A DNA stretch of 64,000 nt, from positions 496,001 to 560,000 of the forward strand of contig JACRBN010000026.1 of NCBI GenBank assembly GCA_016213105.1, read 5' to 3'. The position numbers were made by a program, and so were the translations under genes. Position 1 is the stretch's first letter; the number at the start of each line of letters is the position of its first letter. Below, piece after piece: positions 1 to 64,000 of this stretch. The stretch comes from Chloroflexota bacterium (lineage in GTDB: Bacteria; Chloroflexota; Anaerolineae; Anaerolineales; Villigracilaceae). Under the pieces are notes generated by a model, which was not told the origin of the DNA, searched no databases, and worked only from the letters and a program-made list of their open reading frames with translations.

Positions 1-48
1 GCGCTGGTGGTGGATGGGGGTGCGACGGCGAGATTGAGCACGGAGTGA
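1..48 (+). CDS. SDR oxidoreductase, C-terminal end only
   Basis: The first 16 codons read ALVVDGGATARLSTE and stop at TGA 46-48. This is the usual C-terminal end of a short-chain dehydrogenase/reductase (FabG-like, normally written TGQALVVDGG). The rest of the gene lies left of the window. Shorter copies of the same 3' end recur at 677-709, 1570-1662 and, degraded, at 2113-2139, so this is probably the parental or most complete copy. Confidence 0.75.
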   Translation, partial: ALVVDGGATARLSTE

Positions 49-58
49 TTGAAGAAAG

Positions 59-505
59 ATGAAAGAAGAAAGAGAGGTTGGCGTGAACAACCTAAAAAAA
101 CCACTTTTGTGGGCCCATATAACGAACTATGTTTATTGGCTCACTCTTTTTGGGGTTGTAATCATTTTTGTGCAGTTTCCTCCCAGATTACAATTGCTCC
201 TTCAGTTGGGCCTTTTGTTATTGTGCATATTAATTGCGGCTGTTATGGTGCTTCTGTTTCGCCTACCAGATAATAAATCAGGCCTCAAATCTAAGTTTGT
301 TGCCTTTTTATTTTTGTTTGTAAGTACAGTCTATATACTTTGTGGAGGATTCGTTTTATATGTTTTATCAATTTCCTGGGATTTTCTTTATGAACAGTCT
401 CAAATGAAATTTATGGCAGTAGTTGTTGCTGGACTATTTCCAGTTGGAATTTTGATCTTCGTTCTTTCATTGCTTGCTCTGATGACATTTAGAAAGTCAG
501 AATAA
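59..505 (+). CDS. Hypothetical four-helix membrane protein
   Basis: I recognise no family. The 148-residue protein has a short basic N-terminus followed by about four hydrophobic segments (near residues 25-45, 48-70, 80-105 and 118-140) and ends in a charged RKSE tail, so it is an integral membrane protein. A GTG at 83, preceded by AGAGAGG, is an equally good start in the same frame. The gene is much richer in A and T than its neighbours, sits 10 bp after the SDR gene end, and has purine-rich GAAAGAAGAAAGAG-like strings on its left (53-77) and inverted on its right (542-563). Together these suggest a recently acquired gene. Confidence 0.6.
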   Translation: MKEEREVGVNNLKKPLLWAHITNYVYWLTLFGVVIIFVQFPPRLQLLLQLGLLLLCILIAAVMVLLFRLPDNKSGLKSKFVAFLFLFVSTVYILCGGFVLYVLSISWDFLYEQSQMKFMAVVVAGLFPVGILIFVLSLLALMTFRKSE

Positions 506-565
506 TAGATCTTTTACTTCAGTTCTCGATTCAATAACACTCAATCTTTCCTCTTTCTTCTCCCT

Positions 566-709
566 ATGAAACAAATCCTAAAAACTCTCCTCCCCACCCC
601 ATTCTCCGCCTCGTCAGGAATACTTGTGACGCCATCCGCCGCCTGCCGCAAGTGCCTAACGTCTACCTGCATCCCTGGCGGCGCGACAGCGAGATTGAGC
701 ACGGAGTAG
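566..709 (+). pseudogene. Chimeric remnant: MptE-like 5' end fused to SDR 3' end
   Basis: From ATG 566 the sequence copies the first ~115 bp of the intact MptE-like gene at 2205, including MKQ-LK-LLPTP, the CCATCCGCCG stretch and TACCTGCATCCCTGGCGGCG. It carries a small deletion that shifts the frame. At GGCGGCGC (677-684) it switches to the SDR tail seen at 28-48 and ends in TAG 707-709. GGCGGCGC occurs in both parents, so the join looks like microhomology recombination. An open frame from 652 reads through this junction but is not a real start for the next gene. Confidence 0.75.
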
Positions 710-723
710 ACAATCAAAGAAGT

Positions 724-729
724 TATAAT
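724..729 (+). promoter_or_regulatory. -10 box TATAAT, leaderless promoter of the MNT/HEPN pair
   Basis: A perfect TATAAT is followed by six bases (CGGATT) and then ATG 736. Transcription would begin at or next to the A of the start codon. There is no Shine-Dalgarno sequence and no clear -35. The same geometry is found before many genes in this window. Confidence 0.6.
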
Positions 730-735
730 CGGATT

Positions 736-1065
736 ATGAAGAAACTACGCCCCCGAGTCCGCGCTCTCAAGCTTGCGAAGGAAGTCCGTATTCGCTTGAC
801 CAAGGAGTTGGGACAGCCCGTCAAAGTCATCATGTTCGGCTCGCAGGCGCGGGGCGATGCGACCAAAGAGTCTGATATTGACCTGCTTGTCATCCTGCCT
901 TCATTGGACAGCAAGATGATGAATCTTGCGTTTGATACTGCCTGGGAAGTTGGATTCGAGGCGGGAAAAATCATATCTGTCGTACCCGCAGAAAAGAATG
1001 AATTAAAACGCCTGGCCGGATCACCCTTTTATCGCGCAGTTATAAGGGAAGGAATTGCTGCATGA
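736..1065 (+). CDS. MNT-type nucleotidyltransferase (antitoxin of HEPN/MNT pair)
   Basis: This 109-residue protein is a minimal nucleotidyltransferase. The motif GSQARG is at residues 35-40 and the metal-binding D-x-D (DID) at 47-49, matching the GS-x10-DxD signature of the MNT/Pol-beta superfamily. In described type VII toxin-antitoxin pairs (MntA/HepT), the MNT partner AMPylates and silences the HEPN RNase. It overlaps the HEPN gene by ATGA, as such pairs do. The start at 736 is chosen because of the TATAAT at 724. The open frame upstream from 652 encodes the chimeric remnant, not protein of this family. Confidence 0.85.
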   Translation: MKKLRPRVRALKLAKEVRIRLTKELGQPVKVIMFGSQARGDATKESDIDLLVILPSLDSKMMNLAFDTAWEVGFEAGKIISVVPAEKNELKRLAGSPFYRAVIREGIAA

Positions 1066-1472
1066 GCAAGAAACCATACGACAGGAAGGCATTGATTCAA
1101 TACCGCCTTGACCGTGCTCACGAAGCGCTGAATGACGCTCGTCTAATGCTCGAACAAAATGGAAGTCCCGCCGGGGTAATCAATCGGGCGTATTATGCGA
1201 TGTTTTACGCCGCGCTTGCCTTGCTCATCACGATTGACAAGGGCTCGTCCAAACATCAGGGCGTTATTGCTCTCTTTGACGAACACTTCATAAAACAAAA
1301 TATTTTGCCGAAAGAGTTGGGCAAGATATTGCATCGCGCTTTTGAAATGCGTCAGGTGGGAGATTATCGCGATCTACTGGTTGTCACAAAAGAGCAGGCC
1401 ATGGATGTGTTTGAGTCGGCGATTAAATTCATGCAAGCCATTGAAGAAAAGCTCCTGGAACACAAATCCTAA
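1062..1472 (+). CDS. HEPN domain protein (toxin of MNT/HEPN pair)
   Basis: The 136-residue helical protein has the HEPN core at residues 15-55, including ARLML...INRAYYAMFYAALALL, which matches the YYAMFHAA signature of PF05168. Members are RNases or partners of MNT nucleotidyltransferases. It is translationally coupled to the MNT gene through ATGA. The canonical R-x4-6-H catalytic motif of HepT is not obvious, so it may belong to the wider HEPN branch whose activity is untested. A possible terminator, GGAAACCTTTAGG plus a T run, lies at 1541-1566. Confidence 0.82.
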   Translation: MSKKPYDRKALIQYRLDRAHEALNDARLMLEQNGSPAGVINRAYYAMFYAALALLITIDKGSSKHQGVIALFDEHFIKQNILPKELGKILHRAFEMRQVGDYRDLLVVTKEQAMDVFESAIKFMQAIEEKLLEHKS

Positions 1473-1569
1473 AGTTTTTTCCCGGCAGATCAGGTGAAAA
1501 ATTTGCGAGGATGTTTCGTTAAAACACTTGTTCGATGGCAAAGGAAACCTTTAGGTTTTTTTGCACCAT

Positions 1570-1662
1570 CTACTTCTCGCGGATAACGAACAATCCTCCT
1601 TCATGACGGGCCAGGCGCTGGTGGTCGACGGCGGCGCGACAGCGAGATTGAGTACGGAGTAG
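1570..1662 (+). pseudogene. Second remnant of the SDR gene 3' end
   Basis: Read from 1570 this gives LLLADNEQSSFMTGQALVVD, then GGATARLSTE and TAG at 1660-1662. It is the last ~30 codons of an SDR dehydrogenase with no gene body in front. It matches positions 1-48 at both protein and DNA level. The next gene (ATG 1669) starts 6 bp after it. The stretch 1473-1569 otherwise holds only AT-rich sequence and a weak hairpin. Confidence 0.75.
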
Positions 1663-1668
1663 AATCTC

Positions 1669-2139
1669 ATGTCAATCGAAGATAACAAAAAACTCGTCCG
1701 CAGATATTTTGAGGATGCTCGCTATGATCCTAATATTTGTGATGAGATTTTTGCTCCTCGTTTCCAGTTTCATACGATCCAGCATGCCGCCATTACCCAA
1801 CAATCTGTGGAGTCCGATCCGCAAAGTGAGAAAGTCGCCTATAAGTGGCTTACGAAAGTCTGGTCTGCGGATTGGAGTATGGCCATTGACGAAATGATTG
1901 CCGAAAACGACCGCGTGATGGTTCGCTGGACATTCAGCGGTGTTCAGATAGGCGAATACGCTGGTTTACCGCCCACCCACAAAGCGGTTACGTATGCAGG
2001 AATCAACATCTTCCGTGTCGCCAAAGGAAAGATCGCAGAAATCTGGGATATCTCCGACCGATTGTGGCTGTGGCAACAACTCGGCGTTCTACCTGAAATC
2101 AAAGATGCCATTACGGCGGCGCGATTGAGTACGAAATAG
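1669..2139 (+). CDS. SnoaL-like polyketide cyclase/ester cyclase family protein
   Basis: The 156-residue protein has the small alpha+beta barrel pattern of SnoaL-like proteins (NTF2 fold). It opens with DNKKLVRRYFED, has the central ENDRVMVRWTFSG strand and IGEYAGLPPTHKAV, and the final strand FRVAKGKIAEIWDISDRLWL. The substrate cannot be told; many members are of unknown function. The last residues, TAARLSTK, are encoded by ACGGCGGCGCG-ATTGAGTACG (2113-2139), an SDR-tail sequence with an 8-bp deletion, so the natural C-terminus seems to have been replaced by recombination. Confidence 0.8.
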   Translation: MSIEDNKKLVRRYFEDARYDPNICDEIFAPRFQFHTIQHAAITQQSVESDPQSEKVAYKWLTKVWSADWSMAIDEMIAENDRVMVRWTFSGVQIGEYAGLPPTHKAVTYAGINIFRVAKGKIAEIWDISDRLWLWQQLGVLPEIKDAITAARLSTK

Positions 2140-2140
2140 T

Positions 2141-2203
2141 GATTTTCGATATTCGAGACTCGACAGCCGACTCCCGAATATCGAATCCCGAATATCGAGC
2201 ATC
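2141..2203 (+). repeat. Short interspersed repeat, CGAATATCGA type
   Basis: The stretch holds near-repeats ATATTCGAGACTCG, CCGAATATCGAATCC and CGAATATCGAG in direct and inverted order. It separates the SnoaL gene from the MptE-like gene and reads open in frame with the latter, which is why a spurious longer start at 2139 exists. Confidence 0.55.
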
Positions 2204-2204
2204 C

Positions 2205-3011
2205 ATGAAACAAACCCTCAAAAACCTCCTCCCCACCCCTGTCCTCCAAACCGTCAAGAACACCTATGACGCCATCCGCCGACTGCCGCAGGTGCCTGAT
2301 GCCTACCTGCATCCCTGGCGGCGCAAGAGCCGCGGACGGATGTACGAGTATCGCAACATTCACGCGGGCAAGCGCTGCTTTATCATCGGCAACGGCCCCA
2401 GCCTCAAGCAGACCGACCTGTCGAAGCTCAAGGATGAATACAGCTTCGGGATGAACCGCATCTACCTGATGTTCCCCGAGTTAGGCTTCAGCACCACCTA
2501 CTTCGCCTCCATCAACGATCTCGTCATCGAGCAATGCGCCGACGAGATTGCCGCCCTGCCGATTCCCAAGTTCCTGGCCTGGCATTCCAACCGTCACTTT
2601 CAGCGCCTGCCCGAGGACATGGTCTTCCTCCACACCACCTACACGGGGCCGCAGTTCGCCTACGATATGACCCGCCGCGTCTGGGAGGGGGCCACCGTCA
2701 CCAACGTGGCCCTGCAACTGGCCTTCTACATGGGTTTCGAGCAGGTCATCCTGATCGGCGTGGATCACAACTTCACCAGCAAGGGCGACGCCAACAAGAC
2801 GGTTGTCTCGACGGGCGACGATCCCAACCACTTCGATCCGCGCTACTTCAGCAAGGGCTTCCGTTGGCAACTGCCCGACCTCGACACCTCCGAGATCGGC
2901 TACGCCCTGGCGCGTGACGCCTACCAAAAGGCAGGCCGCGAAGTGCTGGACGCGACCGTCGGCGGCAAGCTGACCATCTTTCCCAAAGTCGACTACAATT
3001 CCCTCTTCTAA
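2205..3011 (+). CDS. MptE-like (DUF115 family) protein, surface-glycan locus
   Basis: This 268-residue protein carries the DUF115/6-hydroxymethylpterin pyrophosphokinase MptE-like core. It opens with HAGKRCFIIGNGPSL (a GNGPSL nucleotide-binding turn at about residues 59-70) and includes FGMNRIYLMFPELGF, TNVALQLAFYMGFEQVILIGVDHNF and a C-terminal DATVGGKL. Bacterial relatives commonly sit in LPS, flagellin-glycan or exopolysaccharide clusters, as here. The start at 2205 (MKQTLKNLLPTP) is supported by its duplicated copy at 566. The exact reaction is not known; pterin kinase activity should not be assumed. Confidence 0.8.
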   Translation: MKQTLKNLLPTPVLQTVKNTYDAIRRLPQVPDAYLHPWRRKSRGRMYEYRNIHAGKRCFIIGNGPSLKQTDLSKLKDEYSFGMNRIYLMFPELGFSTTYFASINDLVIEQCADEIAALPIPKFLAWHSNRHFQRLPEDMVFLHTTYTGPQFAYDMTRRVWEGATVTNVALQLAFYMGFEQVILIGVDHNFTSKGDANKTVVSTGDDPNHFDPRYFSKGFRWQLPDLDTSEIGYALARDAYQKAGREVLDATVGGKLTIFPKVDYNSLF

Positions 3012-3038
3012 TCTGCCTTCCGCCTTCTGCATTCCGAT

Positions 3039-4559
3039 ATGAAAACCCACCCCTGGCTCCCCATCCTCATCCTGCTCCTCGCCCTCGGCGGGATTCTGCG
3101 CCTGCTCGACCTGACCGATCCGCCGCTGGATTTCCACACTTCACGCCAGCTGCGCAACACCCTTGTCGCCCGCGACATCTATTATCACTTGCTGCCCGAC
3201 GTCGATCCGCAGACCCTGGCCTTGACCGAGTCCTTCCACCGCACGGTGGGACAGTACGAGCCGCCCATCATCGAGACTCTGGTCGCATGGACGTATCGCC
3301 TTACAGGCGGCGAGAACTACGCCATCCCGCGCATCTGGCAAACCCTGTTCTGGCTGCTGGCGGGAGTCGCGCTGTTCGACCTGATGCGCCGCGCCACCTC
3401 TCCATGGGCCGCACTGGGCGCGCTGACCTTTTACCTCGTACTGCCCTTCTCCGTGCAAGCCAGCCGCTCCTTTCAACCCGACCCGCTGATGACCTCCGCG
3501 TTTGTGGTCGGGATTTATTTTCTCTACCGTTGGTCTGAATCTTCTGGAGTGCGGGAGCAAGCTCCTGCGCGTTCTGGCAGCAAGCTGCCAGACTCCAAAA
3601 AAGAGACTTGGAAATGGGCCCTGCTCGCCGCCCTGTTCCTCGGCCTCGCCACGCTGGTCAAGATCGTCATTGCCTTCTTCGTGGGCGCGGCTGCGATTGC
3701 GCTGGTGCTGTTCACGCTGGGCTGGAGTTTCTGGAAGTCGAAGCAGGTCTGGGCGATGGGGGCCATCATGGTCATCCCCGCGCTGACGTTTTATGTGTTG
3801 CTTCATTCAGGCCGCTCGACGGAATACTTCTTTAACTGGTCGGCGGCCCTGTTCCAACTGGTCACCACCACGGACTTTTACTCGAAGTGGCTGGCCTTCC
3901 TCGGCAGTCTCTTCGGGCTGACGGTGCTCTTCGCCAGCCTGGCGGGCATCTTCCTCGCGCCGCCGCGTCTGCGCTGGCTGCTGATCGGCTTGTGGATCGG
4001 GTACCTGGCCTACGGGTTCACGCTTCCGTTCCAGATGTATACGCACAGCTATTATCACATCCAGCTGATTCCGATGATCGCGCTGGGACTGGCTGGGGCG
4101 TTGAATCCGCTTTTCGAAGCGGCAGCAGGCCAGGGGCGGGGATCGCGCTTTGCTTTCATCGCGGTGATCATCGCCCTGGTCGGGTACCAGGCCTGGGTGG
4201 CGCGCTCCATCCTCGTCGCCGAAAATTTCCGCGATGAGCCGAAGGTCTGGGCCGAGATCGGGAAGTCCATCCCCGCCGACGCGGACGTGATTGGCTTGAC
4301 GCAGGATTACGGCTATCGCCTGATGCTGTGGGGCTGGCGCAGGGTCAGCTTGTGGCCGCTCAGCACCGACCTGGCGGATGTGCGCAACGCCGACCGCGAC
4401 ACCGCCTCCCGTTTCGACGAGATCACCGCGGGCAGGGACTATTTCCTCGTGACCGCCTTCGGCCAGCTCGACAAGCAGCCCGACTTGAAGAAGATTCTGG
4501 AGCAATATCCCGTCGCCGCGGATGGCGATGGGTTCGTGTTGTATGACCTCAGGAAATGA
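3039..4559 (+). CDS. GT-C fold glycosyltransferase (ArnT/PMT-like), copy 1
   Basis: The 506-residue polytopic protein has an N-terminal helix followed by LLDLTDPPLDFHTSRQ (residues 22-37). This acidic first loop is typical of GT-C transferases that use polyprenyl-phosphate sugars. About ten more hydrophobic segments follow, then a C-terminal soluble domain ending DGDGFVLYDLRK. It probably adds a sugar to a lipid-linked glycan on the outer membrane face. A charged loop near residues 168-188 is encoded by a palindromic repeat (3543-3597). It overlaps the next GT2 gene by ATGA and is paralogous to 5671-7230. Confidence 0.82.
   Translation: MKTHPWLPILILLLALGGILRLLDLTDPPLDFHTSRQLRNTLVARDIYYHLLPDVDPQTLALTESFHRTVGQYEPPIIETLVAWTYRLTGGENYAIPRIWQTLFWLLAGVALFDLMRRATSPWAALGALTFYLVLPFSVQASRSFQPDPLMTSAFVVGIYFLYRWSESSGVREQAPARSGSKLPDSKKETWKWALLAALFLGLATLVKIVIAFFVGAAAIALVLFTLGWSFWKSKQVWAMGAIMVIPALTFYVLLHSGRSTEYFFNWSAALFQLVTTTDFYSKWLAFLGSLFGLTVLFASLAGIFLAPPRLRWLLIGLWIGYLAYGFTLPFQMYTHSYYHIQLIPMIALGLAGALNPLFEAAAGQGRGSRFAFIAVIIALVGYQAWVARSILVAENFRDEPKVWAEIGKSIPADADVIGLTQDYGYRLMLWGWRRVSLWPLSTDLADVRNADRDTASRFDEITAGRDYFLVTAFGQLDKQPDLKKILEQYPVAADGDGFVLYDLRK
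3543..3597 (+). repeat. In-frame palindromic element inside GT-C gene
   Basis: The element starts TCTGGAGTGCGGGAGC and ends AGACTCCA. It contains the nested palindromes GGAGCAAGCTCC and GGCAGCAAGCTGCC, plus outer TGGAGT/ACTCCA arms. It is read as a hydrophilic peptide (GVREQAPARSGSKLPD) between two membrane helices. Confidence 0.8.
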
Positions 4560-5482
4560 CCCTCGTTTCGATCATCACCCCCTCGTATAACCAGGCCTCC
4601 TATCTCGAACAGACGATGCGCTCTGTTCTGGGACAGGAGTATGCGGACATCGAGTACATCGTCATTGATGGTGCTTCGACCGATGGCAGCGTGGACATTA
4701 TCAAAAAGTATGCCGACCGCCTGGCGTATTGGGTCTCGGAGAAGGATCGCGGGCAGGCCGAGGCCATCAACAAGGGCTTTGCGCGCGCGCATGGGGAGAT
4801 CGTGGCCTGGCTCAACTCGGACGACTATTATCTGCCTGGCGCGGTTGCTGCGGCGGTGAAGGCCTTCGACGAGCATCCCGAGGCCGTATTGGTCTACGCC
4901 GACATGTTGGCCGTGGATGAACATGGTCAAACCACCAACGAACTCAAATATCCGCAGCTCGCGTTGGAAGACCTGTTGTGCTTCCAGATCATCGGACAGC
5001 CTGCCGTCTTCCTGCGCCGCTCTGCATTGGAAAAAACGGGCGGACTCGATTCCACGTTCCACTTTCTACTCGACCATTTGCTGTGGATTCGCATCGCCCA
5101 GCGCGGTAAGCTGGTTCACGTCAACCAGACCTGGGCCGCCGCCCGCTATCACGCCGAGGCCAAGAACCGCGCCAAAGCCGCCGAGTTCGGGCGCGAAGCC
5201 TTCCGCATTTTGGAGACCGTAGAGCGAGATACTCATCTCGCTCCCGTGCTTGCCAAGGTCAATCGCCGCGCGCGCGCCTCTGCCCACCGCGTGGACGCGC
5301 GTTACCTGCTCGATGGCGGACAGCCCGCCGCCGCCCTGTCGGCGTGGATGCGGGCGCTGTTCATTCATCCGCCCACGGCTTTGAAGCGGATGAATATTTT
5401 CGTCTCGACGTTATTGAACCTGCTGGGCCTGGGGGCCTTGCGCGAAGCCATTTTGCAATGGCGCGAAAAACGCTATCGTTGA
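4556..5482 (+). CDS. GT2 family glycosyltransferase, copy 1
   Basis: This is a GT-A fold inverting glycosyltransferase of 308 residues. VSIITPSYNQASYLEQT opens the nucleotide-binding Rossmann half, DGASTDGS is at residues 38-45 and the metal-binding DxD-type motif is NSDD at 87-90, followed by the acceptor region with LLDHLLWIRIAQRGKL. No membrane segment is seen, so it acts at the cytoplasmic face. Translational coupling to the preceding GT-C gene supports one glycan pathway. A palindromic repeat (5222-5243) encodes VERDTHLAPV near residue 223. It is closely similar to 8796-9581. Confidence 0.88.
   Translation: MTLVSIITPSYNQASYLEQTMRSVLGQEYADIEYIVIDGASTDGSVDIIKKYADRLAYWVSEKDRGQAEAINKGFARAHGEIVAWLNSDDYYLPGAVAAAVKAFDEHPEAVLVYADMLAVDEHGQTTNELKYPQLALEDLLCFQIIGQPAVFLRRSALEKTGGLDSTFHFLLDHLLWIRIAQRGKLVHVNQTWAAARYHAEAKNRAKAAEFGREAFRILETVERDTHLAPVLAKVNRRARASAHRVDARYLLDGGQPAAALSAWMRALFIHPPTALKRMNIFVSTLLNLLGLGALREAILQWREKRYR
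5222..5243 (+). repeat. In-frame palindrome GAGCGAGAT-ACTC-ATCTCGCTC
   Basis: Nine-base perfect arms surround a four-base loop inside the GT2 coding sequence, at a surface-like helix. With its flanks (TAGAGCGAG...CTCGCTC) it resembles the intergenic element at 34070-34101, TAGAGCAAG...CTTGCTC when read in reverse, so the two seem to be one family. Confidence 0.7.
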
Positions 5483-5510
5483 AGAATCTTCGATCGGCGA
5501 AGAAAAACCT

Positions 5511-5601
5511 TTGAACACGGATTACACGGACGGACACGGTTTGACACGGATTTTTAAAGCTTTTCCGTGTGAATCCGCGTAATCCGCGACATCCGTGTAC
5601 A
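5511..5601 (+). repeat. Inverted ACACGGATT-type repeat
   Basis: The left arm has AACACGGATTACACGGAC and TTGACACGGATTTT. The right arm has TTCCGTGTGAATCCGCG and GACATCCGTGT, giving a long imperfect hairpin between two glycan genes. A related degenerate copy is at 47084-47172. The remaining intergenic sequence to 5670 has TTAAAAT (5654-5660) as a possible -10 for the next gene. Confidence 0.75.
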
Positions 5602-5670
5602 GAGTTGCGACCATTCTAGAAAAGGCGTCTTTTCTGAAACCCCTCGCTTTGCGTTAAAATACTCTTCTCC

Positions 5671-7230
5671 ATGAAAGCATCCTCCCCCCGCTCCTTTTTT
5701 AGCAAATATCACATCCTGGTCGTGGCGATCCTGTTCATCGCTGGATTGGGTATCCGCGTGTACGACCTGACCGACCTGCCGCTGGACTTTCATCCCACGC
5801 GCCAGTTGCTGTCCATGCTCAAGGCGCGCGGCATGTACTATCAGGGACGCGGCGACGTGCCCGAATGGCAGCGCCAGTTTGCGGTGCAGCAGTGGAAGTC
5901 CAAGGCCGAGATCGAGCCTGAGATCATCGAGCGGCTGACGGCTTTGACCTATCGCTTCACGGGCGAGCAGGTCTGGGTGGGACGCGCCTACTCGATTTTG
6001 TTCTGGATGGTTGGCGGCATCTTCCTCTACCTGTTGGCGCGCGACCTGGTCTCGGAAGATGGCGCGTTGGTGGCCCTGGCTTTTTATCTCTTCCTGCCCT
6101 ACGTTGTTTTTGCCAGCCGCAGTTTCCAGCCCGACCCATTGATGGTGACGTTCATCCTCGCGTTTTGGTGGGCTGTGATGAAGTGGGCGAAGTCTGTTGA
6201 ACCGCGAAGCGGCGAAGCGCGCGAAGAGAGCAAAAAAGAATCTTCGCGTTCTTGGCGCCTTCGCGGTGAAACTTTCTGGGCCATTCTTGCAGGGCTCCTC
6301 GGCGGGCTGGCGATCCTGATTAAGTTTTCGGCGGCCTTCTTCGTGCTGGGCGGCGGATTGGGCGCGGCCCTGAGCGTGCTCCCGCTCAAGGAATTAATTC
6401 GCCGTCCGCAGGTGTGGGTGATGGCTGCCCTGGGCGTGCTGCCTGGCGCGGCTTATTTCATCTACGGCGTGTACATCGCGGGCTTCCTCGGTCAGCAATT
6501 CAGCGGACGCTTCATCCCGTCGCTGCTGGCCAGTCCAGCGTTCTATCTCAACTGGCTGTCCACGCTCAATCATGTGCTGGGACTGGTCTTCGCTCTGGCG
6601 CTGCTGGGCATCTTCTTCTTCCGTCAACGCGGATTCATCCTTGGGCTGTGGGGCGCGTACTTCGTCTATGGTTTTTATTTCGACTATCACATCTGGTCGC
6701 ACGATTATTATAATTTGCCGCTGCTGCCCATCGCGGCGCTGTCGCTGAGTCCGCTCGGGGCCTGGGTGCTTTCCCGTTTAACGGAATCAACCACAGGCTC
6801 CAGGTGGATGCGGCTCCTGTCCACTGCTGTCCTCGCCCTGGGGCTGGTCAGCGTCCTATGGGACGTGCGCTCCACCCTCAAATCCACGGATTATCGCCCC
6901 GAGGCCGCCATGTGGGCGGAGATCGGCCAGACGCTCGGACAGGACGCCCGCGTGGTAGGATTAACCCAGGACTACGGCTCACGGCTGGATTTTTGGGGCT
7001 GGCTCGATACCGCGCAATGGCCGCTGGCGGGCGACCTCTCGTATCACGAGGATTTGCGCGGCGCGCAGGCCGACTTCGAGGAGCGCTTTAAGAATCTGGC
7101 CTCCAAACGCGATTTCTTTTTGGTGACCCTGCCCGATGAACTGAAGGCCCAACCCATGTTAAAAGAACGCCTTGCCACCTATCCGATCTTTGCAGAAGGA
7201 GATGGCTATGTCATCTACGACCTCCGATAA
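5671..7230 (+). CDS. GT-C fold glycosyltransferase (ArnT/PMT-like), copy 2
   Basis: This 519-residue multi-span protein is paralogous to 3039-4559. It has VYDLTDLPLDFHPTRQ in the first periplasmic-side loop (residues 30-45), the shared VFASRSFQPDPLM segment, DYHIWSHDYYNLPLLPIAA near the middle and the closing AEGDGYVIYDLR. It is likely a polyprenyl-phosphate-dependent sugar transferase for the surface glycan. The cytoplasmic-type loop at about residues 176-202 is made by a different palindromic repeat (6196-6272) from that in copy 1, at the same structural position. Confidence 0.82.
   Translation: MKASSPRSFFSKYHILVVAILFIAGLGIRVYDLTDLPLDFHPTRQLLSMLKARGMYYQGRGDVPEWQRQFAVQQWKSKAEIEPEIIERLTALTYRFTGEQVWVGRAYSILFWMVGGIFLYLLARDLVSEDGALVALAFYLFLPYVVFASRSFQPDPLMVTFILAFWWAVMKWAKSVEPRSGEAREESKKESSRSWRLRGETFWAILAGLLGGLAILIKFSAAFFVLGGGLGAALSVLPLKELIRRPQVWVMAALGVLPGAAYFIYGVYIAGFLGQQFSGRFIPSLLASPAFYLNWLSTLNHVLGLVFALALLGIFFFRQRGFILGLWGAYFVYGFYFDYHIWSHDYYNLPLLPIAALSLSPLGAWVLSRLTESTTGSRWMRLLSTAVLALGLVSVLWDVRSTLKSTDYRPEAAMWAEIGQTLGQDARVVGLTQDYGSRLDFWGWLDTAQWPLAGDLSYHEDLRGAQADFEERFKNLASKRDFFLVTLPDELKAQPMLKERLATYPIFAEGDGYVIYDLR
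6196..6272 (+). repeat. In-frame CCGCGAAG-type repeat inside GT-C gene
   Basis: The left arm, GAACCGCGAAGCGGCGAAG, and the right arm, CTTCGCGTTCTTGGCG then CCTTCGCGGTGAA, form an imperfect inverted repeat. It is translated as a charged loop containing EPRSGEAREESKKE. It is the same family as 10909-10997 and related to 62729-62807. Confidence 0.8.
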
Positions 7231-8146
7231 CCAGCGCCCGATTTTGGTGACGGGCGCGCATCGCACCGGCACGACCTGGGTGGGAAAAATGCTGGCCGCC
7301 GAAGATGGCGTGGCTTACATCAGCGAGCCGCTGAACGTGCTGCATCGGCGCGGTGTGTTCCGCGCGCCCGTCACGCGCTGGTACACCTACATCACGGCGG
7401 AGAACGAGGCGGAGTATCTGCTCGCCTTCCACGAACTGCTCGATTACGATTATCACCTGCTGACCGAGCTGCGCTCGATCCGTTCGCGCAAGGACTTTTT
7501 GCGCATGATCCGCGATTACCACACGTTCTTCATCGGCAGCATCCACGGCGAGCGGACGCTGATCAAGGATCCGTTCGCGGTTTTCTCGATGCCCTGGTTC
7601 GTCGAGCGGCTGAACTGTCAGGTGGTGGTGACCGTGCGTCATCCCGCCGCCTTTGCCAGCAGCCTCAAACGCCTGAACTGGAGTTTCAACTTCCGCGACC
7701 TGCTCGACCAGCCGCTGCTGATGCGCGATCACCTCGAAGCCGACCGCGCCGATATGGAAGCCATGCCCACGGACGATGTCATCGGCCAGGCCGCGCTGCT
7801 CTGGCGGATCATCTACCGCACGGTGCACCGCGACTGTCAGTCGAATCCCGCCATCCAGGCCGTGCGCCACGAAGACCTGTCCCTCGACCCCGTGAGCGGA
7901 TTCCGCGCCCTGTACGGATCCCTCGGCCTGGAGTTTACCCCGCGCGCCGAGAAGACCATCCTCAACGCCAGCAGTTCCGAGAACCCGACCGAGCTTTCGA
8001 GGAACAAGACGCACTCCGTCAAGCTCGACAGTCGCGCCAGCATGGATAACTGGAAGAAACGCCTGACGCCCGAGGAGATCACACGCATCCGCTCTTTGAC
8101 CGAGGATGTGGCGGGCTTGTTCTATTCGGATGTGAAGTGGGAGTAG
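7208..8146 (+). CDS. PAPS-dependent sulfotransferase family protein, copy 1
   Basis: The 312-residue protein starts with the 5'-phosphosulfate loop VTGAHRTGTTWVGK (residues 14-27) of sulfotransferases. VVVTVRHPAAFASSLKRLNW follows as the 3'-phosphate-binding strand and helix. It probably sulfates a sugar of the locus-encoded glycan. The start at 7208 is preferred because AGAAGGAG lies 6 bp upstream; longer in-frame starts at 7172 and 7202 exist. It overlaps the 3' end of the GT-C gene, so it is cotranscribed with it. Confidence 0.82.
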   Translation: MSSTTSDNQRPILVTGAHRTGTTWVGKMLAAEDGVAYISEPLNVLHRRGVFRAPVTRWYTYITAENEAEYLLAFHELLDYDYHLLTELRSIRSRKDFLRMIRDYHTFFIGSIHGERTLIKDPFAVFSMPWFVERLNCQVVVTVRHPAAFASSLKRLNWSFNFRDLLDQPLLMRDHLEADRADMEAMPTDDVIGQAALLWRIIYRTVHRDCQSNPAIQAVRHEDLSLDPVSGFRALYGSLGLEFTPRAEKTILNASSSENPTELSRNKTHSVKLDSRASMDNWKKRLTPEEITRIRSLTEDVAGLFYSDVKWE

Positions 8147-8161
8147 GGATGACAGTTATGT

Positions 8162-8179
8162 TATAATCGTATGACGATT
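8162..8179 (+). promoter_or_regulatory. vapBC promoter -10 overlapped by operator-like palindrome
   Basis: TATAAT (8162-8167) is the -10 box. It overlaps the perfect palindrome AATCGT-ATG-ACGATT (8165-8179). A palindrome on the -10 box just before an AbrB-fold antitoxin gene is what a VapB autoregulatory operator would look like. No good -35 is visible. Confidence 0.6.
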
Positions 8180-8201
8180 TAGTTATCGATAGGAGAATTG
8201 T

Positions 8202-8411
8202 ATGGATTCCGTGACTGTTTCACCTAAATTTCAAGTAGTTATCCCACAAAAAGTGCGCCAAGCGCTTCACGTCAAGCCTGGGCAGAAAATGCGAGCGCTG
8301 GCCTATGATAATCAGTTGATCTTCATCCCAATTCGCCCCATTAGGGAGTCGCGAGGATCTCTTAAAGGTATCGATACGACAATTGAGCGCGACGAAGAAG
8401 ACCGCGTATGA
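8202..8411 (+). CDS. vapB: AbrB/MazE-fold antitoxin (VapB type)
   Basis: The 69-residue protein has the swapped-hairpin AbrB N-terminus, VTVSPKFQVVIPQKVRQALHVKPGQKM (residues 4-30, given as the family pattern of strand, IP-x-x-VR helix and strand). A flexible acidic tail, ESRGSLKGIDTTIERDEEDR, would wrap the toxin. It binds DNA as a dimer and neutralises the PIN RNase encoded next. TAGGAGAA lies upstream, and the gene overlaps vapC by ATGA. Confidence 0.88.
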   Translation: MDSVTVSPKFQVVIPQKVRQALHVKPGQKMRALAYDNQLIFIPIRPIRESRGSLKGIDTTIERDEEDRV

Positions 8412-8785
8412 ATGTGGTGGATTCTTCTGGCTGGCTCGAATATTTTTCTGGCGAAGGGAATGCTGACTTCTTTGCCCCTGCCATCGAAGATACCGAACAT
8501 CTGCTTGTGCCGGTCATTTGCATTTATGAGGTGTTCAAGCGCATCATGCTGCAGCGGGACGTGAGCGTTGCTCGTACGAACGTCAGCGACATGCACGAGG
8601 GTCAGATTGTTGACCTGGATGCATCGCTTGCAATGAGTGCGGCACATATTTCCATGGAACTGAAATTGCCCATGGCCGATAGCTTGATCCTTGCGACGGC
8701 GCGCGCTCATGATGCCATCTTGTGGACACAGGATGAACATTTCAAAGGCTTGGATGGGGTTAAGTACATCGAGAAAAAAATCTAA
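8408..8785 (+). CDS. vapC: PIN-domain ribonuclease toxin (VapC type)
   Basis: This is a 125-residue PIN domain with the acidic catalytic set in place: D5 in VVDSSGWLEYF, E41 in IYEVFKR, D91 in LPMADSLILATA and D109 in WTQDEHF. VapC proteins are Mg-dependent RNases, often cutting tRNA or rRNA. It is coupled to vapB. The module sits between a sulfotransferase and a glycosyltransferase, so it is an accessory insertion in the glycan locus. It looks intact. Confidence 0.9.
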   Translation: MNVVDSSGWLEYFSGEGNADFFAPAIEDTEHLLVPVICIYEVFKRIMLQRDVSVARTNVSDMHEGQIVDLDASLAMSAAHISMELKLPMADSLILATARAHDAILWTQDEHFKGLDGVKYIEKKI

Positions 8786-8795
8786 AGCGGCATAA

Positions 8796-9581
8796 ATGTC
8801 CAAGATTGCCCTTCCCACCGTTTCCATCATCACGCCATCGTTCAATCAGGCGCGCTATCTGGAGTCCACCATCCAATCCGTGCTGACCCAGGATTACCCG
8901 CGCATCGAGTACATCATCGTGGACGGCGGCTCGACCGATGGCAGCGTGGACATCATCAAGAAGTATGCCGACCGCCTCGCCTGGTGGGTCAGTGAAAAGG
9001 ACAAGGGCCAGACCGACGCCATCAACAAGGGCTTTGCCCGTGCCACGGGTCAAATCCTGGCCTGGCTCAACTCGGATGATACCTACGAGCCTGGCGCGGT
9101 TGGCAGGGCTGTGAAATATCTGATCGAGCATCCCGAGGTTGGGATGGTCTATGCCGATTGCAATTTCATCGACGAGCACGGGCGCGTGATTGGCAAGTTT
9201 GGCGCGGCGCAGACCGATTACCGCCGCCTGCGCGAAGGCTACGTCCACATCCCGCAGCAGACCATGTTCTTCCGCGCGGAGTTGTGGAAGCAGGTCGGGC
9301 CACTCGACCCGTCGTTTTATTTCGCGATGGACTACGATCTGTGGACGCGCATTGCCGCCAAGTCGCCGATCCAATACCTCGCGGGCCAGACCTGGGCCAA
9401 CTTCCGCATGCACTCCTCGGGCAAGAGCGTCGCCGCCGATGACCGCTGCTGGCCCGAGATGCTCAAAGTCCACTACCGCGACGGCGGCTCGTTCTTCGCG
9501 CCCATCGTGGCGAAGTATTACGTACGCAAGCTGGTGGCTCCCGTGTGGAACTGGCGGCGGCGCAAGATATTGAAGATATAG
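8796..9581 (+). CDS. GT2 family glycosyltransferase, copy 2
   Basis: This 261-residue GT-A enzyme is closely similar to 4556-5482. It has [26 protein letters not shown] (residues 43-50), a near-identical [10 protein letters not shown] segment, NSDD at 92-95 and a C-terminal [18 protein letters not shown]. It lacks the C-terminal ~50 residues of its paralogue. It probably works with the GT-C enzymes on the same glycan. No Shine-Dalgarno sequence is evident; it starts 10 bp after vapC. Confidence 0.88.
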
Positions 9582-9621
9582 CTGGGCGGCTGGTAATGAA
9601 CAGCAATGAAGGTGAGAAATT

Positions 9622-10209
9622 ATGCAAAAAAAGATAAAAATCTTTTATTTATGCGTTAGTCTAATGGTTGTATCTTTATTTCTTACAAGGGTTACTTTGG
9701 CTGCGCCGTCAGAACCTGCAAAGGTTGTAAATCACACAACCAAAGAATGTGGAATGATGTACACAGGCGATGAGTGTGAAACTTGCGTTCCTACAAAAGG
9801 ATGGGAAATATTAAACGGGGAATGCCCTCAAGGATATACAGAGCTAGATATATGGATACCATATTATTCCTGCACCTTCGATGAAAAACCTCTCTGTTGC
9901 ACAAAAGGTCATTATGGCGCACAAGATATTTGCCCCAATTTAGTTGTTAATCCAATTGCAAAGCAATGCACATTGAATAATGAAAATAAAGTTTTTATAG
10001 CATCTTACCCTATCGGATGGATACCAAGTCCTATTTTTTTGTGTTCCGAAAATTATGAGTGGACTGACAGCGTCAATTATTCCAATAACCAATGGAACTA
10101 TATTTCAATTGCAATAATTCTCGTAGCCATAGTAATAGCAGTTGCTGCGTTTATCTTGTTATTTAGAAGAAAAATCAAACATGACTATAAGCCTCCCAAC
10201 AAAGCATAG
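9622..10209 (+). CDS. Cys-rich secreted/anchored hypothetical protein
   Basis: I recognise no family. The 195-residue protein has a signal peptide (residues 1-27, cleavage near LAA-PSEP), an ectodomain with about ten cysteines (motifs KECG, DECETC, GECPQG, YSCTF, LCCTK, DICP, KQCT, FLCSE) and a C-terminal membrane helix near 163-186 followed by RRKIKHD. The even cysteine count suggests disulfide bonds, so it is type I-anchored on the outside. AAGGTGAG precedes ATG 9622. The gene is strongly AT-rich compared with both neighbours, suggesting acquisition. The 100 bp after it contain nothing recognised. Confidence 0.65.
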   Translation: MQKKIKIFYLCVSLMVVSLFLTRVTLAAPSEPAKVVNHTTKECGMMYTGDECETCVPTKGWEILNGECPQGYTELDIWIPYYSCTFDEKPLCCTKGHYGAQDICPNLVVNPIAKQCTLNNENKVFIASYPIGWIPSPIFLCSENYEWTDSVNYSNNQWNYISIAIILVAIVIAVAAFILLFRRKIKHDYKPPNKA

Positions 10210-10310
10210 ACCTGACGATAGGCGTCTGTACGCATCCCAGGCAGTTTTCTATGCCTAAGCGTTTTACTGCACTTTGCTCTGTTGCGTTCCACTCAGGACA
10301 AAAAGTTTTT

Positions 10311-10955
10311 ATGAATTTTCTCTTCTCTCCTCCCTCTCTCGATGACTTAATCCGCCTGCTCAAGGCCTGGCGTTTCTGGCTGTTGGCCGCTGTGATCGGC
10401 ACGCTGCTGGGCGCGGCGATCTACTTTGTTGCGCCGCCGCCGTATCGCGCGCGGGCCACCGTCAACGTGGACTTCAACCTCGAAACGGCCTGGCCGCAGG
10501 AGACGGATCGTCAGCAGTTCTATTATCTCGAACGTGAGACGCGCAAACTGGAAGAGATCGCCTGGTCGGATTCGGTGCTGCAAGCTGTGGCGGATGCGGA
10601 TGGGAATGTGACTGTTCGCGAATTGCACGAGGGCAGGCTGCAACTCAGTCAACCCGCCGAGGCAGGCTGGCATTTCTACGCGGATGATTCCGATGCGAAG
10701 CGTGCCGAGGCGCTGGCTTCCACGTGGGCCGAATCCTTTGCCGAGGCCGCGCAGGACAATATCAGTGCGCAGGATGGATTGAACGCCGCCATCCAAATTG
10801 AGGTGACGCAGGCGGGCAATTTGCCCAAACAGCGCAGTGTTCCGCTCAGCGCATATTTACTGGCGGGGACAGTGATGGCATGGCTGCTGGGAGCGTTGGG
10901 GATTCTGTTCTTTGAACCGCGAAGACGCGAAGCGCGCAAAGAATTTAAAAGATGA
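10311..10955 (+). CDS. Wzz-like polysaccharide chain-length/copolymerase protein
   Basis: The 214-residue protein has the Wzz layout. An N-terminal cytoplasmic segment (SLDDLIRLLKAWRFW) leads into helix 1 (about residues 22-42). The periplasmic alpha/beta part begins PPYRARATVNVDF, and helix 2 is near 182-202. It would set glycan chain length with the adjacent ligase/polymerase. It is short for Wzz and has no tyrosine kinase domain. ATG 10311 is preferred over 10251, whose extension has no Wzz character. The last residues (EPRRREARKEFKR) come from a repeat at 10909-10997. Confidence 0.75.
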   Translation: MNFLFSPPSLDDLIRLLKAWRFWLLAAVIGTLLGAAIYFVAPPPYRARATVNVDFNLETAWPQETDRQQFYYLERETRKLEEIAWSDSVLQAVADADGNVTVRELHEGRLQLSQPAEAGWHFYADDSDAKRAEALASTWAESFAEAAQDNISAQDGLNAAIQIEVTQAGNLPKQRSVPLSAYLLAGTVMAWLLGALGILFFEPRRREARKEFKR

Positions 10956-10997
10956 AAGCCTTTGTGTACTCTGTGAACTCTGTGGTGAAATTTCTTT
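10909..10997 (+). repeat. Inverted CCGCGAAG/CTCTGTG repeat at a gene junction
   Basis: The left half, GAACCGCGAAGACGCGAAG with GCGCAAAGAA, and the right half, CTTTGTGTACTCTGTG with AACTCTGTGGTGAAA, form an imperfect palindrome. It supplies the final ~13 codons of the Wzz-like gene, the ATGA overlap at 10952, and the first ~14 codons of the ligase. Confidence 0.8.
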
Positions 10998-12412
10998 GGG
11001 CCGCGGCATTGGTGTCTTTGCCCGTCACCAGTTATCGCTGGTTCCCGTTTCTGGGTGACAGTACTCTCGTCCGTCCGCTGGCGCTGTATCCGCTGGCGCT
11101 GTTGCTGCCGCTCCTGCTGCTTCAGGCCGTTCGGAAGCAGCGTCCCTTCCCGTGGACGGGGAGCGCGATTCTGCTGGGAGCCTTTGCCCTCGCCGTTTTG
11201 GCGGCGACCAGCTTCGGCGTCCTGATCGCCCCGATCCCTCTGCGCGGACAGCACTATTTCGACCGCGCCGTCCGCGCCCTGGTTACTCTCGTGATCGGGC
11301 TGGCCTTTTTCATCTCGGCGGTTTGGATGAACCGCGGCGAAGCCGAGGTCAAATTCACCCTGCGCTGGATGCTGGTCGGCTTCGGCGTGGAGCTGGCCTG
11401 GAGCGGCCTGCAAGCCGTCACGTTTTACACGGGCCTGCTCAACAAGGAAATGGTCACGCACTGGCAGCTGGCCTTCTCGATGCGCGAACTCGTCCGCACG
11501 AACCGCATCTCGGGGCTAGCCTACGAGCCTGCCTGGCTGGCGGGCCAGATCGTGACAATGTACCTGCCGCTCCTGTTTGCGGCGCTGCTGACGAAGATGC
11601 GCCTGACGCGCTTCCGCTGGCTGGAGCCTGCGCTGCTTGGCTTGTCTGCTTTGCTGTTACTGGCGACCTATTCGCGCGGTGGAATTCTGATCGGTGTGGG
11701 TGTAACGGGATTGGTCTTCCTGCTGGTGGGACGTGACCACTTGCGCTCGGCGTGGGCCTGGTACTTCGGCGGCTTTCGGCGCGGATGGCTGCTGCGCGTC
11801 GGGTTGATCGTCTTGCTGGTGGCTGTGTTGGCGGGCGCATTTGCTTTCCTCAATAAGAAGAAATATGTCAACCGCCTGTGGGATATTTCTGCTGACAGCC
11901 TGAGCGAATACTTGGTCGACATCAACGTGGGCGGGCGCAGCGCGTACGCTACGGGCGCGATGGCCGCTTTCGAGGAGCATCCCCTCTCAGGCGTGGGCCT
12001 CGGCGCGAGCGGCTTCTGGGTCTACGACAACCTGCCCGACTGGACTCTGACCACCGTACCCGAGATCGCGAAGCAATTGAACCCCGAGAGCAAACTCTTC
12101 CCCAACCCGAAGAATCTCTACGTGCGCCTGCTGGCCGAGACGGGACTGATTGGTTTCGTCTTCTTTTTCATCTTTCTTTTTTCCTCTTTGGCCGATTCCC
12201 TGTCGCTTTATCAACGCGGGGGATTCCTCCGCTTCCTCGGCATTGCGGGACTTTTTGCGTGGCTGGCGATTGCCCTGTATAATGTAACCCAGGATTCGTT
12301 GGCCACGCCGAATATCTGGTTGCTTCCAGGAATACTGGCGGGGATTTCGATTTCAAATTCACCCCTTGCCCCTCTGCCGAAACGAGAGGGGAAGATCAAG
12401 GAGATTGCATGA
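10952..12412 (+). CDS. O-antigen ligase / Wzy polymerase family protein
   Basis: This 486-residue protein has 10-12 hydrophobic segments and the large outer loop of PF04932. That loop (about residues 310-390) contains VGGRSAYATGAMAAFEEHPL, GVGLGASGFWVY and NPKNLYVRLLAETGLIG, the usual pattern of O-antigen ligases and polymerases. It would polymerise or transfer the lipid-linked glycan at the outer face of the membrane. Both ends are repeat-derived: residues 1-15 by the element at 10909-10997, and the C-terminal NSPLAPLPKREGKIKEIA by one at 12357-12395. It overlaps both neighbours by ATGA. Confidence 0.85.
   Translation: MKAFVYSVNSVVKFLWAAALVSLPVTSYRWFPFLGDSTLVRPLALYPLALLLPLLLLQAVRKQRPFPWTGSAILLGAFALAVLAATSFGVLIAPIPLRGQHYFDRAVRALVTLVIGLAFFISAVWMNRGEAEVKFTLRWMLVGFGVELAWSGLQAVTFYTGLLNKEMVTHWQLAFSMRELVRTNRISGLAYEPAWLAGQIVTMYLPLLFAALLTKMRLTRFRWLEPALLGLSALLLLATYSRGGILIGVGVTGLVFLLVGRDHLRSAWAWYFGGFRRGWLLRVGLIVLLVAVLAGAFAFLNKKKYVNRLWDISADSLSEYLVDINVGGRSAYATGAMAAFEEHPLSGVGLGASGFWVYDNLPDWTLTTVPEIAKQLNPESKLFPNPKNLYVRLLAETGLIGFVFFFIFLFSSLADSLSLYQRGGFLRFLGIAGLFAWLAIALYNVTQDSLATPNIWLLPGILAGISISNSPLAPLPKREGKIKEIA
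12357..12395 (+). repeat. In-frame CCCCTCT...GAGAGGGG repeat at ligase C-terminus
   Basis: CACCCCTTGCCCCTCTGCCG is followed after four bases by GAGAGGGGAAG, giving a stem of about eight pairs. It is read in frame as LAPLPKREGK. A sister copy lies inside queG at 17104-17146. Confidence 0.7.
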
Positions 12413-13137
12413 TTGTTCTGTCCGTTGGAATGCCGCGCGCGGGGTCGGGCTGGCACTACAACCTGATCCACGACCTGATGAAGACCACGGGCTGCGCCGA
12501 TGCGCGTGACATCCGCGAGAAGTATGGGCTGAAAAATATACTCACCGAAGTGAATTGCAATATCGGTGTCTTGTCCGCGCGCAGATTGGGCATGGTGGCC
12601 GTGCCTGCCCTGCTGGGGAAAACCTTCGTCATCAAGGCTCATGCCGGGCCGACGGGCACCTCACGGATTCTCGAAAGCCTGGGGGTATTGCGCATCACCT
12701 ACATCTATCGCGATCCGCGCGACGCGATGCTTTCAGCGTATGAGTACGGTCAGCGCGCCCTGTCCAAGGGACGGCCGAATGCCTTCTCGCACCTGACCGA
12801 TTTCCAGAAGAGCCTGGATTTCATCGCCGAGTACGTCCACATCTGGGAGAAGTGGATGCAGGAGAAGCGTGCGCTCGTCGCCCGCTATGAGGACCTGCTG
12901 ACGAATTACGACACCGAATCCGCCCGTCTGGTGGGATTCCTCAAATTAAACGAGATGCAGGCCGAGGTCCAAGCGGTGGTGGAACAGTATCGTCCCGGGG
13001 CCAACGATGGTCAACAGGGATTGCATTTTTACAAAGGCAGGATCGGCCGTTTTCGCGAGGCCTATACGCCAGACCAGCAGTCCATTCTGAAGGATAGATT
13101 CGGCCCCAGCCTGGTGAAAATGGGTTATGAGCCGTAG
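12409..13137 (+). CDS. PAPS-dependent sulfotransferase family protein, copy 2
   Basis: The 242-residue protein opens with the 5'-PSB loop VLSVGMPRAGSGWHYNLI (residues 3-20) and has the 3'-PB motif YIYRDPRDAMLSAYEYG (98-114). This second motif is stronger than in copy 1. The C-terminus (GRFREAYTPDQQSILKDRFG) is typical of sulfotransferases that act on carbohydrates. It overlaps the ligase gene by ATGA, so a sulfation step is coupled to polymer assembly. It ends the polysaccharide operon. Confidence 0.85.
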   Translation: MIVLSVGMPRAGSGWHYNLIHDLMKTTGCADARDIREKYGLKNILTEVNCNIGVLSARRLGMVAVPALLGKTFVIKAHAGPTGTSRILESLGVLRITYIYRDPRDAMLSAYEYGQRALSKGRPNAFSHLTDFQKSLDFIAEYVHIWEKWMQEKRALVARYEDLLTNYDTESARLVGFLKLNEMQAEVQAVVEQYRPGANDGQQGLHFYKGRIGRFREAYTPDQQSILKDRFGPSLVKMGYEP

Positions 13138-13208
13138 ACCGCAGGTGTAAATTTTTTGTAATGTTGGTCATCCGTCGAAGGGTAGGTTTTGGTTTATGAT
13201 TGGGTGCT

Positions 13209-14957
13209 ATGCGTAAGTTTGATACTCCTTACATTGCAGATTGGTTCGCCATTTCGCTGCGCTGGATCGTTTTGATCGGCCTGGTAATTTCGCTTGGCCT
13301 GGGGCAGGCGTTGACACTTCGCACCTTTACGCCGCTGGCTTTCATGATCGTCTGGAACCTGGTGATGACCTCGCTGACCAGCATGAACATGCGCCTGGTC
13401 AATCATCGCCCGCTGAACGTGATGGTGGATTTTTTGGGGACGGGGGTGTTCTTCCTGTTGCAGGATGGGCTGGCGGGGCCGGCCTGGTGGGCGGGGATCT
13501 ACACCATCCTGACGGCCACGATTTACTACGAAATCTGGGGGGCATCCCTGGCGGCTTTGCTGCACATTGCCCTGTTCTTCGTGTTTTATTCTGTCTCCAG
13601 GGAAGTCGGCCTGCCCATGACCCTGGGCGCATCGTTTATCTTTGTGCTGATGGGCTTTTTGTTTGGCTACCTGGGACGCGAGGTGATCTCGCGCATGCGC
13701 CACTTACGTGAGGTTTGGCTGGATGCGGAGGAGAAGAAACACCGCGTCCAGACCGAACGCCTGCGCGCCATTTACGAACTGACCTCCGCGCTGGCGGCGA
13801 CGTTGAGCTATAAGCGCGTGCTCGATTCCGCGATTGACATGGCCTTCACCGCCCTGGCGCCTGATCCCACGGAGGCCGCCAGGGACCGCCTGGTAGGGGC
13901 TGTTCTGTTGTTCAAAGGCGGGGAGTTGCAGACTGAATCGGCGCGGCGCTTCACCAATTCCGACCTGCGCGTGACCTTCCAGGGCGGCGAAGGAATTTTG
14001 AAGCGCGTATTCGATGAAGGCGAACCCGTCCTGTCCCACGATGTCGGCTACGATCCCGAGCTGGGACGGGTGGTGGCCCTGCGCGCCTGCACGGTCGTAT
14101 ATTGCTTCCCGCTGCGCAGCGGATTCAACGTATATGGCGCGATGGTCTTTGCCCACCCCGATGCCAACTACTTTACCCCCGACCGCAGGGACCTGCTCGA
14201 CATTATCAGCCGCCAGGCGGTTATCGCGATCCAGAATGCGCGTCTGTACCAGGACCTGGTCGAGGAAAAGGAACGCATGCTCGAGGTACACGAGGAGGCG
14301 CGCAAGAAACTGGCGCGTGACCTGCACGACGGCCCGACCCAGTCCGTGGCGGCCATGGCGATGCGCATCAACCTGGTGCGCCGCATGCTGCAAAAGGACG
14401 CCAAGGGCGCGGGCGAGGAACTCCTGCGCCTGGAGGAACTGGCGCTGCGCACCACCAAGGAAATCCGCCACATGCTCTTCACCCTGCGCCCGCTGATTCT
14501 CGAGTCGCAGGGATTGAAGGCGGCCCTTCAGGCCATGGCAGACAAGATGCGCGAGACCTTCAGCCAGGAGGTCGTCATCGAGCTGGATGAGCGCGTCGTT
14601 TCGCAGATGGAAATGGGCAAGCAGGGCGTGATCTTCTACATCGTGGAGGAGGCCGTCAATAATGCCCGCAAACACGCCAGCTCGCCCACAATTTGGGTGC
14701 GGCTCAAGTCGGTCGAAGCGGACATTGCCCTGCTCGAAATCGTGGACAGAGGCCTCGGTTTCGATGTGGAGGCCATCAACTCCTCCTATGATCAACGCGG
14801 CAGCCTGGGCATGGTCAACCTGCGCGAGCGCGCCGAGCTGGTCAACGGATTGCTCAATATCAAATCCGCGCTCGGGCAGGGGACGACCGTGCAGGTCTAC
14901 ATCCCCTTCAGCGAGGAAGCCGCCGACCGCCTGCACAACGGCTTGGTGGTCATGTAG
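13209..14957 (+). CDS. NarL-type sensor histidine kinase with MASE-like membrane and GAF domains
   Basis: This is a 582-residue kinase. About six N-terminal membrane helices (residues 15-165) are followed by a coiled linker, a GAF domain (about 190-345), then HisKA_3 with the phospho-acceptor H373 in ARDLHDGPTQSV, and a HATPase_c domain with the N-box EEAVNNARKHA and the G-box DRGLGFD. The signal may be sensed in the membrane. No response regulator lies next to it, so it is an orphan here. TATGAT (13195-13200) lies 8 bp before ATG 13209, suggesting a leaderless start. Confidence 0.88.
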   Translation: MRKFDTPYIADWFAISLRWIVLIGLVISLGLGQALTLRTFTPLAFMIVWNLVMTSLTSMNMRLVNHRPLNVMVDFLGTGVFFLLQDGLAGPAWWAGIYTILTATIYYEIWGASLAALLHIALFFVFYSVSREVGLPMTLGASFIFVLMGFLFGYLGREVISRMRHLREVWLDAEEKKHRVQTERLRAIYELTSALAATLSYKRVLDSAIDMAFTALAPDPTEAARDRLVGAVLLFKGGELQTESARRFTNSDLRVTFQGGEGILKRVFDEGEPVLSHDVGYDPELGRVVALRACTVVYCFPLRSGFNVYGAMVFAHPDANYFTPDRRDLLDIISRQAVIAIQNARLYQDLVEEKERMLEVHEEARKKLARDLHDGPTQSVAAMAMRINLVRRMLQKDAKGAGEELLRLEELALRTTKEIRHMLFTLRPLILESQGLKAALQAMADKMRETFSQEVVIELDERVVSQMEMGKQGVIFYIVEEAVNNARKHASSPTIWVRLKSVEADIALLEIVDRGLGFDVEAINSSYDQRGSLGMVNLRERAELVNGLLNIKSALGQGTTVQVYIPFSEEAADRLHNGLVVM

Positions 14958-15734
14958 ATGCCGACTGCCGCAGGCCTGTATTATTTTCTCCATGCAGCGG
15001 AAGATTCTGCGCGCCCGCCCGTCATCCTCATTCACGGGGCGGGCGGCACACATTTAAACTGGCCGCCACAGGTGCGCCGCCTGGAGGGGCAGTCGATCCT
15101 GGCGGTTGATCTGCCCGGGCACGGCAAATCCGGCGGCGTGGGACGGCAGATCATCGGCGAATATGCCGAGGATCTGATCCGCTTTATGGATGCGCTCAAG
15201 ATGCGCGCCGCCATCCTTGTGGGACATTCCATGGGCAGCGCCATCGCCCTGACGCTGGCCATCGAATATCCAAAACGCGTGCTGGGGCTGGGACTGCTCG
15301 GCGCGGGCGCGCGCCTGCAAGTTTCCCCCGAGCTTTTGCAGAACGCCGCCAACCCCTCCGCGTTTTCATCCGTGGTGCAGTGGGTGACGGAAAATTCCTA
15401 CGGGCCGCTGGCCGATCCGCGCCTCAAGGAATTGGGTCTCAGGCGCATGACGGAGACCCGTCCGCCCGTGTTGTATGGGGATTTCCTGGCCTGCGACGAG
15501 TTCCACGCCCTGGAGGCCCTGCCCCGCATCAAAGCCCCGACCCTGATCCTGGTCGGCGAACAGGACCGGATGACGCCCCCGCGGCTTTCCCGCGTTCTCA
15601 ATTCAGGCATACCCGGCTCGCGCCTGGAGACCCTGCCCGACACGGGTCACATGCTCATGCTCGAACAACCCGAAGCGGTGGCCGCCTCCCTGTCTGAGTT
15701 TGTCAGGTCGGTCCCGTACCAGGCGGGACGCTGA
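14958..15734 (+). CDS. Alpha/beta hydrolase
   Basis: The 258-residue hydrolase shows the oxyanion segment ILIHGAGGTHLNW (residues 23-35), the nucleophile elbow GHSMG with S91, an acid in LILVGEQDRMTP and the histidine in PDTGHMLMLEQPE. The substrate is unknown. It begins directly after the kinase stop codon (TAG then ATG), so it is co-translated. Its stop TGA (15732-15734) abuts the stop of the opposing rdgB gene with no spacer. Confidence 0.88.
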   Translation: MPTAAGLYYFLHAAEDSARPPVILIHGAGGTHLNWPPQVRRLEGQSILAVDLPGHGKSGGVGRQIIGEYAEDLIRFMDALKMRAAILVGHSMGSAIALTLAIEYPKRVLGLGLLGAGARLQVSPELLQNAANPSAFSSVVQWVTENSYGPLADPRLKELGLRRMTETRPPVLYGDFLACDEFHALEALPRIKAPTLILVGEQDRMTPPRLSRVLNSGIPGSRLETLPDTGHMLMLEQPEAVAASLSEFVRSVPYQAGR

Positions 15735-16337
15735 TCAACCCTCAAACAGGCGCAGCAGGATCGGCCTGGCTGCCAATGCCGCCCGCCCGCGATGGCTGAG
15801 GCGGTTTTTTTCTTTTGAGGGGAGTTCGGCCATCGTCTTTCCCAATTCTGTCAAATAGAAGATCGGGTCATACCCGAAGCCGCCCGTCCCGCGTTCCCCG
15901 GGGATGATCTCGCCCGGACAGTCGCCCTCGGCAAAATACAGATCCTCCTGCGGTGTGGCGATGGCAATCGTGGCGTGGAAGTGCGCCCGCCACGGCCTGG
16001 CCTGGCCTTGCAGGTTCTCGAGCAGGTAGGCGCGGCGGTCCGCGTCCTTCGCGCCGGGTTTGGGAGAGTAACGCGCCGAATACAAGCCTGGCGCGCCGCC
16101 CAACGCATCCACCTCCAGGCCCGAGTCGTCGGCCAGGGAGATCAATCCGCTGGCGCGGGCGAAGGCCAGGGCCTTCTTCGAGGCGTTTTCGGCGTAGGTG
16201 TGGCCGTCCTCCTCGATCTCCAGGTTTAGGCCGATCTGCGCGGGGGTGACGAGCTCGACGGGCAGGTTCGAGAGGATTTCCTGGAGTTCGATGACCTTGC
16301 CCTGGTTGTTGGTGGCGATGAGTAATTTTGTGTTCAT
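15735..16337 (-). CDS. rdgB: XTP/dITP pyrophosphatase (RdgB/HAM1 family)
   Basis: The enzyme hydrolyses non-canonical purine triphosphates (dITP, XTP) to monophosphates, keeping them out of DNA. The 200-residue length and motifs fit: IATNNQGKVIELQEIL at the N-terminus (ATNNxxK), YAENASKKA, SLADDSGLEVDALGG with the metal-binding aspartates, GFGYDPIF and the closing LSHRGRA. ATG 16337 overlaps the queG stop region by ATGA; a longer open frame upstream only shadows queG. It is the last gene of the operon. Confidence 0.95.
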   Translation of the reverse strand: MNTKLLIATNNQGKVIELQEILSNLPVELVTPAQIGLNLEIEEDGHTYAENASKKALAFARASGLISLADDSGLEVDALGGAPGLYSARYSPKPGAKDADRRAYLLENLQGQARPWRAHFHATIAIATPQEDLYFAEGDCPGEIIPGERGTGGFGYDPIFYLTELGKTMAELPSKEKNRLSHRGRAALAARPILLRLFEG

Positions 16338-17383
16338 GGCGGGTTGGCTTTCTCCTGGATGGTTTTTATGGCCCAGGCGGCGTGTTCGCGTACCAGCGGC
16401 TCGGGATCGTCGAGCGCGGAGTCCAGCGCCGTCAGGGCAGATTCGTCGCCGCAGTTGCCGAGCGCCACGCTTACGTTGCGCAGGTAGCCGCGGCGCTTGG
16501 CGCGTTTGACGGGGCTGTCCCTGAAGGTGTGGTTGAAGGCTTCGGGGGTCAGGGCCAGATCCTCGGTCAGGGTGCGGAGCGGGATCAGACCCTCGAAAAC
16601 GGGGTCCCCCGCGGGGGCGAAGCGATTCCACGGGCAGACCTGCTGGCAGACGTCGCAGCCGAAGACCCAATCGCCCATCAGTGCGCGCAGGTCAGCGGGG
16701 ATGTCCGCCTTAAGTTCGATGGTCAGGTAAGAGATGCAGCGGCGCGCGTCGAGGGTGCGGTCGGGCAGGATGCACTGCGTGGGACAGGCCTCCAGGCAGC
16801 GCGTGCAGGTGCCGCACTGGTCGGTGGCAAAGGGCGGGTCGGGGTCGAGTTCGAGGCCGAGCAGGATTTCGGAAAGGAAGAAGGTGGAACCGAGGCGCGG
16901 ATTGATCAGGCAGGTGTTTTTGCCGATCCAGCCGAGGCCGGCCTGCTGGGCCAGGTCACGTTCGAGCAGGGGACCCATATCGGTGTACCAGCGGTTGGGG
17001 ATGGAATGCCCGGCCTGCGCTTCGATGAACTCCACCAGTTGTTTCATGCGCCCGGGCAATACGAGGTGGTAGTCTTTGCCCCAGGCGTAGGCGGCAATTT
17101 TCCCACTCCTCATCCCTGGCTCCTCTCCCACAGGGCGGGAGGGGAAGTAGGGCGTGCCCAGCACGAGGATGGACTGGCACTCGGGCAGGATCAGGCGCGG
17201 GTCGGCGCGACGGGCGCGGGCGGATTCGTTCGCGAGGTAGCCCATCGTCCCGTGGCGGCCCTGTGCCAGCCAGCCTTCGAAGGTGGAGTAATGTGGGGGA
17301 GGCGCAGGTAACACAACGCCGACCAGGGCGAACCCCAGTCGGCGTGCTTCGTTCTTGATGGCGAGGGTCAGGGACTGACTCAA
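16334..17383 (-). CDS. queG: Epoxyqueuosine reductase
   Basis: QueG performs the last step of queuosine tRNA modification using cobalamin and two 4Fe-4S clusters. Visible are an N-terminal B12-binding region, ERDLAQQAGLGWIGKNTCLI with the catalytic-type aspartate, the ferredoxin motifs CGTCTRCLEACPTQC and CDVCQQVCPWNR, and C-terminal HEAT-like sequence (LDDPEPLVREHAAWAI). I place the start at TTG 17383, giving 349 residues. It is 7 bp from the stop of the upstream lipoprotein gene, and no ATG fits the family start. A palindromic repeat (17104-17146) encodes PSRPVGEEPGMRSGK in a loop. Confidence 0.92.
   Translation of the reverse strand: MSQSLTLAIKNEARRLGFALVGVVLPAPPPHYSTFEGWLAQGRHGTMGYLANESARARRADPRLILPECQSILVLGTPYFPSRPVGEEPGMRSGKIAAYAWGKDYHLVLPGRMKQLVEFIEAQAGHSIPNRWYTDMGPLLERDLAQQAGLGWIGKNTCLINPRLGSTFFLSEILLGLELDPDPPFATDQCGTCTRCLEACPTQCILPDRTLDARRCISYLTIELKADIPADLRALMGDWVFGCDVCQQVCPWNRFAPAGDPVFEGLIPLRTLTEDLALTPEAFNHTFRDSPVKRAKRRGYLRNVSVALGNCGDESALTALDSALDDPEPLVREHAAWAIKTIQEKANPP
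17104..17146 (-). repeat. In-frame CTCCTCTCCC...GGGAGGGG repeat within queG
   Basis: CTCCTCATCCCTGGCTCC and CTCTCCCACAGGGCGGGAGG pair as an imperfect hairpin. The peptide it adds lies between the conserved VLGTPYF and KIAAYAWGKDYH motifs, where other QueG proteins have a short loop. It is the same family as 12357-12395. Confidence 0.7.
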
Positions 17384-17390
17384 GGCCTTA

Positions 17391-18026
17391 TTATTTGACG
17401 ATGATCTTGACGTACAGGGGCTTGCCGAAGGAGAAGCTCCTGGCGTTGGCCATGATCCAGGCGCTGACGTATTCCCCAGCCTTGGCAGGCGCCTTGAGGG
17501 AGACCGAGACTTCCACTTCCTGGCCGATGGCAACCACGCCAGCCAGCGGCTGGGGCTGCCCGGACATGCGGTCGCCGTAGGAGTAGATCAAGCCGTAGCC
17601 GGCGCCCCAGACACAGGAGCCGGTATTCCTGACCTTCCAGGTTTTAACGAATTCCTGATTGGGAGCCACCTCGGTGCCGTCGGGGATGTTGACATCCACG
17701 GTCAGCGGATCGAAGCTCATGCTGTCGCAGGGGAGCGGCGTGAACGTGGCCAGGACGGGCAGGCCGCTGGTGGCATCGGTGAGGATGATACCGGGGGTGG
17801 CGAGTGTCTCGGTGGGCAGGGGCGTAAAGGTTGGGGCGGGCGTCTCGGTATTGGCGGGTGTGGGCGAAAAGGCCGCGGCAGTCAGGGTAATTTCGGCAAT
17901 CACGGTCTGGGCGGCAGCCGTGCTCAGTATGTTTACATCAGGCGTGGGCGCAGCCGGGGTCGCTGAACCGCAGGCGCTCAGTACAAGGGCTGCCAGGCTG
18001 ACCAGCGTAAGAAATTTAAGTTTCAT
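17391..18026 (-). CDS. NBR1 FW-domain-like lipoprotein 1
   Basis: This 211-residue lipoprotein has a signal peptide ending LSAC (lipid-bearing C19). A Thr/Pro linker (about 20-95) precedes one NBR1 FW-like Ig domain (about 100-211). The domain shows VNIPDGTEVAPNQEFVKTW, RNTGSCVWGAGY and YGDRMSGQ, then YVSAW. Three of the four signature tryptophans are clear (KTW, CVW, SAW); the last is replaced. In eukaryotic NBR1 this domain binds cargo; its bacterial role is not known. GGAGG precedes ATG 18026. It is the last of five such genes and runs into queG. Confidence 0.8.
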   Translation of the reverse strand: MKLKFLTLVSLAALVLSACGSATPAAPTPDVNILSTAAAQTVIAEITLTAAAFSPTPANTETPAPTFTPLPTETLATPGIILTDATSGLPVLATFTPLPCDSMSFDPLTVDVNIPDGTEVAPNQEFVKTWKVRNTGSCVWGAGYGLIYSYGDRMSGQPQPLAGVVAIGQEVEVSVSLKAPAKAGEYVSAWIMANARSFSFGKPLYVKIIVK

Positions 18027-18061
18027 CAGTGGACCTCCGAAGTTGCTGAATGGGACTCGGA

Positions 18062-18760
18062 TCAGGCTTTCTTCTTCACTTCGATCTTGTAGCAAAGGTA
18101 GGTGCCAAAATAATAACCCTTGTCGTCCCTCATGCGCCAGCAGCCTTCGTAAACACCCGGTGCGATATGCGCGGTAAGGAGCACGGTCAGGTTGACGGTG
18201 TCTCCCGGATCAACAAACTGGTTGCGGGCCTTGATCGGCAGGTCGTAGCCGTCCATCTTGTCGCCGGCCACAAAGACCAGCGAGTAGCCCTCGTCCCAGG
18301 TGCAGGTGCCGCTGTTCTTGACAGCCCAGGTCTTTTCGAAATCTTCACCGGGTTTCATCACGGTGCCGTCGGGGACGGTCACGTCCGCAATGTAGGCCGC
18401 ATCGTTGCAAAGCGGGCCGGATGTGGGCGTGAAGAGCGTGATGGGCGTGCCAGCCAGGAGGGGCGTGCTATTGGTTGCAATGGGCGTGAGACCCAGCGGC
18501 GTGCCCTGACCGGGCAGCGGGCCGTTGGGAAGATTGGTGAAAGTGGGGAAGGGCGTGTTCGTGGGGAGCGGGGTCGGCGGGGCGGCCAGGGCGGTTTGCG
18601 TCTGTTTGACCGAAAAATCCGCAATCAAGGTCTGGGCCGCCGACGTGTACACAACGCTGACGTCCATCGTTGGCGCGGGGGTCGCTCCAATATTACAAGC
18701 TGTCAGGACAAGCGTGGCTATTGTAGCTACGGACAGCCAGACCAGTCTATTCAATCGCAT
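18062..18760 (-). CDS. NBR1 FW-domain-like lipoprotein 2
   Basis: The 232-residue protein has a lipobox LTAC (C22), a linker with TPLPTNTPFPTFT (about 23-120), and a terminal FW-like domain. That domain has VTVPDGTVMKPGEDFEKTW, KNSGTCTWDEGYSL, VAGDKMDGYDL and GVYEGCWRM. It ends with KIEVKKKA and lacks the fourth tryptophan. Because the domain is the last element, the protein is little more than a lipid-tethered FW module. The start at 18760 gives a clean signal peptide; GGAGG is 11-13 bp upstream, somewhat far. Confidence 0.78.
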   Translation of the reverse strand: MRLNRLVWLSVATIATLVLTACNIGATPAPTMDVSVVYTSAAQTLIADFSVKQTQTALAAPPTPLPTNTPFPTFTNLPNGPLPGQGTPLGLTPIATNSTPLLAGTPITLFTPTSGPLCNDAAYIADVTVPDGTVMKPGEDFEKTWAVKNSGTCTWDEGYSLVFVAGDKMDGYDLPIKARNQFVDPGDTVNLTVLLTAHIAPGVYEGCWRMRDDKGYYFGTYLCYKIEVKKKA

Positions 18761-18803
18761 AATTCGGGTACCTCCATGTGTTTGTCTCATTATAACGCAC
18801 GTC

Positions 18804-20033
18804 TTAGTGCCCGGGGTCGGATGTGCCGAACGGGGGACGGGTGGGCGTGGGGCTGGGTGTGTAGGACGGAGTCGGCGTGGGGGGCGTTACTCCCAGGCGG
18901 ACGATGCGCGGCGCCACCCAAACCGCTTCATCGTCGCGTGCCGATCCGTTGGCGGTAACCACCAGGGTAAATTTGCCTGTCTTTCCCGCCAGGTCGCTCA
19001 GGTCGAGATCGATCGTGAAGTATTTCCCCTCGTACACCTCACGCCAGGTGCCGAGAGTCTGCGTTTTTCCGTTGCTCGTGAACTCGAGGCGAAAAATAAC
19101 GTCACAGCGGTCATGGTTGTAGCGGCAGCTTAGCAACGCGCGGAAGCGGTCCCCATCCTGGATGGTGAAGGAGGGATATGTCCCGGCCAGCAGGCCGTTT
19201 TTGACGTTCATGGGCACAGTCAACAGGCTGGGATCTTCGGTCTTGTTCCCGTTTTCCAGTTTGGGATTCTTGATCGTGAAGGCGTACCCGCGCTCGTCGT
19301 CTTCCTTGCCTGGACAGGGCAAGGCGGTGCTGTTGTTGTTCGTCCAGGACGCCTCACACAGCCCGTTCACGAAATCGTAGGCGATGTAACTCGAGCTTTT
19401 CACGTTGATGTCCACCCAAAAGGCGGTGTCTGCATTGGCTCCGATTCCAAACAGGACATTCGAGGCGTTGCGCAGTTTCCAATAGCCGCGATAGTGGCCG
19501 TCCTTGGTGGGCGCCGTCAGGTTGACGGAGATGTCGATGGTCTGCCCGGGGTTGACATTGGCGGGCAGGGACACGACGGCCGGGCCGCTCATCGCGTCGC
19601 CGTTGATGAAGACCAGCGCATAGGAACTCGTCCACGAACAGGTGCCGGTGTTTTTCAGGCGCCAGGTCTTGGTGAACTTCGAGCCTCCCGAAAAGACCGT
19701 TCCGTCGGCAATGGTGATGTCCTTGACGAAGGAGGCGGCGTCACAGCGGCTGACGATCGTCGGCGCCGTGCTGGGCAGGATGATGGGCGTCGAGGTGGGC
19801 ACGGGCAGGATGGGGCTGGCGGTGGGTTGAATCGGACTGAGCGGGGTGGCCGTGGGCAGCGGCAGTCCGGGAGTGGGACTGGCGGCCGACGTGCTGGTTT
19901 GCGCGGCAAGGGTATACAATCCGTTCAGGGTGGCAATGGTGTCCGGGGTGGACGGCGCCACCGGGGCATTGCAGGCCAGTTGAACGACGATCAGGAGCGC
20001 GAAAAGCAGGCGAAGTGAGTATTTTTTGAACAT
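18804..20033 (-). CDS. NBR1 FW-domain-like lipoprotein 3 with extra beta domain
   Basis: This 409-residue lipoprotein has lipobox QLAC (C21), a linker of TPT repeats, an FW-like domain (about 95-210) with all four tryptophans (KFTKTW, TCSWTSSY, YRGYWKL, AFWVDI), and then a second beta-rich domain of about 160 residues. The second domain contains LCEASWTNNNSTALPC and a lectin-like strand pattern (FTIDLDLSDLAGKTGKFTLV). The tail is TPTPSYTPSPTPTRPPF. The second domain may bind a carbohydrate, which is inference only. CGGAGGGC precedes ATG 20033. Confidence 0.8.
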   Translation of the reverse strand: MFKKYSLRLLFALLIVVQLACNAPVAPSTPDTIATLNGLYTLAAQTSTSAASPTPGLPLPTATPLSPIQPTASPILPVPTSTPIILPSTAPTIVSRCDAASFVKDITIADGTVFSGGSKFTKTWRLKNTGTCSWTSSYALVFINGDAMSGPAVVSLPANVNPGQTIDISVNLTAPTKDGHYRGYWKLRNASNVLFGIGANADTAFWVDINVKSSSYIAYDFVNGLCEASWTNNNSTALPCPGKEDDERGYAFTIKNPKLENGNKTEDPSLLTVPMNVKNGLLAGTYPSFTIQDGDRFRALLSCRYNHDRCDVIFRLEFTSNGKTQTLGTWREVYEGKYFTIDLDLSDLAGKTGKFTLVVTANGSARDDEAVWVAPRIVRLGVTPPTPTPSYTPSPTPTRPPFGTSDPGH

Positions 20034-20130
20034 GGTGCCCTCCGGGAATGGGTTTCATCAACACCCATAGACGCCCATTTTGCGGGGGGAGTTCCCAGAA
20101 AAACGGCGCAACCGGGCGGGGTTCCCGTGG

Positions 20131-21066
20131 CTATTGGCAATCGTAGAGGAAGGTTGCCTTGCCGTAGTCTTGCTCGGTGGGAAAGACTGTGAAAAGTTGC
20201 GCCCATCTCTCGCCTGTATTCGACCCGTAGTGAAGAGCGTACACCGTGCTTACGGTTTTCGAACCGGCTTCTGTGAACTTCAGGGTCACTTTGTTTTCTT
20301 CTCCGCCATCGCTATATCTCCAATTGTAGATTACCCGGGTGGGGCCATTAACTGAGATGGTCGCATAGATCGTCCAGCGCACGTTGGCAGGGCAGCCCGT
20401 GGCGGGGTTGCGGACTACTTCATATGTCACGGTGGTAATTCCGTATTCCACCTTGGTGGATGAATTGACGGTGATGTTCACCCAGAAGGGCGAGTCATAG
20501 CCGACGCCAAAGGTGTTGCCGCCGGGCGTCTGGAGTTTCCAGGAGCTGGTGTAGTCGCCGTCGGTGGTGGGGGCGGTCAACACCAGCGGCACATCCACGA
20601 TGTCACCGGGCAGGGCCTGCTGGGGGAAGTTGTAGACGTATCCGCCGCCCATGACGTCGCCGTCCCAGAAGACGATCTTGTAACTCGTGTCCCACACGCA
20701 GTTGCTGGTGTTTTGGATGCGCCAGACCTTGGTAAATTGCTGTCCGGGTTTCATGATGGTGCCATCGGGGATGGTTTCCTCCACCAAGCTGGCCTGGGCG
20801 CAGTTGAGATCCTTGCCCGATGTGGGCGGAAACGTGGGTTTGGGGGCAAGGCTGGGGGTTGCCGCCACGAGGGTGCCTGACGGGACGAGGGCCGTCGCGG
20901 TGGGGATCGAAGCGGGCAGGGTCGGCTGTTGTTGGGCGTCGCGGGCCTGCACTGTCTGGGCGACGGCCGTGGCTACGTCATCGTTTGTGTTTGCGTTGCC
21001 GCAGGCGGAGGCCACCAGGGCCAGGCTGAACAGGATCGCAAATAGTTTGTATTTTTGGAAGGGCAT
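20131..21066 (-). CDS. NBR1 FW-domain-like lipoprotein 4
   Basis: The 311-residue lipoprotein (lipobox VASAC, C22) has a short linker and an FW-like domain (about 80-195). It shows ETIPDGTIMKPGQQFTKVW, NTSNCVWDTSYKIVFWDGD, YTSSWKL and SPFWVNI, so all four tryptophans are present. A C-terminal beta domain of ~105 residues follows (EYGITTVTYEVVRNPATG, VIYNWRYSDGGEENKVTLKF), looking like a second Ig/PKD-type sandwich. AAGGAAA precedes ATG 21066. TATAAT on this strand (21109-21114) could be its own promoter, just after the terminator of the upstream gene. Confidence 0.8.
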   Translation of the reverse strand: MPFQKYKLFAILFSLALVASACGNANTNDDVATAVAQTVQARDAQQQPTLPASIPTATALVPSGTLVAATPSLAPKPTFPPTSGKDLNCAQASLVEETIPDGTIMKPGQQFTKVWRIQNTSNCVWDTSYKIVFWDGDVMGGGYVYNFPQQALPGDIVDVPLVLTAPTTDGDYTSSWKLQTPGGNTFGVGYDSPFWVNITVNSSTKVEYGITTVTYEVVRNPATGCPANVRWTIYATISVNGPTRVIYNWRYSDGGEENKVTLKFTEAGSKTVSTVYALHYGSNTGERWAQLFTVFPTEQDYGKATFLYDCQ

Positions 21067-21118
21067 TCGATTTCCTTTCTTGCCGTGGCCAGAAAATGAC
21101 CAGGGCACATTATACACG

Positions 21119-21156
21119 GGAAAAAGAAAAGCGCCCGGTAAAAGCCAGGCGCTTCG
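21119..21156 (-). terminator. Rho-independent terminator after lipoprotein 5
   Basis: On the minus strand GAAGCGCC, a short loop and GGGCGCTTTTC are followed by a T-rich run (CTTTTTCCC). It lies between lipoprotein genes 5 and 4, so these two are probably separate transcripts. Confidence 0.7.
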
Positions 21157-21177
21157 TGTAGATAAAGATTGGGCGCT

Positions 21178-22293
21178 TTAAGGCTGGTATACGATGGTCA
21201 AGGTCACCGAGCCGGCAGTGCAGGCGATGTAGTCGGCCTGCCCATCCCCATCGCTGGAGGCGGACGAGGGATGCAGACGGATTTGGAAGCGGGCGCGACT
21301 CTCCGTCACGCGCGTCTGGACGAAGTTCTTCACATCGATGGCTGTCCCGGGCGCGGAGGTGAGCAACTGGACACCGGTTCCGCTCAGATCGTAATCGGAC
21401 TGATCCAGCGGCAGCGGGTATTGCAACTCCCCCACCCAGATGCCAGCCAGGCTGGCGAACGGGTTTTGCATGATGCTGCAACTGCTCAGGTTCAGGGTCG
21501 CGCTGTTGATCGTCTTACCGGACAGGGAGGAAATGTCGAAGCTCATGTAGCCGCGGGCCAGGAAGTTGTCGCCGGTGTCGCCGGCCAGGATGGTGCCGGG
21601 GATACCCTGCGCCGCCGCGGGTTCATAGACGGTCCCGCTCTCGCTGCCGATGGCGTTGAGCACCACCTGGGCGACCGGGTTGGTCGGGGTGAGCGTGATC
21701 GTGGGAGTGGCCACCTTGATTTGCACATAGAACTGCGAGAACAACACGCCGGAGGCATTGCGCAGTTTCCAGTAGCCGGTGTAATCGCCCGGGGTGCTGG
21801 GCGCGGTCAGGTTGATGGAGATGTCCACGGTCTGGCCGGTGTTGATGTTGCCGGACAGTGCCTGGGTGGCGGGACCGTTCATGGAGTTCCCGCTGGAGAA
21901 GACGACGGCATAGGATGGCGTCCACGAGCAGGTGCCGACGTTCTTGAAGCGCCAGGTCTTGGTGAAGGCCTGGCCAGGCAGGACGACCGTCCCGTCGGGG
22001 ATGGTGACGTCGGTGACGAACTGGGAAATGTCACAGGTGGAGGTTGAGGTGGCTGGGATCACCCGCGTCGGCGGGATCAGGGTGGGCGGCGCCACGGTGG
22101 TGATCGCCACAAGCGGCGGGGGGGTGTTCGTCGCGGTGGGCGGCGCAACCAGGGTCAACTGTGCCTGAACGGTCTGCGCCACAGAGGTGGCGGGCAGGTC
22201 GACCGTGGGGGTGGCATTGGACGGCAGGTTGCAGGCGCTGAGCGCCAGGATAAGGGCGATGGCAATTGAAATCAGTCGGACGCGTTTATTCAT
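21178..22293 (-). CDS. NBR1 FW-domain-like lipoprotein 5 with DNRLRE/CBM-like domain
   Basis: This 371-residue lipoprotein (lipobox ALSAC, C21) has a linker, then an FW-like domain (about 90-205) with VTIPDGTVVLPGQAFTKTW, VGTCSWTPSYAVVFSSG and YTGYWKL; the fourth position is Y/F. A C-terminal domain of ~165 residues (VLNAIGSESGTVYEP, ARGYMSFDISSLSGKTINSA, DVKNFVQTRV) resembles the DNRLRE/CBM96 domains of secreted carbohydrate-active proteins. GAGGAGAAAT precedes ATG 22293. As the first gene of the array, it may bind extracellular glycans. Confidence 0.82.
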   Translation of the reverse strand: MNKRVRLISIAIALILALSACNLPSNATPTVDLPATSVAQTVQAQLTLVAPPTATNTPPPLVAITTVAPPTLIPPTRVIPATSTSTCDISQFVTDVTIPDGTVVLPGQAFTKTWRFKNVGTCSWTPSYAVVFSSGNSMNGPATQALSGNINTGQTVDISINLTAPSTPGDYTGYWKLRNASGVLFSQFYVQIKVATPTITLTPTNPVAQVVLNAIGSESGTVYEPAAAQGIPGTILAGDTGDNFLARGYMSFDISSLSGKTINSATLNLSSCSIMQNPFASLAGIWVGELQYPLPLDQSDYDLSGTGVQLLTSAPGTAIDVKNFVQTRVTESRARFQIRLHPSSASSDGDGQADYIACTAGSVTLTIVYQP

Positions 22294-22457
22294 CTCTATT
22301 TCTCCTCGAAATCGACATTGCGATTGTACCCCAAGTGATATTGAATCACATCCCCCGCAATTCTCAGGGGCGTTCATGGGATACACGGCTTCATGTCAGG
22401 TGTCTGCCTGACAGCCAGGCAGCGAAGGGTAGACGCCGGTCGCCGCCGGTTGGTTCC

Positions 22458-22491
22458 GAAAAAAACAGGAGCCGGGGACGGCTCCTGTTTG
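22458..22491 (-). terminator. Rho-independent terminator of the nucleoside ABC operon
   Basis: On the minus strand AAACAGGAGCCG-TCCCC-GGCTCCTGTTTTTTT gives an 11-12 bp stem and a U tract. It sits 26 bp after the last permease stop. Confidence 0.9.
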
Positions 22492-22516
22492 ACGGAATCA
22501 GCTGTGGGCGCGGAGG

Positions 22517-23776
22517 TTATTTTTCGTAGGCCACGCCATCCGCGGCGGGGGCGACGGCCTTGCCCACCACGCCGGTCAGGACGATCATCGTCACGATGTA
22601 GGGAGCCATGAGCAGGAATTCAGGCGGAATGCCCACCTGCAGGATCTGCAGCTTGACCTGGAGCGAGTCCGCGAAGCCGAAGATCAGCGAGGAGGTGTAT
22701 GCGCCGATGGGAGTCCACTTGCCGAAGATCATGGCGGCCAGGCCGATAAAGCCCTTGCCGGCGGTCATGATCTCGTCGAAGCGGCCGACGGAACCGATGG
22801 TGAAGTACGCGCCGCCGATGCCCGCGAACATGCCGCCGACGATGACGTTGACGTAGCGGGTCAGGAACACGTTCACGCCGAGGGTGTCGGCAGCCTTGGG
22901 ATGCTCACCCACGGCGCGCGTGCGCAGGCCCCAGGGGGTGTAGAACAGCACGATGTGCAGGATCACCACCAGGATCATGGTGAGGTAGACGATGGGCGTG
23001 TTGTCGAACAGCACCGGGCCGAGCACAGGGATCTTCGACAGCAGCGGAATGGAGATGGCAGGGAAGGTGCCCGAGTTGTTCAGGGCGTCGATGTTCTTCT
23101 CCAGGAAGCGCGAGGAGATGAAACTGGTCGTGCCTGCGCCGAGGATGTTGACGGCCGTGCCGCTGATGATCTGGTCAACCTTGAATTTGATCACCAGGAA
23201 GGCATGCAGCGCCGCGATCAATCCACCGGTGAGGATGGCGCTGAGCAGGGCGAGCCACAGGCTGCCGGTGGTGGTGCCGACGATGACGGAGACCTGGGCC
23301 GCGAAGAGCATGGTACCCTCGATGCCGATGTTGGTCACGCCAGCCCGTTCGCTGATCACACCGCACAGGGCGGCCAGCGCGATGGGCGTCGCGCGTACGA
23401 AGGAACTGCTCAACATGCCGACCAGGCTGAAGGATTTGTCACGCGCCGCCCAAACCAGGAAGGCCATCACGAAACAGAAGGCCAGCACCGTGACCAGCGC
23501 GCTGTTCGATTTGACGCCGCGCGCCATTTGAAAGGCGCCGACCGCGATCAGCACCAGGGCCATGGCGTAGGTCGTGGCCTGGGATGGCAGAACCAGGTCG
23601 GGGATGACGAAGGCGTCAGCCTTGGCCTCGTTGAGGCCAAACCTGGTCACCTGGCCTGCTTCGGTGCTAAAGGCAAACAGGAAAAGCACCAGCAGTCCCA
23701 CGGCGATCAACACGATGCCCCAGACAATGCGGGGGCGCATGTCGTCGCTTTGAAGAGTTGTTTTTGTATTCATCAT
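22517..23776 (-). CDS. BMP-type nucleoside ABC transporter, permease 2
   Basis: This 419-residue membrane protein belongs to the BPD_transp_2 group (NupQ/YufQ type). About ten helices surround SLVGMLSSSFVRATPIALAALCGVISERAGVTNIGIEGTML, of which the ERAGVTNIGIEG loop is the family hallmark. GVNVFLTRYVNVIVGGMFAGIGGAYF lies further on. Together with 23795-25051 it forms the translocation pore for nucleosides or related solutes. It follows the first permease by 18 bp. The start at MMNTK is uncertain by one codon. Confidence 0.9.
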   Translation of the reverse strand: MMNTKTTLQSDDMRPRIVWGIVLIAVGLLVLFLFAFSTEAGQVTRFGLNEAKADAFVIPDLVLPSQATTYAMALVLIAVGAFQMARGVKSNSALVTVLAFCFVMAFLVWAARDKSFSLVGMLSSSFVRATPIALAALCGVISERAGVTNIGIEGTMLFAAQVSVIVGTTTGSLWLALLSAILTGGLIAALHAFLVIKFKVDQIISGTAVNILGAGTTSFISSRFLEKNIDALNNSGTFPAISIPLLSKIPVLGPVLFDNTPIVYLTMILVVILHIVLFYTPWGLRTRAVGEHPKAADTLGVNVFLTRYVNVIVGGMFAGIGGAYFTIGSVGRFDEIMTAGKGFIGLAAMIFGKWTPIGAYTSSLIFGFADSLQVKLQILQVGIPPEFLLMAPYIVTMIVLTGVVGKAVAPAADGVAYEK

Positions 23777-23794
23777 GCGAGCCTCGTGTATGGG

Positions 23795-25051
23795 TTAACC
23801 GCGGGATTGAAGTGCGTGCTTTTCAGCAGGGCGGATGCGATAGAGCCAGCGGATGATGTCCGGGGCGGCCACGAAAACGATGACCAGGCCCTGGATGATG
23901 GAGATGATGTCCACCGGGATGCCCGCCAGAGATTGCATGCGGGTGGCTCCGCCGCGCAGCACGCCGAACAACAGCGCGGAAAGCACCACGCCGAGCGGAT
24001 GGCTCTTGCCGAGCAATGCAATGGCGATGGCGTCGAAGCCGTAGCCGGCCGAGAAGCCCTGTCCCACCCAGTGATCCACGCCGAGCACCTGGGAGGCGCC
24101 CGAGAGGCCCGCCAGGCCGCCAGAGATGACCATGGCCAGCACGAAGTTGCGGACGATGTTCACGCCGGCATATTTGGCGGCGTCCGGGTTGGCGCCCACG
24201 GTGCGGATCTCGAAACCGATGGTGGTCTTGAACAACAGCCAGTAGATCAGCCAGGCCACCAGCAGCGCCAGGATGAAGCCCCAGTTCAGGCGCAGCGGAT
24301 CGGGGAAGAAGTGCGGCAACTCGGCGGCTTCCGCGATATTGCGGGTCACCGGGCGGAAGCCGGGGGATTTCATCGGACCGTTCAGCAGCCAATCGCTCAG
24401 GCGGAAGCCGATCCAGTTCATCATGATCGTGTTGACCACTTCGTGCGCGCCGAATTTGGCTTTCAGGTAGCCAGGCACCGCGCCCCAGAGTGCGCCAGCT
24501 GCAATGCCGCCCAGCAGCGCCAGGGGCAGGTGGATGATGGCCGGCAGGCTGCTGAAGCTGTAGCCCACGAAGACTGAGCCGAGCGCGCCCATGAAGAACT
24601 GACCCTCGGCGCCGATGTTGAACAGGCCGCAGCGGAAACCGACTGCCACTGCCAGGCCGGCGAAAATGTAGGGGGTGGCCGTTACCAGGCTTTCCGTGAT
24701 GGGGTAGATGGCCTTCATGAATGCGGCGCTGTCGCCGGTGCTGAAGTAGGTCTGGATACCCGCGAAGATTTCCGCGGGACTGCCCAGTGAGCCGCCGAAC
24801 AGCGCGCCGTAGGCGACTGCAATCGAGGTCCAGGTGGCGGCAAGGGCCGCGCCCGGCGCCTGGAAGAAATTCTGCCAGGCGGCGATGACGGTTGCGTCGG
24901 TGGCGGCGATCACGATGGCGCCGATCACGAGGCCGGTGAAGATAGCCAGCAGCGGCAGCAGGGTCGAATAACTGCCCTCGAAGATATGCCGCAGGTCGAA
25001 TTTCTTGTCCTGTTTCCCGGACGGGGTGTCTTTTACAGTTTTGTCAGTCAA
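23795..25051 (-). CDS. BMP-type nucleoside ABC transporter, permease 1
   Basis: The 418-residue permease (NupP/YufP type) has a long cytoplasmic N-terminus (TPSGKQDKKFDLRHIFEG) and multiple helices. Conserved segments are ATPYIFAGLAVAVGFRCGLFNIGAEGQFFMG, LALLGGIAAGALWGAVPGYLKAKFGAHEVVNTIMMNWIG and, near the end, GYGFDAIAIALLGKSHPLGV. FNIGAEGQ is the coupling-region signature. It lies 12 bp after the ATPase gene and ends before the second permease, completing a standard ATPase-permease-permease operon. Confidence 0.9.
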   Translation of the reverse strand: MTDKTVKDTPSGKQDKKFDLRHIFEGSYSTLLPLLAIFTGLVIGAIVIAATDATVIAAWQNFFQAPGAALAATWTSIAVAYGALFGGSLGSPAEIFAGIQTYFSTGDSAAFMKAIYPITESLVTATPYIFAGLAVAVGFRCGLFNIGAEGQFFMGALGSVFVGYSFSSLPAIIHLPLALLGGIAAGALWGAVPGYLKAKFGAHEVVNTIMMNWIGFRLSDWLLNGPMKSPGFRPVTRNIAEAAELPHFFPDPLRLNWGFILALLVAWLIYWLLFKTTIGFEIRTVGANPDAAKYAGVNIVRNFVLAMVISGGLAGLSGASQVLGVDHWVGQGFSAGYGFDAIAIALLGKSHPLGVVLSALLFGVLRGGATRMQSLAGIPVDIISIIQGLVIVFVAAPDIIRWLYRIRPAEKHALQSRG

Positions 25052-25063
25052 GGCTCAATCCTC

Positions 25064-26626
25064 CTAAAAGACTTTCTCGACCGGGCCGGCGGATTTCTTC
25101 TTCGCCGATTCGGGAATGTCTTCCGGTTTGACGCCAGCCATCAACAGGCCCAGGTGTTCCTTGGTGGCTCCGGCGGGCAGAATGTCCACGATCCTTCCGC
25201 GATACATCACGGCGATGCGGTCCGAAAGCGCGATGATCTCATCCAACTCGGAGGAAACCACCAGCACGGCGGTGCCCTCGTCGCGCTTTTCGATGATGCG
25301 GCCGTGGATGTATTCGATGGAACCCACATCCAGGCCGCGGGTGGGCTGGGAGGCGATCAACAATTTGATCGGGCGGGAGAACTCGCGCGCCACGATTACC
25401 TTCTGCTGATTGCCGCCCGAGAGGGTGGAGGCCGCAACGAACACGCTTGGAGTGCGAACGTCGAATTGCTTTACCAGTTCGACCCCATTCTGGATAATGA
25501 TCTTTTCCTGCATGTTCACGCCCTTGGCAAAGGGCGGCTGGTAGTAGGTGCATAGCACCATATTATCCAGCAGCGGGAAGGAGAGCACCAGTCCGTGCTT
25601 CTGACGGTCTTCGGGCACGTGCGCCACGCCCTGTTCGATGATCTGGCGCGGTGTGGATTTGTGAATATCCTTGCCCGAAAGGAGGATCGAGCCGCTGGCG
25701 CTGCGCAGCAGGCCGGTCAGGGCGTAGACCAGCTCGGTCTGACCGTTGCCTTGCACGCCCGCGACGCCCATCACTTCCCCGCTATGCACGGTGAAGCTCA
25801 GGCCGTTGATGGCCGGGTTGTCACGCTCGTCGCGGACGAACAAATCCTTGACTTCCAGGACCGCTTCCTTGGGTTGGGCGATCTGCTTGTCCACCACCAG
25901 GTTGACTTCGCGGCCCACCATCATCTCGGCCAGCTTCCGTTCGTCCACCTGGCCGGGGATGGCGCTGCCCACCACCCTGCCGAGGCGCAACACAGTGATG
26001 CGGTCGGCGACCTCCAGGACTTCCTTGAGCTTGTGAGTGATGAAGATCAGGGATTTCCCCGAGGCGATCAATGAGCGGATGATCTTGATCAACCCCTCAA
26101 CTTCCTGCGGGGTCAGTACTGCCGTCGGCTCATCGAAGATCAGGATGTCGGCCTGGCGGTAGAGCACCTTGATGATCTCCACGCGCTGCTGAATGCCGAC
26201 CGGCAGATCCTTGATGTAGGCCTCGGGGTCGACCTCCAGGCCATACTGGTCGGAGATCTCGCGGATGCGCTTCGAAACCTTTTCACGGTCGAGGAACACA
26301 CCGTTCCTGGTGGTTTCATTGCCGAGCATAACGTTCTCGGTCACGGTCATGACGGGCACCAGCATAAAGTGCTGATGCACCATGCCGATGCCGCGGGCGA
26401 TGGCGTCGCTTGGGCCTTCGATATCCACCTTCTGATCGTTGATCAGAATCTCACCTTCGTTGGGCCGGTACAGGCCGTACAAGATGTTCATCAGGGTGGT
26501 TTTGCCGGCGCCATTTTCTCCCAGCAGGGCATGGATTTCACCTTTTTCCAGCGTCAGGTTGATATCCTGATTGGCCAGAACTCCGGGGAAGGATTTGGTG
26601 ATACCACGCAATTCCAATACGGGCAT
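25064..26626 (-). CDS. BMP-type nucleoside ABC transporter, dual ATPase
   Basis: This 520-residue protein carries two ABC domains. The first has Walker A GENGAGKTT (about residues 37-45), signature LPVGIQQRVEI and Walker B ILIFDEPTAVL. The second has a degenerate P-loop (GVAGVQGNGQTELV, about 288) and signature TLSGGNQQKVIVAREF. This asymmetry is usual in NupO/YufO and sugar-importer ATPases. It energises uptake of nucleosides delivered by the BMP lipoprotein (26782-27870). AGGAGAAG precedes ATG 26626. The terminator upstream at 26729-26765 probably lowers its expression relative to the binding protein. Confidence 0.93.
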   Translation of the reverse strand: MPVLELRGITKSFPGVLANQDINLTLEKGEIHALLGENGAGKTTLMNILYGLYRPNEGEILINDQKVDIEGPSDAIARGIGMVHQHFMLVPVMTVTENVMLGNETTRNGVFLDREKVSKRIREISDQYGLEVDPEAYIKDLPVGIQQRVEIIKVLYRQADILIFDEPTAVLTPQEVEGLIKIIRSLIASGKSLIFITHKLKEVLEVADRITVLRLGRVVGSAIPGQVDERKLAEMMVGREVNLVVDKQIAQPKEAVLEVKDLFVRDERDNPAINGLSFTVHSGEVMGVAGVQGNGQTELVYALTGLLRSASGSILLSGKDIHKSTPRQIIEQGVAHVPEDRQKHGLVLSFPLLDNMVLCTYYQPPFAKGVNMQEKIIIQNGVELVKQFDVRTPSVFVAASTLSGGNQQKVIVAREFSRPIKLLIASQPTRGLDVGSIEYIHGRIIEKRDEGTAVLVVSSELDEIIALSDRIAVMYRGRIVDILPAGATKEHLGLLMAGVKPEDIPESAKKKSAGPVEKVF

Positions 26627-26728
26627 GATGCTTCTCCTGGCTGATTTAATTATGATTGCAAGCCGCCGCAGATGGCGAAAATTCTCTCACCAGCTCCGGC
26701 GGCACTCGCAATTACGCAGGTTTTTCAA

Positions 26729-26765
26729 ACAAAAAGGCCGGGGGAATTTCCCCCGGCCTTTTTTA
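26729..26765 (-). terminator. Terminator between binding protein and ATPase genes
   Basis: On the minus strand AAAAAGGCCGGGGG-AAATT-CCCCCGGCCTTTTT forms a perfect GC-rich hairpin with a U tail. It lies 17 bp after the BMP gene stop. Partial read-through would give more binding protein than transporter. Confidence 0.9.
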
Positions 26766-26781
26766 TCGGGCAGGAGCGATC

Positions 26782-27870
26782 TTACTTGACTTTCACAGCG
26801 CCGCTGCTGATGTCGGCAGTGAGCTTTTCGAGCTCGGCCAGCAGTTCGGGCGAAGCGCCATTGACAGCCGCGATACCGACGCCGCCATTGGCAAGGGTGC
26901 CGATATACAGGCCGCCCTTGAAGGTGCCGTCAACGATCATCTTGATCGCATCGTACACGGCCACATTCGTGTTCTTCAGCACGGAGGTCAGGACGATGTC
27001 CTTGTACTCGGCAGCGGAGACGGTCCAGTCATTGTCGACGCCAATGACCATGCAGGAGCCGCTTTCCTTGCAGTAGGCAGCGGAGCCGAGGCCAACGGGG
27101 CCGGCCACGGGCATAACGATGTCAGCGCCTTCCTGAACGAAGGATTCGGCGAACGCACGGCCATCATCGGTGGATTCGAAGTTGCCGGTGTAGGTGAAGG
27201 GCAGAACCTCGACGGCGGTGCCGTGGACGGTGTTGTAGTGCTTCACACCCGCTTCGAAGCCGGTCATGAAGATGGTGACGGGCGGGATTTCGAGACCACC
27301 GAAGGTGGCGACCTTGCCGGTCTTGGTCATGGCAGCGGCGGCGTAGCCAGCCAGGAAGCCGGCTTCGTCGGTCTGGAAGGTCAGGCCGAGGACGTTGGAC
27401 AGTTCGGATGCGGAACCGCAAGTCTGGCCCTCAACGGCGGTGTCGCCGAAGCAGTCAGGATACGAGTAGTCCACGATGGCGAACTTGGTGTCGGGGTTGG
27501 CCTTGGCGGCGGTGGCGGTGTCGACGCCGAGCAGGAAGCCGACGGTCACGATCAGGTCGGTGTCCTCATCCAGGAACTGCTGGATGTTCTTGGCGTAGTC
27601 GGACTGCTGCTGGGATTCCAGGTACTTGCCAGTGATGCCGAAATCGGCAGCGGCCTTCTCGACACCGGCGTAGGCGGTCGCATTGAAGGACTTGTCATCG
27701 ATACCACCCAGGTCGGTCACCTGACCAACCTTGATGGCGACGGGAGCGGCGGTCGGCTCAACGGGGGCGGCAGTCGGCTCGGCGGGGGCGGCGGTCGGCT
27801 TCGCGCCGCAGGCGGTCAAGATCATCGTGGCGACGAGCAGGACAGCCAATACAGTGTACAGCTTCTTCAT
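26782..27870 (-). CDS. BMP family nucleoside-binding lipoprotein
   Basis: The 362-residue protein has lipobox ILTAC (C21), a TAAPAEP-type triplicated linker (about 26-46) and the BMP/PnrA-like binding fold. The fold shows VGQVTDLGGIDDKSFNATAYAG, YAKNIQQFLDEDTDLIVTVG, EAGFLAGYAAAAMTKTGKVA and VIGVDNDW. DDKSFN is the usual nucleoside-contact region. It delivers purine nucleosides to the ABC importer encoded downstream. AGGAGA precedes ATG 27870; a long leader with a strong promoter (27977-28005) is upstream. Confidence 0.92.
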   Translation of the reverse strand: MKKLYTVLAVLLVATMILTACGAKPTAAPAEPTAAPVEPTAAPVAIKVGQVTDLGGIDDKSFNATAYAGVEKAAADFGITGKYLESQQQSDYAKNIQQFLDEDTDLIVTVGFLLGVDTATAAKANPDTKFAIVDYSYPDCFGDTAVEGQTCGSASELSNVLGLTFQTDEAGFLAGYAAAAMTKTGKVATFGGLEIPPVTIFMTGFEAGVKHYNTVHGTAVEVLPFTYTGNFESTDDGRAFAESFVQEGADIVMPVAGPVGLGSAAYCKESGSCMVIGVDNDWTVSAAEYKDIVLTSVLKNTNVAVYDAIKMIVDGTFKGGLYIGTLANGGVGIAAVNGASPELLAELEKLTADISSGAVKVK

Positions 27871-27899
27871 GTGATTCTTCTCCTGATGGAATGGATGAT

Positions 27900-27966
27900 T
27901 CGGAAGGGCTTTTTTCAGCGTTCGGGCAACACACGTCCTTCTGCCTCCAAAATGTGACCCTTCCCT
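27900..27966 (-). promoter_or_regulatory. Structured 5' leader of the BMP gene, possible riboswitch
   Basis: In the transcript GGGAAGGG (27958-27965) pairs with CCCTTCC (27902-27908), enclosing about 48 nt with a second possible stem, GGCA/TGCC. It lies between the promoter and the start codon. I could not match it to a known riboswitch class, including purine, ZTP, guanidine and fluoride types. Confidence 0.35.
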
Positions 27967-27976
27967 CGTGCAATTA

Positions 27977-28005
27977 AGTATAAAGCCTCTCGGTACATTG
28001 TGCAA
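27977..28005 (-). promoter_or_regulatory. Sigma70-type promoter of the BMP/ABC operon
   Basis: On the minus strand TTGCAC, exactly 17 bp, then TATACT. It would start a transcript with a ~100-nt leader before ATG 27870. Confidence 0.7.
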
Positions 28006-28065
28006 GACTGAACAACCAGACAACTTGCAAAACTTCCCACAGTTTTTGAGCGGATGAGAAATCCA

Positions 28066-29094
28066 CTACTCTTCCTCCGGCTTTTCGGATGGCACCCCGC
28101 TCGATACCGTCCCATTTTTGAGCGCCTGCTGCAACTCCACCAGGGTATCTTGCAGCGCCAGGGGAATAAAGCGACCGGCCTCGTGGTAGGGCGAGAGGCG
28201 CATTTCCCCCATCACCAGGCTGGGAGGCTGCGCCAGCGGAATGAGTCCCAGAAGCTGGATCAGGATCGGGCCCGCATCAGGCGTGACCGAGGCGAGGATG
28301 CGCGCGCCCGCGTCGCGGCGCACTTGGAACTGATCCTGCTCCGAGCCGATGGCCCACGCCCCGGCCTGGGAGGCGGCCAGCAGCGCGCCCTGGCCGGTCC
28401 CGCCGCCGACGCCGAAGATGATGTCGGCCCCGTCCTCGATCATGTCCAGGGCGGTCGCGCGCCCCCAGGCCTCATCGCGGAAGAGGTCTTCGCGGTGACC
28501 GTCCTCGCGGTAGGTGATGTAGACGATCACGCCCAAGTCGGCGTACTCGACCCCGGCGCGGAAGCCCGCGCAGGACTGCCAGTTGGAGGGGATGCCCGAG
28601 GTCTCACAGGCCGCGCCGACCAGGCCGGTGTCGGTCATGTTGGCGGCCAGCACGCCAGCCAGGAATCCGCCCTGGTCTTCGGGGAAGTTCACGGCCAGGA
28701 AGTTTTGGCGGGAGGGGTCGGCGGGCTGGTCAAGGCCGATGAAAACGGAATCAGGATACAGATCCGCGGCCTGGAGGGTTTCATCCTCCAAACTTACGCC
28801 GCTGGAGACGATCACGTCATAGCCCGTTTCGGCGAAAGTCCCTAGATTCTTGGCGTAATCGCGCGCATCCACCGATTCGATGAAGTCGGCCTTTTGAATG
28901 ACGCCGTCGGCCAGGGCCTTTTGAATGCCCTCCCAGGCCGACTGGGTCAAGCCATAATCCTGCAGGCCGCCGGTGTCGGTGACCAGTCCCACGCAGTAAA
29001 TATCCGACCGCGCACAATCCATTTCGGGTGGAGTGCATGCGGTCAGAAGAATGGAAATGAAGAGCAGGATGAAAAAACGCAGACTGCGGTTCAT
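28066..29094 (-). CDS. Second BMP family lipoprotein
   Basis: The 342-residue lipoprotein (lipobox LLTAC, C20) has no Thr/Pro linker. It keeps the BMP fold in divergent form: VGLVTDTGGLQDYGLTQSAWEG, YAKNLGTFAETGYDVIVSSG, EDQGGFLAGVLAANMTDTGLV and AWAIGSEQDQF. The DDKSFN motif of the true nucleoside binder is changed to LQDYGLT, so the ligand may differ. It overlaps the MFS gene upstream by ATGA rather than accompanying ABC permeases. It might serve the neighbouring importer or act as a sensor. Confidence 0.85.
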   Translation of the reverse strand: MNRSLRFFILLFISILLTACTPPEMDCARSDIYCVGLVTDTGGLQDYGLTQSAWEGIQKALADGVIQKADFIESVDARDYAKNLGTFAETGYDVIVSSGVSLEDETLQAADLYPDSVFIGLDQPADPSRQNFLAVNFPEDQGGFLAGVLAANMTDTGLVGAACETSGIPSNWQSCAGFRAGVEYADLGVIVYITYREDGHREDLFRDEAWGRATALDMIEDGADIIFGVGGGTGQGALLAASQAGAWAIGSEQDQFQVRRDAGARILASVTPDAGPILIQLLGLIPLAQPPSLVMGEMRLSPYHEAGRFIPLALQDTLVELQQALKNGTVSSGVPSEKPEEE

Positions 29095-30338
29095 GCGGTC
29101 GGTTGGGCTTCTCCTTTTTTGACACCCAGCATCAGCCAGAGCGCGACGATGAGGAACAGCGGGCTGGTGAACATGATGGTGTTGTACCTTTCGCCGGTAA
29201 GGGTGACGAGCAGGCCGTTGAGGTTGGGACCGACGATGGCCGAGAACGTGGAGAAGAGATAGTACAACCCGGTGAAGGTGCCGACCCGCGCCAGGCTGGT
29301 CAGATCCACCACCATGGGCAGGGAGTTGATGTTGATTAGCGCCCAGGCAATACCGGCCGGCATGAGCAGCAGGCTGATAACGTGCACGTTGCCGAGCAGG
29401 GGCAGTTTGGCAACCGGCGCAGCCAGCGTGGCGGCCGGCAGGATGAACAGGCCGAAGATCAACGCGGCCATGCCGATGATGCCGGCTGAGATGGTGATGC
29501 GCCGTCCCAGGCGGCTGCCGATGATGCCGGCCGGCAGCGCAAAGAGGACAAAGAACAAACCAAGATGCCCGGTCAGGCGGCCAGCGTCGCCATCTGTCAT
29601 GCCGACGTATTTTGTGGCGTACAGCGTGAGGAAGGCCTCGATGCCGGTGTAGGCCAGGAACCAGAAGAAGATGGCAAACAGGATGCGCAGTCCGCTTTTG
29701 TCTTCGTCGTCGATCAATTCGCGCAGGCTGGCGAACATGTTGGGCTGCTTCTCGCCCTCTTCATATTGTTTGGGTTCCTTGATGAAGAAGAACACCAGCA
29801 GGGCCGCCACGATGGTCAGGGCGGAACCCATCCAGAACGGGAAGTTGACGTTGATCTCGTACAGCGTGCTTCCGACCAGCGAGGCGATGATCGTGCCCAC
29901 GCCGCCCATCAGGTTGATGATGCCATTGGCCTGTGAGCGGAATTGCGAGGGGGTGATGTCGGGCATCAGCGCCACGACCGGCGTGCGCCAGAAGGCCATG
30001 CTGAGCAGAAGCGTGCTGGTGCAGGCCACGAACAGCGGCAGAACCGACGCCAGGGGGATCAGGCCGAAGACCAGCGCGCCGATGGGAGCGCCGATCAGGA
30101 TGAACGGCATACGGCGTCCGATGGGCGTGCGCAGACGGTCGGACCAGGCGCCGACGGGAGGCTGGATGAAGATCGCGGCGATGTTGTCGAGGGTCATGAA
30201 AAAGCCGATCAGGATCGGCGAGAGGCCGAACTTGTTGGCGAGAAAGAGCGGCACGAAGGCGTTGTACACCGTCCAGATCACGCTGACGCCGAAGAAACCG
30301 AACCCGAGCAGGAAGATCTTGCCGTAATTGAATTTCAT
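29091..30338 (-). CDS. MFS transporter (SLC45/GPH-like)
   Basis: The 415-residue carrier has twelve helices. The first half shows VYNAFVPLFLANKFGLSPILIGFFMTLDNIAAIFIQPPVGAWSDR and RTPIGRRMPFILIGAPIG, a signature close to sugar/cation symporters of the SLC45 and glycoside-pentoside-hexuronide kind. A middle charged loop (EPKQYEEGEKQPNMF) follows. The substrate may be a sugar or glycoside. GGAGGAAAA precedes ATG 30338; a longer frame from 30464 lies in repeat sequence and is discarded. It is coupled by ATGA to the BMP-like lipoprotein downstream. Confidence 0.85.
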   Translation of the reverse strand: MKFNYGKIFLLGFGFFGVSVIWTVYNAFVPLFLANKFGLSPILIGFFMTLDNIAAIFIQPPVGAWSDRLRTPIGRRMPFILIGAPIGALVFGLIPLASVLPLFVACTSTLLLSMAFWRTPVVALMPDITPSQFRSQANGIINLMGGVGTIIASLVGSTLYEINVNFPFWMGSALTIVAALLVFFFIKEPKQYEEGEKQPNMFASLRELIDDEDKSGLRILFAIFFWFLAYTGIEAFLTLYATKYVGMTDGDAGRLTGHLGLFFVLFALPAGIIGSRLGRRITISAGIIGMAALIFGLFILPAATLAAPVAKLPLLGNVHVISLLLMPAGIAWALININSLPMVVDLTSLARVGTFTGLYYLFSTFSAIVGPNLNGLLVTLTGERYNTIMFTSPLFLIVALWLMLGVKKGEAQPTA

Positions 30339-30355
30339 TTTTCCTCCAGTTGAAT

Positions 30356-30474
30356 GTTTGCAGGTCGGAAGGTTACAGGTTTGCATGTTTACAGGTTGAA
30401 AGTCACAAGTCAAAAGTCGAAGGTCACAAGTCGTTGTTGACTTTCTACCTTTGACTTTCGACAAACTTCCGTTC
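30356..30474 (-). repeat. AAGTCAAAAGTCGAAGG-type repeat cluster
   Basis: Alternating words such as GAAAGTCACAAGTCAAAAG, TCGAAGGTCACAAG and, inverted, TTGACTTTCTACCTTTGAC fill the trmD-MFS spacer. The left part has ACAGGTTTGCATGTTTACAG. The repeat runs into the 3' end of trmD and supplies its last codons. Confidence 0.7.
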
Positions 30475-31167
30475 TTTTTCCGTCAATTCCGCTTTTTCAA
30501 GCAGGTCGGGACGTTTGTTCAGCGTGCGCAGCAGGGACTGTTCGCGCCGCCACTGGTCGATTTTTGCGTGGTCGCCGGAGAGCAAAATTTCGGGCACCTG
30601 CCAGCCGCGGAATTCGGGCGGGCGCGTGTAATGCGGATATTCGAGCAGGCCGCTGGCGTGCGAATCGTCCACGGCGCCGGTCGGGTCGCCGAGCACGTCG
30701 GGCAGCAGGCGCGAGACCGCGTCCACGATCAACAGGGCGGGCAGCTCGCCGCCGGTCAGCACGTAATCTCCGACCGAGATCTCATCGGTGACCAGGTGTT
30801 CGCGGATGCGTTCGTCGATGCCCTCGTAGCGGCCGCAGATCAGGGCGATGTGGGCATGCTGGGAGAGTTCCCCGGCCACGCGCTGGTCGAAGACGCGTCC
30901 CTGCGGGGTGAGCATGATGACCGGACAAACGGGATCCGCCCCCAGGGTGGACTCGACCGCTTCGAAGACGGGACCCGGCTTCATCACCATCCCGCCGCCG
31001 CCGCCGTAGGGAGTGTCGTCGGTGGTGTGGTGGCGGTCATGGGCGTAGTCGCGGATGTTGTGCACGCGCACGTCGATCAGGCCCCGTTCGCGGGCGCGTT
31101 TCAGGATGCTGGTGTCGAGATAGGCGGGAAACACTTCCGGCAGAAGTGTGAAAATGTCAAATTGCAT
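30445..31167 (-). CDS. trmD: tRNA (guanine37-N1)-methyltransferase
   Basis: TrmD methylates G37 of tRNAs with SAM, preventing frameshifts. All hallmarks of the SPOUT knot are present in the 240 residues: [65 protein letters not shown] and [12 protein letters not shown]. The C-terminus ([10 protein letters not shown]) departs from the family and is encoded by the repeat at 30356-30474, so the natural end was probably trimmed. A -10 box 6 bp before ATG predicts a leaderless message. Confidence 0.95.
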
Positions 31168-31173
31168 GCGTTG

Positions 31174-31179
31174 ATTCTA
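31174..31179 (-). promoter_or_regulatory. -10 box TAGAAT, leaderless promoter of trmD
   Basis: On the minus strand TAGAAT is followed by CAACGC and ATG 31167, the same six-base spacing seen at other genes here. No -35 is obvious. Confidence 0.5.
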
Positions 31180-31266
31180 GCATATATGCCTTTTTGAAGG
31201 CCAAAATTGGGTCTGTCCGTGCTGAAAAGGCCACGTAAGAGGCGGGTTAGAGTTCGCATAAGGTGC

Positions 31267-31296
31267 TTGACGCCCCTTTCTTGCGAATGGTAATAT
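31267..31296 (+). promoter_or_regulatory. Promoter of TPR gene 1, leaderless geometry
   Basis: TTGACG (31267-31272), an 18-bp spacer and TAATAT (31291-31296) form a good promoter. ATG 31303 begins six bases after the -10, so the message would start at the start codon. Confidence 0.6.
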
Positions 31297-31302
31297 GATT
31301 AC

Positions 31303-32610
31303 ATGTATTTAAAAGGCAGTAAATGGAGTATGACGCGCCGCCGCAGACGGCCGAATTTGTTTCTGATCATTTCGCTGAGTCTGCTGGTGCTGGGCGGCGC
31401 TTACGTGAATCGCTACGTGGTCATCAACGTTCAACCGTTGGGGGTGCCCACCTCCACCGCGACCCGCCCGCCCGAGTCGTATGTGACCGAGGCGCAGGAT
31501 CTGTTCAGGCAGGGCAAGCTCCTGCAGTCCGTTGCGGCGTACCAGCAGGCCGTGGCGGCGCGCCCGGACGACTCGTCTGTCTACGTGGAAATGGCGCGCG
31601 TGCAGGTTTGGGCTGGACAATATGCCGATGCGCAGGAGAGCGCGGAGAATGCGCTCCTCTTGAACAACAACAATGCCATGGCGCACGCCGTGCGCGCCTG
31701 GGCGCTGGATTTTCAGGGCAGCCACCTGGAGGCGCTGGCCGCCATCAAGACCGCGCTCGAACTCGACCCAAACAACGGGATTGTGCACGCCTATTACGCG
31801 GAAATCCTGATCGATGCCTACGTGGCAAGCGTCGGCCCGATCAACAGCCTGGAGCTGGCCATCGAGGAATCCAAGGTGGCGCTGGCGCTGGCTCCCAACA
31901 CCGTCGAGGCCTATCGCGCGCGCGGCTACGTGCTGGAGAATACCTCCAACTATGGGGATGCCATCACCTATTACCAGGAAGCCATCAAACTCAACGAGAA
32001 CATTGCCGACCTGCACCTGGCGGTGGGACGCAACTATCGCGTGCAGGGCATCAACGACCTGGCCATCCAGGAATTTTCGCTGGCCGATTCGCTCAACCCG
32101 AACGATCCCAATCCCGACTACTATATTTCCCGCACCTACGCCTCCATCGGCGAATTCGGCAAGGCGGCGCAATATGCCGAGACGGCCGTGCGCGATAATC
32201 CCAGCGACCCCACTCTGCGCGGCAACCTGGGCGTGATGTATTACAACAACGCTCTCTGGAAGGATGCCGCCGACCAGCTCAGCCTGGTGGTCAACGGCGG
32301 GGATGACCCGGACGGCGCCACCATCGAACGCATCGAACTGGTCCCCGGGGATGTGCGCCTGTCGGGCTATTACTATACCTTCGGCATGGCCCTGGCGAGA
32401 CTCAACCGCTGCGGCGAGGCGCTCAAGATCGCGCAGTTATTGCAGGACCGCGTTCCCACCGACGAGAACGCGATGATCAACGCAGTCAGAATGGTGGAAA
32501 TTTGCCGCGCCAACCTGGATGCCACACCGACCCTTTCCCTGCTGGAACCGGGAACGGAGGTCGCCGCGCCCACCGAGACGCCAACTCCCACCCCGACTCC
32601 CGTCCCCTAA
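31303..32610 (+). CDS. TPR-repeat membrane-anchored protein 1
   Basis: The 435-residue protein has a basic start (MTRRRRRPN), one membrane helix (about residues 18-38), then roughly eight TPR units (about 62-400; for example SYVTEAQDLFRQGKLLQSVAAYQQAVAARP and AITYYQEAIKLNENIADLHL). It ends in a Pro/Thr tail PTETPTPTPTPVP. TPR solenoids bind partner proteins, so it is an extracytoplasmic scaffold. The start is ATG 31303 if the message is leaderless; ATG 31330 is the alternative and begins at the basic segment. It is followed after 9 bp by a paralogue. Confidence 0.82.
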   Translation: MYLKGSKWSMTRRRRRPNLFLIISLSLLVLGGAYVNRYVVINVQPLGVPTSTATRPPESYVTEAQDLFRQGKLLQSVAAYQQAVAARPDDSSVYVEMARVQVWAGQYADAQESAENALLLNNNNAMAHAVRAWALDFQGSHLEALAAIKTALELDPNNGIVHAYYAEILIDAYVASVGPINSLELAIEESKVALALAPNTVEAYRARGYVLENTSNYGDAITYYQEAIKLNENIADLHLAVGRNYRVQGINDLAIQEFSLADSLNPNDPNPDYYISRTYASIGEFGKAAQYAETAVRDNPSDPTLRGNLGVMYYNNALWKDAADQLSLVVNGGDDPDGATIERIELVPGDVRLSGYYYTFGMALARLNRCGEALKIAQLLQDRVPTDENAMINAVRMVEICRANLDATPTLSLLEPGTEVAAPTETPTPTPTPVP

Positions 32611-32619
32611 CCTGCACCC

Positions 32620-34044
32620 ATGAATGTTCCCGGTCGTAAACCCATCTTCAACCGTCGGCCCGAGCCGAACCTGTATCGCATGTTCTTCTGGATCGTGTTG
32701 ATCCTGGGCGGCATCTGGCTGATCAGGCAGATCGATGCGGGGGATATCAAGCCGCTTTTCGAAGCAACGCCTACGCCTACCCGCAACGCGGATTCGTACG
32801 CGCTGGAGGGCGATGCCCAATTCACAGCTGGCAAACTGGATGCGGCCATCACCGCCTACCAGGAGGCTGTGCGCGTCGAACCGAACAACGCCACCATCTG
32901 GATCAAGTTGGCGCGCATCCAGACCTATTCCACCCGCCTGCTGGTGACGGACGATGCCACGCGGACGCGCCTGGCCGAGGCGCTCGCATCGGCCGACAAG
33001 GCCGTGGAACTGGCCCCCGACGATTCACTGGCGCATGCCACCCGCGCCTTCGTGCTGGATTGGAACGCCAACCCGAACCTGTTCGGGGAGGATGCCGCCG
33101 ACTCCCTACTGGAGGCCGACCGTGAGGCCACCCGCGCGGTGCAATTGGACAAGAACAACACCCTGGCGCTGGCCTATTACGCGGAAATCCTGATCGACCA
33201 GCAAAAGTGGACGCAGGCCGGGGATTACATCGACCAGGCCCTCGCGCAGGACCCATCGCTCATGGATGTGCATCGTGTGCATGCCTACGTGCTGGAATCG
33301 CTGGGCGAGTACAACCTGGCCATCCAGGCCTATGACCGCGCCATCGAGATCACCCCGAATATGACCTTCCTCTACATCCAGGCGGGCGCGAACTATCGCA
33401 CGCTTGGGTTCCGCAGTCCCAACGAGGACACCCAGAGACAACTCTTCGAGAAGTCGCTGGAGTATTTCGACAAGGCGGCCCGCATCAACGAGCAGTTGGG
33501 AGTGAAGGACCCGACCCCCTACCTTTCGATTGCGCGCACCTACTCGCAGATGGGTGAATATTTTTCCGCCTCGCGCAACGTGCGCAAGGCGCTCGAATTC
33601 GAGCCGGACAACGCCGACGTGTACGGGCAGTTGGGCATCGTCTTTTTCAAGTCCCGCAATTACGAAGGCTCGATCCCGGCCTTGAAGTGCGCCATCCGCG
33701 GCTGCGAGGAGGAGGAAAGCTGCCAGGCCCGCTTCGGGAGCAGTTGCGCGGAGGCCGAGGAGGTGGGGGTGAAGGTCACAGGCCAGGCCCTTTCCGCCAG
33801 CACGGTGGTGTATTACTACACCTATGGTTCGGTGCTGGCCGCTTTGAGCCGCCCGCAGCAGAACTACTGCGCGGAAGCCCGCCAGATCTTCGATGAGGTC
33901 AAGGCCCAGTTTGGCGGCGACGCGGACATCGCGGGGATCATCGCGGCGGGTGAATTCATTTGTGATGACCTGGCAAGCGGGGGCGCCTTGAGCGCGTCGA
34001 CCCCACAGATCAGCATGACTCCCACGCCCACTCCCGTTCCGTAG
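32620..34044 (+). CDS. TPR-repeat membrane-anchored protein 2
   Basis: This 474-residue paralogue of the preceding gene has a short cytoplasmic start, one helix (about residues 19-37, RMFFWIVLILGGIWLIRQI), a TPTPTRN linker and TPR units through ~400. It has a cysteine-bearing segment (CAIRGCEEEESCQARFGSSC) where copy 1 has none, and the same tail TPTPTPVP. The pair share segments such as ALAYYAEILID. They are likely cotranscribed and may form a heteromeric scaffold. Confidence 0.82.
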   Translation: MNVPGRKPIFNRRPEPNLYRMFFWIVLILGGIWLIRQIDAGDIKPLFEATPTPTRNADSYALEGDAQFTAGKLDAAITAYQEAVRVEPNNATIWIKLARIQTYSTRLLVTDDATRTRLAEALASADKAVELAPDDSLAHATRAFVLDWNANPNLFGEDAADSLLEADREATRAVQLDKNNTLALAYYAEILIDQQKWTQAGDYIDQALAQDPSLMDVHRVHAYVLESLGEYNLAIQAYDRAIEITPNMTFLYIQAGANYRTLGFRSPNEDTQRQLFEKSLEYFDKAARINEQLGVKDPTPYLSIARTYSQMGEYFSASRNVRKALEFEPDNADVYGQLGIVFFKSRNYEGSIPALKCAIRGCEEEESCQARFGSSCAEAEEVGVKVTGQALSASTVVYYYTYGSVLAALSRPQQNYCAEARQIFDEVKAQFGGDADIAGIIAAGEFICDDLASGGALSASTPQISMTPTPTPVP

Positions 34045-34069
34045 AGATCGGATATATTTCGAGCGGATC

Positions 34070-34101
34070 TCGTGAGCAAGTCTACAGACTTGCTCTACAG
34101 C
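34070..34101 (+). repeat. Palindrome GAGCAAGTCT-AC-AGACTTGCTC
   Basis: Ten-base perfect arms with a two-base loop (34074-34095) lie in the spacer before groES. It is the intergenic relative of the in-frame element at 5222-5243. It may also act as a terminator-like hairpin for the TPR genes, though no T run follows. Confidence 0.7.
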
Positions 34102-34143
34102 GGGGAAAACTGTCAGAATTTCGTAAGAAATTATATATCCCCC

Positions 34144-34173
34144 TTGACGTTCGTTTATGACTTACGGTATCAT
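34144..34173 (+). promoter_or_regulatory. Sigma70-type promoter of groESL
   Basis: TTGACG (34144-34149), an 18-bp spacer and TATCAT (34168-34173) lie directly upstream of the CIRCE operator, so HrcA bound there would block transcription initiation. Confidence 0.75.
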
Positions 34174-34176
34174 GGA

Positions 34177-34203
34177 TTAGCACTCAGACGAATAGAGTGC
34201 TAA
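34177..34203 (+). promoter_or_regulatory. CIRCE operator (HrcA binding site)
   Basis: TTAGCACTC, nine bases, GAGTGCTAA is a perfect match to the CIRCE consensus. It overlaps the expected transcription start of groES-groEL, implying heat-shock control by HrcA. No hrcA gene is in the window. Confidence 0.97.
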
Positions 34204-34250
34204 TTTGATGCTTATCTCACAAAACAATCCCTGACAGGAGGAACGAACCA

Positions 34251-34547
34251 ATGGCAAAAGTCTCTTTTAAACCGCTTGGCAGCCGTGTGCTGGTTGAGCC
34301 CATCGAGCAGGAAGCAATGACTGCGGGTGGCATCATTCTGCCCGAAACCGCCAAGGAAAAACCCCAGGAAGGCAAGATCCTGGCGACTGGTCCCGGCGAC
34401 CGCGATGAGGACGGCAAGCGCATCGCTTTGGACGTGAAGGTTGGCGACAAGGTTTTGTTTGCCAAGTACTCGGGCACCGAAGTCAAGATGGATGGCAAGA
34501 AACTGCTCATCCTGCGCGAGAGCGATCTTCTCGGCATTATCGAATAA
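34251..34547 (+). CDS. groES: Co-chaperonin GroES
   Basis: This 98-residue protein is full length for the Cpn10 lid of the GroEL folding chamber. [16 protein letters not shown] opens the beta barrel, the mobile loop is [21 protein letters not shown] (residues 21-41), and the end [18 protein letters not shown] is typical. GACAGGAGG precedes ATG 34251. It forms a two-gene operon with groEL 17 bp downstream. Confidence 0.98.
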
Positions 34548-34564
34548 TTTGGAGGACGTGAAAA

Positions 34565-36220
34565 ATGGCTGCTAAACAACTCGTATTTTCTGAAGAAGCG
34601 CGCCGCAAGCTCAAGAACGGCATGAACGTCGTCGCCAACGCGGTCGGCGCCACCCTCGGGCCCAAGGGCCGTAACGTGGCCGTGGATCGCAAGTTCGGCT
34701 CCCCGACCGTGACCCACGACGGCGTCTCCGTCGCCAAGGAAATCGAACTGGAAGATCCGTTCGAGAACATGGGTGCCCAGCTCCTCAAGGAAGCTGCCAC
34801 TAAGACCAACGACATCGCCGGCGACGGCACCACCACCTCCACGGTGCTGGCCCACGCCATCGTGAACGAAGGCCTGCGCGCCCTCGAAGCCGGTTACAAC
34901 CCGATGCTCGTCAAGCGCGGCATCGAAATGGCGACCGAGTCGGTCGTGGAAGAACTCCGCAAGATGGCCGTCAAGATCGACACCAAGGAAGAGATTGGCT
35001 CCGTCGCGACCAACTCCGCCGCGGATGAAGAGATCGGCAACCTGATCGCCGACGTGATGGACAAGGTTGGCAAGGACGGCGTTATTACCGTCGAAGAGTC
35101 CAAGTCCATGCAGTTCGAGCAGGAATTCGTCGAAGGCATGCAGTTCGACCGCGGCTACCTCTCACCCTACTTCATCACCGACACCGAGCACATGGAAGCC
35201 GTCATCGCCGACGCCTACGTGCTGATCAATGAGAAGAAAATCTCCGCCGCCCAGGACATCGTGCCCCTGCTCGAGAAACTCGTCCAGATCGGCAAGCGCG
35301 AACTGGTCATCATCGCCGAAGACATCGACGGCGAAGCCCTGGCCACCCTCGTGCTCAACAAACTGCGCGGCATGTTGAACGTGCTTGCCATCAAGGCCCC
35401 CGGCTTTGGGGATCGCCGCAAGGCCATGCTCCAGGATATCGCCATCCTGACCGGCGGCACCGTTATCTCGGAAGAGACCGGCCGCAAGCTCGAAACCGCC
35501 ACCATTCAGGACCTCGGCCGCGCCGAGAAGGTCATCTCTGACAAGGAGAACACCACCATCATTGGCGGCAAGGGCAAGAAGGGTGAGATCGAAGGCCGCA
35601 TCAAGGAAATCCGCGCCGAGATCGACAAGAGCACCAGCGATTACGACAAGGAAAAACTCCAGGAACGTCTCGCCAAGCTCAGCGGCGGCGTCGCCATCAT
35701 TCGTGTGGGCGCTGCGACCGAGACTGAGATGAAGGAAAAGAAGCATCGCGTGGAAGATGCCCTCTCCGCCGCCCGCGCGGCCGTCGAGGAAGGCATCGTG
35801 CCCGGCGGTGAGATCTCCCTCATCAACGCCTCCTCCAAGCTCGACAAGATGGCCAAGGCCCATGAGGATGAGGAAGAGATCCGCATCGGCATCACCATCA
35901 TCAAGAAGGCCCTCGAAGCCCCGATCCGCAAGCTGGCCTCGAATGCCGGCGAAGACGGCTCCGTCATCATCGACACCGTCCGCCGCAAAGCCGTCGAAGA
36001 GAAGAACAAGAACATCGGCTTCAACGTGCTGACCGGCAAGTACACCGACATGATCAAGGCTGGCGTCATCGACCCGGTCAAGGTTGTGCGCGGCGCGCTC
36101 GAGAACGCCTCCTCCATCGCGGCCATGATCCTGACCACGGATGTGCTGATCACCGACCTGCCCGAGAAGGACAAGGCGCCTGCCATGCCTCCTGGCGGCA
36201 TGGGCGGCATGGATTACTAA
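34565..36220 (+). CDS. groEL: Chaperonin GroEL
   Basis: The 551-residue chaperonin is complete. [11 protein letters not shown] and [15 protein letters not shown] form the ATP site, the apical domain is around 190-370, and [13 protein letters not shown] lies in the returning intermediate domain. The C-terminus ends [10 protein letters not shown], the flexible GGM tail. It assembles into the 14-mer that folds cytosolic proteins with GroES. TTTGGAGGACG precedes ATG 34565. A strong terminator follows. Confidence 0.98.
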
Positions 36221-36269
36221 AACGACATCCTTGCGAAGGCCTGACGCATTCGCAAGGGCTTGATTTGCC

Positions 36270-36312
36270 AAAAGTTTTCATCCCGCAGTTCGACTGCGGG
36301 ATGAACTTTTTA
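36270..36312 (+). terminator. Terminator after groEL
   Basis: AAAAGTTTTCATCCCGCAG-TTCGA-CTGCGGGATGAACTTTTT forms a stem of more than ten pairs with a T run. Being nearly symmetric it could work in both directions. Confidence 0.85.
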
Positions 36313-36315
36313 ATT

Positions 36316-36321
36316 TATAAT
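36316..36321 (+). promoter_or_regulatory. -10 box TATAAT before the PpiC-like gene
   Basis: TATAAT is followed by seven bases and ATG 36329, giving leaderless geometry. It partly overlaps the T run of the groEL terminator. Confidence 0.5.
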
Positions 36322-36328
36322 CTGTGCG

Positions 36329-37273
36329 ATGCCTTCCGCTGCCAACCCTCTGCATAAGACCCTGAGTATTTCCCGCAGGATGACCCGCTTTGCGGGGATT
36401 TTCCGAAGCCTGCTGTTGACTCTGACCATTGGCCTCTCCGCCTGCTCCTCTCCGCTGATGGGGACGACTAGCACGCCCACCGTCAGCGTGCCGACCTCCT
36501 CGCCCGTGCCGCCCACCGCCACTCCGCCTCCCTCGGCGGCGGTCGTCAACGGCGAGTACATCACGCTGGTCGAGTTCGAAGCGGAGTTGGGACGTTACCA
36601 GGCGGCGCAGGCCGCGCTCGGCAGGGCGGGTTCTGCCGAGGAGGCCCGCCAGGCAGTGCTGGACGAGTTGATCGCGCAGGTGCTGCTGGCGCAGGCTGCC
36701 AGACGCGAGGGATTCACTTTAACGGAAGCAGACTTGCAGTCCAGGCTGGACGGGTTGGCCTCCCAAAGCGGGGGTGTGGAGGCGCTCGTCAAATGGGAAT
36801 CCGATCACGGGTACACGGATGAATCCTTCCGCGCGGCCTTGAAGCGTTCGGCTGAGGCGGCCTGGATGCGTGACAAAATCATTGCGAATGTACCCGCCTC
36901 GGCAGACCAGGTCCACATCCAGCAAATTCTGACCTATAATGATGCTGACGCCCGCCAGGTACTTGAACAATTGAAGGGTGGCGCCGACTTTGCGAAGTTG
37001 GCGGCCTTGTATGATCCCGTGACGCGCGGTGAGCTGGGCTGGGTGCCGCGCGGTTACTTGTTGGATGTTGCAGTGGAGGAAGCCGCCTTCAGTTTGACGG
37101 TGGGCGCCTACAGCGAAGTGATTGCCACCCCGGCCGGTTTCCATATCGTCATGGTGTTGGAGCACGCTGAGCATCCGCTTTCGCCCGATGCCCGCCTGAC
37201 CTTGCAGGGACTGGCCCTTACCGACTGGGTGCGCCTGCAACGCGAGCAAGGTGAAATCACGGTATTACAATAG
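36329..37273 (+). CDS. PpiC/SurA-like peptidyl-prolyl isomerase lipoprotein
   Basis: This 314-residue exported protein has a signal peptide ending GLSAC (C39 from ATG 36329, or C22 if ATG 36380 is used). A Thr/Pro linker is followed by a SurA/PrsA-like N-terminal helical chaperone part (VVNGEYITLVEFEAEL and following) and a PpiC rotamase domain (about residues 195-290) with VHIQQILTYNDADARQVLEQLKGGADFAKLA, GELGWVPRG and TPAGFHIVMVLE. It probably helps exported proteins fold. The -10 at 36316 favours the longer start. Confidence 0.85.
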   Translation: MPSAANPLHKTLSISRRMTRFAGIFRSLLLTLTIGLSACSSPLMGTTSTPTVSVPTSSPVPPTATPPPSAAVVNGEYITLVEFEAELGRYQAAQAALGRAGSAEEARQAVLDELIAQVLLAQAARREGFTLTEADLQSRLDGLASQSGGVEALVKWESDHGYTDESFRAALKRSAEAAWMRDKIIANVPASADQVHIQQILTYNDADARQVLEQLKGGADFAKLAALYDPVTRGELGWVPRGYLLDVAVEEAAFSLTVGAYSEVIATPAGFHIVMVLEHAEHPLSPDARLTLQGLALTDWVRLQREQGEITVLQ

Positions 37274-37303
37274 AAGCCCGTACTCCCGCATAGGAGCGAC
37301 TTC

Positions 37304-38050
37304 ATGAGCAAATACGATTATCCAGATCCAAATGCCTCGACCCCGAAGAAGACCCCCAGCGGCGCCCCGCGCCTGGAGCTGTGGGATCTGCTTTCCATCC
37401 TGGTCCTGCTGGTTACGCTGTGCATCGGTGTGTACTTTTTGATGATCTTTATCGACCCGATGTCGGACATGAACCCGCTCAAACCGCTCGACCCGGAGCT
37501 GCCGCCGACCTTCACGATCACGCCGCGTCCGCTCGACCCAACCTGGACGCCCAGCGCCACCATCATCCCGACCATCACCGATACCCCGCGCTGGACGGCC
37601 ACGCCGTATTCCTCGCCCACGCTGGTTTCCCTGATTACACCCAGCGACACCCCGACCGCCTCGGCCACGCCCAAGGCGCCCTTCTCGTCGACCGTCACCT
37701 ATATCCCCAGCACGACCTACTACCTGGATGCCGCCTGCAACTGGCTGGGGGTGGCTGGCACGGTGGTGGATACGCGGAACAGCGACGTCGTCGGCATGAT
37801 CGTTCGCCTGGTGGGCACGTTGAACGGCAAGCGCGTGGACATGCAGACGGCGAGCGGCGTGTACCGCCAATATGGCGTGTCGGGCTTCGAGTTTTTCCTC
37901 GGCACGGTGCCCATCTCCTCCAACGATACGCTCTATGTGCAACTGCTCGACCAGGCGGCGCTGCCGCTTTCGAGCAACGTCTACATCGACACCTTCAACG
38001 ATTGCAGCAAAAACCTGATCCTGATCCGTTTCAAGATGAACCGTCCGTAG
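37304..38050 (+). CDS. Membrane-anchored beta-domain protein, function unknown
   Basis: No family is recognised. The 248-residue protein has a cytoplasmic stub, one helix (about residues 27-48), a Thr/Pro stalk (TFTITPRPLDPTWTPSA and beyond, to ~125) and a C-terminal beta domain of ~120 residues. The domain has YYLDAACNWLGVAGTVVDTR and VDMQTASGVYRQYGVSGFEF, plus two cysteines (C145-region and NDCSKN) that could form a disulfide. ATAGGAGCG precedes the ATG. The layout suggests a cell-surface binding module on a stalk. Confidence 0.72.
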   Translation: MSKYDYPDPNASTPKKTPSGAPRLELWDLLSILVLLVTLCIGVYFLMIFIDPMSDMNPLKPLDPELPPTFTITPRPLDPTWTPSATIIPTITDTPRWTATPYSSPTLVSLITPSDTPTASATPKAPFSSTVTYIPSTTYYLDAACNWLGVAGTVVDTRNSDVVGMIVRLVGTLNGKRVDMQTASGVYRQYGVSGFEFFLGTVPISSNDTLYVQLLDQAALPLSSNVYIDTFNDCSKNLILIRFKMNRP

Positions 38051-38080
38051 TCCAGGCGCAATTCACAAGCCATTTTGACG

Positions 38081-38110
38081 AAGCGCATCCGCAAGGATGC
38101 GCTTTTTGCT
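38081..38110 (+). terminator. Terminator after 37304-38050
   Basis: AAGCGCATCC-GCAA-GGATGCGCTTTTTGC gives a ten-pair stem and a T run. Confidence 0.85.
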
Positions 38111-38312
38111 TTCCCGGCCTTACCAAGTTGTTAGTTTTATAAAATTGTAAAGTCCCCCTAAAGTAGGGGGGCTTGCGTTGTGACTATAATAAACATTGCA
38201 AAAACATTGCAGGGTTTCCCATCCTTTTGCAACAGGTTTAATCCCTACTCCACCCCAATCGGCGGGAACGATTGCCGCCCGACCACAATGCAGACCTACG
38301 AGGATAAACCAC

Positions 38313-38963
38313 ATGTCACGCAAACCCCTTGAAATCATTCGCGGACTGGCGCTGTTCATTGTACTTTGGGTGATCGCGCTGACCGCCGTCCGCCTGCAGT
38401 TGATCTTCCCGCGCACGGTGTTGATCTGGCTGAGCCAGAGTCCCAACCCGCAGCAGGCGGTGATTGCGTTTGGAGCTTTCATCAGCAGCGGCGTGCTGGG
38501 GTTGCTGCGGCTGGGAATCGAGATCCCGACCATCAAGCCGCTGGTGGCCTCCGAAAAGGTGCGCACGTACATCACCGGCCTGCCGTTCTGGGTGATCTCG
38601 GTGGTGTTCGCGTTTTCGGTGGTGGGATTGCTGGTGGTCTTCCCGGCCTGCTCGCCGCCGACTTCGATCCAGTTCTTCGTGCAGGGACGCCCCGACCCCT
38701 TCCAGCCGGGCGATACCCTGACGGCTTCGGCTGGCGAGACGCTGACCCTGACCGCCCAGTCGACCCTCGACGATGCGATCCTTTCCTGTAAATGGCAATA
38801 CAGCGGGGACGCCTTCGAGATGTTGGGTTCAACCAATGGTTGTGAAACGAGCGTGAAGATGGCGCGCACCGAGGGCAATGGCTACCTCACCTTACAGGCG
38901 GCTCAAAATTTTTGTAACCAAAGCGCTGCTTTTTCATTAATTGTCCAAGTTGAGCCGAAGTGA
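38313..38963 (+). CDS. Membrane protein with C-terminal extracellular domain, unknown
   Basis: The 216-residue protein has three hydrophobic segments (about residues 9-30, 40-62 and 85-108) followed by a soluble ~105-residue domain. That domain contains GRPDPFQPGDTLTASAGETLTLTAQ and several cysteines (LSCKW, NGCET, NFCNQ). It looks Ig- or PKD-like. Start 38313 is chosen (AGGATAAACC upstream); the frame from 38196 starts before a plausible ribosome site. It precedes the lamin-tail lipoprotein by 6 bp, so the two are cotranscribed and perhaps work together. Confidence 0.7.
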   Translation: MSRKPLEIIRGLALFIVLWVIALTAVRLQLIFPRTVLIWLSQSPNPQQAVIAFGAFISSGVLGLLRLGIEIPTIKPLVASEKVRTYITGLPFWVISVVFAFSVVGLLVVFPACSPPTSIQFFVQGRPDPFQPGDTLTASAGETLTLTAQSTLDDAILSCKWQYSGDAFEMLGSTNGCETSVKMARTEGNGYLTLQAAQNFCNQSAAFSLIVQVEPK

Positions 38964-38969
38964 GTTCCC

Positions 38970-40013
38970 ATGCCACGCACCCGCATCCTCTTTGCCACTG
39001 TTTTCCTGTGCCTGTCCGTGCTATCGGCAGGCTGTACCACCGCCGCCACTGCGCCGAGCCTTGCCAGGATCCTGCCGGATGAGTGCATCGTGCAGGTGGG
39101 GGAACGCCTGGCCCTGACCCTGGACGGGGTCATCCCTCCCAACGCCGCCATCCAATGGGAGGTCAGCGACGGGAGCATCGTGTTCACGCCGCCTGGGCTG
39201 AACGCATACTTCTCGGCCCCGACCACCCCCACGGTTGTGACGATCTCCGTCTCGATCTCGTCGGGCACGCCGGGCGTCGAGGTGCCGATCACGCGGCAGT
39301 GCATCGTCCAGTCCGACGGCGGGATGAATCCACAGCCGACCGTGCCCACCAGCGGAGGCAACGTGCTGCCCCAGCCCATCGGCGTGACCGTCATCATCAG
39401 TGAGGTGATGGCTTTCCCTTGCGGCTCGGTGGATTACAAAAAGTGGAATCAGTACGTGGAACTGTACAACGCCAGCGAACAGCCTGTGGACGTGCGCGGG
39501 CTGTGGCTGCACGACGGCGGCGGAACGGGGACGCCCGACCAGATCGTGGCCTGGCGGGAGCGCGTGCCGAACATCTCCCCGGGCGACGGTACCATCGTCG
39601 ACACCACCGTCATCCCGGCGCATGGATTTGCCGTGGTGCTTTCGCCCATCTATGCCCAGGGCGAGTCGCCCTATCGCATGCCGTACCAGTTCCCGCAGAA
39701 CACCATCATCCTGACCATCGCTGCCAGCGACAGCCTGGGGGATGATTACTTCAACATCATCGGCGACGGCGAGGGCCGCGACCCGGTCATCCTGTACGCG
39801 GGCAGCGCCAGCGTGGCGGACCGCATCCTGTCGACGTATGGCTCGCCGTTCACCAGCACCTACGTGGTCGAATTCCGCGATGACCGCCAGGACAACCTCC
39901 CGCTCGACCTGCACGCCTGCGGTTCCGCCGAACGCGTCTCCCCGCTGGGCGCGGACGTCTTCGACAACTGGCACGAGGTGCCCGGCGGCTCGCCTGGCGA
40001 TGCGCCCTACTGA
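38970..40013 (+). CDS. Lamin-tail-domain lipoprotein
   Basis: The 347-residue lipoprotein has lipobox LSAGC (C22). An N-terminal Ig-like part (IQWEVSDGSIVFTPPGLNAYF) precedes a C-terminal lamin-tail domain (about residues 138-330): VTVIISEVMAFPCGSVDYKKWNQYVELYN, VDVRGLWLHDGGG, and HGFAVVLSPIY. Bacterial lamin-tail domains are found on secreted or surface proteins and are thought to bind polymers or anchor partners. It is paired with the preceding membrane protein. Confidence 0.82.
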   Translation: MPRTRILFATVFLCLSVLSAGCTTAATAPSLARILPDECIVQVGERLALTLDGVIPPNAAIQWEVSDGSIVFTPPGLNAYFSAPTTPTVVTISVSISSGTPGVEVPITRQCIVQSDGGMNPQPTVPTSGGNVLPQPIGVTVIISEVMAFPCGSVDYKKWNQYVELYNASEQPVDVRGLWLHDGGGTGTPDQIVAWRERVPNISPGDGTIVDTTVIPAHGFAVVLSPIYAQGESPYRMPYQFPQNTIILTIAASDSLGDDYFNIIGDGEGRDPVILYAGSASVADRILSTYGSPFTSTYVVEFRDDRQDNLPLDLHACGSAERVSPLGADVFDNWHEVPGGSPGDAPY

Positions 40014-40020
40014 AACTGCG

Positions 40021-40052
40021 CGCCTCCCGTAATTTCACGGGAGGCGTTTTTT
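40021..40052 (+). terminator. Terminator after the lamin-tail gene
   Basis: CGCCTCCCGT-AATTTC-ACGGGAGGCGTTTTTT has a ten-pair stem and a run of six T. Confidence 0.92.
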
Positions 40053-40130
40053 ATCGCAGATGTTTCCACTGAACCTGTGATCCAGGGACTGGATGGCCAA
40101 CGTCAGGACTCCAAAATCCTCCATGTATCC

Positions 40131-40159
40131 TTGCCACTTTCGTTTCGATGGCATATACT
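40131..40159 (+). promoter_or_regulatory. Sigma70-type promoter of the propeller-like gene
   Basis: TTGCCA (40131-40136), exactly 17 bp, TATACT (40154-40159). An upstream in-frame ATG at 40148 lies inside this promoter, so translation must begin further down, at 40205. Confidence 0.7.
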
Positions 40160-40204
40160 CAACAAAATTCGATCTGCGCGGGAATGAAAACCAAGGCGGT
40201 ACCC

Positions 40205-41974
40205 ATGGAAAACAAAACCTATCGTTATGATAAAAATGGAAGATTTCTATTTTCGGTTTTCTTTGTTCTTTTCCTTGCTTACATGGGGATGACATTATTT
40301 TCTTTGGTTTCGCCCGGGGATTTGCTGCTTAGATTTTCTGTCGGAGACTATCCAAATGCTGTGGGCGTCATGGGCTTTTTATTCCTGGCGGGCCTCCTGC
40401 TGCTTGAAGGCTGGTTCGTTATGGGTATGGGGCTATTCTCTTTGAAATATAGAATCACGTTAGCCGATACAGGTATTCAAATTCAGTCCGTCGACTTTTG
40501 GGGGCGCAAATTTTTAAATTCTTTGAATAACTCGTACTCAATTGGACAACTGTCTTATGACGACATCATGTTCATCGATGCCGATTCCGGGAGGCCTGGT
40601 ATTGCCAAGCTCACCTTCAAAGACGGACGCCACATTCTTTTGGCGGTCAGGTCTTTGGAGAATCATCCTGATTTTGTCGAGCAACTGGCGGGTAAACTGG
40701 ATGTCATGCAGATTGGGCAAGGTTTCTTGAAGTTGAGCCAACCCAGGCGCTTCAAGGTGATTTTGCCTTTTGTTTATATTCTGGCTTTCCTGCCCACTGT
40801 TGTCCTGTATTTTTCCATGACTTTGGATCATTGGAGTCCCAGGGCGTGGAATGAGGAACTGGGCCTCTGGTCCGTCGATGGTATTTCCCGTGATTCAGAC
40901 GGCACCGTATGGGCCAGCGTAAGCAAATTTAATGATGATGACGTTTATGTCTGGCGCCTGTCGGGGGATAGCCGCGAGCATTGGACGCTTCCCTCTGATA
41001 CTTGCGCTGATTGCGAGGCTTATACGGTCAGCCATGACTCCCGCGGTTTTCCCAGAATATTGGATAATGAAGCAAGTTCCACGGATAATCCCGAGTCGAC
41101 TTCGATCATCTATGCATGGGAAGGACAAAACTGGATAAAAACTGATCCTGGTTTTTCTTTTGAAACCATTACTTTCCCCGAGCGTTTGTTTGGCGCTGGC
41201 ACCCGTGTTTGGGGGAATCGCAACGGAACGCTTGCGTATGTCGACTTTGAATCGAATACGTTCGGGGAATTTCCGTCACCCGCCGAAGTAATTTCACGCA
41301 AGCTTGAGTTGCGTGATTTCAGAATCAACCCGGATAATTCGCTGCTTGTCTGGTTCTCGGAAAAGGATATGCCTGTCCTTCTCTATCGCCTTGAGGATGG
41401 AGCCTGGGAGAAGATCGTTGAACTCCCATTGTCGAATCAACGCGCGCGGGACTATTGTCAGGATTTTCATGGAAAAGTTTGGGCGCTTACTGAAGACCTG
41501 GTCACGCACCAACCTGGGGTTGGATTTTATGATGAGCAGTCTGATGTATGGACCTGGGCTGATTTGAAGTTGGGCCAGTATGATCGTATTCTCTCGTACC
41601 TTCCGAGCATGGGTATCGACGCCAATGACCGTATTTGGGTTTCAGGTGTGTATGAACCCAGGGATGAAAAAGATCGCCATTTGGAGTTTGTCAATGCGTC
41701 TGCCTGGAATGACGGTGCGATCGAGCCAATCGTTGAATACACTGAGGAAAATTCCAATGTGCGGCGCGCCGACTTCTTTATCATGACGAAGGAACGGATT
41801 TGGATTTCATCCAGTCAGCTTTATTGGATCGATTATGAAGAACTGCCCTCCCCGCTTCCCGATTGGGCGGTTTGGATAAAAGATTTCCATGGCGATTATT
41901 TTGGTCAATACCTGCTCATGACTGTAGGCTCATTCTTTTTACTGATCGTTGCTTTTATCATGGAGAAATATTAG
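40205..41974 (+). CDS. Membrane protein with propeller-like sensor domain
   Basis: The 589-residue protein has two N-terminal helices (about residues 13-35, 55-80), a PH-like insert (YRITLADTGIQIQSVDFWG), a third helix (about 184-205), and an extracytoplasmic region of some 340 residues with repeated blades such as GISRDSDGTVWASVSK, YTVSHDSRGFPRIL and GIDANDRIWVSG. These resemble two-component-regulator propeller repeats. It ends in a final helix (YLLMTVGSFFLLIVAFIM). No kinase domain follows. It is lower in GC than its neighbours. AAGGCGG precedes ATG 40205. Confidence 0.75.
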   Translation: MENKTYRYDKNGRFLFSVFFVLFLAYMGMTLFSLVSPGDLLLRFSVGDYPNAVGVMGFLFLAGLLLLEGWFVMGMGLFSLKYRITLADTGIQIQSVDFWGRKFLNSLNNSYSIGQLSYDDIMFIDADSGRPGIAKLTFKDGRHILLAVRSLENHPDFVEQLAGKLDVMQIGQGFLKLSQPRRFKVILPFVYILAFLPTVVLYFSMTLDHWSPRAWNEELGLWSVDGISRDSDGTVWASVSKFNDDDVYVWRLSGDSREHWTLPSDTCADCEAYTVSHDSRGFPRILDNEASSTDNPESTSIIYAWEGQNWIKTDPGFSFETITFPERLFGAGTRVWGNRNGTLAYVDFESNTFGEFPSPAEVISRKLELRDFRINPDNSLLVWFSEKDMPVLLYRLEDGAWEKIVELPLSNQRARDYCQDFHGKVWALTEDLVTHQPGVGFYDEQSDVWTWADLKLGQYDRILSYLPSMGIDANDRIWVSGVYEPRDEKDRHLEFVNASAWNDGAIEPIVEYTEENSNVRRADFFIMTKERIWISSSQLYWIDYEELPSPLPDWAVWIKDFHGDYFGQYLLMTVGSFFLLIVAFIMEKY

Positions 41975-42014
41975 GAACTTCCATCGGCACAATCCCCTCC
42001 CTTTGCGTTGGGAT

Positions 42015-42057
42015 TCAAAAACGTGGAGTCGGACCATCCCGACTCCACGTTTTCATT
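42015..42057 (+). terminator. Bidirectional terminator between convergent genes
   Basis: AAAAACGTGGAGTCGG-ACCAT-CCCGACTCCACGTTTTC has a 13-pair stem with A and T runs on each side, serving both the propeller-like gene and the zinc-ribbon gene. Confidence 0.9.
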
Positions 42058-42069
42058 TTCAAGACCCGG

Positions 42070-43137
42070 TTATCGGCCTACGCTTACGATCCCGCCCAGG
42101 GCATTCAATTTGATCGTCCACACGCTGCCGAAATCGAATTGCTGGAATTCGCCTGCGCTGCCCGGGTTGTAGCTGAGCACGCCCTTATCACTATCGAAGG
42201 TGACCGTGAAGGTCTCGGAGGCCGACCCCAGCCGCTGACCCGAGAAGATGTCGGGCGAGGCGTACTGCGGGAACAGGTCATAGCCTTCCAGCGGATAGGT
42301 CTGGATCGTCTGCCATTCCTTCACATCATAGGAGCAATAGTCCGTGCTTTCATCGTGGCATTCCTCCACCACCTCGGCATAGCCGTTGCCCTTGTCGATG
42401 GTCTTCTGCTCGCAAACGGAGGTGGTTTCCGTGTGGCAGGAGACGTTGTATGCGTCGCCGGGCGGGCTGCCCTGCTCATTCGAGTAATGCGCCTCACGCT
42501 GTTCCTGCACAGGGACGGAGGTCTGCCAATACACATCCGTGACGGTGGCCTGCACCGAGGAGGATGGGAACAGGAATGCGAACAATCCCACCACACAGCA
42601 CAGCAGCAGCACACCCGCGATGCCGCCCAGCAGCAGCCAGTTCGGCTTTTTGGCGGGTTTGGCGGGCGCAGACGGCGCGGCGGTTCCACCCATCGGCGCG
42701 GAGAAGCTGACGGGAGCGGCCGCCTGTCCCGCGCGCGGCAGGGGCGAGCCGCATTTCTGGCACATCGTCTGCGTGGAGGGATTCTCCGTGCCGCAGTTGG
42801 TGCAGGTGACGACTGTGGGTTTGGCCGCCGCCGCGAGTTCCTGTCCGGCCGCGCGCGCCTGGCCCTCCTTGAGGTCGCCGCCGCACTGTGAGCAGGTCAC
42901 GGCGTTGCCCGGGTTGCGCGTGCCGCAGAACCCGCAGTGAATGTCGGGGCCGACAACCGCCGCCTTGGCTTCCGCGGCCGCGATCAGCTTTTCGTCCGCG
43001 GCGCGCTCGAATTTGACGTTCTCCGGCTGGGGCGCGCCGCAGCTTGCGCAGGTCTTGTCCCTGCCCTTGTTGCGTGAGTTGCAGTTCGGGCAGATCCATT
43101 CCAGTTCGACATATCCAAGAGTTTGTTTACGGGCCAT
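42070..43137 (-). CDS. Triple zinc-ribbon membrane protein
   Basis: This 355-residue protein starts with three zinc ribbons of CxxC pairs: C16/C19 with C30/C33, C68/C71 with C82/C85, and C112/C115 with C126/C129. A Pro/Ala linker, one membrane helix (about 167-190) and a ~165-residue ectodomain follow. The ectodomain has cysteines (NVSCHTETTSVCEQ, VEECHDESTDYCSYD) and the sequence IQTYPLEGYD. Cytoplasmic ribbons joined to an outside domain suggest signalling or scaffolding; the role is unknown. GGAG precedes ATG 43137. Confidence 0.78.
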   Translation of the reverse strand: MARKQTLGYVELEWICPNCNSRNKGRDKTCASCGAPQPENVKFERAADEKLIAAAEAKAAVVGPDIHCGFCGTRNPGNAVTCSQCGGDLKEGQARAAGQELAAAAKPTVVTCTNCGTENPSTQTMCQKCGSPLPRAGQAAAPVSFSAPMGGTAAPSAPAKPAKKPNWLLLGGIAGVLLLCCVVGLFAFLFPSSSVQATVTDVYWQTSVPVQEQREAHYSNEQGSPPGDAYNVSCHTETTSVCEQKTIDKGNGYAEVVEECHDESTDYCSYDVKEWQTIQTYPLEGYDLFPQYASPDIFSGQRLGSASETFTVTFDSDKGVLSYNPGSAGEFQQFDFGSVWTIKLNALGGIVSVGR

Positions 43138-43204
43138 GGGGTATCTCCGTGTCTATGATAAATCAACGCGCCAAAAAATCAATGCTTTTTAAGCTGGCAG
43201 CTCC

Positions 43205-44215
43205 CTACGTGAATCCATGCCATTGGCGGATTTCCTCCAGCCTGGACTCGATCCCGGGCTCCCAGCGAGGGGAGGCATCCCCAACCTCGAACGCGGACCC
43301 GGGCCGGGTCAGCGCGCGAAAGACCGCTTCGGCGCCGTTGGCCACGTTGTGCGGGTCGTAGCCGCCTTCGAGCACGAAGACCAGCTTCCCGCCGCAGAAC
43401 TCCACCGCCAGTTCGACCAGCCGCTTCGAGATGTGGAAGTAGCCCGCCGTGGACAGTCCCAGCATGGTGATGGGATCGTTCCAATGCGCGTCGAAGCCGG
43501 CCGAGACCAGCAGCATCTGCGGGCGGAAGGCCTCGAACGTAGGGCGGATGATCTCCTCCGTGATCTGCGCGAAACATTGGTCGCCCGCATGGGCCGGCAG
43601 CGGCACATTGACGATGCGCTGCTTTGCGTGCGGCGCGTCGAAGGTCGTGCCCGTGCCCGGGTAGATGCCCCACTGATGCGTGGAGAGATAGGCCACGCGT
43701 TCATCGTCGAGGAAGGCGGCCTGGGTGCCGTTGCCGTGATGCGCGTCATAGTCCACGATCAGCACGCGCTCGAGGCCGTCGGCCAATGCCTGGCGCGCAG
43801 CGATGGCCACGTTGTTGAAGATGCAGAATCCCATCGCGCGCGTTGGCTCGGCGTGATGCCCCGGCGGGCGGACGATGGCGAAGGCGTTGTCGGCCTCGCC
43901 CACCTGGACGGCGCGGGTGCAGGCCAGCGTCGCGCCGACAGCCAGCAGGGCATCCGCGTAGGAGCTGGGGGTGAGGAAGGTCGGTGCATAGTCGATGACG
44001 GCGGGGGCCTGGGTGCGGCACACCTCGTCGATGGCGGCCACCAGTCGCGGGTCATGCACCAGGGCGGCCTGCTCGGGCGTGGCGGCCGTCGCGGGCAGCA
44101 AATCCGCTTGAACGGTGGAGAGCCTCGGAATCAAAACATCCAACCGTGCAGGCCGTTCGGGGTGATCGGGATATATATGGGAAGGGGAGGGGACGAGCGA
44201 GTACACTGTGGACAT
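43205..44215 (-). CDS. Histone deacetylase family (class II-like) amidohydrolase
   Basis: The 336-residue enzyme has the arginase/deacetylase fold motifs: YPDHPERPARL, the proton-relay RPPGHHAEP (H120-H121), DYDAHHGNGTQ with zinc ligands D157 and H159, SAGFDAHWNDP with the third ligand, and LEGGYD near the end. Bacterial members deacetylate acetylpolyamines, acetoin-related or other acetylated amines. The specificity is not readable here. TATAAT lies six bases before ATG 44215, predicting a leaderless message; a longer frame from 44296 is discarded. Confidence 0.93.
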   Translation of the reverse strand: MSTVYSLVPSPSHIYPDHPERPARLDVLIPRLSTVQADLLPATAATPEQAALVHDPRLVAAIDEVCRTQAPAVIDYAPTFLTPSSYADALLAVGATLACTRAVQVGEADNAFAIVRPPGHHAEPTRAMGFCIFNNVAIAARQALADGLERVLIVDYDAHHGNGTQAAFLDDERVAYLSTHQWGIYPGTGTTFDAPHAKQRIVNVPLPAHAGDQCFAQITEEIIRPTFEAFRPQMLLVSAGFDAHWNDPITMLGLSTAGYFHISKRLVELAVEFCGGKLVFVLEGGYDPHNVANGAEAVFRALTRPGSAFEVGDASPRWEPGIESRLEEIRQWHGFT

Positions 44216-44221
44216 GGGAGT

Positions 44222-44227
44222 ATTATA
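44222..44227 (-). promoter_or_regulatory. -10 box TATAAT, leaderless promoter of the deacetylase gene
   Basis: On the minus strand TATAAT-ACTCCC-ATG; no Shine-Dalgarno sequence. The remaining spacer to 44406 contains nothing recognised. Confidence 0.55.
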
Positions 44228-44406
44228 AAGGACACCGCCGCCTTTCAGCATGGGGGGGGCATGCAGATAAGGCGGCGGGCTGACACCCAATACCAATAAA
44301 GGGGAGGGCAGGTGTCGTAAGCATGTTATACACCCTTGTCTGGATGAATTGATTAAATTCAGATTAGAATTGTCCGAATTGAGTCAGTACTTTTGTAATG
44401 GGTCGA

Positions 44407-44877
44407 TCAGCGGTCTTTTTTATCGAACAGCTTCAGCCATTCCTCGAGTTCGCGTTCGCTCATCGATTTGTCCCTGCTGGATGGCGGCGGGCCTTCGCGC
44501 AGGGTCTCGATAACGGTGCGCGCAAATTCCTCCGATGAGATGACCCTGGCGCCCGCCGTGCGCGCATCATTTTGCACGCGATGGTCCGAGGAGACCACCG
44601 ACCAATTTTTGGCCGCCCGCGCGAGTTTCTTCAAACGCAGGCGGATGGCCTCGTCTGCAATCGACGGCCTGCGGACGAAATGCGCCGTGACCAGCCCGCT
44701 GCGGCGGGTCTCGGGGTAGCCGATGGGCGCGTTGTCGAAGTAGACTTCGACCTGTCCGCGGCGCGAGATGCGGCAGAACTCGTTGAGCTGGTCCAGCAGG
44801 GCCAGCTCATCGTCGAAGTCTTCGAGGCGCAATCCCAGTTTGGGGATCAGGTTGTGGCCGTCGATCAGATAGGGCAT
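44407..44877 (-). CDS. NYN/PIN-like RNase domain protein (YacP-like)
   Basis: The 156-residue protein begins YLIDGHNLIPKLGL with the first metal-binding aspartate (D6), continues with EVYFDNAP and VVSSDHRVQNDARTAGARVI, and ends in a charged helical tail. This is the NYN (YacP-type) ribonuclease pattern; relatives such as Rae1 are ribosome-linked mRNA endonucleases. It follows the peptidase-like gene on the same strand after 44 bp. Confidence 0.82.
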   Translation of the reverse strand: MPYLIDGHNLIPKLGLRLEDFDDELALLDQLNEFCRISRRGQVEVYFDNAPIGYPETRRSGLVTAHFVRRPSIADEAIRLRLKKLARAAKNWSVVSSDHRVQNDARTAGARVISSEEFARTVIETLREGPPPSSRDKSMSERELEEWLKLFDKKDR

Positions 44878-44921
44878 CAGGGCATCCCAACGGAGGGAGG
44901 ATCATCCTCCCTCCCGTTCGA

Positions 44922-46967
44922 TTACTGGTTCAGGTTGATGTCCTGGCCGCCGTAGGTGCCTATCAGGCTGTAGGTGCCTTCGTTGTCCTTGCGGGTATAG
45001 GTGAGGTTTCCGTCCTGCGCGCCCGTGACCTGCATCTCCAGGGTGAACACGCCCGAGTCGTAATCGTAACTGCCCGTGCCTGTGATGGAAAAGCCTTCGA
45101 GGAAGCCGCAAGTTTCGAAGCGGTAGGTCTCGCCCACGTCGCTCGGCCCGAAGGTGAAGGTTCCGCCGTAGCGGCAGCCAAAGGATTGATCCTCGGCGAA
45201 GGAACTGTTGTAATATTCGGGCGTGTAGCGGATCTCGTCATCGATGGCCATCAGCAGGTCGAGCGGGTTGCTGTACGCGCTGGCATCCTTGGCCAGGATC
45301 GGGACATAGGGCGCGGTGACCGCCTGCTCCCATTCGCAGATGGTCTCGCGCTGGGCGGGCGGATTCCCGTTGACGAGGAAGTCGGTCACGAGGTCATCGG
45401 GGCAGGATTCGCCCCAGCCGTAGATCGAGTGTACGCCGCCCTCGACGTAGATGTGGTAACCGTCGGCCAGGTTCTGGAAGACGGCCTGACCCTCGTGGAA
45501 GGGAGTGGCGGGATCGAGCGTGGCGTTCAGCACCAGGGTGGGTACGCCCTCGGCGCGCAGCGCGGGGATCGGCGTCACGTCGACGGGGTGGCTGGGCCAC
45601 AGGGCGCACATCACGCCCGTGTAGACGAAGCCGTTCAATCGCGGGACGGTGCCGTTGGCGGATTGTCCGTCCTGGACGCTTTGGGCGATGCGCTCCTCGG
45701 GCGCGCCGCTGAAGTAGGCATTATCGGTGCAATGCACGTTGTCGAACATGGTGTCCGAGAAGGTCGGGTCGCCCAGGTATTCACCCGTGGTGGGATCGAG
45801 CATGGCGTCCGCGTCGAGCAGGCGCGCCATGGCCACCAGGTCGCCGCGATTGGCCTGGGCCAGCGCGCGCAGGAACATCATGCGGTCGGTGACGCCGTAT
45901 AACTGGTACATGGTGGTGTATTCCAGGGCGTTGAAGGTGACGACGCGATTGATGGTTTCGCCGGTCGGCAGGGGGAAGCTGATGCGCACCGAATTTTCGG
46001 AGACGACTTTGGCCAGGTTATCGTAGGCGGCGACGGCATCCCCGCCCATGTCGGCGGCGCAGGCCGCGTCCGCATTGCAGGCCTGGAGCGTGGCGAGCAG
46101 CACCTCCTCGAAGGCCTTTTCCTGCGAGTGGGCGCTGACCTCGCCCGGAAGGGTCAGGTCGATGGTGCCGTCCAGGATCATGCCCATCAGGCGGTCGGGA
46201 TGGGCGGCGGCATAGGCCTGGGCCACGGCCGTCCCGTAGCTGACGCCGTACAGCATGAACCGGTCATCGCCGATGGCCTGGCGGAAGGTTTCCAAGTCCT
46301 CGGCCACCTGGTTCGTGCCGTAGAAGGCCAGGCGGGCGGGGTCGATGCCGATCTCGGCCACACACTCGTTCACGAAGGCGCGATTGTCCTCGATCATGGC
46401 CTGCTGTTCCTCGGGGGTGTCGAAACCCTCCAGGCCCGCGGTGTCATCGTAATTGAGCATTTCGAGGAAGCTTTTGGCGTAGGCGGTCGGACAGGCCAGT
46501 TCGCCCGAGAGGCCGAGCCCACGCTGGTCGAAGTAGACCACGTCGTAATGTTCGAGGATGGCATCATCGAACCAGCTGACCGTGGCCGTGCTGACACCCT
46601 CGCCGCCGGGTCCGCCGGGGAAGGCCTGCAAATACATGCCGTAGCGTTCACCCCAGGCGGGCAGGACCGCGAACACGACGCCCAGCGTTTCGGTGTTGGC
46701 CGCGTCGAAGTGATCCAGCGCGACCTGCACGGTGACGCAGGTGTAGTCGGGATTTTCCTCGCAGGGCTGGCCGCCCATGTTTTGCAGCACGGGGCGGATG
46801 TCGCGCAGCGCGGGCAAGGTTTGCGGCGTCTGGGTCGCGGGCGCTTCGGTCGACGGCTGCGGGAATTCCTGCGTGGCGGGCGGCGGGGTGATCTGGTTGA
46901 GGACCGAGCAGGCCATCGTGACCAGGCTTAAGACGATCAGGGCAGGCAGAATCTTTTTGGCAAACAT
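44922..46967 (-). CDS. TAP-like alpha/beta hydrolase lipoprotein (S33 peptidase-like)
   Basis: This large 681-residue lipoprotein has lipobox VTMAC (C20) and a Pro/Thr linker. The hydrolase core (about 60-560) has the nucleophile elbow GVSYG with S243, the oxyanion region FPGGPGGEGVST and YFDQRGLGLSGE. A TAP-type C-terminal part contains LVLNATLDPATPFHEG (acid) and VEGGVHSIYG (His). A final beta-rich extension of ~110 residues (CRYGGTFTFGPSD onward) is unusual for the family and may be a binding module. It likely trims extracellular peptides. Confidence 0.85.
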   Translation of the reverse strand: MFAKKILPALIVLSLVTMACSVLNQITPPPATQEFPQPSTEAPATQTPQTLPALRDIRPVLQNMGGQPCEENPDYTCVTVQVALDHFDAANTETLGVVFAVLPAWGERYGMYLQAFPGGPGGEGVSTATVSWFDDAILEHYDVVYFDQRGLGLSGELACPTAYAKSFLEMLNYDDTAGLEGFDTPEEQQAMIEDNRAFVNECVAEIGIDPARLAFYGTNQVAEDLETFRQAIGDDRFMLYGVSYGTAVAQAYAAAHPDRLMGMILDGTIDLTLPGEVSAHSQEKAFEEVLLATLQACNADAACAADMGGDAVAAYDNLAKVVSENSVRISFPLPTGETINRVVTFNALEYTTMYQLYGVTDRMMFLRALAQANRGDLVAMARLLDADAMLDPTTGEYLGDPTFSDTMFDNVHCTDNAYFSGAPEERIAQSVQDGQSANGTVPRLNGFVYTGVMCALWPSHPVDVTPIPALRAEGVPTLVLNATLDPATPFHEGQAVFQNLADGYHIYVEGGVHSIYGWGESCPDDLVTDFLVNGNPPAQRETICEWEQAVTAPYVPILAKDASAYSNPLDLLMAIDDEIRYTPEYYNSSFAEDQSFGCRYGGTFTFGPSDVGETYRFETCGFLEGFSITGTGSYDYDSGVFTLEMQVTGAQDGNLTYTRKDNEGTYSLIGTYGGQDINLNQ

Positions 46968-47003
46968 GTTCTCTCCTGTATTTGTGTGGGAAGGCTGGCT
47001 GGG

Positions 47004-47032
47004 ATTGTACGCTTGAGACTCATGCTTGGCAA
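47004..47032 (-). promoter_or_regulatory. Promoter of the S33-like peptidase gene
   Basis: On the minus strand TTGCCA, exactly 17 bp, TACAAT, then about 36 bp to ATG 46967 with CAGGAGAG as ribosome site. Confidence 0.65.
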
Positions 47033-47083
47033 GCGCAATTGGAGAAAATCCCTCAAAGGGCGGACAGGGTTTCCAATTTTCCT

Positions 47084-47172
47084 GCCACGGATTCCACTGA
47101 TTTGCACGGATCGAAAAATCCTCCGTTTTCCCCTTTGTGTACCTGGTGTCCTTCGTGTTGAGGTTCTTTCCA
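47084..47172 (+). repeat. CCACGGATT/CTTCGTG repeat remnant
   Basis: TGCCACGGATTCCACTGA and GCACGGATCG, then CCTTTGTGTACCTGGTG and CCTTCGTGTTGAGG, resemble the ACACGGATT family (5511-5601) joined to the CTTTGTG family (10909-10997). It fills the spacer between the peptidase and LysE-type genes. Confidence 0.55.
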
Positions 47173-47196
47173 TCTACAACGGAAGAATCAAAAATC

Positions 47197-47805
47197 TTAT
47201 CCCATCACCCCCAGCCACAGTTGATAGAGCCCAAAGAAAAACAGGGCCAGGGCCGAGAGACCCACCAGCGCGCGGTTGAAGGCGGGTCCCAGTTTTTGCG
47301 CCGTGCCGAACAGCAGGATGATCGCCATCAGGCTCGCCACGATGGTGACGTAGAAACCTGCCAGGAAGCCGATGCCATTCAACGGAGCCTCGCGCCAGCC
47401 GCGCAGCAGGATCGGACCCGTGACCAGCGTCCAATAAATGTACGGGCCCGGGCTGAGGGCGTTCATCAGCGCGGCCTGCAACACACTTTGCTGTGTGCCC
47501 GTCCCGGTGACGGGCAGGGCGGGGTCGAAATTCCGCCAGGATTTGTACGCGCCAACGGCCAGGTAGAGGATGAACGCTCCGCCTGCGAGGTAGAGGACGC
47601 GTTCCAGCCAGGCTGGGACCTGGCTCAACACCAGCAGGCACAGGGCGATGATCGGCCCATCGCTGACCAGCGGCGCCAGGGCGGCGGGCAGGCTGCGCCT
47701 CCAGCCTTTGGTGAGCGTCTGTGACACGAGATAGGTTTGGAACGGTCCAGGCTGGGCCGCGGCGGCGAATCCGAAGCCGATGCCTTGAAGCAGGTAGGGC
47801 CACAT
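47197..47805 (-). CDS. LysE family amino-acid/metabolite exporter
   Basis: The 202-residue protein has about six helices and the LysE-type opening GIGFGFAAAAQPGPFQTYLVSQTLTKGWRR, where the conserved xPGP near residue 20 marks the family. LSPGPYIYWTLVTGP forms the repeated half. It would export small amino acids or related solutes. AAGGATG precedes ATG 47805; the longer frame (47859) has a repeat-like lead. The substrate is unknown. Confidence 0.85.
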   Translation of the reverse strand: MWPYLLQGIGFGFAAAAQPGPFQTYLVSQTLTKGWRRSLPAALAPLVSDGPIIALCLLVLSQVPAWLERVLYLAGGAFILYLAVGAYKSWRNFDPALPVTGTGTQQSVLQAALMNALSPGPYIYWTLVTGPILLRGWREAPLNGIGFLAGFYVTIVASLMAIILLFGTAQKLGPAFNRALVGLSALALFFFGLYQLWLGVMG

Positions 47806-47852
47806 GGGATCATCCTTTATGTTGTCTTGCGAGGGCGGTGTTCCACCCGTCC

Positions 47853-47932
47853 GAAGCAATCTCAGGTTTATTGGAGATCATCAGGAAACAGGAGGTTGCT
47901 TCGACTGCTGCGCAGTCTCGCAACGACATGAA
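47853..47932 (+). repeat. GAAGCAATCTC...GGTTGCTTCG repeat
   Basis: CGAAGCAATCTCAGG and AGGAGGTTGCTTCG are inverted arms, followed by CTGCGCAGTCTCGCAACGAC. Similar words recur at 48554-48664 (GGAGATTGCTTTGGG, CTCGCAATGACG). Confidence 0.6.
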
Positions 47933-47933
47933 A

Positions 47934-48422
47934 TTAAAGCACGAACTTGGTCGGGTTCTCGAAGAAAACCGTCCACGCGATGCACTGACGCGGGGTGAAG
48001 ACGAACAACCCGCCCTCGTCCCATTGTGTGGGTTCGGGGCTGTAGCCTTCACTGGCATACTTGGCGCGATAGGCCTCCGCCAAGCGGACGGCGAACTCGG
48101 GGTCGGGTTTGCCTGCGGGCTGAGCGATCCCTTCCATGATGATCACGTTGCTGCCGCTTTCGAGATGCAGGCTGACCTGCGGATTCGATTCCAGGTTGCG
48201 GGCGTGACGGGTCTCGGGGCTGCCGTCGTAATAGAACTTCCCGTCCAGGTACACGCCCCAGCGCGGAATGACGTGCGGGCGTCCATTGGGACGCACCGTA
48301 CATAACCAGTAATTGAGCGATTCGCGCAGACGCTGTTCGACGTATTCCCATGAGACTTCGGAGCTGGGGTTGTCCACGTAGCCCTTGGGGAAGCTCGGAC
48401 GGGTGATCTTTGGTGAGGTCAT
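47934..48422 (-). CDS. Pyridoxamine 5'-phosphate oxidase family (FMN-binding) protein
   Basis: The 162-residue protein has the split-barrel flavin fold. VSWEYVEQRLRESLNYWLCTVRPNGRPHVIPRWGVYLDGKFYYDGS includes the PNPOx strand order and the basic RPHVIP turn, SPETRHARNLESNPQVSLHLESG is the flavin phosphate region, and FVFTPRQCIAWTVF closes the barrel. It may be an F420- or FMN-dependent reductase or a heme-degradation relative rather than vitamin B6 oxidase. AAAGGAATG precedes ATG 48422. Confidence 0.85.
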   Translation of the reverse strand: MTSPKITRPSFPKGYVDNPSSEVSWEYVEQRLRESLNYWLCTVRPNGRPHVIPRWGVYLDGKFYYDGSPETRHARNLESNPQVSLHLESGSNVIIMEGIAQPAGKPDPEFAVRLAEAYRAKYASEGYSPEPTQWDEGGLFVFTPRQCIAWTVFFENPTKFVL

Positions 48423-48447
48423 GTCACATTCCTTTGAGGTACCTGTT

Positions 48448-48541
48448 GGAGATCGCAAGTTCTACTTGCTGTCTCCGTTTACGCTTGGTTGCATTTGTAA
48501 CCCGCGGCTGCCTCAACAAGCCGCTGGATTGCAAATCCAGC
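48448..48541 (+). repeat. Cluster of short palindromes in spacer 48423-48636
   Basis: GGAGATCGCAAGT-TCT-ACTTGCTGTCTCC (48448-48476) and GCTGGATT-GCA-AATCCAGC (48523-48541) are near-perfect hairpins. They are followed by the GGAGATTGCTTTGGG element (48558-48664), which runs into the next gene's 3' end. Apart from the ribosome site of the preceding gene, the 214-bp spacer holds only these repeats. Confidence 0.7.
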
Positions 48542-48636
48542 GGGAGCATCTTGAAACAGGAGATTGCTTTGGGCTGGGTCTCGATACGCCGCAAAGAGCA
48601 CACCAGCCCTGGTGGGAGGTGCCAGGGAGAGCGCGG

Positions 48637-49272
48637 CTACTCAACCACTCGCCCTCGCAATGACGTGGAAGCAAATGCCCATCCAATTTTATAACTGATC
48701 CAGCCCAGGGCCAGTCCCGTGACCACGTCCAGGATGTAATGCTGGCCGGTGAACAGCGTGGACAGGGCCACGGTCGCGACCACCGCGATCCACAGCCAGC
48801 GCTGGCGCGGATACAGGCGCGCGGCGAAGGCCGCCATCAACATGGTGATGTAGTTGTGCGCGCTGGGCAGCGCCGCGTGCGATCCGCCCGCCACCTGGAT
48901 GGAGCGCAGCATGACAGCGAAGAGATCGTCGCCCGGGATGATTGGCAGATCGATGTAGGTGGGGAAGAGCACAAAGGTCAATGCGCCGACCGAGACCGCG
49001 ATTAACGCGCTTACGATTAGGGCGCGGAAGGCGCGCGCATCCAGTTTGAAGATCGCCCAATACGCGCCGAATGTCCACAACGGGAAGACCATATAGTAGG
49101 GCACCACCCAGATGGGAATGATGGGGAACACATCGATGGGCAGCCTGGGCGCGATGCCGCCGCTGGTGGCCTGGCTGGCGGGGAAATAGACCGCCTGGAT
49201 CAGGCACACCAGCCCAGCCCACAACAATCGCTTCGAAAGGGAAAACTTATCCACATCAGTTCGCATCATCAC
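48637..49272 (-). CDS. PAP2-like membrane phosphatase/phosphotransferase
   Basis: This 211-residue protein of about six helices has the lipid phosphatase signatures in the order GGSHAALPSAHNYITMLMA (the PSxH motif) and FTGQHYILDVVTGLALGW (H and D of motif 3). Motif 1 (KxxxxxxRP) is weak. It fits the PAP2/inositol-phosphorylceramide-synthase-like group that acts on lipid phosphates at the outer face. The last residues (SLRGRVVE) come from a repeat. The N-terminal MMMRTDVD leaves the exact start open. Confidence 0.82.
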   Translation of the reverse strand: MMMRTDVDKFSLSKRLLWAGLVCLIQAVYFPASQATSGGIAPRLPIDVFPIIPIWVVPYYMVFPLWTFGAYWAIFKLDARAFRALIVSALIAVSVGALTFVLFPTYIDLPIIPGDDLFAVMLRSIQVAGGSHAALPSAHNYITMLMAAFAARLYPRQRWLWIAVVATVALSTLFTGQHYILDVVTGLALGWISYKIGWAFASTSLRGRVVE

Positions 49273-49323
49273 TCACCAATTACCAATTACCAATTACTAC
49301 TCTCTTCTCACTACTCTCTTCTT
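49264..49323 (-). repeat. CCAATTACCAATTAC / CTACTCTCTTCT repeats
   Basis: Three tandem CCAATTA words are followed by CTACTCTCTTCTCACTACTC and TCTTC. This simple repeat lies between the PAP2 and YczE-like genes on the minus strand. Confidence 0.7.
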
Positions 49324-49324
49324 T

Positions 49325-49981
49325 CTATTCCGCCCCGCCTTCGATCTCAGCCTGCACCACCACATCCAGCGGTTTGTGCGGCTGGACCTTGAATATCTTG
49401 AATCCCAACTGCACCGACGGCCCGACCAGCAGCGCATAAACCACGGTGCCGATCCAGGCGGGCCCGCCCAGCAGCCAGCCGATGGTCACGACGGTCACCT
49501 CGATGATGCCGCGCGCCACGCGGATGCTGACGCCCGTGGTGCGCTTGATGGCCAGCATCATGCTGTCGCGCGGACCCGCGCCCGCATCCACGCCGATGTA
49601 GATGGCGCTGGCCAGCCCCATCAGGAAGATGGCCGCCATCAGCATCCCGATTTGCAGCGGCAGGTTGTCGTCCACCGAGGGGATGCGCGCCAGCCAGAAA
49701 TCCTCCCACGGCCCGATGGACAGGATGTTCGCCAGCGTGCCCCAGCCCAGCTTTTCGCGCATGATCAGCGCGCCCGAAAGCACGATGAACCCCATCAGCA
49801 CGGTCATCGTCCCCACGGTGATGTGCAGGAGATTCGACAAGGCCACCTCCAGCACGGCCCAGGCGCTCGTCCCCAGGTTGGCGCGGATCATCAGCGTGAC
49901 CGACAGCCCAAACAATAAAAAGCCGATCTCGATGACCAGCAGGTCCCTTGGGAATTGTTTCCAGCGAATGGGTTTGAACAT
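49325..49981 (-). CDS. YczE/YitT-like membrane protein
   Basis: The 218-residue protein has five helices and the YczE pattern: GFLLFGLSVTLMIRANLGTSAWAV, GTMTVLMGFIVLSGAL, GLASAIYIGVDAGAGPRDSMMLAI and RGIIEVTVVTIGWLLGG. The G-x-GPRD loop is typical. The function is not established. The tail VVVQAEIEGGAE is cytosolic. AAAGGAATTC precedes ATG 49981. Confidence 0.82.
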   Translation of the reverse strand: MFKPIRWKQFPRDLLVIEIGFLLFGLSVTLMIRANLGTSAWAVLEVALSNLLHITVGTMTVLMGFIVLSGALIMREKLGWGTLANILSIGPWEDFWLARIPSVDDNLPLQIGMLMAAIFLMGLASAIYIGVDAGAGPRDSMMLAIKRTTGVSIRVARGIIEVTVVTIGWLLGGPAWIGTVVYALLVGPSVQLGFKIFKVQPHKPLDVVVQAEIEGGAE

Positions 49982-50010
49982 GAATTCCTTTCAGCACAAC
50001 GGCTTGTCTG

Positions 50011-50031
50011 GCGCAATTTGCCAAATTGCGC
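50011..50031 (+). repeat. Palindrome GCGCAATTT-GCC-AAATTGCGC
   Basis: Nine-base perfect arms. The same element with loop AGC occurs at 60875-60895, where a related GGCAAATTG palindrome precedes it. Both copies are intergenic and near gene starts. Confidence 0.75.
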
Positions 50032-50070
50032 TGCCGTCACTCATGGGGTTCGTCATGATACCACTTGTGA

Positions 50071-50076
50071 TACACT
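50071..50076 (+). promoter_or_regulatory. -10 box TACACT, leaderless promoter of the GNAT gene
   Basis: TACACT-CTCGCC-ATG 50083 repeats the six-base spacing. The next gene upstream is divergent. Confidence 0.45.
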
Positions 50077-50082
50077 CTCGCC

Positions 50083-50535
50083 ATGAATAAAAATTACGAA
50101 GTCCGCCGCGACAATTTTCTCATCTCCACCGATCCCGCCCGCCTGGATGTGGAGGCCGTCGTCGACATGCTGACCCGCGCCTACTGGGCCAAGGGCCGTC
50201 CGCGCGAACGCACCGAACGCGCCCTGCAAAATTCACTGACCTTCGGTGTGTACGATGGCGACAGGCAGATCGGTCTGGCGCGCGTCGTCAGCGATTACGC
50301 CATCTTCGCCTACCTGTGCGACGTTCTCATCCACGAGGAGTATCGCGGGCAGGGCCTGGGCAAGTGGCTGATGCAGACCATCCTGGAGCATCCCGACCTG
50401 CGCAGCATGCGCCGCTGGACGCTGGCCACCGCCGATGCGCACGGCCTGTACCGCCAATACGGCTTCGACACCCTGGCCGAGCCCGCCAAGTGGATGGAGC
50501 GCTTCCGCCCGTTCATCGAAGAGGGAGGCCGCTGA
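50083..50535 (+). CDS. GNAT family N-acetyltransferase
   Basis: This 150-residue GNAT protein has the acetyl-CoA motif V-H-x-x-x-R-G-Q-G in CDVLIHEEYRGQGLGKWLMQTIL (about residues 85-107), preceded by the strand QIGLARVVSDYAIFAYL. The end is HGLYRQYGFDTLAEPAKWMERF. The acceptor is unknown. Its stop overlaps the next start (TGATG), coupling it to the methyltransferase gene. Confidence 0.9.
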   Translation: MNKNYEVRRDNFLISTDPARLDVEAVVDMLTRAYWAKGRPRERTERALQNSLTFGVYDGDRQIGLARVVSDYAIFAYLCDVLIHEEYRGQGLGKWLMQTILEHPDLRSMRRWTLATADAHGLYRQYGFDTLAEPAKWMERFRPFIEEGGR

Positions 50536-51719
50536 TGCCGATCCTGCTCAAGCCTGGGCGTGAGAAGTCCCTGCTGCGCCGCCACCCGTGGGTCTTCTCG
50601 GGCGCGATCCAAAGCGTGGATTCAGAACCCGCCCCCGGTGGGACCGTGGACCTGCTCTCGTTTAATCGGGAATTCCTGGCCCGCGCCGCATACTCGCCCT
50701 CCTCGCAGATCCGCGCGCGGGTCTGGAGCTTCGACCCCAATGAAGCCATCAATGCCGACTTCTTTCGCAGCAAAATCCGCGCCGCCATCTCTCAACGTTC
50801 AACGTTTAACGTTCAACGCGATACCGATTCCTATCGCCTAATCCACGCCGAGTCAGACGGCATTCCCGGCCTGGTGGTCGACCGCTACGGCGACGTGCTG
50901 GTGATGCAATCGCTGACGGCTGGCTCTGAATTTTGGAAGGAGACGCTGGCCGATCTGCTGCTCGAAGAGACGGGACTGAAGGTCATCTATGAACGCTCCG
51001 ACGCGGACGTGCGCGAACTGGAAGGCCTGCCGTCCATCGTCGGCCCCCTGCGCGGGTCTCTTTCCTCCCTTGTCTTTCCCATCACCGAGCATGAGTTGAA
51101 ATTCAACATCAACCTGCAAAGCGGCCACAAGACTGGCTTTTACCTCGACCAGCGGCGCAACCGTCAGCGCGTGCGTGAGCTGGCGCAGGGACGCGATGTG
51201 CTGGATTGCTTCTGCTACACGGGCGGATTCACGGTCAACGCCTGGGCGGGCGGGGCGAAATCCGTCACCTCGGTGGATGCCTCGGGCGAGGCGCTGGCTC
51301 TGGCGCGCGAAAACATCTCCTTAAATGAAATCCAGGCCGAGGTCCAGGAATGGGTGGAGGGGGACGTCTTCCAGGTGCTGAGAACATTCCGCGATGCGCG
51401 GCGCTTCTTCGACCTGATCGTTCTCGATCCGCCCAAGTTTGCGCCGACTGCGGCCCAGGCCGAGAAGGCCTCGCGCGGCTACAAGGACATCAACCGTCTG
51501 GCCTTCAAGTTGCTGCGGCCCGGCGGGATGCTGGTCACGTTCTCCTGCTCGGGCGGGATCGATGCGGGGCTGTTCCAAAAGATTGTCGCCTCGGCCGCGC
51601 TGGATGCGGGCGTGGAGGCGCAGATCGTCGAGTACCTGGCACAGGGCGTGGATCACCCGGTCAGCCTGCATTTCCCCGAGGGGGCTTATCTCAAAGGGCT
51701 GGTTTGCCTGAAACAATGA
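50535..51719 (+). CDS. rlmI: Class I SAM-dependent 23S rRNA methyltransferase (RlmI-like)
   Basis: The 394-residue protein has an N-terminal PUA domain (PILLKPGREKSLLRRHPWVFSGAI), a linker strand region (FYLDQRRNRQRVREL), then the Rossmann SAM site VLDCFCYTGGFTVNAW and the catalytic IVLDPPKFA. These match RlmI/YccW m5C1962 methyltransferases. An insert SQRSTFNVQRDTD near residue 86 is encoded by a palindromic repeat at 50793-50818. The start at 50535 overlaps the GNAT stop. Confidence 0.9.
   Translation: MPILLKPGREKSLLRRHPWVFSGAIQSVDSEPAPGGTVDLLSFNREFLARAAYSPSSQIRARVWSFDPNEAINADFFRSKIRAAISQRSTFNVQRDTDSYRLIHAESDGIPGLVVDRYGDVLVMQSLTAGSEFWKETLADLLLEETGLKVIYERSDADVRELEGLPSIVGPLRGSLSSLVFPITEHELKFNINLQSGHKTGFYLDQRRNRQRVRELAQGRDVLDCFCYTGGFTVNAWAGGAKSVTSVDASGEALALARENISLNEIQAEVQEWVEGDVFQVLRTFRDARRFFDLIVLDPPKFAPTAAQAEKASRGYKDINRLAFKLLRPGGMLVTFSCSGGIDAGLFQKIVASAALDAGVEAQIVEYLAQGVDHPVSLHFPEGAYLKGLVCLKQ
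50793..50818 (+). repeat. In-frame AACGTTCAACGTTTAACGTT repeat within rlmI
   Basis: CAACGTTCAACGTT then TAACGTTCAACG is a run of AACGTT palindromes read in frame as QRSTFNVQR. It lies in the linker between the PUA and methyltransferase domains. Confidence 0.75.
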
Positions 51720-51781
51720 ACCCCGCCAAATGACGGGGTCGCATCGCTGGGAAAACGGGTGATTGGGCTGGTGAAGCGCCC

Positions 51782-54700
51782 TCACCCGTGTTTCCCGAAT
51801 TTGCGCAGGAAAATCGTCACCACCTGGGGATCGAACATTTTCCCACTTTGCTCGCGAATGTATTCGCAGGCCGCTTCGTTCGAGCTGGCCTGGCGGTAGG
51901 GACGGTCGTGGGTCAGGGCGTCGAACACGTCCACCACGGTGAAGATGCGCGCGGTGAGCGGAATGGTCTCGCCGGCCAACCCGCGCGGATAGCCCGTGCC
52001 GTCCCATTTTTCGTGGTGGCAGTAGGGGATGTCGAGCGAGTCGCGCAGGTAGTAGATGGGCTTGAGCATGTCGTAGGCGAATTGCGGATGCTTGCGCATG
52101 ATCTCCTGCTCCGCCTCGGTCAACTCGGATTGTTTGAGCAGGATGGTATCGGGCACGCCCATCTTGCCAATGTCGTGCAGGATGGCGCCGCGCCGAATGG
52201 AAAGCATTTCGGATGAGGTGAACTTGAAGTGCTGCGCCAGGTCGAGGGTCATTTCGGTGACGCGCTGGGTGTGGCCCTCGGTTTCCTGGTCGCGCAGGTC
52301 GAGGGCGCGCGACCAGCCCTCGATGGTGCTTTCGTAGGCCACGCCCAACTCCAGGTTGGCGTGCTGCAGGTTATCGAAGAGCTGGGTGTTGTCGATGGCG
52401 ATGGCGGCCTGGCCGGCCAGCGTCTCGAGGTAATACATCCAATCGGGTTTGAGCGGCAGGGACTTGCGATTGTAGATCTCGAGCACGCCTTTCACTTCCC
52501 CCTTCGCGATGAGCGGGACGCAGTAATAGCTGGCGAAGCCCTCGCTCCTCCACAGGTTGGCAAAGAGTGGAATCTTCATCACTTCGGCCTGGCTGGCGGC
52601 GTGGATCATGCGCCGTTCGAGGGCGGCCCGCCCCGCGAAACTCTCCCCGACCCGCACGCTGGCGCCGACTTGCAGGCGGGTGCGGAAGCCCCGTCCCGCG
52701 GCGAATTCCAGCGTTTGCAGGTGCGGACGCAGGAGCAGGATGTCGGCCGCATCCACGCCCAGTTGGTGGATGGCGTGGCCGACGACCGTGTCGAGCGTGG
52801 GACGCAGGTCGAAGTTGGAGGCGATGGCCAGGTCCACCTCGTGCAGGGCTTGCAGGTTTTGCAGGCGGCGGACGGTCTCCTCGTACAGGCGGATCCTGTG
52901 GATGGCTGCGCCCCCGATCTCGGTCAGCGACTCGAGCATCTTGATCTGTTCGGGGCTGATCTGACGCGGCAGGCGCACCGAGGCGAGCAGCACGCCGATC
53001 ACCTCGTCCCCGGTGCGGATGGGGATGCCCACGCCGCTCCAACCTTCGGGGATCCAGCCTTTGAGCGAGTCGGGAACGAACGGGTCATGCGCCAGCTCCG
53101 CGGATTGATACGTTCTTCCGCTGCTGAAGACTGCGCCCGAGATGCCCTGCCCGGGTTTGATGTATACACTCTCCACCTGTTTGTGCCAGCCGCGCGCGGC
53201 GACGGATACCAGTTCAACGGCGGCGGGGTCGTATAACATGATTTCGCCCGAGTCGGTTTCGAGGCTGGCCAGGGTTTCATCCAGCAGTCTGGGCATGGCC
53301 TCGTCTAAGGATTGGGCCGTGCGCAGGGCGACGGAGACGGTGTGCAGGGTCTCCAGTTCCTTTACCCGCTGGCGTATGGCTTCCTCGGACAGTTTGCGCT
53401 GGGTCAAATCGCGCGAACTGATGACGGCGCCGATGATCGTCCCCTGCTCGTCCCTGATCGCCGAGCCGGACGAATCCAGCCAGATGTATTCGCCGTTCGC
53501 GCTGCGGTAGCGCAGTTCCGCGTGGCCGATCTGGGAGGTGTTCAGGGCGCGCAGGGCCGTCCGCATCACGCGGAAAAGGTCCGCGGGGTGAATATTTTCG
53601 AAGATATGTCTTCCAAGTAGTTGATGCGGTTCATATCCCAGCATGGTCCTGACCGAGGGACTGACGTATTCATAGATTCCCTGCGCATCCGCCAGACCGA
53701 TCACATCCATCATGTTATCGGTGATGTGGCGCAGGCGCAGTTCGTTTTTGCGCAGGGCGTCCTCCGATTGCTTCTGCTCAGTGATATCGGAAAATACGGT
53801 GACGAACCTGCCGTCGATGGGCGGCGAGGTCGAGACGCGCAGCCATTTTTGGGTGCTTTCGATGAACATGTCGAATTTGAGGGATTCATCCTGGCGGCGC
53901 CCCTTCCAGAACTCGCGGATGTTTTCCGAGGTCAGGCCATATAGCTGCGTGGCCCGCTTGCCGACCGCCAGCCCGTGTTCGAGGCCCGTGATGCGCTCGA
54001 AGATGCGATTGACCTCCAGGAAGCGATAATCCATAATCTGGCCGTGTTCGTTGTGTATGAGTTCGGTCAGGGCCAGGCCCTCCCCCATGGTGTCGAAGAC
54101 CGTGCGCAGTTTTTCCTGGCTTTTTCGATAGGACTCTTCGCTGAGGGCGCGTTCTGCTTCCCCCTCGGCCACTTCGATGGCAAAGCCGATATCCACGGAC
54201 ATTTCCTTCAACAGCCTGATCTCGTCGCGGTCGAAGAAATCGGGTTCGTGGCTGTACAGGTTGATCGTCCCGCGAATTTCGTGGTTCACGTAGAGTGGGA
54301 AGGAAGCCGAGGAGCGGAAGCCCGCCTCATGGGCGCTTTGCTGGCAGGCAGCCAAGTTTCCCTGGTCGACTCGCTCCAGGTCGCAGATGGTATGCTGTCC
54401 CGTACGCAGGGCCTTCTCGATGGGGCAGCCGCTGGTCGGGTGCCCCAGGGGAACTTCGATTTTGTCGAGGTATCCCATGGCGTTCCCCGCCTGGGCCGCA
54501 ATGCGAATTTTTTTGCCCGTCTCGTCCAGCAGGCCGATCCAGGCCAGGGCAAATTTGCCGTCCTCCACCGCGATGCGGCAGGCCTTGTCGAAGAGGGTAT
54601 GCAGGTCGCGCACGCGCACGATGGATTGGTTGATGTTGCTGAGCACGGTCAGGGTGCGGGCCAGTTTCTGAACCTTGGCCTCGGCGCGCATGCGCTCGGT

Positions 54701-55078
54701 GATGTCGAGCGAGAGGATGCACAGGCCGTCGGGCACGGGGCTGATGCGCAACTCGAACCAGCGGCGGTGGCCGTCGCTGTAGATGAATTCATTGGTAAGC
54801 ATGGCAGGGGAGCCTTCTGCCATGCATCGTTCCAGCGTTTTGAACATGTCGGTCTGTTCGATGCCCGGGTAGGCCTCGGACATGCTGCGCCCGAGCAGTT
54901 CCCCGGGCCTTTTTTCCCCATGCCCGGCGGCGACCTCGTTGATGTACAGGTAGCGCCAGTCCCGTCCGATGATTTGAAATCCCTCCAGCATATTTTCGAA
55001 AGCATTGCGCAGGTAGCGATCCTGCAGCGGGAGGTTGGCAGTCTGTGCCTGTTTTAGGTTTTGCGCTTTTTTGGTCAT
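51782..55078 (-). CDS. Multi-PAS/GAF HD-GYP c-di-GMP phosphodiesterase
   Basis: This 1098-residue sensor has PAS and GAF domains in the order PAS (about 20-150), GAF (~150-320), PAS (~330-450), PAS (~455-580), GAF (~595-750), GAF (~760-910), then HD-GYP (~925-1098). The last has LHDIGKMGVPD (H968), KHPQFAYDML, YCHHEKWDGTGYPRG (GYP near 1030) and VVDVFDALTHDRPYR. HD-GYP enzymes hydrolyse c-di-GMP. There are no membrane helices, so sensing is cytosolic. AGGAAGG precedes ATG 55078. It follows the diguanylate cyclase gene on the same strand. Confidence 0.9.
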   Translation of the reverse strand: MTKKAQNLKQAQTANLPLQDRYLRNAFENMLEGFQIIGRDWRYLYINEVAAGHGEKRPGELLGRSMSEAYPGIEQTDMFKTLERCMAEGSPAMLTNEFIYSDGHRRWFELRISPVPDGLCILSLDITERMRAEAKVQKLARTLTVLSNINQSIVRVRDLHTLFDKACRIAVEDGKFALAWIGLLDETGKKIRIAAQAGNAMGYLDKIEVPLGHPTSGCPIEKALRTGQHTICDLERVDQGNLAACQQSAHEAGFRSSASFPLYVNHEIRGTINLYSHEPDFFDRDEIRLLKEMSVDIGFAIEVAEGEAERALSEESYRKSQEKLRTVFDTMGEGLALTELIHNEHGQIMDYRFLEVNRIFERITGLEHGLAVGKRATQLYGLTSENIREFWKGRRQDESLKFDMFIESTQKWLRVSTSPPIDGRFVTVFSDITEQKQSEDALRKNELRLRHITDNMMDVIGLADAQGIYEYVSPSVRTMLGYEPHQLLGRHIFENIHPADLFRVMRTALRALNTSQIGHAELRYRSANGEYIWLDSSGSAIRDEQGTIIGAVISSRDLTQRKLSEEAIRQRVKELETLHTVSVALRTAQSLDEAMPRLLDETLASLETDSGEIMLYDPAAVELVSVAARGWHKQVESVYIKPGQGISGAVFSSGRTYQSAELAHDPFVPDSLKGWIPEGWSGVGIPIRTGDEVIGVLLASVRLPRQISPEQIKMLESLTEIGGAAIHRIRLYEETVRRLQNLQALHEVDLAIASNFDLRPTLDTVVGHAIHQLGVDAADILLLRPHLQTLEFAAGRGFRTRLQVGASVRVGESFAGRAALERRMIHAASQAEVMKIPLFANLWRSEGFASYYCVPLIAKGEVKGVLEIYNRKSLPLKPDWMYYLETLAGQAAIAIDNTQLFDNLQHANLELGVAYESTIEGWSRALDLRDQETEGHTQRVTEMTLDLAQHFKFTSSEMLSIRRGAILHDIGKMGVPDTILLKQSELTEAEQEIMRKHPQFAYDMLKPIYYLRDSLDIPYCHHEKWDGTGYPRGLAGETIPLTARIFTVVDVFDALTHDRPYRQASSNEAACEYIREQSGKMFDPQVVTIFLRKFGKHG

Positions 55079-55380
55079 GGAACCTTCCTGTAAATTTTCC
55101 TGGCGCACATGCAACAGTGCAGGCACGGATAAAGTGGAACCCAGGATGCAACTCCGTTCTAACAACAACCTTTAAGGTACTGCAATGGCTTCAAGCGCTG
55201 GCCGAGGGCGCGGCGCTTGCAGGTTCTCTTATCCTATATGGAATTCACTCCCGAGTCAATCGAGAAATTCAAAGGCTGGTTTTGGGGGGTTGGCCAGGGT
55301 AAGTCATTTGAGGGTGGTGGATGGGAAAAGGGAGCGGGTTCGATCTGCATGGGCGCCGTGTCCAGCGCGCCGTTTTGGAG
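55079..55380 (-). other. 302-bp spacer between the c-di-GMP genes, no gene seen
   Basis: Neither strand has a convincing open frame here. TTGCAG, 17 bp and TTAGAA on the minus strand might be a weak promoter for the HD-GYP gene. GGCCGAGGGCGCGGCGCTTG is just GC-rich sequence. Confidence 0.5.
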
Positions 55381-58068
55381 CTATTCCATTGGATACGTCA
55401 CGGTTTGGTTGCCCCCGCGGGCCTTGGCCGCATACAGAGCCTGGTCCGCGCGGCGGATGGCAGCCTCGACCGATTGATCCTGCGGCGTGTGGATCATTTC
55501 CGCTACGCCCACGCTGATCGTGGCGGAAACAGGCCCGTTGTCCGATTCGGCGCGCGCGGCGGCCACGCAGGTGCGGACGCGTTCCGCGACGGCCAGCGCC
55601 TGTTGGATGGCGGTTTGGGGCAGCAGGATGATGAACTCGTCGCCGCCGTAGCGGGCCAGCACATCCACGCCGCGCACCTGTGAGGCGGCGGCCTGCGTGA
55701 TCTGCATCAGGATCGTGTCTCCCATCGCGTGCCCGAAAGTGTCGTTGGCCTGCTTGAAGCCGTCCACGTCGAACAGGATGATCGACAGGGGACGGCGGTA
55801 GCGCAGGCTGGCAATGAACTCGCGGGTGGCAAGCTCGAAAAAATAGCGCCGATTGTTCAATCCAGTCAGGCTGTCGGTGCGGGCCAGCACCTGCTCGTGC
55901 TCGAACATGCGCTTCAATTCCTGGTGGGCCGCTTCGAGTTCCTGGTTGGTGCTGCGCAGTTCCTGCTCCTTTTGCCTGCGCTCGGTGACATCCCGCGCCA
56001 CCCAAAGCGTGGTATCGGCGTCCATGGGGGAGACGGAAGCCTCGAACCACGGGGACTGTCCGTTGATCGGGATCTCGTAATCGACTTGCAGGGTTTGCCG
56101 CGTTTCCAGCACCTGCTGGATCACGGCCAGGAATCTGTCAGCCGATGCCTGCGAAAAGAGGTCGGACAGGTGCTTCCCGATCACCTTTTCAGGGGGGATG
56201 TAGAACTTGCCCGGGTGGGTGGGGGCGATTTTACGGTAGATCCCCTGGCGGTCGATGACCAGGACCGTGTCCTGCATCGAGGCGAACAGGGCGCGCAATT
56301 CCGCCTCGGAGGCGATCAGGGCATCCGCCGTCTTCTGCTGCTCGGTGACATCGCGTGAGATGTTTCCCAGACGCCAGCCCTTGTCGGTGCGGATCGAAAA
56401 CGCGCGCTGCTGGACGATCCGCAGGGAACCGTCTGTGCGCTCGAATTGTGATTCAACGATCCTGTCGAAAAAGGAGGCCTGCCCGGTCTCCAGCGCCTTT
56501 TGGAGGATGTCCCGCATTCGATGATAGGTTTCCTCGGTTCGCAGAGGCCCGGGTGCGATTTTGAACTGCATGTCCCACACGAACTGCCCCATCACCTCAT
56601 CGCGCCGCAGGTTGGAGATGCCCTCCATGGCGTTGTTGAATTCTATGATGACCCCCGCTTCGTCTGTCAGCAGGATGCCGTCTGCGGACTCGGCAATCAA
56701 CCTGTAGAACTTGCGCTCACTTTCGAACAGTGCGTTTTCGGCGCGCTTGCGTTCGGTGATGTCCAGGCCTTGAACCAGCAAATAGGTCTTCCCTGCCTGC
56801 TGCGCCGCGCTCACCGTGACATGCACGTCGACCAGGCTGCCGTCCTTGCGCCGCCATTTTCGTTCACCCAGGACCGCGGCGCCCTGCTTCAGGATTTTTT
56901 CAAACAGTCCATTGATTTCCTTCTGCTCGTGGGCGACGATATCGTACAGGGAAAGCGTGCGCGCCTCCTCCAGTGAATACCCCAGTAAATTCAGGAAGGC
57001 GGGGTTGGCCTCGTGTAACATACGGGTGTCTGCATGATAAATATAGATGGCTTCGGGGGCGTGGTCGATGAATTTCCTGTAGCGCTGCTTTTCCTCATGC
57101 ACCTGTGTGTACAGGCGCGCGCGTTCGATGGCGACGCTGACGGTTTCACTCAGCGCGGTCATCAGGGTCAGGTCCGCCTGCGTGAGCGTGACGCCGCGGA
57201 AACTTTCCACGTTCAGGATGCCGATCACGCGGCCTTCGATGCCGAGTGGAACGCAGACCTCCGAAACGATTTCCTCCATCGCGCCCAGGAAGGACGGGTC
57301 CGCGCGGGCATCCTCGATCAGGAGCGGCTGTCCCGTGCGCACCACGCGGCCCGAGACCCCTTCTGAAATGGGGATTTCAGGGATCACAGTGCTGTATCCC
57401 ACCTGGTGCTGCAGGATCAACCGGTCATCGTGGAGCAGGTACAGGCTGACCAGGGTATAGCCGAAGGTCTCGACGATGGCCTCGACCACCGTGCGCAGGA
57501 TGGTGGTCAGGTCGAGTTCGTCCGCCAGGGTCGTGCGCACCCGGTCGAGCAGGGCGCGCTCCTGTTCGCGCCGCTCCGAAAGCGCAAACATGGCGCGGAT
57601 GCGCAGTTCACTTTCCTGAATCTGCAATTCCTCGATCTTTTGGGCGGTGACATTCTCGTGAGCAATGACTGCGTGGTTTTCCCCATTTTCGACAAAGCGC
57701 GTCACGCGGGCCACGAACCAGCGTCTTTGGCCCGGCGAGTGGCAGGGGTACTCCAGTGTAAACTCCTCCCGCTCGCCGCGCAGGACGGCGCGAATTCCCG
57801 CAGCCATCTCGGCGGCCTCCTTCGCATCGGGCCCTTGCGCCAGATCACAGACCTCCAAATAATTGGCGCCTTCATTAACGTTCGAAGACAGGGGCGGGTT
57901 GGTTTCGGCAAACAGGCGCCAGGCGCGATTAACGTAAACAATCACGCCTTCCTCATCCATGATTGCCAGATTCGAAGAAAGCGCATCCAGGATCGAGAGC
58001 GCTGCGATGGGATCGGATGATGGTAGGACGCCCTTCGCCCGCCTGGGGTTTGACTGACCCTGTGCCAT
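55381..58068 (-). CDS. Multi-PAS/GAF diguanylate cyclase
   Basis: The 895-residue protein has PAS (about 25-150), GAF (~170-330), three PAS/PAC units (~335-460, ~465-585, ~595-715) and a C-terminal GGDEF domain. The active site YGGDEF (GGDEF 808-812) is intact. An RxxD inhibitory site (RGVD, 799-802) lies exactly five residues before it, so product inhibition is expected. It makes c-di-GMP, opposing the HD-GYP enzyme encoded next. No membrane segment is seen. TACAAT six bases before ATG 58068 implies a leaderless message. Confidence 0.93.
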   Translation of the reverse strand: MAQGQSNPRRAKGVLPSSDPIAALSILDALSSNLAIMDEEGVIVYVNRAWRLFAETNPPLSSNVNEGANYLEVCDLAQGPDAKEAAEMAAGIRAVLRGEREEFTLEYPCHSPGQRRWFVARVTRFVENGENHAVIAHENVTAQKIEELQIQESELRIRAMFALSERREQERALLDRVRTTLADELDLTTILRTVVEAIVETFGYTLVSLYLLHDDRLILQHQVGYSTVIPEIPISEGVSGRVVRTGQPLLIEDARADPSFLGAMEEIVSEVCVPLGIEGRVIGILNVESFRGVTLTQADLTLMTALSETVSVAIERARLYTQVHEEKQRYRKFIDHAPEAIYIYHADTRMLHEANPAFLNLLGYSLEEARTLSLYDIVAHEQKEINGLFEKILKQGAAVLGERKWRRKDGSLVDVHVTVSAAQQAGKTYLLVQGLDITERKRAENALFESERKFYRLIAESADGILLTDEAGVIIEFNNAMEGISNLRRDEVMGQFVWDMQFKIAPGPLRTEETYHRMRDILQKALETGQASFFDRIVESQFERTDGSLRIVQQRAFSIRTDKGWRLGNISRDVTEQQKTADALIASEAELRALFASMQDTVLVIDRQGIYRKIAPTHPGKFYIPPEKVIGKHLSDLFSQASADRFLAVIQQVLETRQTLQVDYEIPINGQSPWFEASVSPMDADTTLWVARDVTERRQKEQELRSTNQELEAAHQELKRMFEHEQVLARTDSLTGLNNRRYFFELATREFIASLRYRRPLSIILFDVDGFKQANDTFGHAMGDTILMQITQAAASQVRGVDVLARYGGDEFIILLPQTAIQQALAVAERVRTCVAAARAESDNGPVSATISVGVAEMIHTPQDQSVEAAIRRADQALYAAKARGGNQTVTYPME

Positions 58069-58074
58069 ATCTCT

Positions 58075-58080
58075 ATTGTA
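58075..58080 (-). promoter_or_regulatory. -10 box TACAAT, leaderless promoter of the GGDEF gene
   Basis: On the minus strand TACAAT-AGAGAT-ATG; no Shine-Dalgarno sequence. Confidence 0.5.
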
Positions 58081-58140
58081 CGCTTGGTTGTGCGCACATT
58101 TCCTTGCATTTTCCTTTTATTTCATGCAAGGCCCGGTTTG

Positions 58141-59397
58141 TCAGCGCGTGAGCGCGAGACCCTTTTTGACTTCCGCGCGCAGTTTGAGCGGTTTGATCCC
58201 GCCCAAATCCACCTTTTTTGCGCCCACCAGGTTCGCAAAGGTGGACACCCCGCGCCCCAGCGCACTGGCGAAGGCTTCATCCCTTGGCGCGTCCTCCTCC
58301 AGCCAGAAGCCGAGCACGTGCAGGGTCATCGTCTTGCGATCCAGCTTCGGGTCCAGGCGCGCCACCAGGTCATCGCCGTACAGGATGGGCAGGGTGTAAT
58401 AGCCCCAGCGCCGCTGATGGACGGGTTTGTACACCTCCCAGATGTATTCGAAATCGAAGACCGTCTTCGCCCGTCCGCGCGCGCTGACCATTTCGAGCGG
58501 CGCCAGGAAGGTGACCTCCTCCGCGGTGGTGGGCCCGACCGTTTTCCAGGCTTTGGGGATGCGTCCCGCTTCGAGGGATTCCAGCAGGGGAATATCCTCC
58601 GTTAAAACGATCCACTCCTCCGCGCTGCCCTCGACCTTGAGCTGGCTCACCAGCCCCTGCCCGATCATGGCGGAAAGTTTTTCCTGCGCCTCCGCAGGTG
58701 TCACCTCGCGCTCGATGCCGTCCTGCCACCCCACGCGGAAGCGCTTTGCGCGCATCAGGTTGAGCATGGCAATGCTCTTGCGCGCGAAGAAATCCTCCGC
58801 CTCGGCGATGGGCGCGACGGTATCAACCTCGGGCGGGGCCACGCGTTCGCGCAGGTCATAGATGCGGTCGAAGCCTCTGCGATTCGTGATCATCACCTCG
58901 CCCAACAGCCATAAATAGAAGAGCGCCACCGCCGAGTCCTTGCGCCCACGGTAGCTCCATTGCGAGAGGCCGTTGCCCGCGAAATCGCGGTTGCTCATCG
59001 GACCGTTGCCGCGCAGGGCCGCCAGCACTTCATCCATGGCGTTGGGGTGATTCTTCCTGAACTCGACCATGCGCGAGTAGCGCGCCGTGCGCGGCATGAC
59101 GGCGCGCCAGTAGGGTAATTCCTCCATCGGATACAGGAACAGCGTCCCGCCGTAATCGAAGAAATTGCGCTGCTCGTACGCGGACTGATACAGGTGTCCC
59201 AGTTCGAAATCCAGCACGCGGCCGTAGAGTGCGATCTCCTGGCTGCGCGCGGCGATGTTCAGCGGGTCGAGCTGCAAGGCCTGCATCTGGCGGATGGCGG
59301 CGGCAGTGCCCTTCAATCCCTTGAAACGGCGGCCGGGCCACAATCCCTGCTGGCCGAGCAAAAAGCGGCGGAAGGTAAGTTTGGAGATGGTTTCCAT
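58141..59397 (-). CDS. YcaQ/AlkZ-like DNA glycosylase (winged-helix HTH_42)
   Basis: The 418-residue protein belongs to the HTH_42 family, whose characterised members (AlkZ, YcaQ/AlkX) unhook DNA interstrand crosslinks. The catalytic QxD is seen as Q-L-D in MQALQLDPLNIAARSQ. Also present are RVLDFELGHLYQSAYEQRNFF, WSYRGRKDSAVALFYLWLLGEV and RRWGYYTLPILYGDDLVARLDPK. ATG 59397 follows GATAAT by six bases; the extension to 59508 is antisense to the proC end region and has no family match. Confidence 0.87.
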   Translation of the reverse strand: METISKLTFRRFLLGQQGLWPGRRFKGLKGTAAAIRQMQALQLDPLNIAARSQEIALYGRVLDFELGHLYQSAYEQRNFFDYGGTLFLYPMEELPYWRAVMPRTARYSRMVEFRKNHPNAMDEVLAALRGNGPMSNRDFAGNGLSQWSYRGRKDSAVALFYLWLLGEVMITNRRGFDRIYDLRERVAPPEVDTVAPIAEAEDFFARKSIAMLNLMRAKRFRVGWQDGIEREVTPAEAQEKLSAMIGQGLVSQLKVEGSAEEWIVLTEDIPLLESLEAGRIPKAWKTVGPTTAEEVTFLAPLEMVSARGRAKTVFDFEYIWEVYKPVHQRRWGYYTLPILYGDDLVARLDPKLDRKTMTLHVLGFWLEEDAPRDEAFASALGRGVSTFANLVGAKKVDLGGIKPLKLRAEVKKGLALTR

Positions 59398-59403
59398 GCG
59401 GCG

Positions 59404-59409
59404 ATTATC
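59404..59409 (-). promoter_or_regulatory. -10 box GATAAT, leaderless promoter of the glycosylase gene
   Basis: On the minus strand GATAAT-CGCCGC-ATG. It lies in the 29-bp gap after proC, so the glycosylase can be transcribed separately. Confidence 0.5.
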
Positions 59410-59426
59410 CCACAGACGGAACGGCC

Positions 59427-60275
59427 TTACTCGGTCTCCCCGTGCGCGTCGGGACCGTGCGCGGGTTGTTCCTTGCCCAATTCCAGCGAGCGCTGATAGG
59501 CCGCCCACACCGCGCGCGAGATGGCCGTGCGGAAGCCGGCCTTTTCGAGATAGTACAACGCCTCGGCCGAGGTGCCGCCCGGCGAAGTGACCTGGTTGCG
59601 CAGCGTGGCGGGGTGCCGCCCGGCCTGCTCGTAAAAATCCGCGGAACCCTTGATGGTCTGCAGAACCAATTGCTCGGCGATGCGGCGCGGGAAGCCCATG
59701 TGTACGCCCGCATCGATCAAGGCCTCGGTGAAGAGAAAGACATACGCAGGCCCCGAACCCGAGAGCGCCGTGGCCATGTCGAGGTAGCTTTCATCCTCTA
59801 CGTACACCTCCGCGCCCAGTGCGCCGAGGATGGACTGCGCCATCTGGCGCTGTTCGCCGGTCACCTCCTTCGAGGTCGTCCAGACCGTGATGCCTTCGCC
59901 GATCTGCCCGGGCGTGTTCGGCATGGAGCGCACGATGGCCTTGTGCTTCAAGCCCGCGCCGATCTTTTTCATGTTTGCGCCCGCGATGATCGACAGCACC
60001 AGCGCGTCCGGGCGGATGCCCCGCAGCCCCTTCATCACCTCGGTCAAACGCTGCGGCTTGACCGACAGTACCACCACGTCCGCTTCGTGGACGGCGGCGG
60101 CGTTATCCGTGGTGACGTGGATGCCGTACTTCTTGCGCAATTCCTCCCCCCGCTCCGCGCGCGGACCTGAGGCGGTCAGGTTCTGCGGCCTGGATAGTTT
60201 CTGGTTCAGCAAGCCGGCGATCATGGCTTCGGCCATGACGCCAGGTCCGATAAAGGCGATCTTTTTGTTCAACAT
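59427..60275 (-). CDS. proC: Pyrroline-5-carboxylate reductase
   Basis: ProC makes proline from pyrroline-5-carboxylate with NAD(P)H. The 282-residue enzyme has the dinucleotide loop IGPGVMAEAMIAGLL (residues 9-23), VVLSVKPQ, VRSMPNTPGQIGEG, ALSGSGPAYVFLFTEALIDAGVHMG and the signature TSPGGTSAEALYYLEKAG. GGAGGAG precedes ATG 60275, with TATAAT at 60297-60302 on the minus strand as -10. The acidic His-rich tail (PAHGPDAHGETE) is unusual but minor. Confidence 0.96.
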   Translation of the reverse strand: MLNKKIAFIGPGVMAEAMIAGLLNQKLSRPQNLTASGPRAERGEELRKKYGIHVTTDNAAAVHEADVVVLSVKPQRLTEVMKGLRGIRPDALVLSIIAGANMKKIGAGLKHKAIVRSMPNTPGQIGEGITVWTTSKEVTGEQRQMAQSILGALGAEVYVEDESYLDMATALSGSGPAYVFLFTEALIDAGVHMGFPRRIAEQLVLQTIKGSADFYEQAGRHPATLRNQVTSPGGTSAEALYYLEKAGFRTAISRAVWAAYQRSLELGKEQPAHGPDAHGETE

Positions 60276-60323
60276 GGGGCGCTCCTCCGTGCGCGGATTA
60301 TACCCACATCTGCCGCGCCATAT

Positions 60324-60352
60324 GAAAAGACGGCCTGCAAAGGCCGTCTTTG
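60324..60352 (-). terminator. Terminator after the small lipoprotein gene
   Basis: On the minus strand AAAGACGGCCT-TTG-CAGGCCGTCTTTTC has a ten-pair stem and a short T run. Confidence 0.75.
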
Positions 60353-60356
60353 TTCA

Positions 60357-60773
60357 TCAGCGCATGCCGCTGTCGTAGGTCACGATCAATTCAGTGAATT
60401 GTCCCACGGTCACCGTGAATGCCTGCTCGGAGGCGGTGGGGTAGCGCCCCGACGTGACAGGATGCAGCACGTACTTCCCGGACGGAAGCTGCACGCGGAA
60501 GCGGCCCTCCTCGTCCGTTTGGATTTCCAGGACCAGCTCCCCCTGCGGGTTCATGATCTGAAGTGTGGCCTGGTAGGGGCGGTCGGGACAGTCCGTTGTT
60601 TCTGACTGGGGGCCGGGGCAGGCGGGGCCGATGAACACCTGGCCCTCGATGCCGCTCTGCCCGGGCGGATTGGTGTAGGCGGGCACAGGCTCGTCGTTGG
60701 GATAGGCTTGGGGTGTGGATGCGCAGCCTGCCAGGAGCAGCAGGGACAAGGTTAGTACGAGGATCTTGTGCAT
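60357..60773 (-). CDS. Carboxypeptidase-regulatory-like domain lipoprotein
   Basis: The 138-residue lipoprotein (lipobox LLAGC, C17) has a short linker and one beta-sandwich with GIEGQVFIGPACPG, YQATLQIMNPQGELVLEIQTDEEGRFRVQLPSGKYVLHP and a closing TVTVGQFTELIVTYDSG. This is the carboxypeptidase regulatory-like/prealbumin fold used for surface attachment or stalks. GAAAGGAAACG precedes ATG 60773. Confidence 0.82.
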   Translation of the reverse strand: MHKILVLTLSLLLLAGCASTPQAYPNDEPVPAYTNPPGQSGIEGQVFIGPACPGPQSETTDCPDRPYQATLQIMNPQGELVLEIQTDEEGRFRVQLPSGKYVLHPVTSGRYPTASEQAFTVTVGQFTELIVTYDSGMR

Positions 60774-60853
60774 ATCGTTTCCTTTCGTATTCAGGGACTT
60801 CGATCGCGTTGAAAATGTTCCAGTCCTAGTATCTCGACAAGTTAAAGATGTAG

Positions 60854-60895
60854 GGCAAATTGCCAATTTGCCAGGCGCAATTTAGCAAATTGCGC
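60854..60895 (+). repeat. Double palindrome GGCAAATTGCC / GCGCAATTT
   Basis: GGCAAATTG-CCAATTTGCC (60854-60872) is followed by GCGCAATTT-AGC-AAATTGCGC (60875-60895). The second is the same element as 50011-50031. Confidence 0.75.
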
Positions 60896-60918
60896 TACAA
60901 CTTCATCTGGCAGCGGTA

Positions 60919-61893
60919 CTAGGGGGCGGGCGTGACTGACGGGACGGCGGTGAAGGTGGGTGAGACGGTCACGAGCGGGATGTCGGTGGGGATCAGGGCG
61001 GAATCGCCCTTCCACGGCAGGTAGGCGGTGAAGGCTTTCATCCCGAATGTGCTTTGCACCTCCCAGCGCTGCAGGGAGAACAGGTTGCCCTTGCCCTGGT
61101 CGGCGGTGTAGCCCAGGCCCATGCCTGCAATGTACTTTGCAAAGTGGACGTAATCGATGGTGCTGCCGTCGGCTTTGCCGAAGGGATAGGCGAAGGTCTG
61201 GATGGGCACGCCCAGCCGCTTCTCCAGCTGCTCCTTCGATTCGACCACCTCGGCGCGCTGGCGTTCGGGATACAGCGGCAGTTCGAGATGGTTCATGCTG
61301 TGACTGCCAATCTCCCAGCCGGCAGCCGCCATCTCCTTCACCTGGTCGACGGTGATGTAATTCGGCTGGTCGAGGTAATTGCTGACCAGGTAGAACACGC
61401 CCTTGAAGCCGTACTTTTCCATGATGGGGAATGCGTTCTCATACACATCCACGTCGCCATCATCGAAGGTGATCAGCAGCGGGCGCGGAGGTAGATCTGC
61501 GCCTTCGGTAATGGCCTTGACCAGCATCTCGGTGGTGATGGTTTCGTAGCCCCAGTCGTGCAGGAGTTTCATCTGCTGCTCGAAGCGCTCGGGCGGGACG
61601 CGGTAGCGGCTGAAATAGTCGGTGGATTGGATGTGGTGATAGAGCAGGATCGGGATGACAACCTGTCCGGGTCCCTGCGCCACGCGGGTGGTGGTGGGGG
61701 CGGGTCGGGGGGTAAAGGTCGCGGCGGGGGTGAAGGTCACGGTAACGGAGGCCGTCGCGGTCGGCGGCAGGGGGGTGGACGTCGCGGCGGGGGAGGCGGT
61801 CGGGGATGCGGTCGCCGTCGGCGCGGACGCGAATCCGCCGCATCCAGACAATAGGACAGATACCCCTAAAACAAACAGGCTGATTTTTTTCAT
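60919..61893 (-). CDS. Polysaccharide deacetylase lipoprotein (NodB domain)
   Basis: This 324-residue lipoprotein (lipobox LLSGC, C18) has a Pro/Thr linker and a NodB domain (about residues 85-290). ILLYHHI precedes it; motif 1 is LLITFDDGDVDVYENAFP with the DD metal/base pair; motif 2 is HSMNHLEL (H-x3-H), followed by FAYPFGKADGS. It would N-deacetylate surface or peptidoglycan polysaccharide. A short Thr/Pro tail ends the protein. ATG 61893 is one base from the coaX stop, so it is cotranscribed with coaX. Confidence 0.88.
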   Translation of the reverse strand: MKKISLFVLGVSVLLSGCGGFASAPTATASPTASPAATSTPLPPTATASVTVTFTPAATFTPRPAPTTTRVAQGPGQVVIPILLYHHIQSTDYFSRYRVPPERFEQQMKLLHDWGYETITTEMLVKAITEGADLPPRPLLITFDDGDVDVYENAFPIMEKYGFKGVFYLVSNYLDQPNYITVDQVKEMAAAGWEIGSHSMNHLELPLYPERQRAEVVESKEQLEKRLGVPIQTFAYPFGKADGSTIDYVHFAKYIAGMGLGYTADQGKGNLFSLQRWEVQSTFGMKAFTAYLPWKGDSALIPTDIPLVTVSPTFTAVPSVTPAP

Positions 61894-61894
61894 G

Positions 61895-62659
61895 CTAGCG
61901 GTTGAGTTCCCAGAGGATGCGCAGGCCGTCGAGGGTGAGCCAGGGCGCGATGTGTTGGATGACGGGCGTTTCCTTGGCGACAACCTCGGCCAGCCCGCCC
62001 GTGGCGATGACTTTCATGTCGCCCCCCAGTTCGGCGCGGAAGCGGGCCACCATGCCCTCGACCATGCTGACGTAGCCGAACAGCAGCCCCGACTGCATGG
62101 CGTGGACCGTGTTGCGGCCGATGACCGAGGGCGGGCGCTGTAGGTCGATGCGCGGTAGTTTGGCGGCGTGAGTGTAGAGCGCCTCGGCCGCCAGGTTGAC
62201 GCCCGCGGTGATGGCGCCGCCCAGGTAGTCGCCTTCACGCGTGATGGCATTGAAAGTGGTGGCGGTGCCGAAATCCACCACGCAGGCCGGGCCGCCGTAG
62301 AGTTTCATCACGGCCACGGCATCGCACACGCGGTCGGCGCCGACGGCGCGCGGATCCTCGTAGCGGATCTTGACGCCCGTCTTGATACCCGCATCCACGA
62401 CCAGCGGCTCCTGGCGCAGATATTCACGGCAGGCCTGCACCACACGCATGGTCAGCGGCGGCACGACCGAGGCCAGCGAGATGCCCGTCAGGTCTTTGAT
62501 GGAACGTCCCGCATTCTCGAGCAAGCCGAGGAATTGCAGGCCATACTCATCGGGCATGCGGGTGTGATCCGTGGCCAGCCGCCAGTGACGGACGAGCTGG
62601 TCGCCTTCGTACAGGCCAAGGGTCAGGTTGGTGTTGCCAACGTCGATGGTGAGTAACAT
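61895..62659 (-). CDS. coaX: Type III pantothenate kinase
   Basis: CoaX phosphorylates pantothenate, the first step to coenzyme A. The 254-residue protein shows MLLTIDVGNTNLTLGLY (ATP loop DVGNTN at 6-11), SLASVVPPLT, GADRVCDAVAV, CVVDFGTATTFNAITREGDYLGGAI and a final ATGGLAEVV, all type III hallmarks. TATAAT lies six bases before ATG 62659, another leaderless start. Confidence 0.96.
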   Translation of the reverse strand: MLLTIDVGNTNLTLGLYEGDQLVRHWRLATDHTRMPDEYGLQFLGLLENAGRSIKDLTGISLASVVPPLTMRVVQACREYLRQEPLVVDAGIKTGVKIRYEDPRAVGADRVCDAVAVMKLYGGPACVVDFGTATTFNAITREGDYLGGAITAGVNLAAEALYTHAAKLPRIDLQRPPSVIGRNTVHAMQSGLLFGYVSMVEGMVARFRAELGGDMKVIATGGLAEVVAKETPVIQHIAPWLTLDGLRILWELNR

Positions 62660-62665
62660 GCGTGT

Positions 62666-62671
62666 ATTATA
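62666..62671 (-). promoter_or_regulatory. -10 box TATAAT, leaderless promoter of coaX
   Basis: On the minus strand TATAAT-ACACGC-ATG; no ribosome site. Confidence 0.55.
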
Positions 62672-62728
62672 ACGCCCCGCTTGCGAGTGGACTTGCGGCT
62701 TAAGGGTTTCTTATCTAATGATGACAAG

Positions 62729-62807
62729 GTTCACCGCAGAGGCGCAAAGGTCGCAGAGTTTTTTAGAATTTCTCTGCGCTCTCAGCGGCTCTGCGGTTTT
62801 ATTTCAC
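62729..62807 (+). repeat. ACCGCAGAGGCGCAAAGG / CTCTGCGG inverted repeat
   Basis: The left arm TTCACCGCAGAGGCGCAAAG and GTCGCAGAG pairs with the right arm TCTCTGCGCTCTCAGCGG and CTCTGCGGTTTTATT. It is in the same broad family as 6196-6272 and 10909-10997. The rest of the spacer between 62660 and 62877 holds nothing recognised. Confidence 0.75.
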
Positions 62808-62877
62808 GGCTTCGATAATTTCGGTCGCCAAAACAAAATAACCAACCTGACATATGAATAATTGTAGGTTATCCTTT

Positions 62878-63521
62878 TTACCAATCCCAATCACGAACAT
62901 CAACGCCAAACTCATAATCCCTTGGCGTTGGGTCGCCTGGAAGCAACTTCAGCTTTATTTTTTCATCTATGATAGCGCGAATCTGACACTCTGTTATTGC
63001 TTGATTTACCTGTTCGAGGCTTAATCTTCCATAGCCAAAAAAATTCTGCTTTTTTGTTGCGGGTGAAATGAGCCTAGAAAAACATTATATCCATCCCATT
63101 TGACTCCAATGTAATTATAGGAAAATTCAATGACTGCACCCGAAGGCAAAAGGTAAGCATCATTATCTACAATAAAAGCCACACTAGTATCAAGATCGCC
63201 AAAATATTCTGTGTCAGGACAGTTTGCTATGATCCGATATGAATGCTTTCCTGGTGCCCAATAATTTTCTTCAAAATCATATTGGAATAATATTGACCAA
63301 CCGAACTCAGGAACTGACGTTGGAGTTAATGTGTCTGGCAAAATGGTTAAAGTTGGAGATGGTGTTTTTGTAAAAAATGGTGTCGGGATGTCTGATAGTG
63401 TTTGTGATGGGATAGATGTTTGTGTTGGCGAAGGAACAGCCGTCACTGCAACACAGCCCGAAGCAAAGATAGCAATGATTGCCAGACAGAATGCCAGAAC
63501 TGGACGAGAAAATTTGTGCAT
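62878..63521 (-). pseudogene. Frameshifted lipoprotein gene
   Basis: From ATG 63521 (GGAGG upstream) the reading frame gives a lipoprotein with lipobox FASGC (C22), a TPSPTLTIL linker and a beta domain (YDFEENYWAPGKHSYRIIA, VIEFSYNYIGVKWDGYNVF). It stops early at 63021. A run of seven T (A on the plus strand, about 63039-63045) follows SFHPQQKSR. With one more base the frame would continue as IFFGYGRLSLEQVNQAITEC, through PGDPTPRDYEFGVDVRDWDW to TAA 62878-62880. It is either a real frameshift or a homopolymer sequencing error. No family is recognised. Confidence 0.7.
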
Positions 63522-63561
63522 GTTTTCCTCCAGAATATCAATGTCCAAACTCATGAGAAAG

Positions 63562-63617
63562 TTTCAGGTTATAGGTTCATTTTAAACCTTCAACCTGGAA
63601 CCTTCAACCTTTGACCC
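63562..63617 (-). repeat. CCTTCAACCTGGAACC-type repeat
   Basis: CAGGTTATAGGTTC and AACCTTCAACCTGGAACC, then TTCAACCTTTGACC are tandem and inverted AACCT words. They resemble the AAGTC/AAGGT type at 30356-30474. Confidence 0.65.
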
Positions 63618-63629
63618 TCTCAATGATTT

Positions 63630-63729
63630 GGGTGTGTTTCAAATGAGTTGAAAGCATCCTTGAGAAAGTCAAATTTCAGGCGTTTTTCGCCCATCATAAA
63701 GGTAGTTTCAACTGAAATGAAACACACCC
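63630..63729. mobile_element. 100-bp MITE-like element with TIRs and 9-bp target duplication
   Basis: The element begins GGGTGTGTTTCA and ends TGAAACACACCC, perfect 12-bp terminal inverted repeats extending to 24-25 bp with three or four mismatches. It is flanked on both sides by CAATGATTT (63621-63629 and 63730-63738), a 9-bp direct repeat (8 bp if the TIRs are extended by one base). A small inner hairpin GGCG-TTTTT-CGCC is at 63679-63691. It has no coding capacity, so it would be mobilised by a transposase elsewhere. Confidence 0.85.
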
Positions 63730-63817
63730 CAATGATTTCCGCCACCAGATCAAAGCGATTGAACTGCGGCATGATGTAAATCCCATTTGCCCAACTCTTG
63801 AGGCTTAATAGTTTCTT

Positions 63818-64000
63818 CTACGGCTGCTTGATGACCGTCAACACCGCGCCATTGCGCGTGATCGCGTGCATGATCTGCGCCTCAGGGTAGGAGGTCTGAT
63901 CCAGGTTGTAGCGGCTGGTCGAGACGATGTAATCGTAATGCTCCGCGCGCACGTCTTCGTAGGCCGAATACAGCTTGATGTCGGGGCGCAGGTAGAGCAT
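63818..64000 (-). CDS. C-terminal part of a membrane-glycosyltransferase-like protein (partial)
   Basis: Only the last 60 codons are in the window: LYLRPDIKLYSAYEDVRAE, HYDYIVSTSRYNLDQ, and the closing ITRNGAVLTVIKQP before TAG 63818-63820. The order of a short soluble alpha/beta end resembles the C-terminal domains of GT-C transferases of this lineage, such as 3039-4559, but similarity is weak. The gene body lies right of the window. The same reading frame stays open after the TAG for about 33 codons. Confidence 0.5.
   Translation of the reverse strand: MLYLRPDIKLYSAYEDVRAEHYDYIVSTSRYNLDQTSYPEAQIMHAITRNGAVLTVIKQP

Follow-up and report, generated by a model that had tools for sequence, protein, structure and literature searches.

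In the present study, open reading frame analysis of the window, the whole 64,000-nucleotide stretch of Chloroflexota DNA under analysis, revealed an array of five adjacent genes on the minus strand (17391-22293), each encoding a protein in which a lipobox and a Thr/Pro linker accompany a single FW domain. The first gene of the array, FW-E (21178..22293), encodes a lipoprotein with a DNRLRE/CBM96-like head. It is followed on the same strand by FW-D (20131..21066; AF2 mean pLDDT 91.1), with an Ig-like head, by FW-C (18804..20033; AF2 mean pLDDT 83.8), with a CBM51/MAM-like jelly-roll head and a Thr/Pro tail, and by FW-B (18062..18790) and FW-A (17391..18026), both lipoproteins in which the FW domain stands without another domain. 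The likely Met starts of FW-A and FW-D were taken from reading of the sequence. The FW domain is C-terminal in FW-A and FW-B only. The lipoboxes read LSAC in FW-A and FW-E, LTAC in FW-B, QLAC in FW-C and ASAC in FW-D; the Gln at position -3 of the FW-C lipobox is unusual. In the wider sample, 96 of 110 FW ORFs contain a lipobox by pattern, and among the 14 missed, 13 show a Cys, mostly within QLAC, downstream of a hydrophobic segment, unlike the remaining one.

The array is preceded on the minus strand by the complete domain set of a BMP-type nucleoside ABC importer: two BMP-type binding proteins, of which the first (28066..29094; PF02608, 120.1 bits) is followed by a BMP/PnrA-type substrate-binding protein (26782..27870; PF02608, 177.5 bits), an ATPase with two ABC_tran stretches (25064..26626; PF00005), permease A (23795..25051; PF02653) and permease B (22517..23776; PF02653). 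Thus, both the five tandem same-strand genes for FW-like lipoproteins and the adjoining nucleoside-type importer described in a first-pass annotation of this DNA were borne out. An Rfam gathering search of the window, run to find a riboswitch from which the substrate might be identified, gave 0 matches. Immediately behind the array, also on the minus strand, are genes for the epoxyqueuosine reductase QueG (16334..17311; PF08331, PF13484) and for a member of the RdgB/Ham1 family of non-canonical purine NTP pyrophosphatases (15735..16352; PF01725), both assigned with the support of synteny. This QueG-RdgB pair was absent from the first-pass annotation.

A terminator-like hairpin on the minus strand, ACAGGAGCCG-TCCC-CGGCTCCTGT with a T run behind it (22459..22488), is located in the gap between importer and array, with a folding energy of -20.6 kcal/mol (z -4.95), and its pattern occurs only once in this genome. 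The hairpin recurs at the same junction in relatives, where the A4 hairpin rows were chosen by a pattern fixing part of the stem, so that their conserved columns are partly due to construction. Some hairpin was observed in 32 of 52 importer-FW junctions, although the longer gaps there (median 110, compared with 4 within importers) alone favour more hairpins. Because this strong terminator-like hairpin separates them, importer and array probably do not share a single transcript; judged from sequence, co-transcription is unlikely or partial, and the idea that the array is part of the importer operon is weakened. A simple scan listed 7 promoter-like sites (3.4 in shuffles) and 16 terminator-like sites (14.2 in shuffles), and on these counts adds little; the hairpin at permease B was not among the sites listed.

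FW and head domains of the array proteins

The Pfam family N_BRCA1_IG (PF16158; cut-off 28 bits) was matched by all five array proteins, with 92.5 bits for FW-E, 85.4 for FW-D, 96 for FW-C, 88.8 for FW-B and 94.1 for FW-A. Structure models were superposed for two of the five proteins. The FW-C model aligned with ILRUN (6vhi) at Z 17.0 and 1.4 A over 108 residues, with NBR1 (4ole) at Z 15.5 and with CtNbr1 (7vqo) at Z 14.7, and the FW-D model gave Z 15.8, 15.8 and 14.4 against ILRUN, NBR1 and CtNbr1, respectively. All four named tryptophans are present in FW-C and FW-D, and three in FW-A, FW-B and FW-E; across 97 array domains, the first and second hardly vary, the third is usually Trp and the fourth is variable. 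These results confirm the NBR1 FW fold, and the number of tryptophans varying between three and four, that had been read from the sequence alone. A cysteine pair is present in 96 of the 97 array FW domains, and the compared NBR1, ILRUN and CtNbr1 sequences lack its second member; the array domains are probably stapled by a disulphide.

FW-C, FW-D and FW-E each possess an additional C-terminal domain. The FW-C head resembles CBM51 (2vnr; Z 12.3, 3.2 A, 143 residues), with MAM and other jelly rolls close behind, and the FW-D head weakly matches RbmA (4kkp; Z 9.1, 2.7 A, 97 residues). No match over its cut-off was obtained in Pfam or NCBIfam for the heads of the five window proteins, and at E <= 0.1 the matches that 15 class C rows gave in Pfam included no CBM family. 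A search of the PDB for sequence relatives of the FW-C head returned two uL24m-named matches (E 0.41 and 0.48), which were judged to be chance. Foldseek whole-chain matches, with low TM-scores, include SGBP-B (6e57). The earlier reading of three members with further beta domains is therefore upheld, but the one taken as DNRLRE/CBM-like, the FW-E head, is similar to DNRLRE (NF033679) at 30.7 bits, under the family cut-off of 34.

Moreover, the distal domains are swapped at the first gene of the array. In the head-class survey, which covered 463 FW ORFs (a redundant set) with head-profile query sets drawn from the same loci as those surveyed, the 27 class E rows comprised 11 DNRLRE-type, 9 Ig-type and 5 jelly-roll heads and 2 without a head, the Ig-type rows including three third-position genes (L081, L117, L118). 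Of 24 class E rows examined for DNRLRE, 9 matched it at E <= 0.01 (best 5.4e-10). A DNRLRE-like head is indeed seen at the first gene, but as one among several exchangeable heads. The head is absent in all 32 rows of the FW-only classes A and B.

Conservation of the array in related genomes

Of the 30 informative genomes of the window's family, 26 have FW genes no more than 3 kb downstream of a BMP-type importer (25 of 29 informative family regions and the window itself), compared with 0 of 17 from other families of the order, genus and family assignments being database labels. Five or six FW genes stand behind the importer in 13 of these 26 genomes, and QueG-RdgB follows the array in 12 of the 19 cases with enough sequence in view. 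This survey of co-occurrence in Anaerolineae, which the first-pass annotation had proposed, indicates a conserved neighbourhood, and the possibility that the array is unique to this contig was ruled out. The genome of the window (5.4 Mb) contains 16 FW matches, of which five are consecutive in the array; since these five sit in one row and the arrangement recurs in relatives, the array is beyond chance, and chance or a misread frame as its source was ruled out by the PF16158 matches together with this recurrence. A scan of seven neighbours at six of the other FW places in this genome, all outside L130, revealed one ABC-2 type membrane protein (L132), a glycosyltransferase, a nucleotidyltransferase, an aminomutase, RecA, an aminotransferase and one protein without a match.

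The arrangement is not invariant. In four family genomes no FW gene follows the importer, and one of these (G027) holds the two importer types as well as a full array, in separate locations. Five loci (L157, L161, L149, L186 and L163) show the array and QueG-RdgB without an importer, and among the ten upstream genes scanned no other transporter was found; judged by the length of their contigs, L161 and L186 come from G027 and G036, and they likewise correspond to the contigs from which L216 and L218 derive. Gene C served as the query for the named loci, which are the best 80 of at least 545, so that the array frequency among them is biased, the importer and QueG-RdgB being outside the query. 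Among these 80 loci, at least 7 duplicate regions within L076-L127.

The array FW genes show partial positional orthology, and the importers preceding them fall into three lineages. In the congeneric pair G005/G028, permease B is 48%, BMP 44% and the ATPase 64% identical, compared with 51-70% for the FW orthologues; in G008/G030, the values are 47%, 41% and 73%, compared with 59-76%. By these sequence identities, the importers of both pairs differ and the array is common to them. Only the permeases and BMP separate the importer types clearly, because the 73% of the ATPase in G008/G030 is a value found between like importers of different genera.

Discussion

Herein, we tentatively propose, as the likeliest reading but at slightly less than even confidence, that the array forms a surface capture layer beside the importer, similar in its logic to SusE/SusF. 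The array proteins would form a lipid-anchored layer outside the cytoplasmic membrane, in which the lipidated cysteine tethers each protein and the Thr/Pro linker spaces it outward, presumably exposing it at the surface. Each protein would present an FW domain with a presumed disulphide staple, to which three of the five add a beta-sandwich head similar to modules for carbohydrate binding or adhesion. By binding ligand, this layer might retain extracellular polymers, glycans or dead-cell debris at the surface, and the neighbouring BMP-type ABC importer, presumably of nucleoside specificity, might import nucleosides released nearby, the array proteins and the importer thus cooperating in a common task.

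A somewhat unlikely alternative is that the array encodes structural or adhesive envelope proteins, for biofilm, filament sheath or cell-cell contact, with the importer and QueG-RdgB as inherited neighbours that share no task with it. The likeness of the FW-D head to the biofilm scaffold RbmA, the headless classes A and B, the arrays kept in some genomes without an adjoining importer and the terminator-like hairpin all favour such proteins; however, chance inheritance poorly explains three importer lineages at the same place, or congeneric genomes that differ in the importer and yet retain the array. The same conserved position directly behind the importer could also mean that the FW lipoproteins are accessory subunits that dock directly on the importer or on one of its BMP proteins and extend its substrate range. 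The importers in this position are relatives of the BMP-type importer of the window, having been fetched by similarity to the window's permease. Docking appears very unlikely to us, given that arrays exist without an adjoining importer, that other families have the importer without an array, and that five proteins with differing heads exceed docking needs.

The FW domains might instead be receptors for free N-termini of extracellular peptides or proteins, which we consider rather improbable. In CtNbr1 (PMC9233695), whose FW pocket holds an N-terminal amine in the complex with Ams1, the pocket residues include F651, D654, D658, W672 and W763. At the corresponding positions, the array domains have Asp for D658 in 97 of 97, an acidic residue for D654 in 93, Trp for W672 in 95 and Phe, Tyr or Trp for F651 in 79. 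However, the aromatic wall of W763, as aligned by inference from the position of the fourth Trp, is present in just 74 of 97 (C 17/17, E 27/27, D 14/21, A 10/16, B 6/16), the F651 position in class D is mostly Leu (13/21), most array domains have, like ILRUN, one extra residue between D654 and D658, and the Asp-Gly conservation may serve a turn alone. It is quite improbable, in our estimation, that gripping free N-termini or similar amines was the ancestral role of FW, later taken into NBR1, and that the modular layer of this Chloroflexota family feeds a nucleoside importer; if so, the FW lipoproteins would be extracellular cargo receptors with exchangeable heads. The array offers small FW domains in ortholog groups with a complete-looking pocket in some and not in others, and such groups make the binding of protein N-termini by FW directly testable.

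Returning to the capture layer, an undescribed surface-binding system, as the first-pass annotation had it, is suggested by the many relatives that keep FW genes beside the importer or the housekeeping enzyme pair QueG-RdgB, and the locus points to a surface system conserved in an order present, among the sampled loci, almost only as metagenome-assembled genomes. No FW lipoprotein array was found among the matches listed from the open-access literature, and nothing beyond short mentions of bacterial FW members was found in the literature searched; the name of the domain occurs in one paper on glacier algae (PMC12501423). The FW fold in bacteria itself is not new, because bacterial FW domains in various architectures, with Chloroflexi named, have been in print since Marchbank et al. 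in 2012 (PMC3357945). The relevant section of that paper contains no mention of lipoproteins, gene arrays, exchangeable heads or importer linkage, and the gene cluster is the novel part.

The FW domain is the hallmark of NBR1, the human selective autophagy receptor. The array domains share their fold and sequence family with the FW domains of NBR1 and ILRUN and mostly retain the acidic pocket residues, but unlike NBR1 and ILRUN, the array proteins are predicted to be exported and lipid-anchored, and none of the five matched the NBR1 partner domains PB1, ZZ or UBA in Pfam at E <= 1. XRE-FW regulators, which are among the bacterial FW proteins of Marchbank et al., have an N-terminal helix-turn-helix, whereas the array proteins have a signal peptide and lipobox there and no HTH match at E <= 1. 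The importer, which we take to be of the BmpA-NupABC/PnrA nucleoside type, has the same domains as those systems and a putative nucleoside substrate, but here FW-lipoprotein genes come after it. In Bacteroidota, the surface glycan-binding lipoproteins, SusE and SusF among them, are tethered, combine an Ig-like stem with binding modules and are encoded beside an importer. SusC and SusD, the pair of Sus systems, had no match in the thirteen window proteins scanned (ten and three), and an ABC importer stands in their place at this locus. The array might work like SusE/SusF, with tethered lipoproteins carrying binding modules next to an importer.

The FW lipoprotein array and its structural identity

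Five lipoprotein genes, each with a single FW domain (Pfam N_BRCA1_IG, PF16158), are located on the minus strand of the window at 17391-22293, and their FW domains score 85-96 bits against a cut-off of 28. Named by order behind a BMP-type ABC importer, these are gene E (21178-22293, minus strand), D, C, B and A (17391-18026, minus strand); an extra C-terminal domain, or head, is present in E, D and C, and the FW domain forms the end of the protein in B and A. In a PDB sequence search with proteins E and C, ILRUN and NBR1 were retrieved by both (E, 1.6e-13 and 6.6e-11; C, 1.5e-15 and 4.2e-10). For C (mean pLDDT 83.8) and D (91.1), AlphaFold models spanning the FW domain and the head were aligned with the FW domains of ILRUN, NBR1 and Ams1-bound CtNbr1 at Z 14.4-17.0 and rmsd 1.4-2.0 A. 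The G+C content of the window is mostly near 0.60, with values of 0.46-0.51 at 1-2000, 8001-10000, 40001-42000 and 62001-64000.

Conservation of the genomic linkage

At 1e-60, permease B of the importer was detected in 54 of the 61 genomes, and regions were fetched for the window and 52 of the other 53, the gene being at a contig edge in the one omitted. A same-strand FW gene no more than 3 kb downstream from the importer was observed in 25 of 29 informative regions of the window's family (26 of 30 with the window; four further regions were too short to judge) and in none of the 17 informative ones among 19 fetched from other families of the order. The 26 linked regions carry five or six FW genes in 13 cases, one in three and two to four in the remainder, with some counts curtailed by the contig end. 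The four family regions lacking an FW gene behind the importer include that of G027, in which an array of five adjoins the enzyme genes QueG-RdgB at another place. QueG or RdgB follows the array in 12 of the 19 regions with enough sequence past the last FW gene and is absent in seven; in two of these seven (G017 and G036), three FW genes lie beside QueG-RdgB elsewhere. Among the best 80 of 545 loci, 73 named loci were not identical to the fetched importer regions, and at least three separate same-strand FW genes were found in 46 of them, accompanied by the importer in 27, QueG or RdgB in 34 and either in 43.

Hairpins and transcription units

Permease B and gene E are separated by a hairpin at 22459-22488 (minus strand; -20.6 kcal/mol, z -4.95; stem ACAGGAG/CTCCTGT) that is followed by a T run. 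A single copy of the pattern CAGGAG-N(4-14)-CTCCTGTTTT is present in the genome, at this importer-array junction, and the stem is seen again at the junctions in relatives of both importer gene orders. Mirror-strand palindrome readings set aside, a scan for a looser stem form in the fetched, in part redundant loci (2.43 Mb) gave 21 places flanked by an importer gene and an FW gene, one ahead of an importer-less array (L157) and two elsewhere; since 52 importer-FW junctions were examined, many do without this stem. Terminator-like hairpins of any sequence were observed at 32/52 importer-to-FW, 85/244 FW-to-FW, 48/62 BMP-to-importer, 6/148 within-importer and 0/39 FW-to-QueG junctions. These frequencies suggest that, where QueG follows, the array more likely shares a message with QueG than with the importer. 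The BMP-to-importer hairpins perhaps provide for more binding protein than membrane parts. A second terminator-like hairpin (-18.8 kcal/mol) is located between genes E and D at 21128-21155 (minus strand).

Spread of FW genes

FW matches number 16 in the window's own genome, and each of the 61 genomes (own plus 60 relatives) has at least one, with a maximum of 20. In an even draw of 251 Chloroflexota genomes, 78 had a match at E 0.001, 60 of them above the cut-off, including 15/15 genomes of the window's family (own included), 6/6 elsewhere in the order and 6/10 elsewhere in the class; zero matches were found among 14 control genomes. These counts reveal that FW proteins are a common feature of Anaerolineales, strongly expanded in the window's family. 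By record name, the best 80 of 545 loci all come from Chloroflexota, labelled Anaerolineales, Anaerolineae, Anaerolineaceae, Anaerolinea or Chloroflexi only, with one locus each from Brevefilum, Herpetosiphon and Chloroflexus. The window's own genome also carries three divergent tandem FW genes, one with a long poly-Gly linker (L131:8137-10493). Two further loci hold a frame of 704 residues that begins with a hydrophobic, signal-like stretch and has two FW domains but no lipobox (L130:9376-11487), a two-domain arrangement seen again in relatives, and an FW gene immediately after recA on the same strand (L133:8605-10461).

Discussion

The anatomy and genomic linkage of the array are directly observed in the present study. 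In our best reading, the FW lipoproteins would form a modular capture layer at the cell surface, working alongside the neighbouring nucleoside importer; we infer the binding, the substrate and the cooperation. Alternatively, the proteins might dock directly on the importer. Phylogenetic analysis of 111 FW domains places the 21 gene-D rows in a single clade (95/86) and the 16 gene-A rows in a separate one (99/96); E, C and B, whose class labels were partly assigned by hand, are resolved less well. In a permease B tree built with a quick method, FW genes follow the importer in three distinct groups: the window type (13 rows, 11 with FW genes), a type with another gene order (16 rows, 12 with FW genes, the other four contig-cut), and G011 and G023, placed among importers of other families. 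In congeneric pairs with unlike importer types, permease B identity is 48% versus 51-70% for the FW domains (G005/G028) and 47% versus 59-76% (G008/G030), and four congeneric pairs with like importers share 86-95% in permease B; the ATPase separates the types poorly (64 and 73% in the unlike pairs). The simplest reading of these sequences is that the importer may have been exchanged in place with retention of the array, a history that speaks for a shared role.

The modularity is apparent in the heads. A redundant set of 463 FW ORFs from the fetched loci comprised 129 with jelly-roll, 109 with Ig-type and 36 with DNRLRE-type heads, one with jelly-roll plus DNRLRE-type, 21 with another tail and 167 with none. 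An Ig head is found in 21/21 class D rows, a jelly roll in 15/17 class C rows (the mixed one counted) and no head in 32/32 class A and B rows; class E (n=27) has DNRLRE in 11, Ig in 9, jelly roll in 5 and none in 2, or 11, 6, 5 and 2 without three third-position genes (n=24). Structural alignment matched the jelly-roll head to CBM51 (Z 12.3), with MAM and other jelly rolls close, and produced a weak match of the Ig head to RbmA (Z 9.1). A rival explanation for the array proteins is an adhesive or structural role. The FW domain also resembles a stretch of the bacterial sialidase 2ber (Z 8.4, 2.3 A, 96 residues, 22% identity), which we take to be its Ig-like linker, and thus FW could possibly be a mere spacer.

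Another rival holds that the array proteins are N-terminus receptors. At the pocket positions given for the CtNbr1 FW domain (F651, D654, D658, W672 and W763; PMC9233695), the 97 array domains retain D658 in 97, an acidic residue at D654 in 93, W672 in 95, and an aromatic residue at F651 in 79 and at W763 in 74. Nearly all of these positions are kept in classes C and E and more loosely in A, B and D, suggesting that N-terminus binding might be possible for some members only. A Cys within 25 residues before the FW domain and the Cys of N-x(2-4)-C-x-W occur together in 96/97 array domains, a pair that would fit a disulphide; the sole exception, in L109, has neither. Near the membrane, 5-50 residues past the lipidated Cys, an A-Q/L-T motif (as in TAAAQTV) was observed in 218/403 FW lipoproteins and 10/202 other lipobox ORFs of the redundant fetched loci.

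Among the open-access papers searched, none dealing with FW lipoproteins, their gene arrays or a link to importers was found, and all three are absent from the bacterial-FW section of PMC3357945. In that report, Marchbank et al. (2012) described bacterial FW domains, including those of Chloroflexi and of XRE-FW proteins, and the occurrence of FW domains in some bacterial proteins has been restated in a review (PMC9582228).
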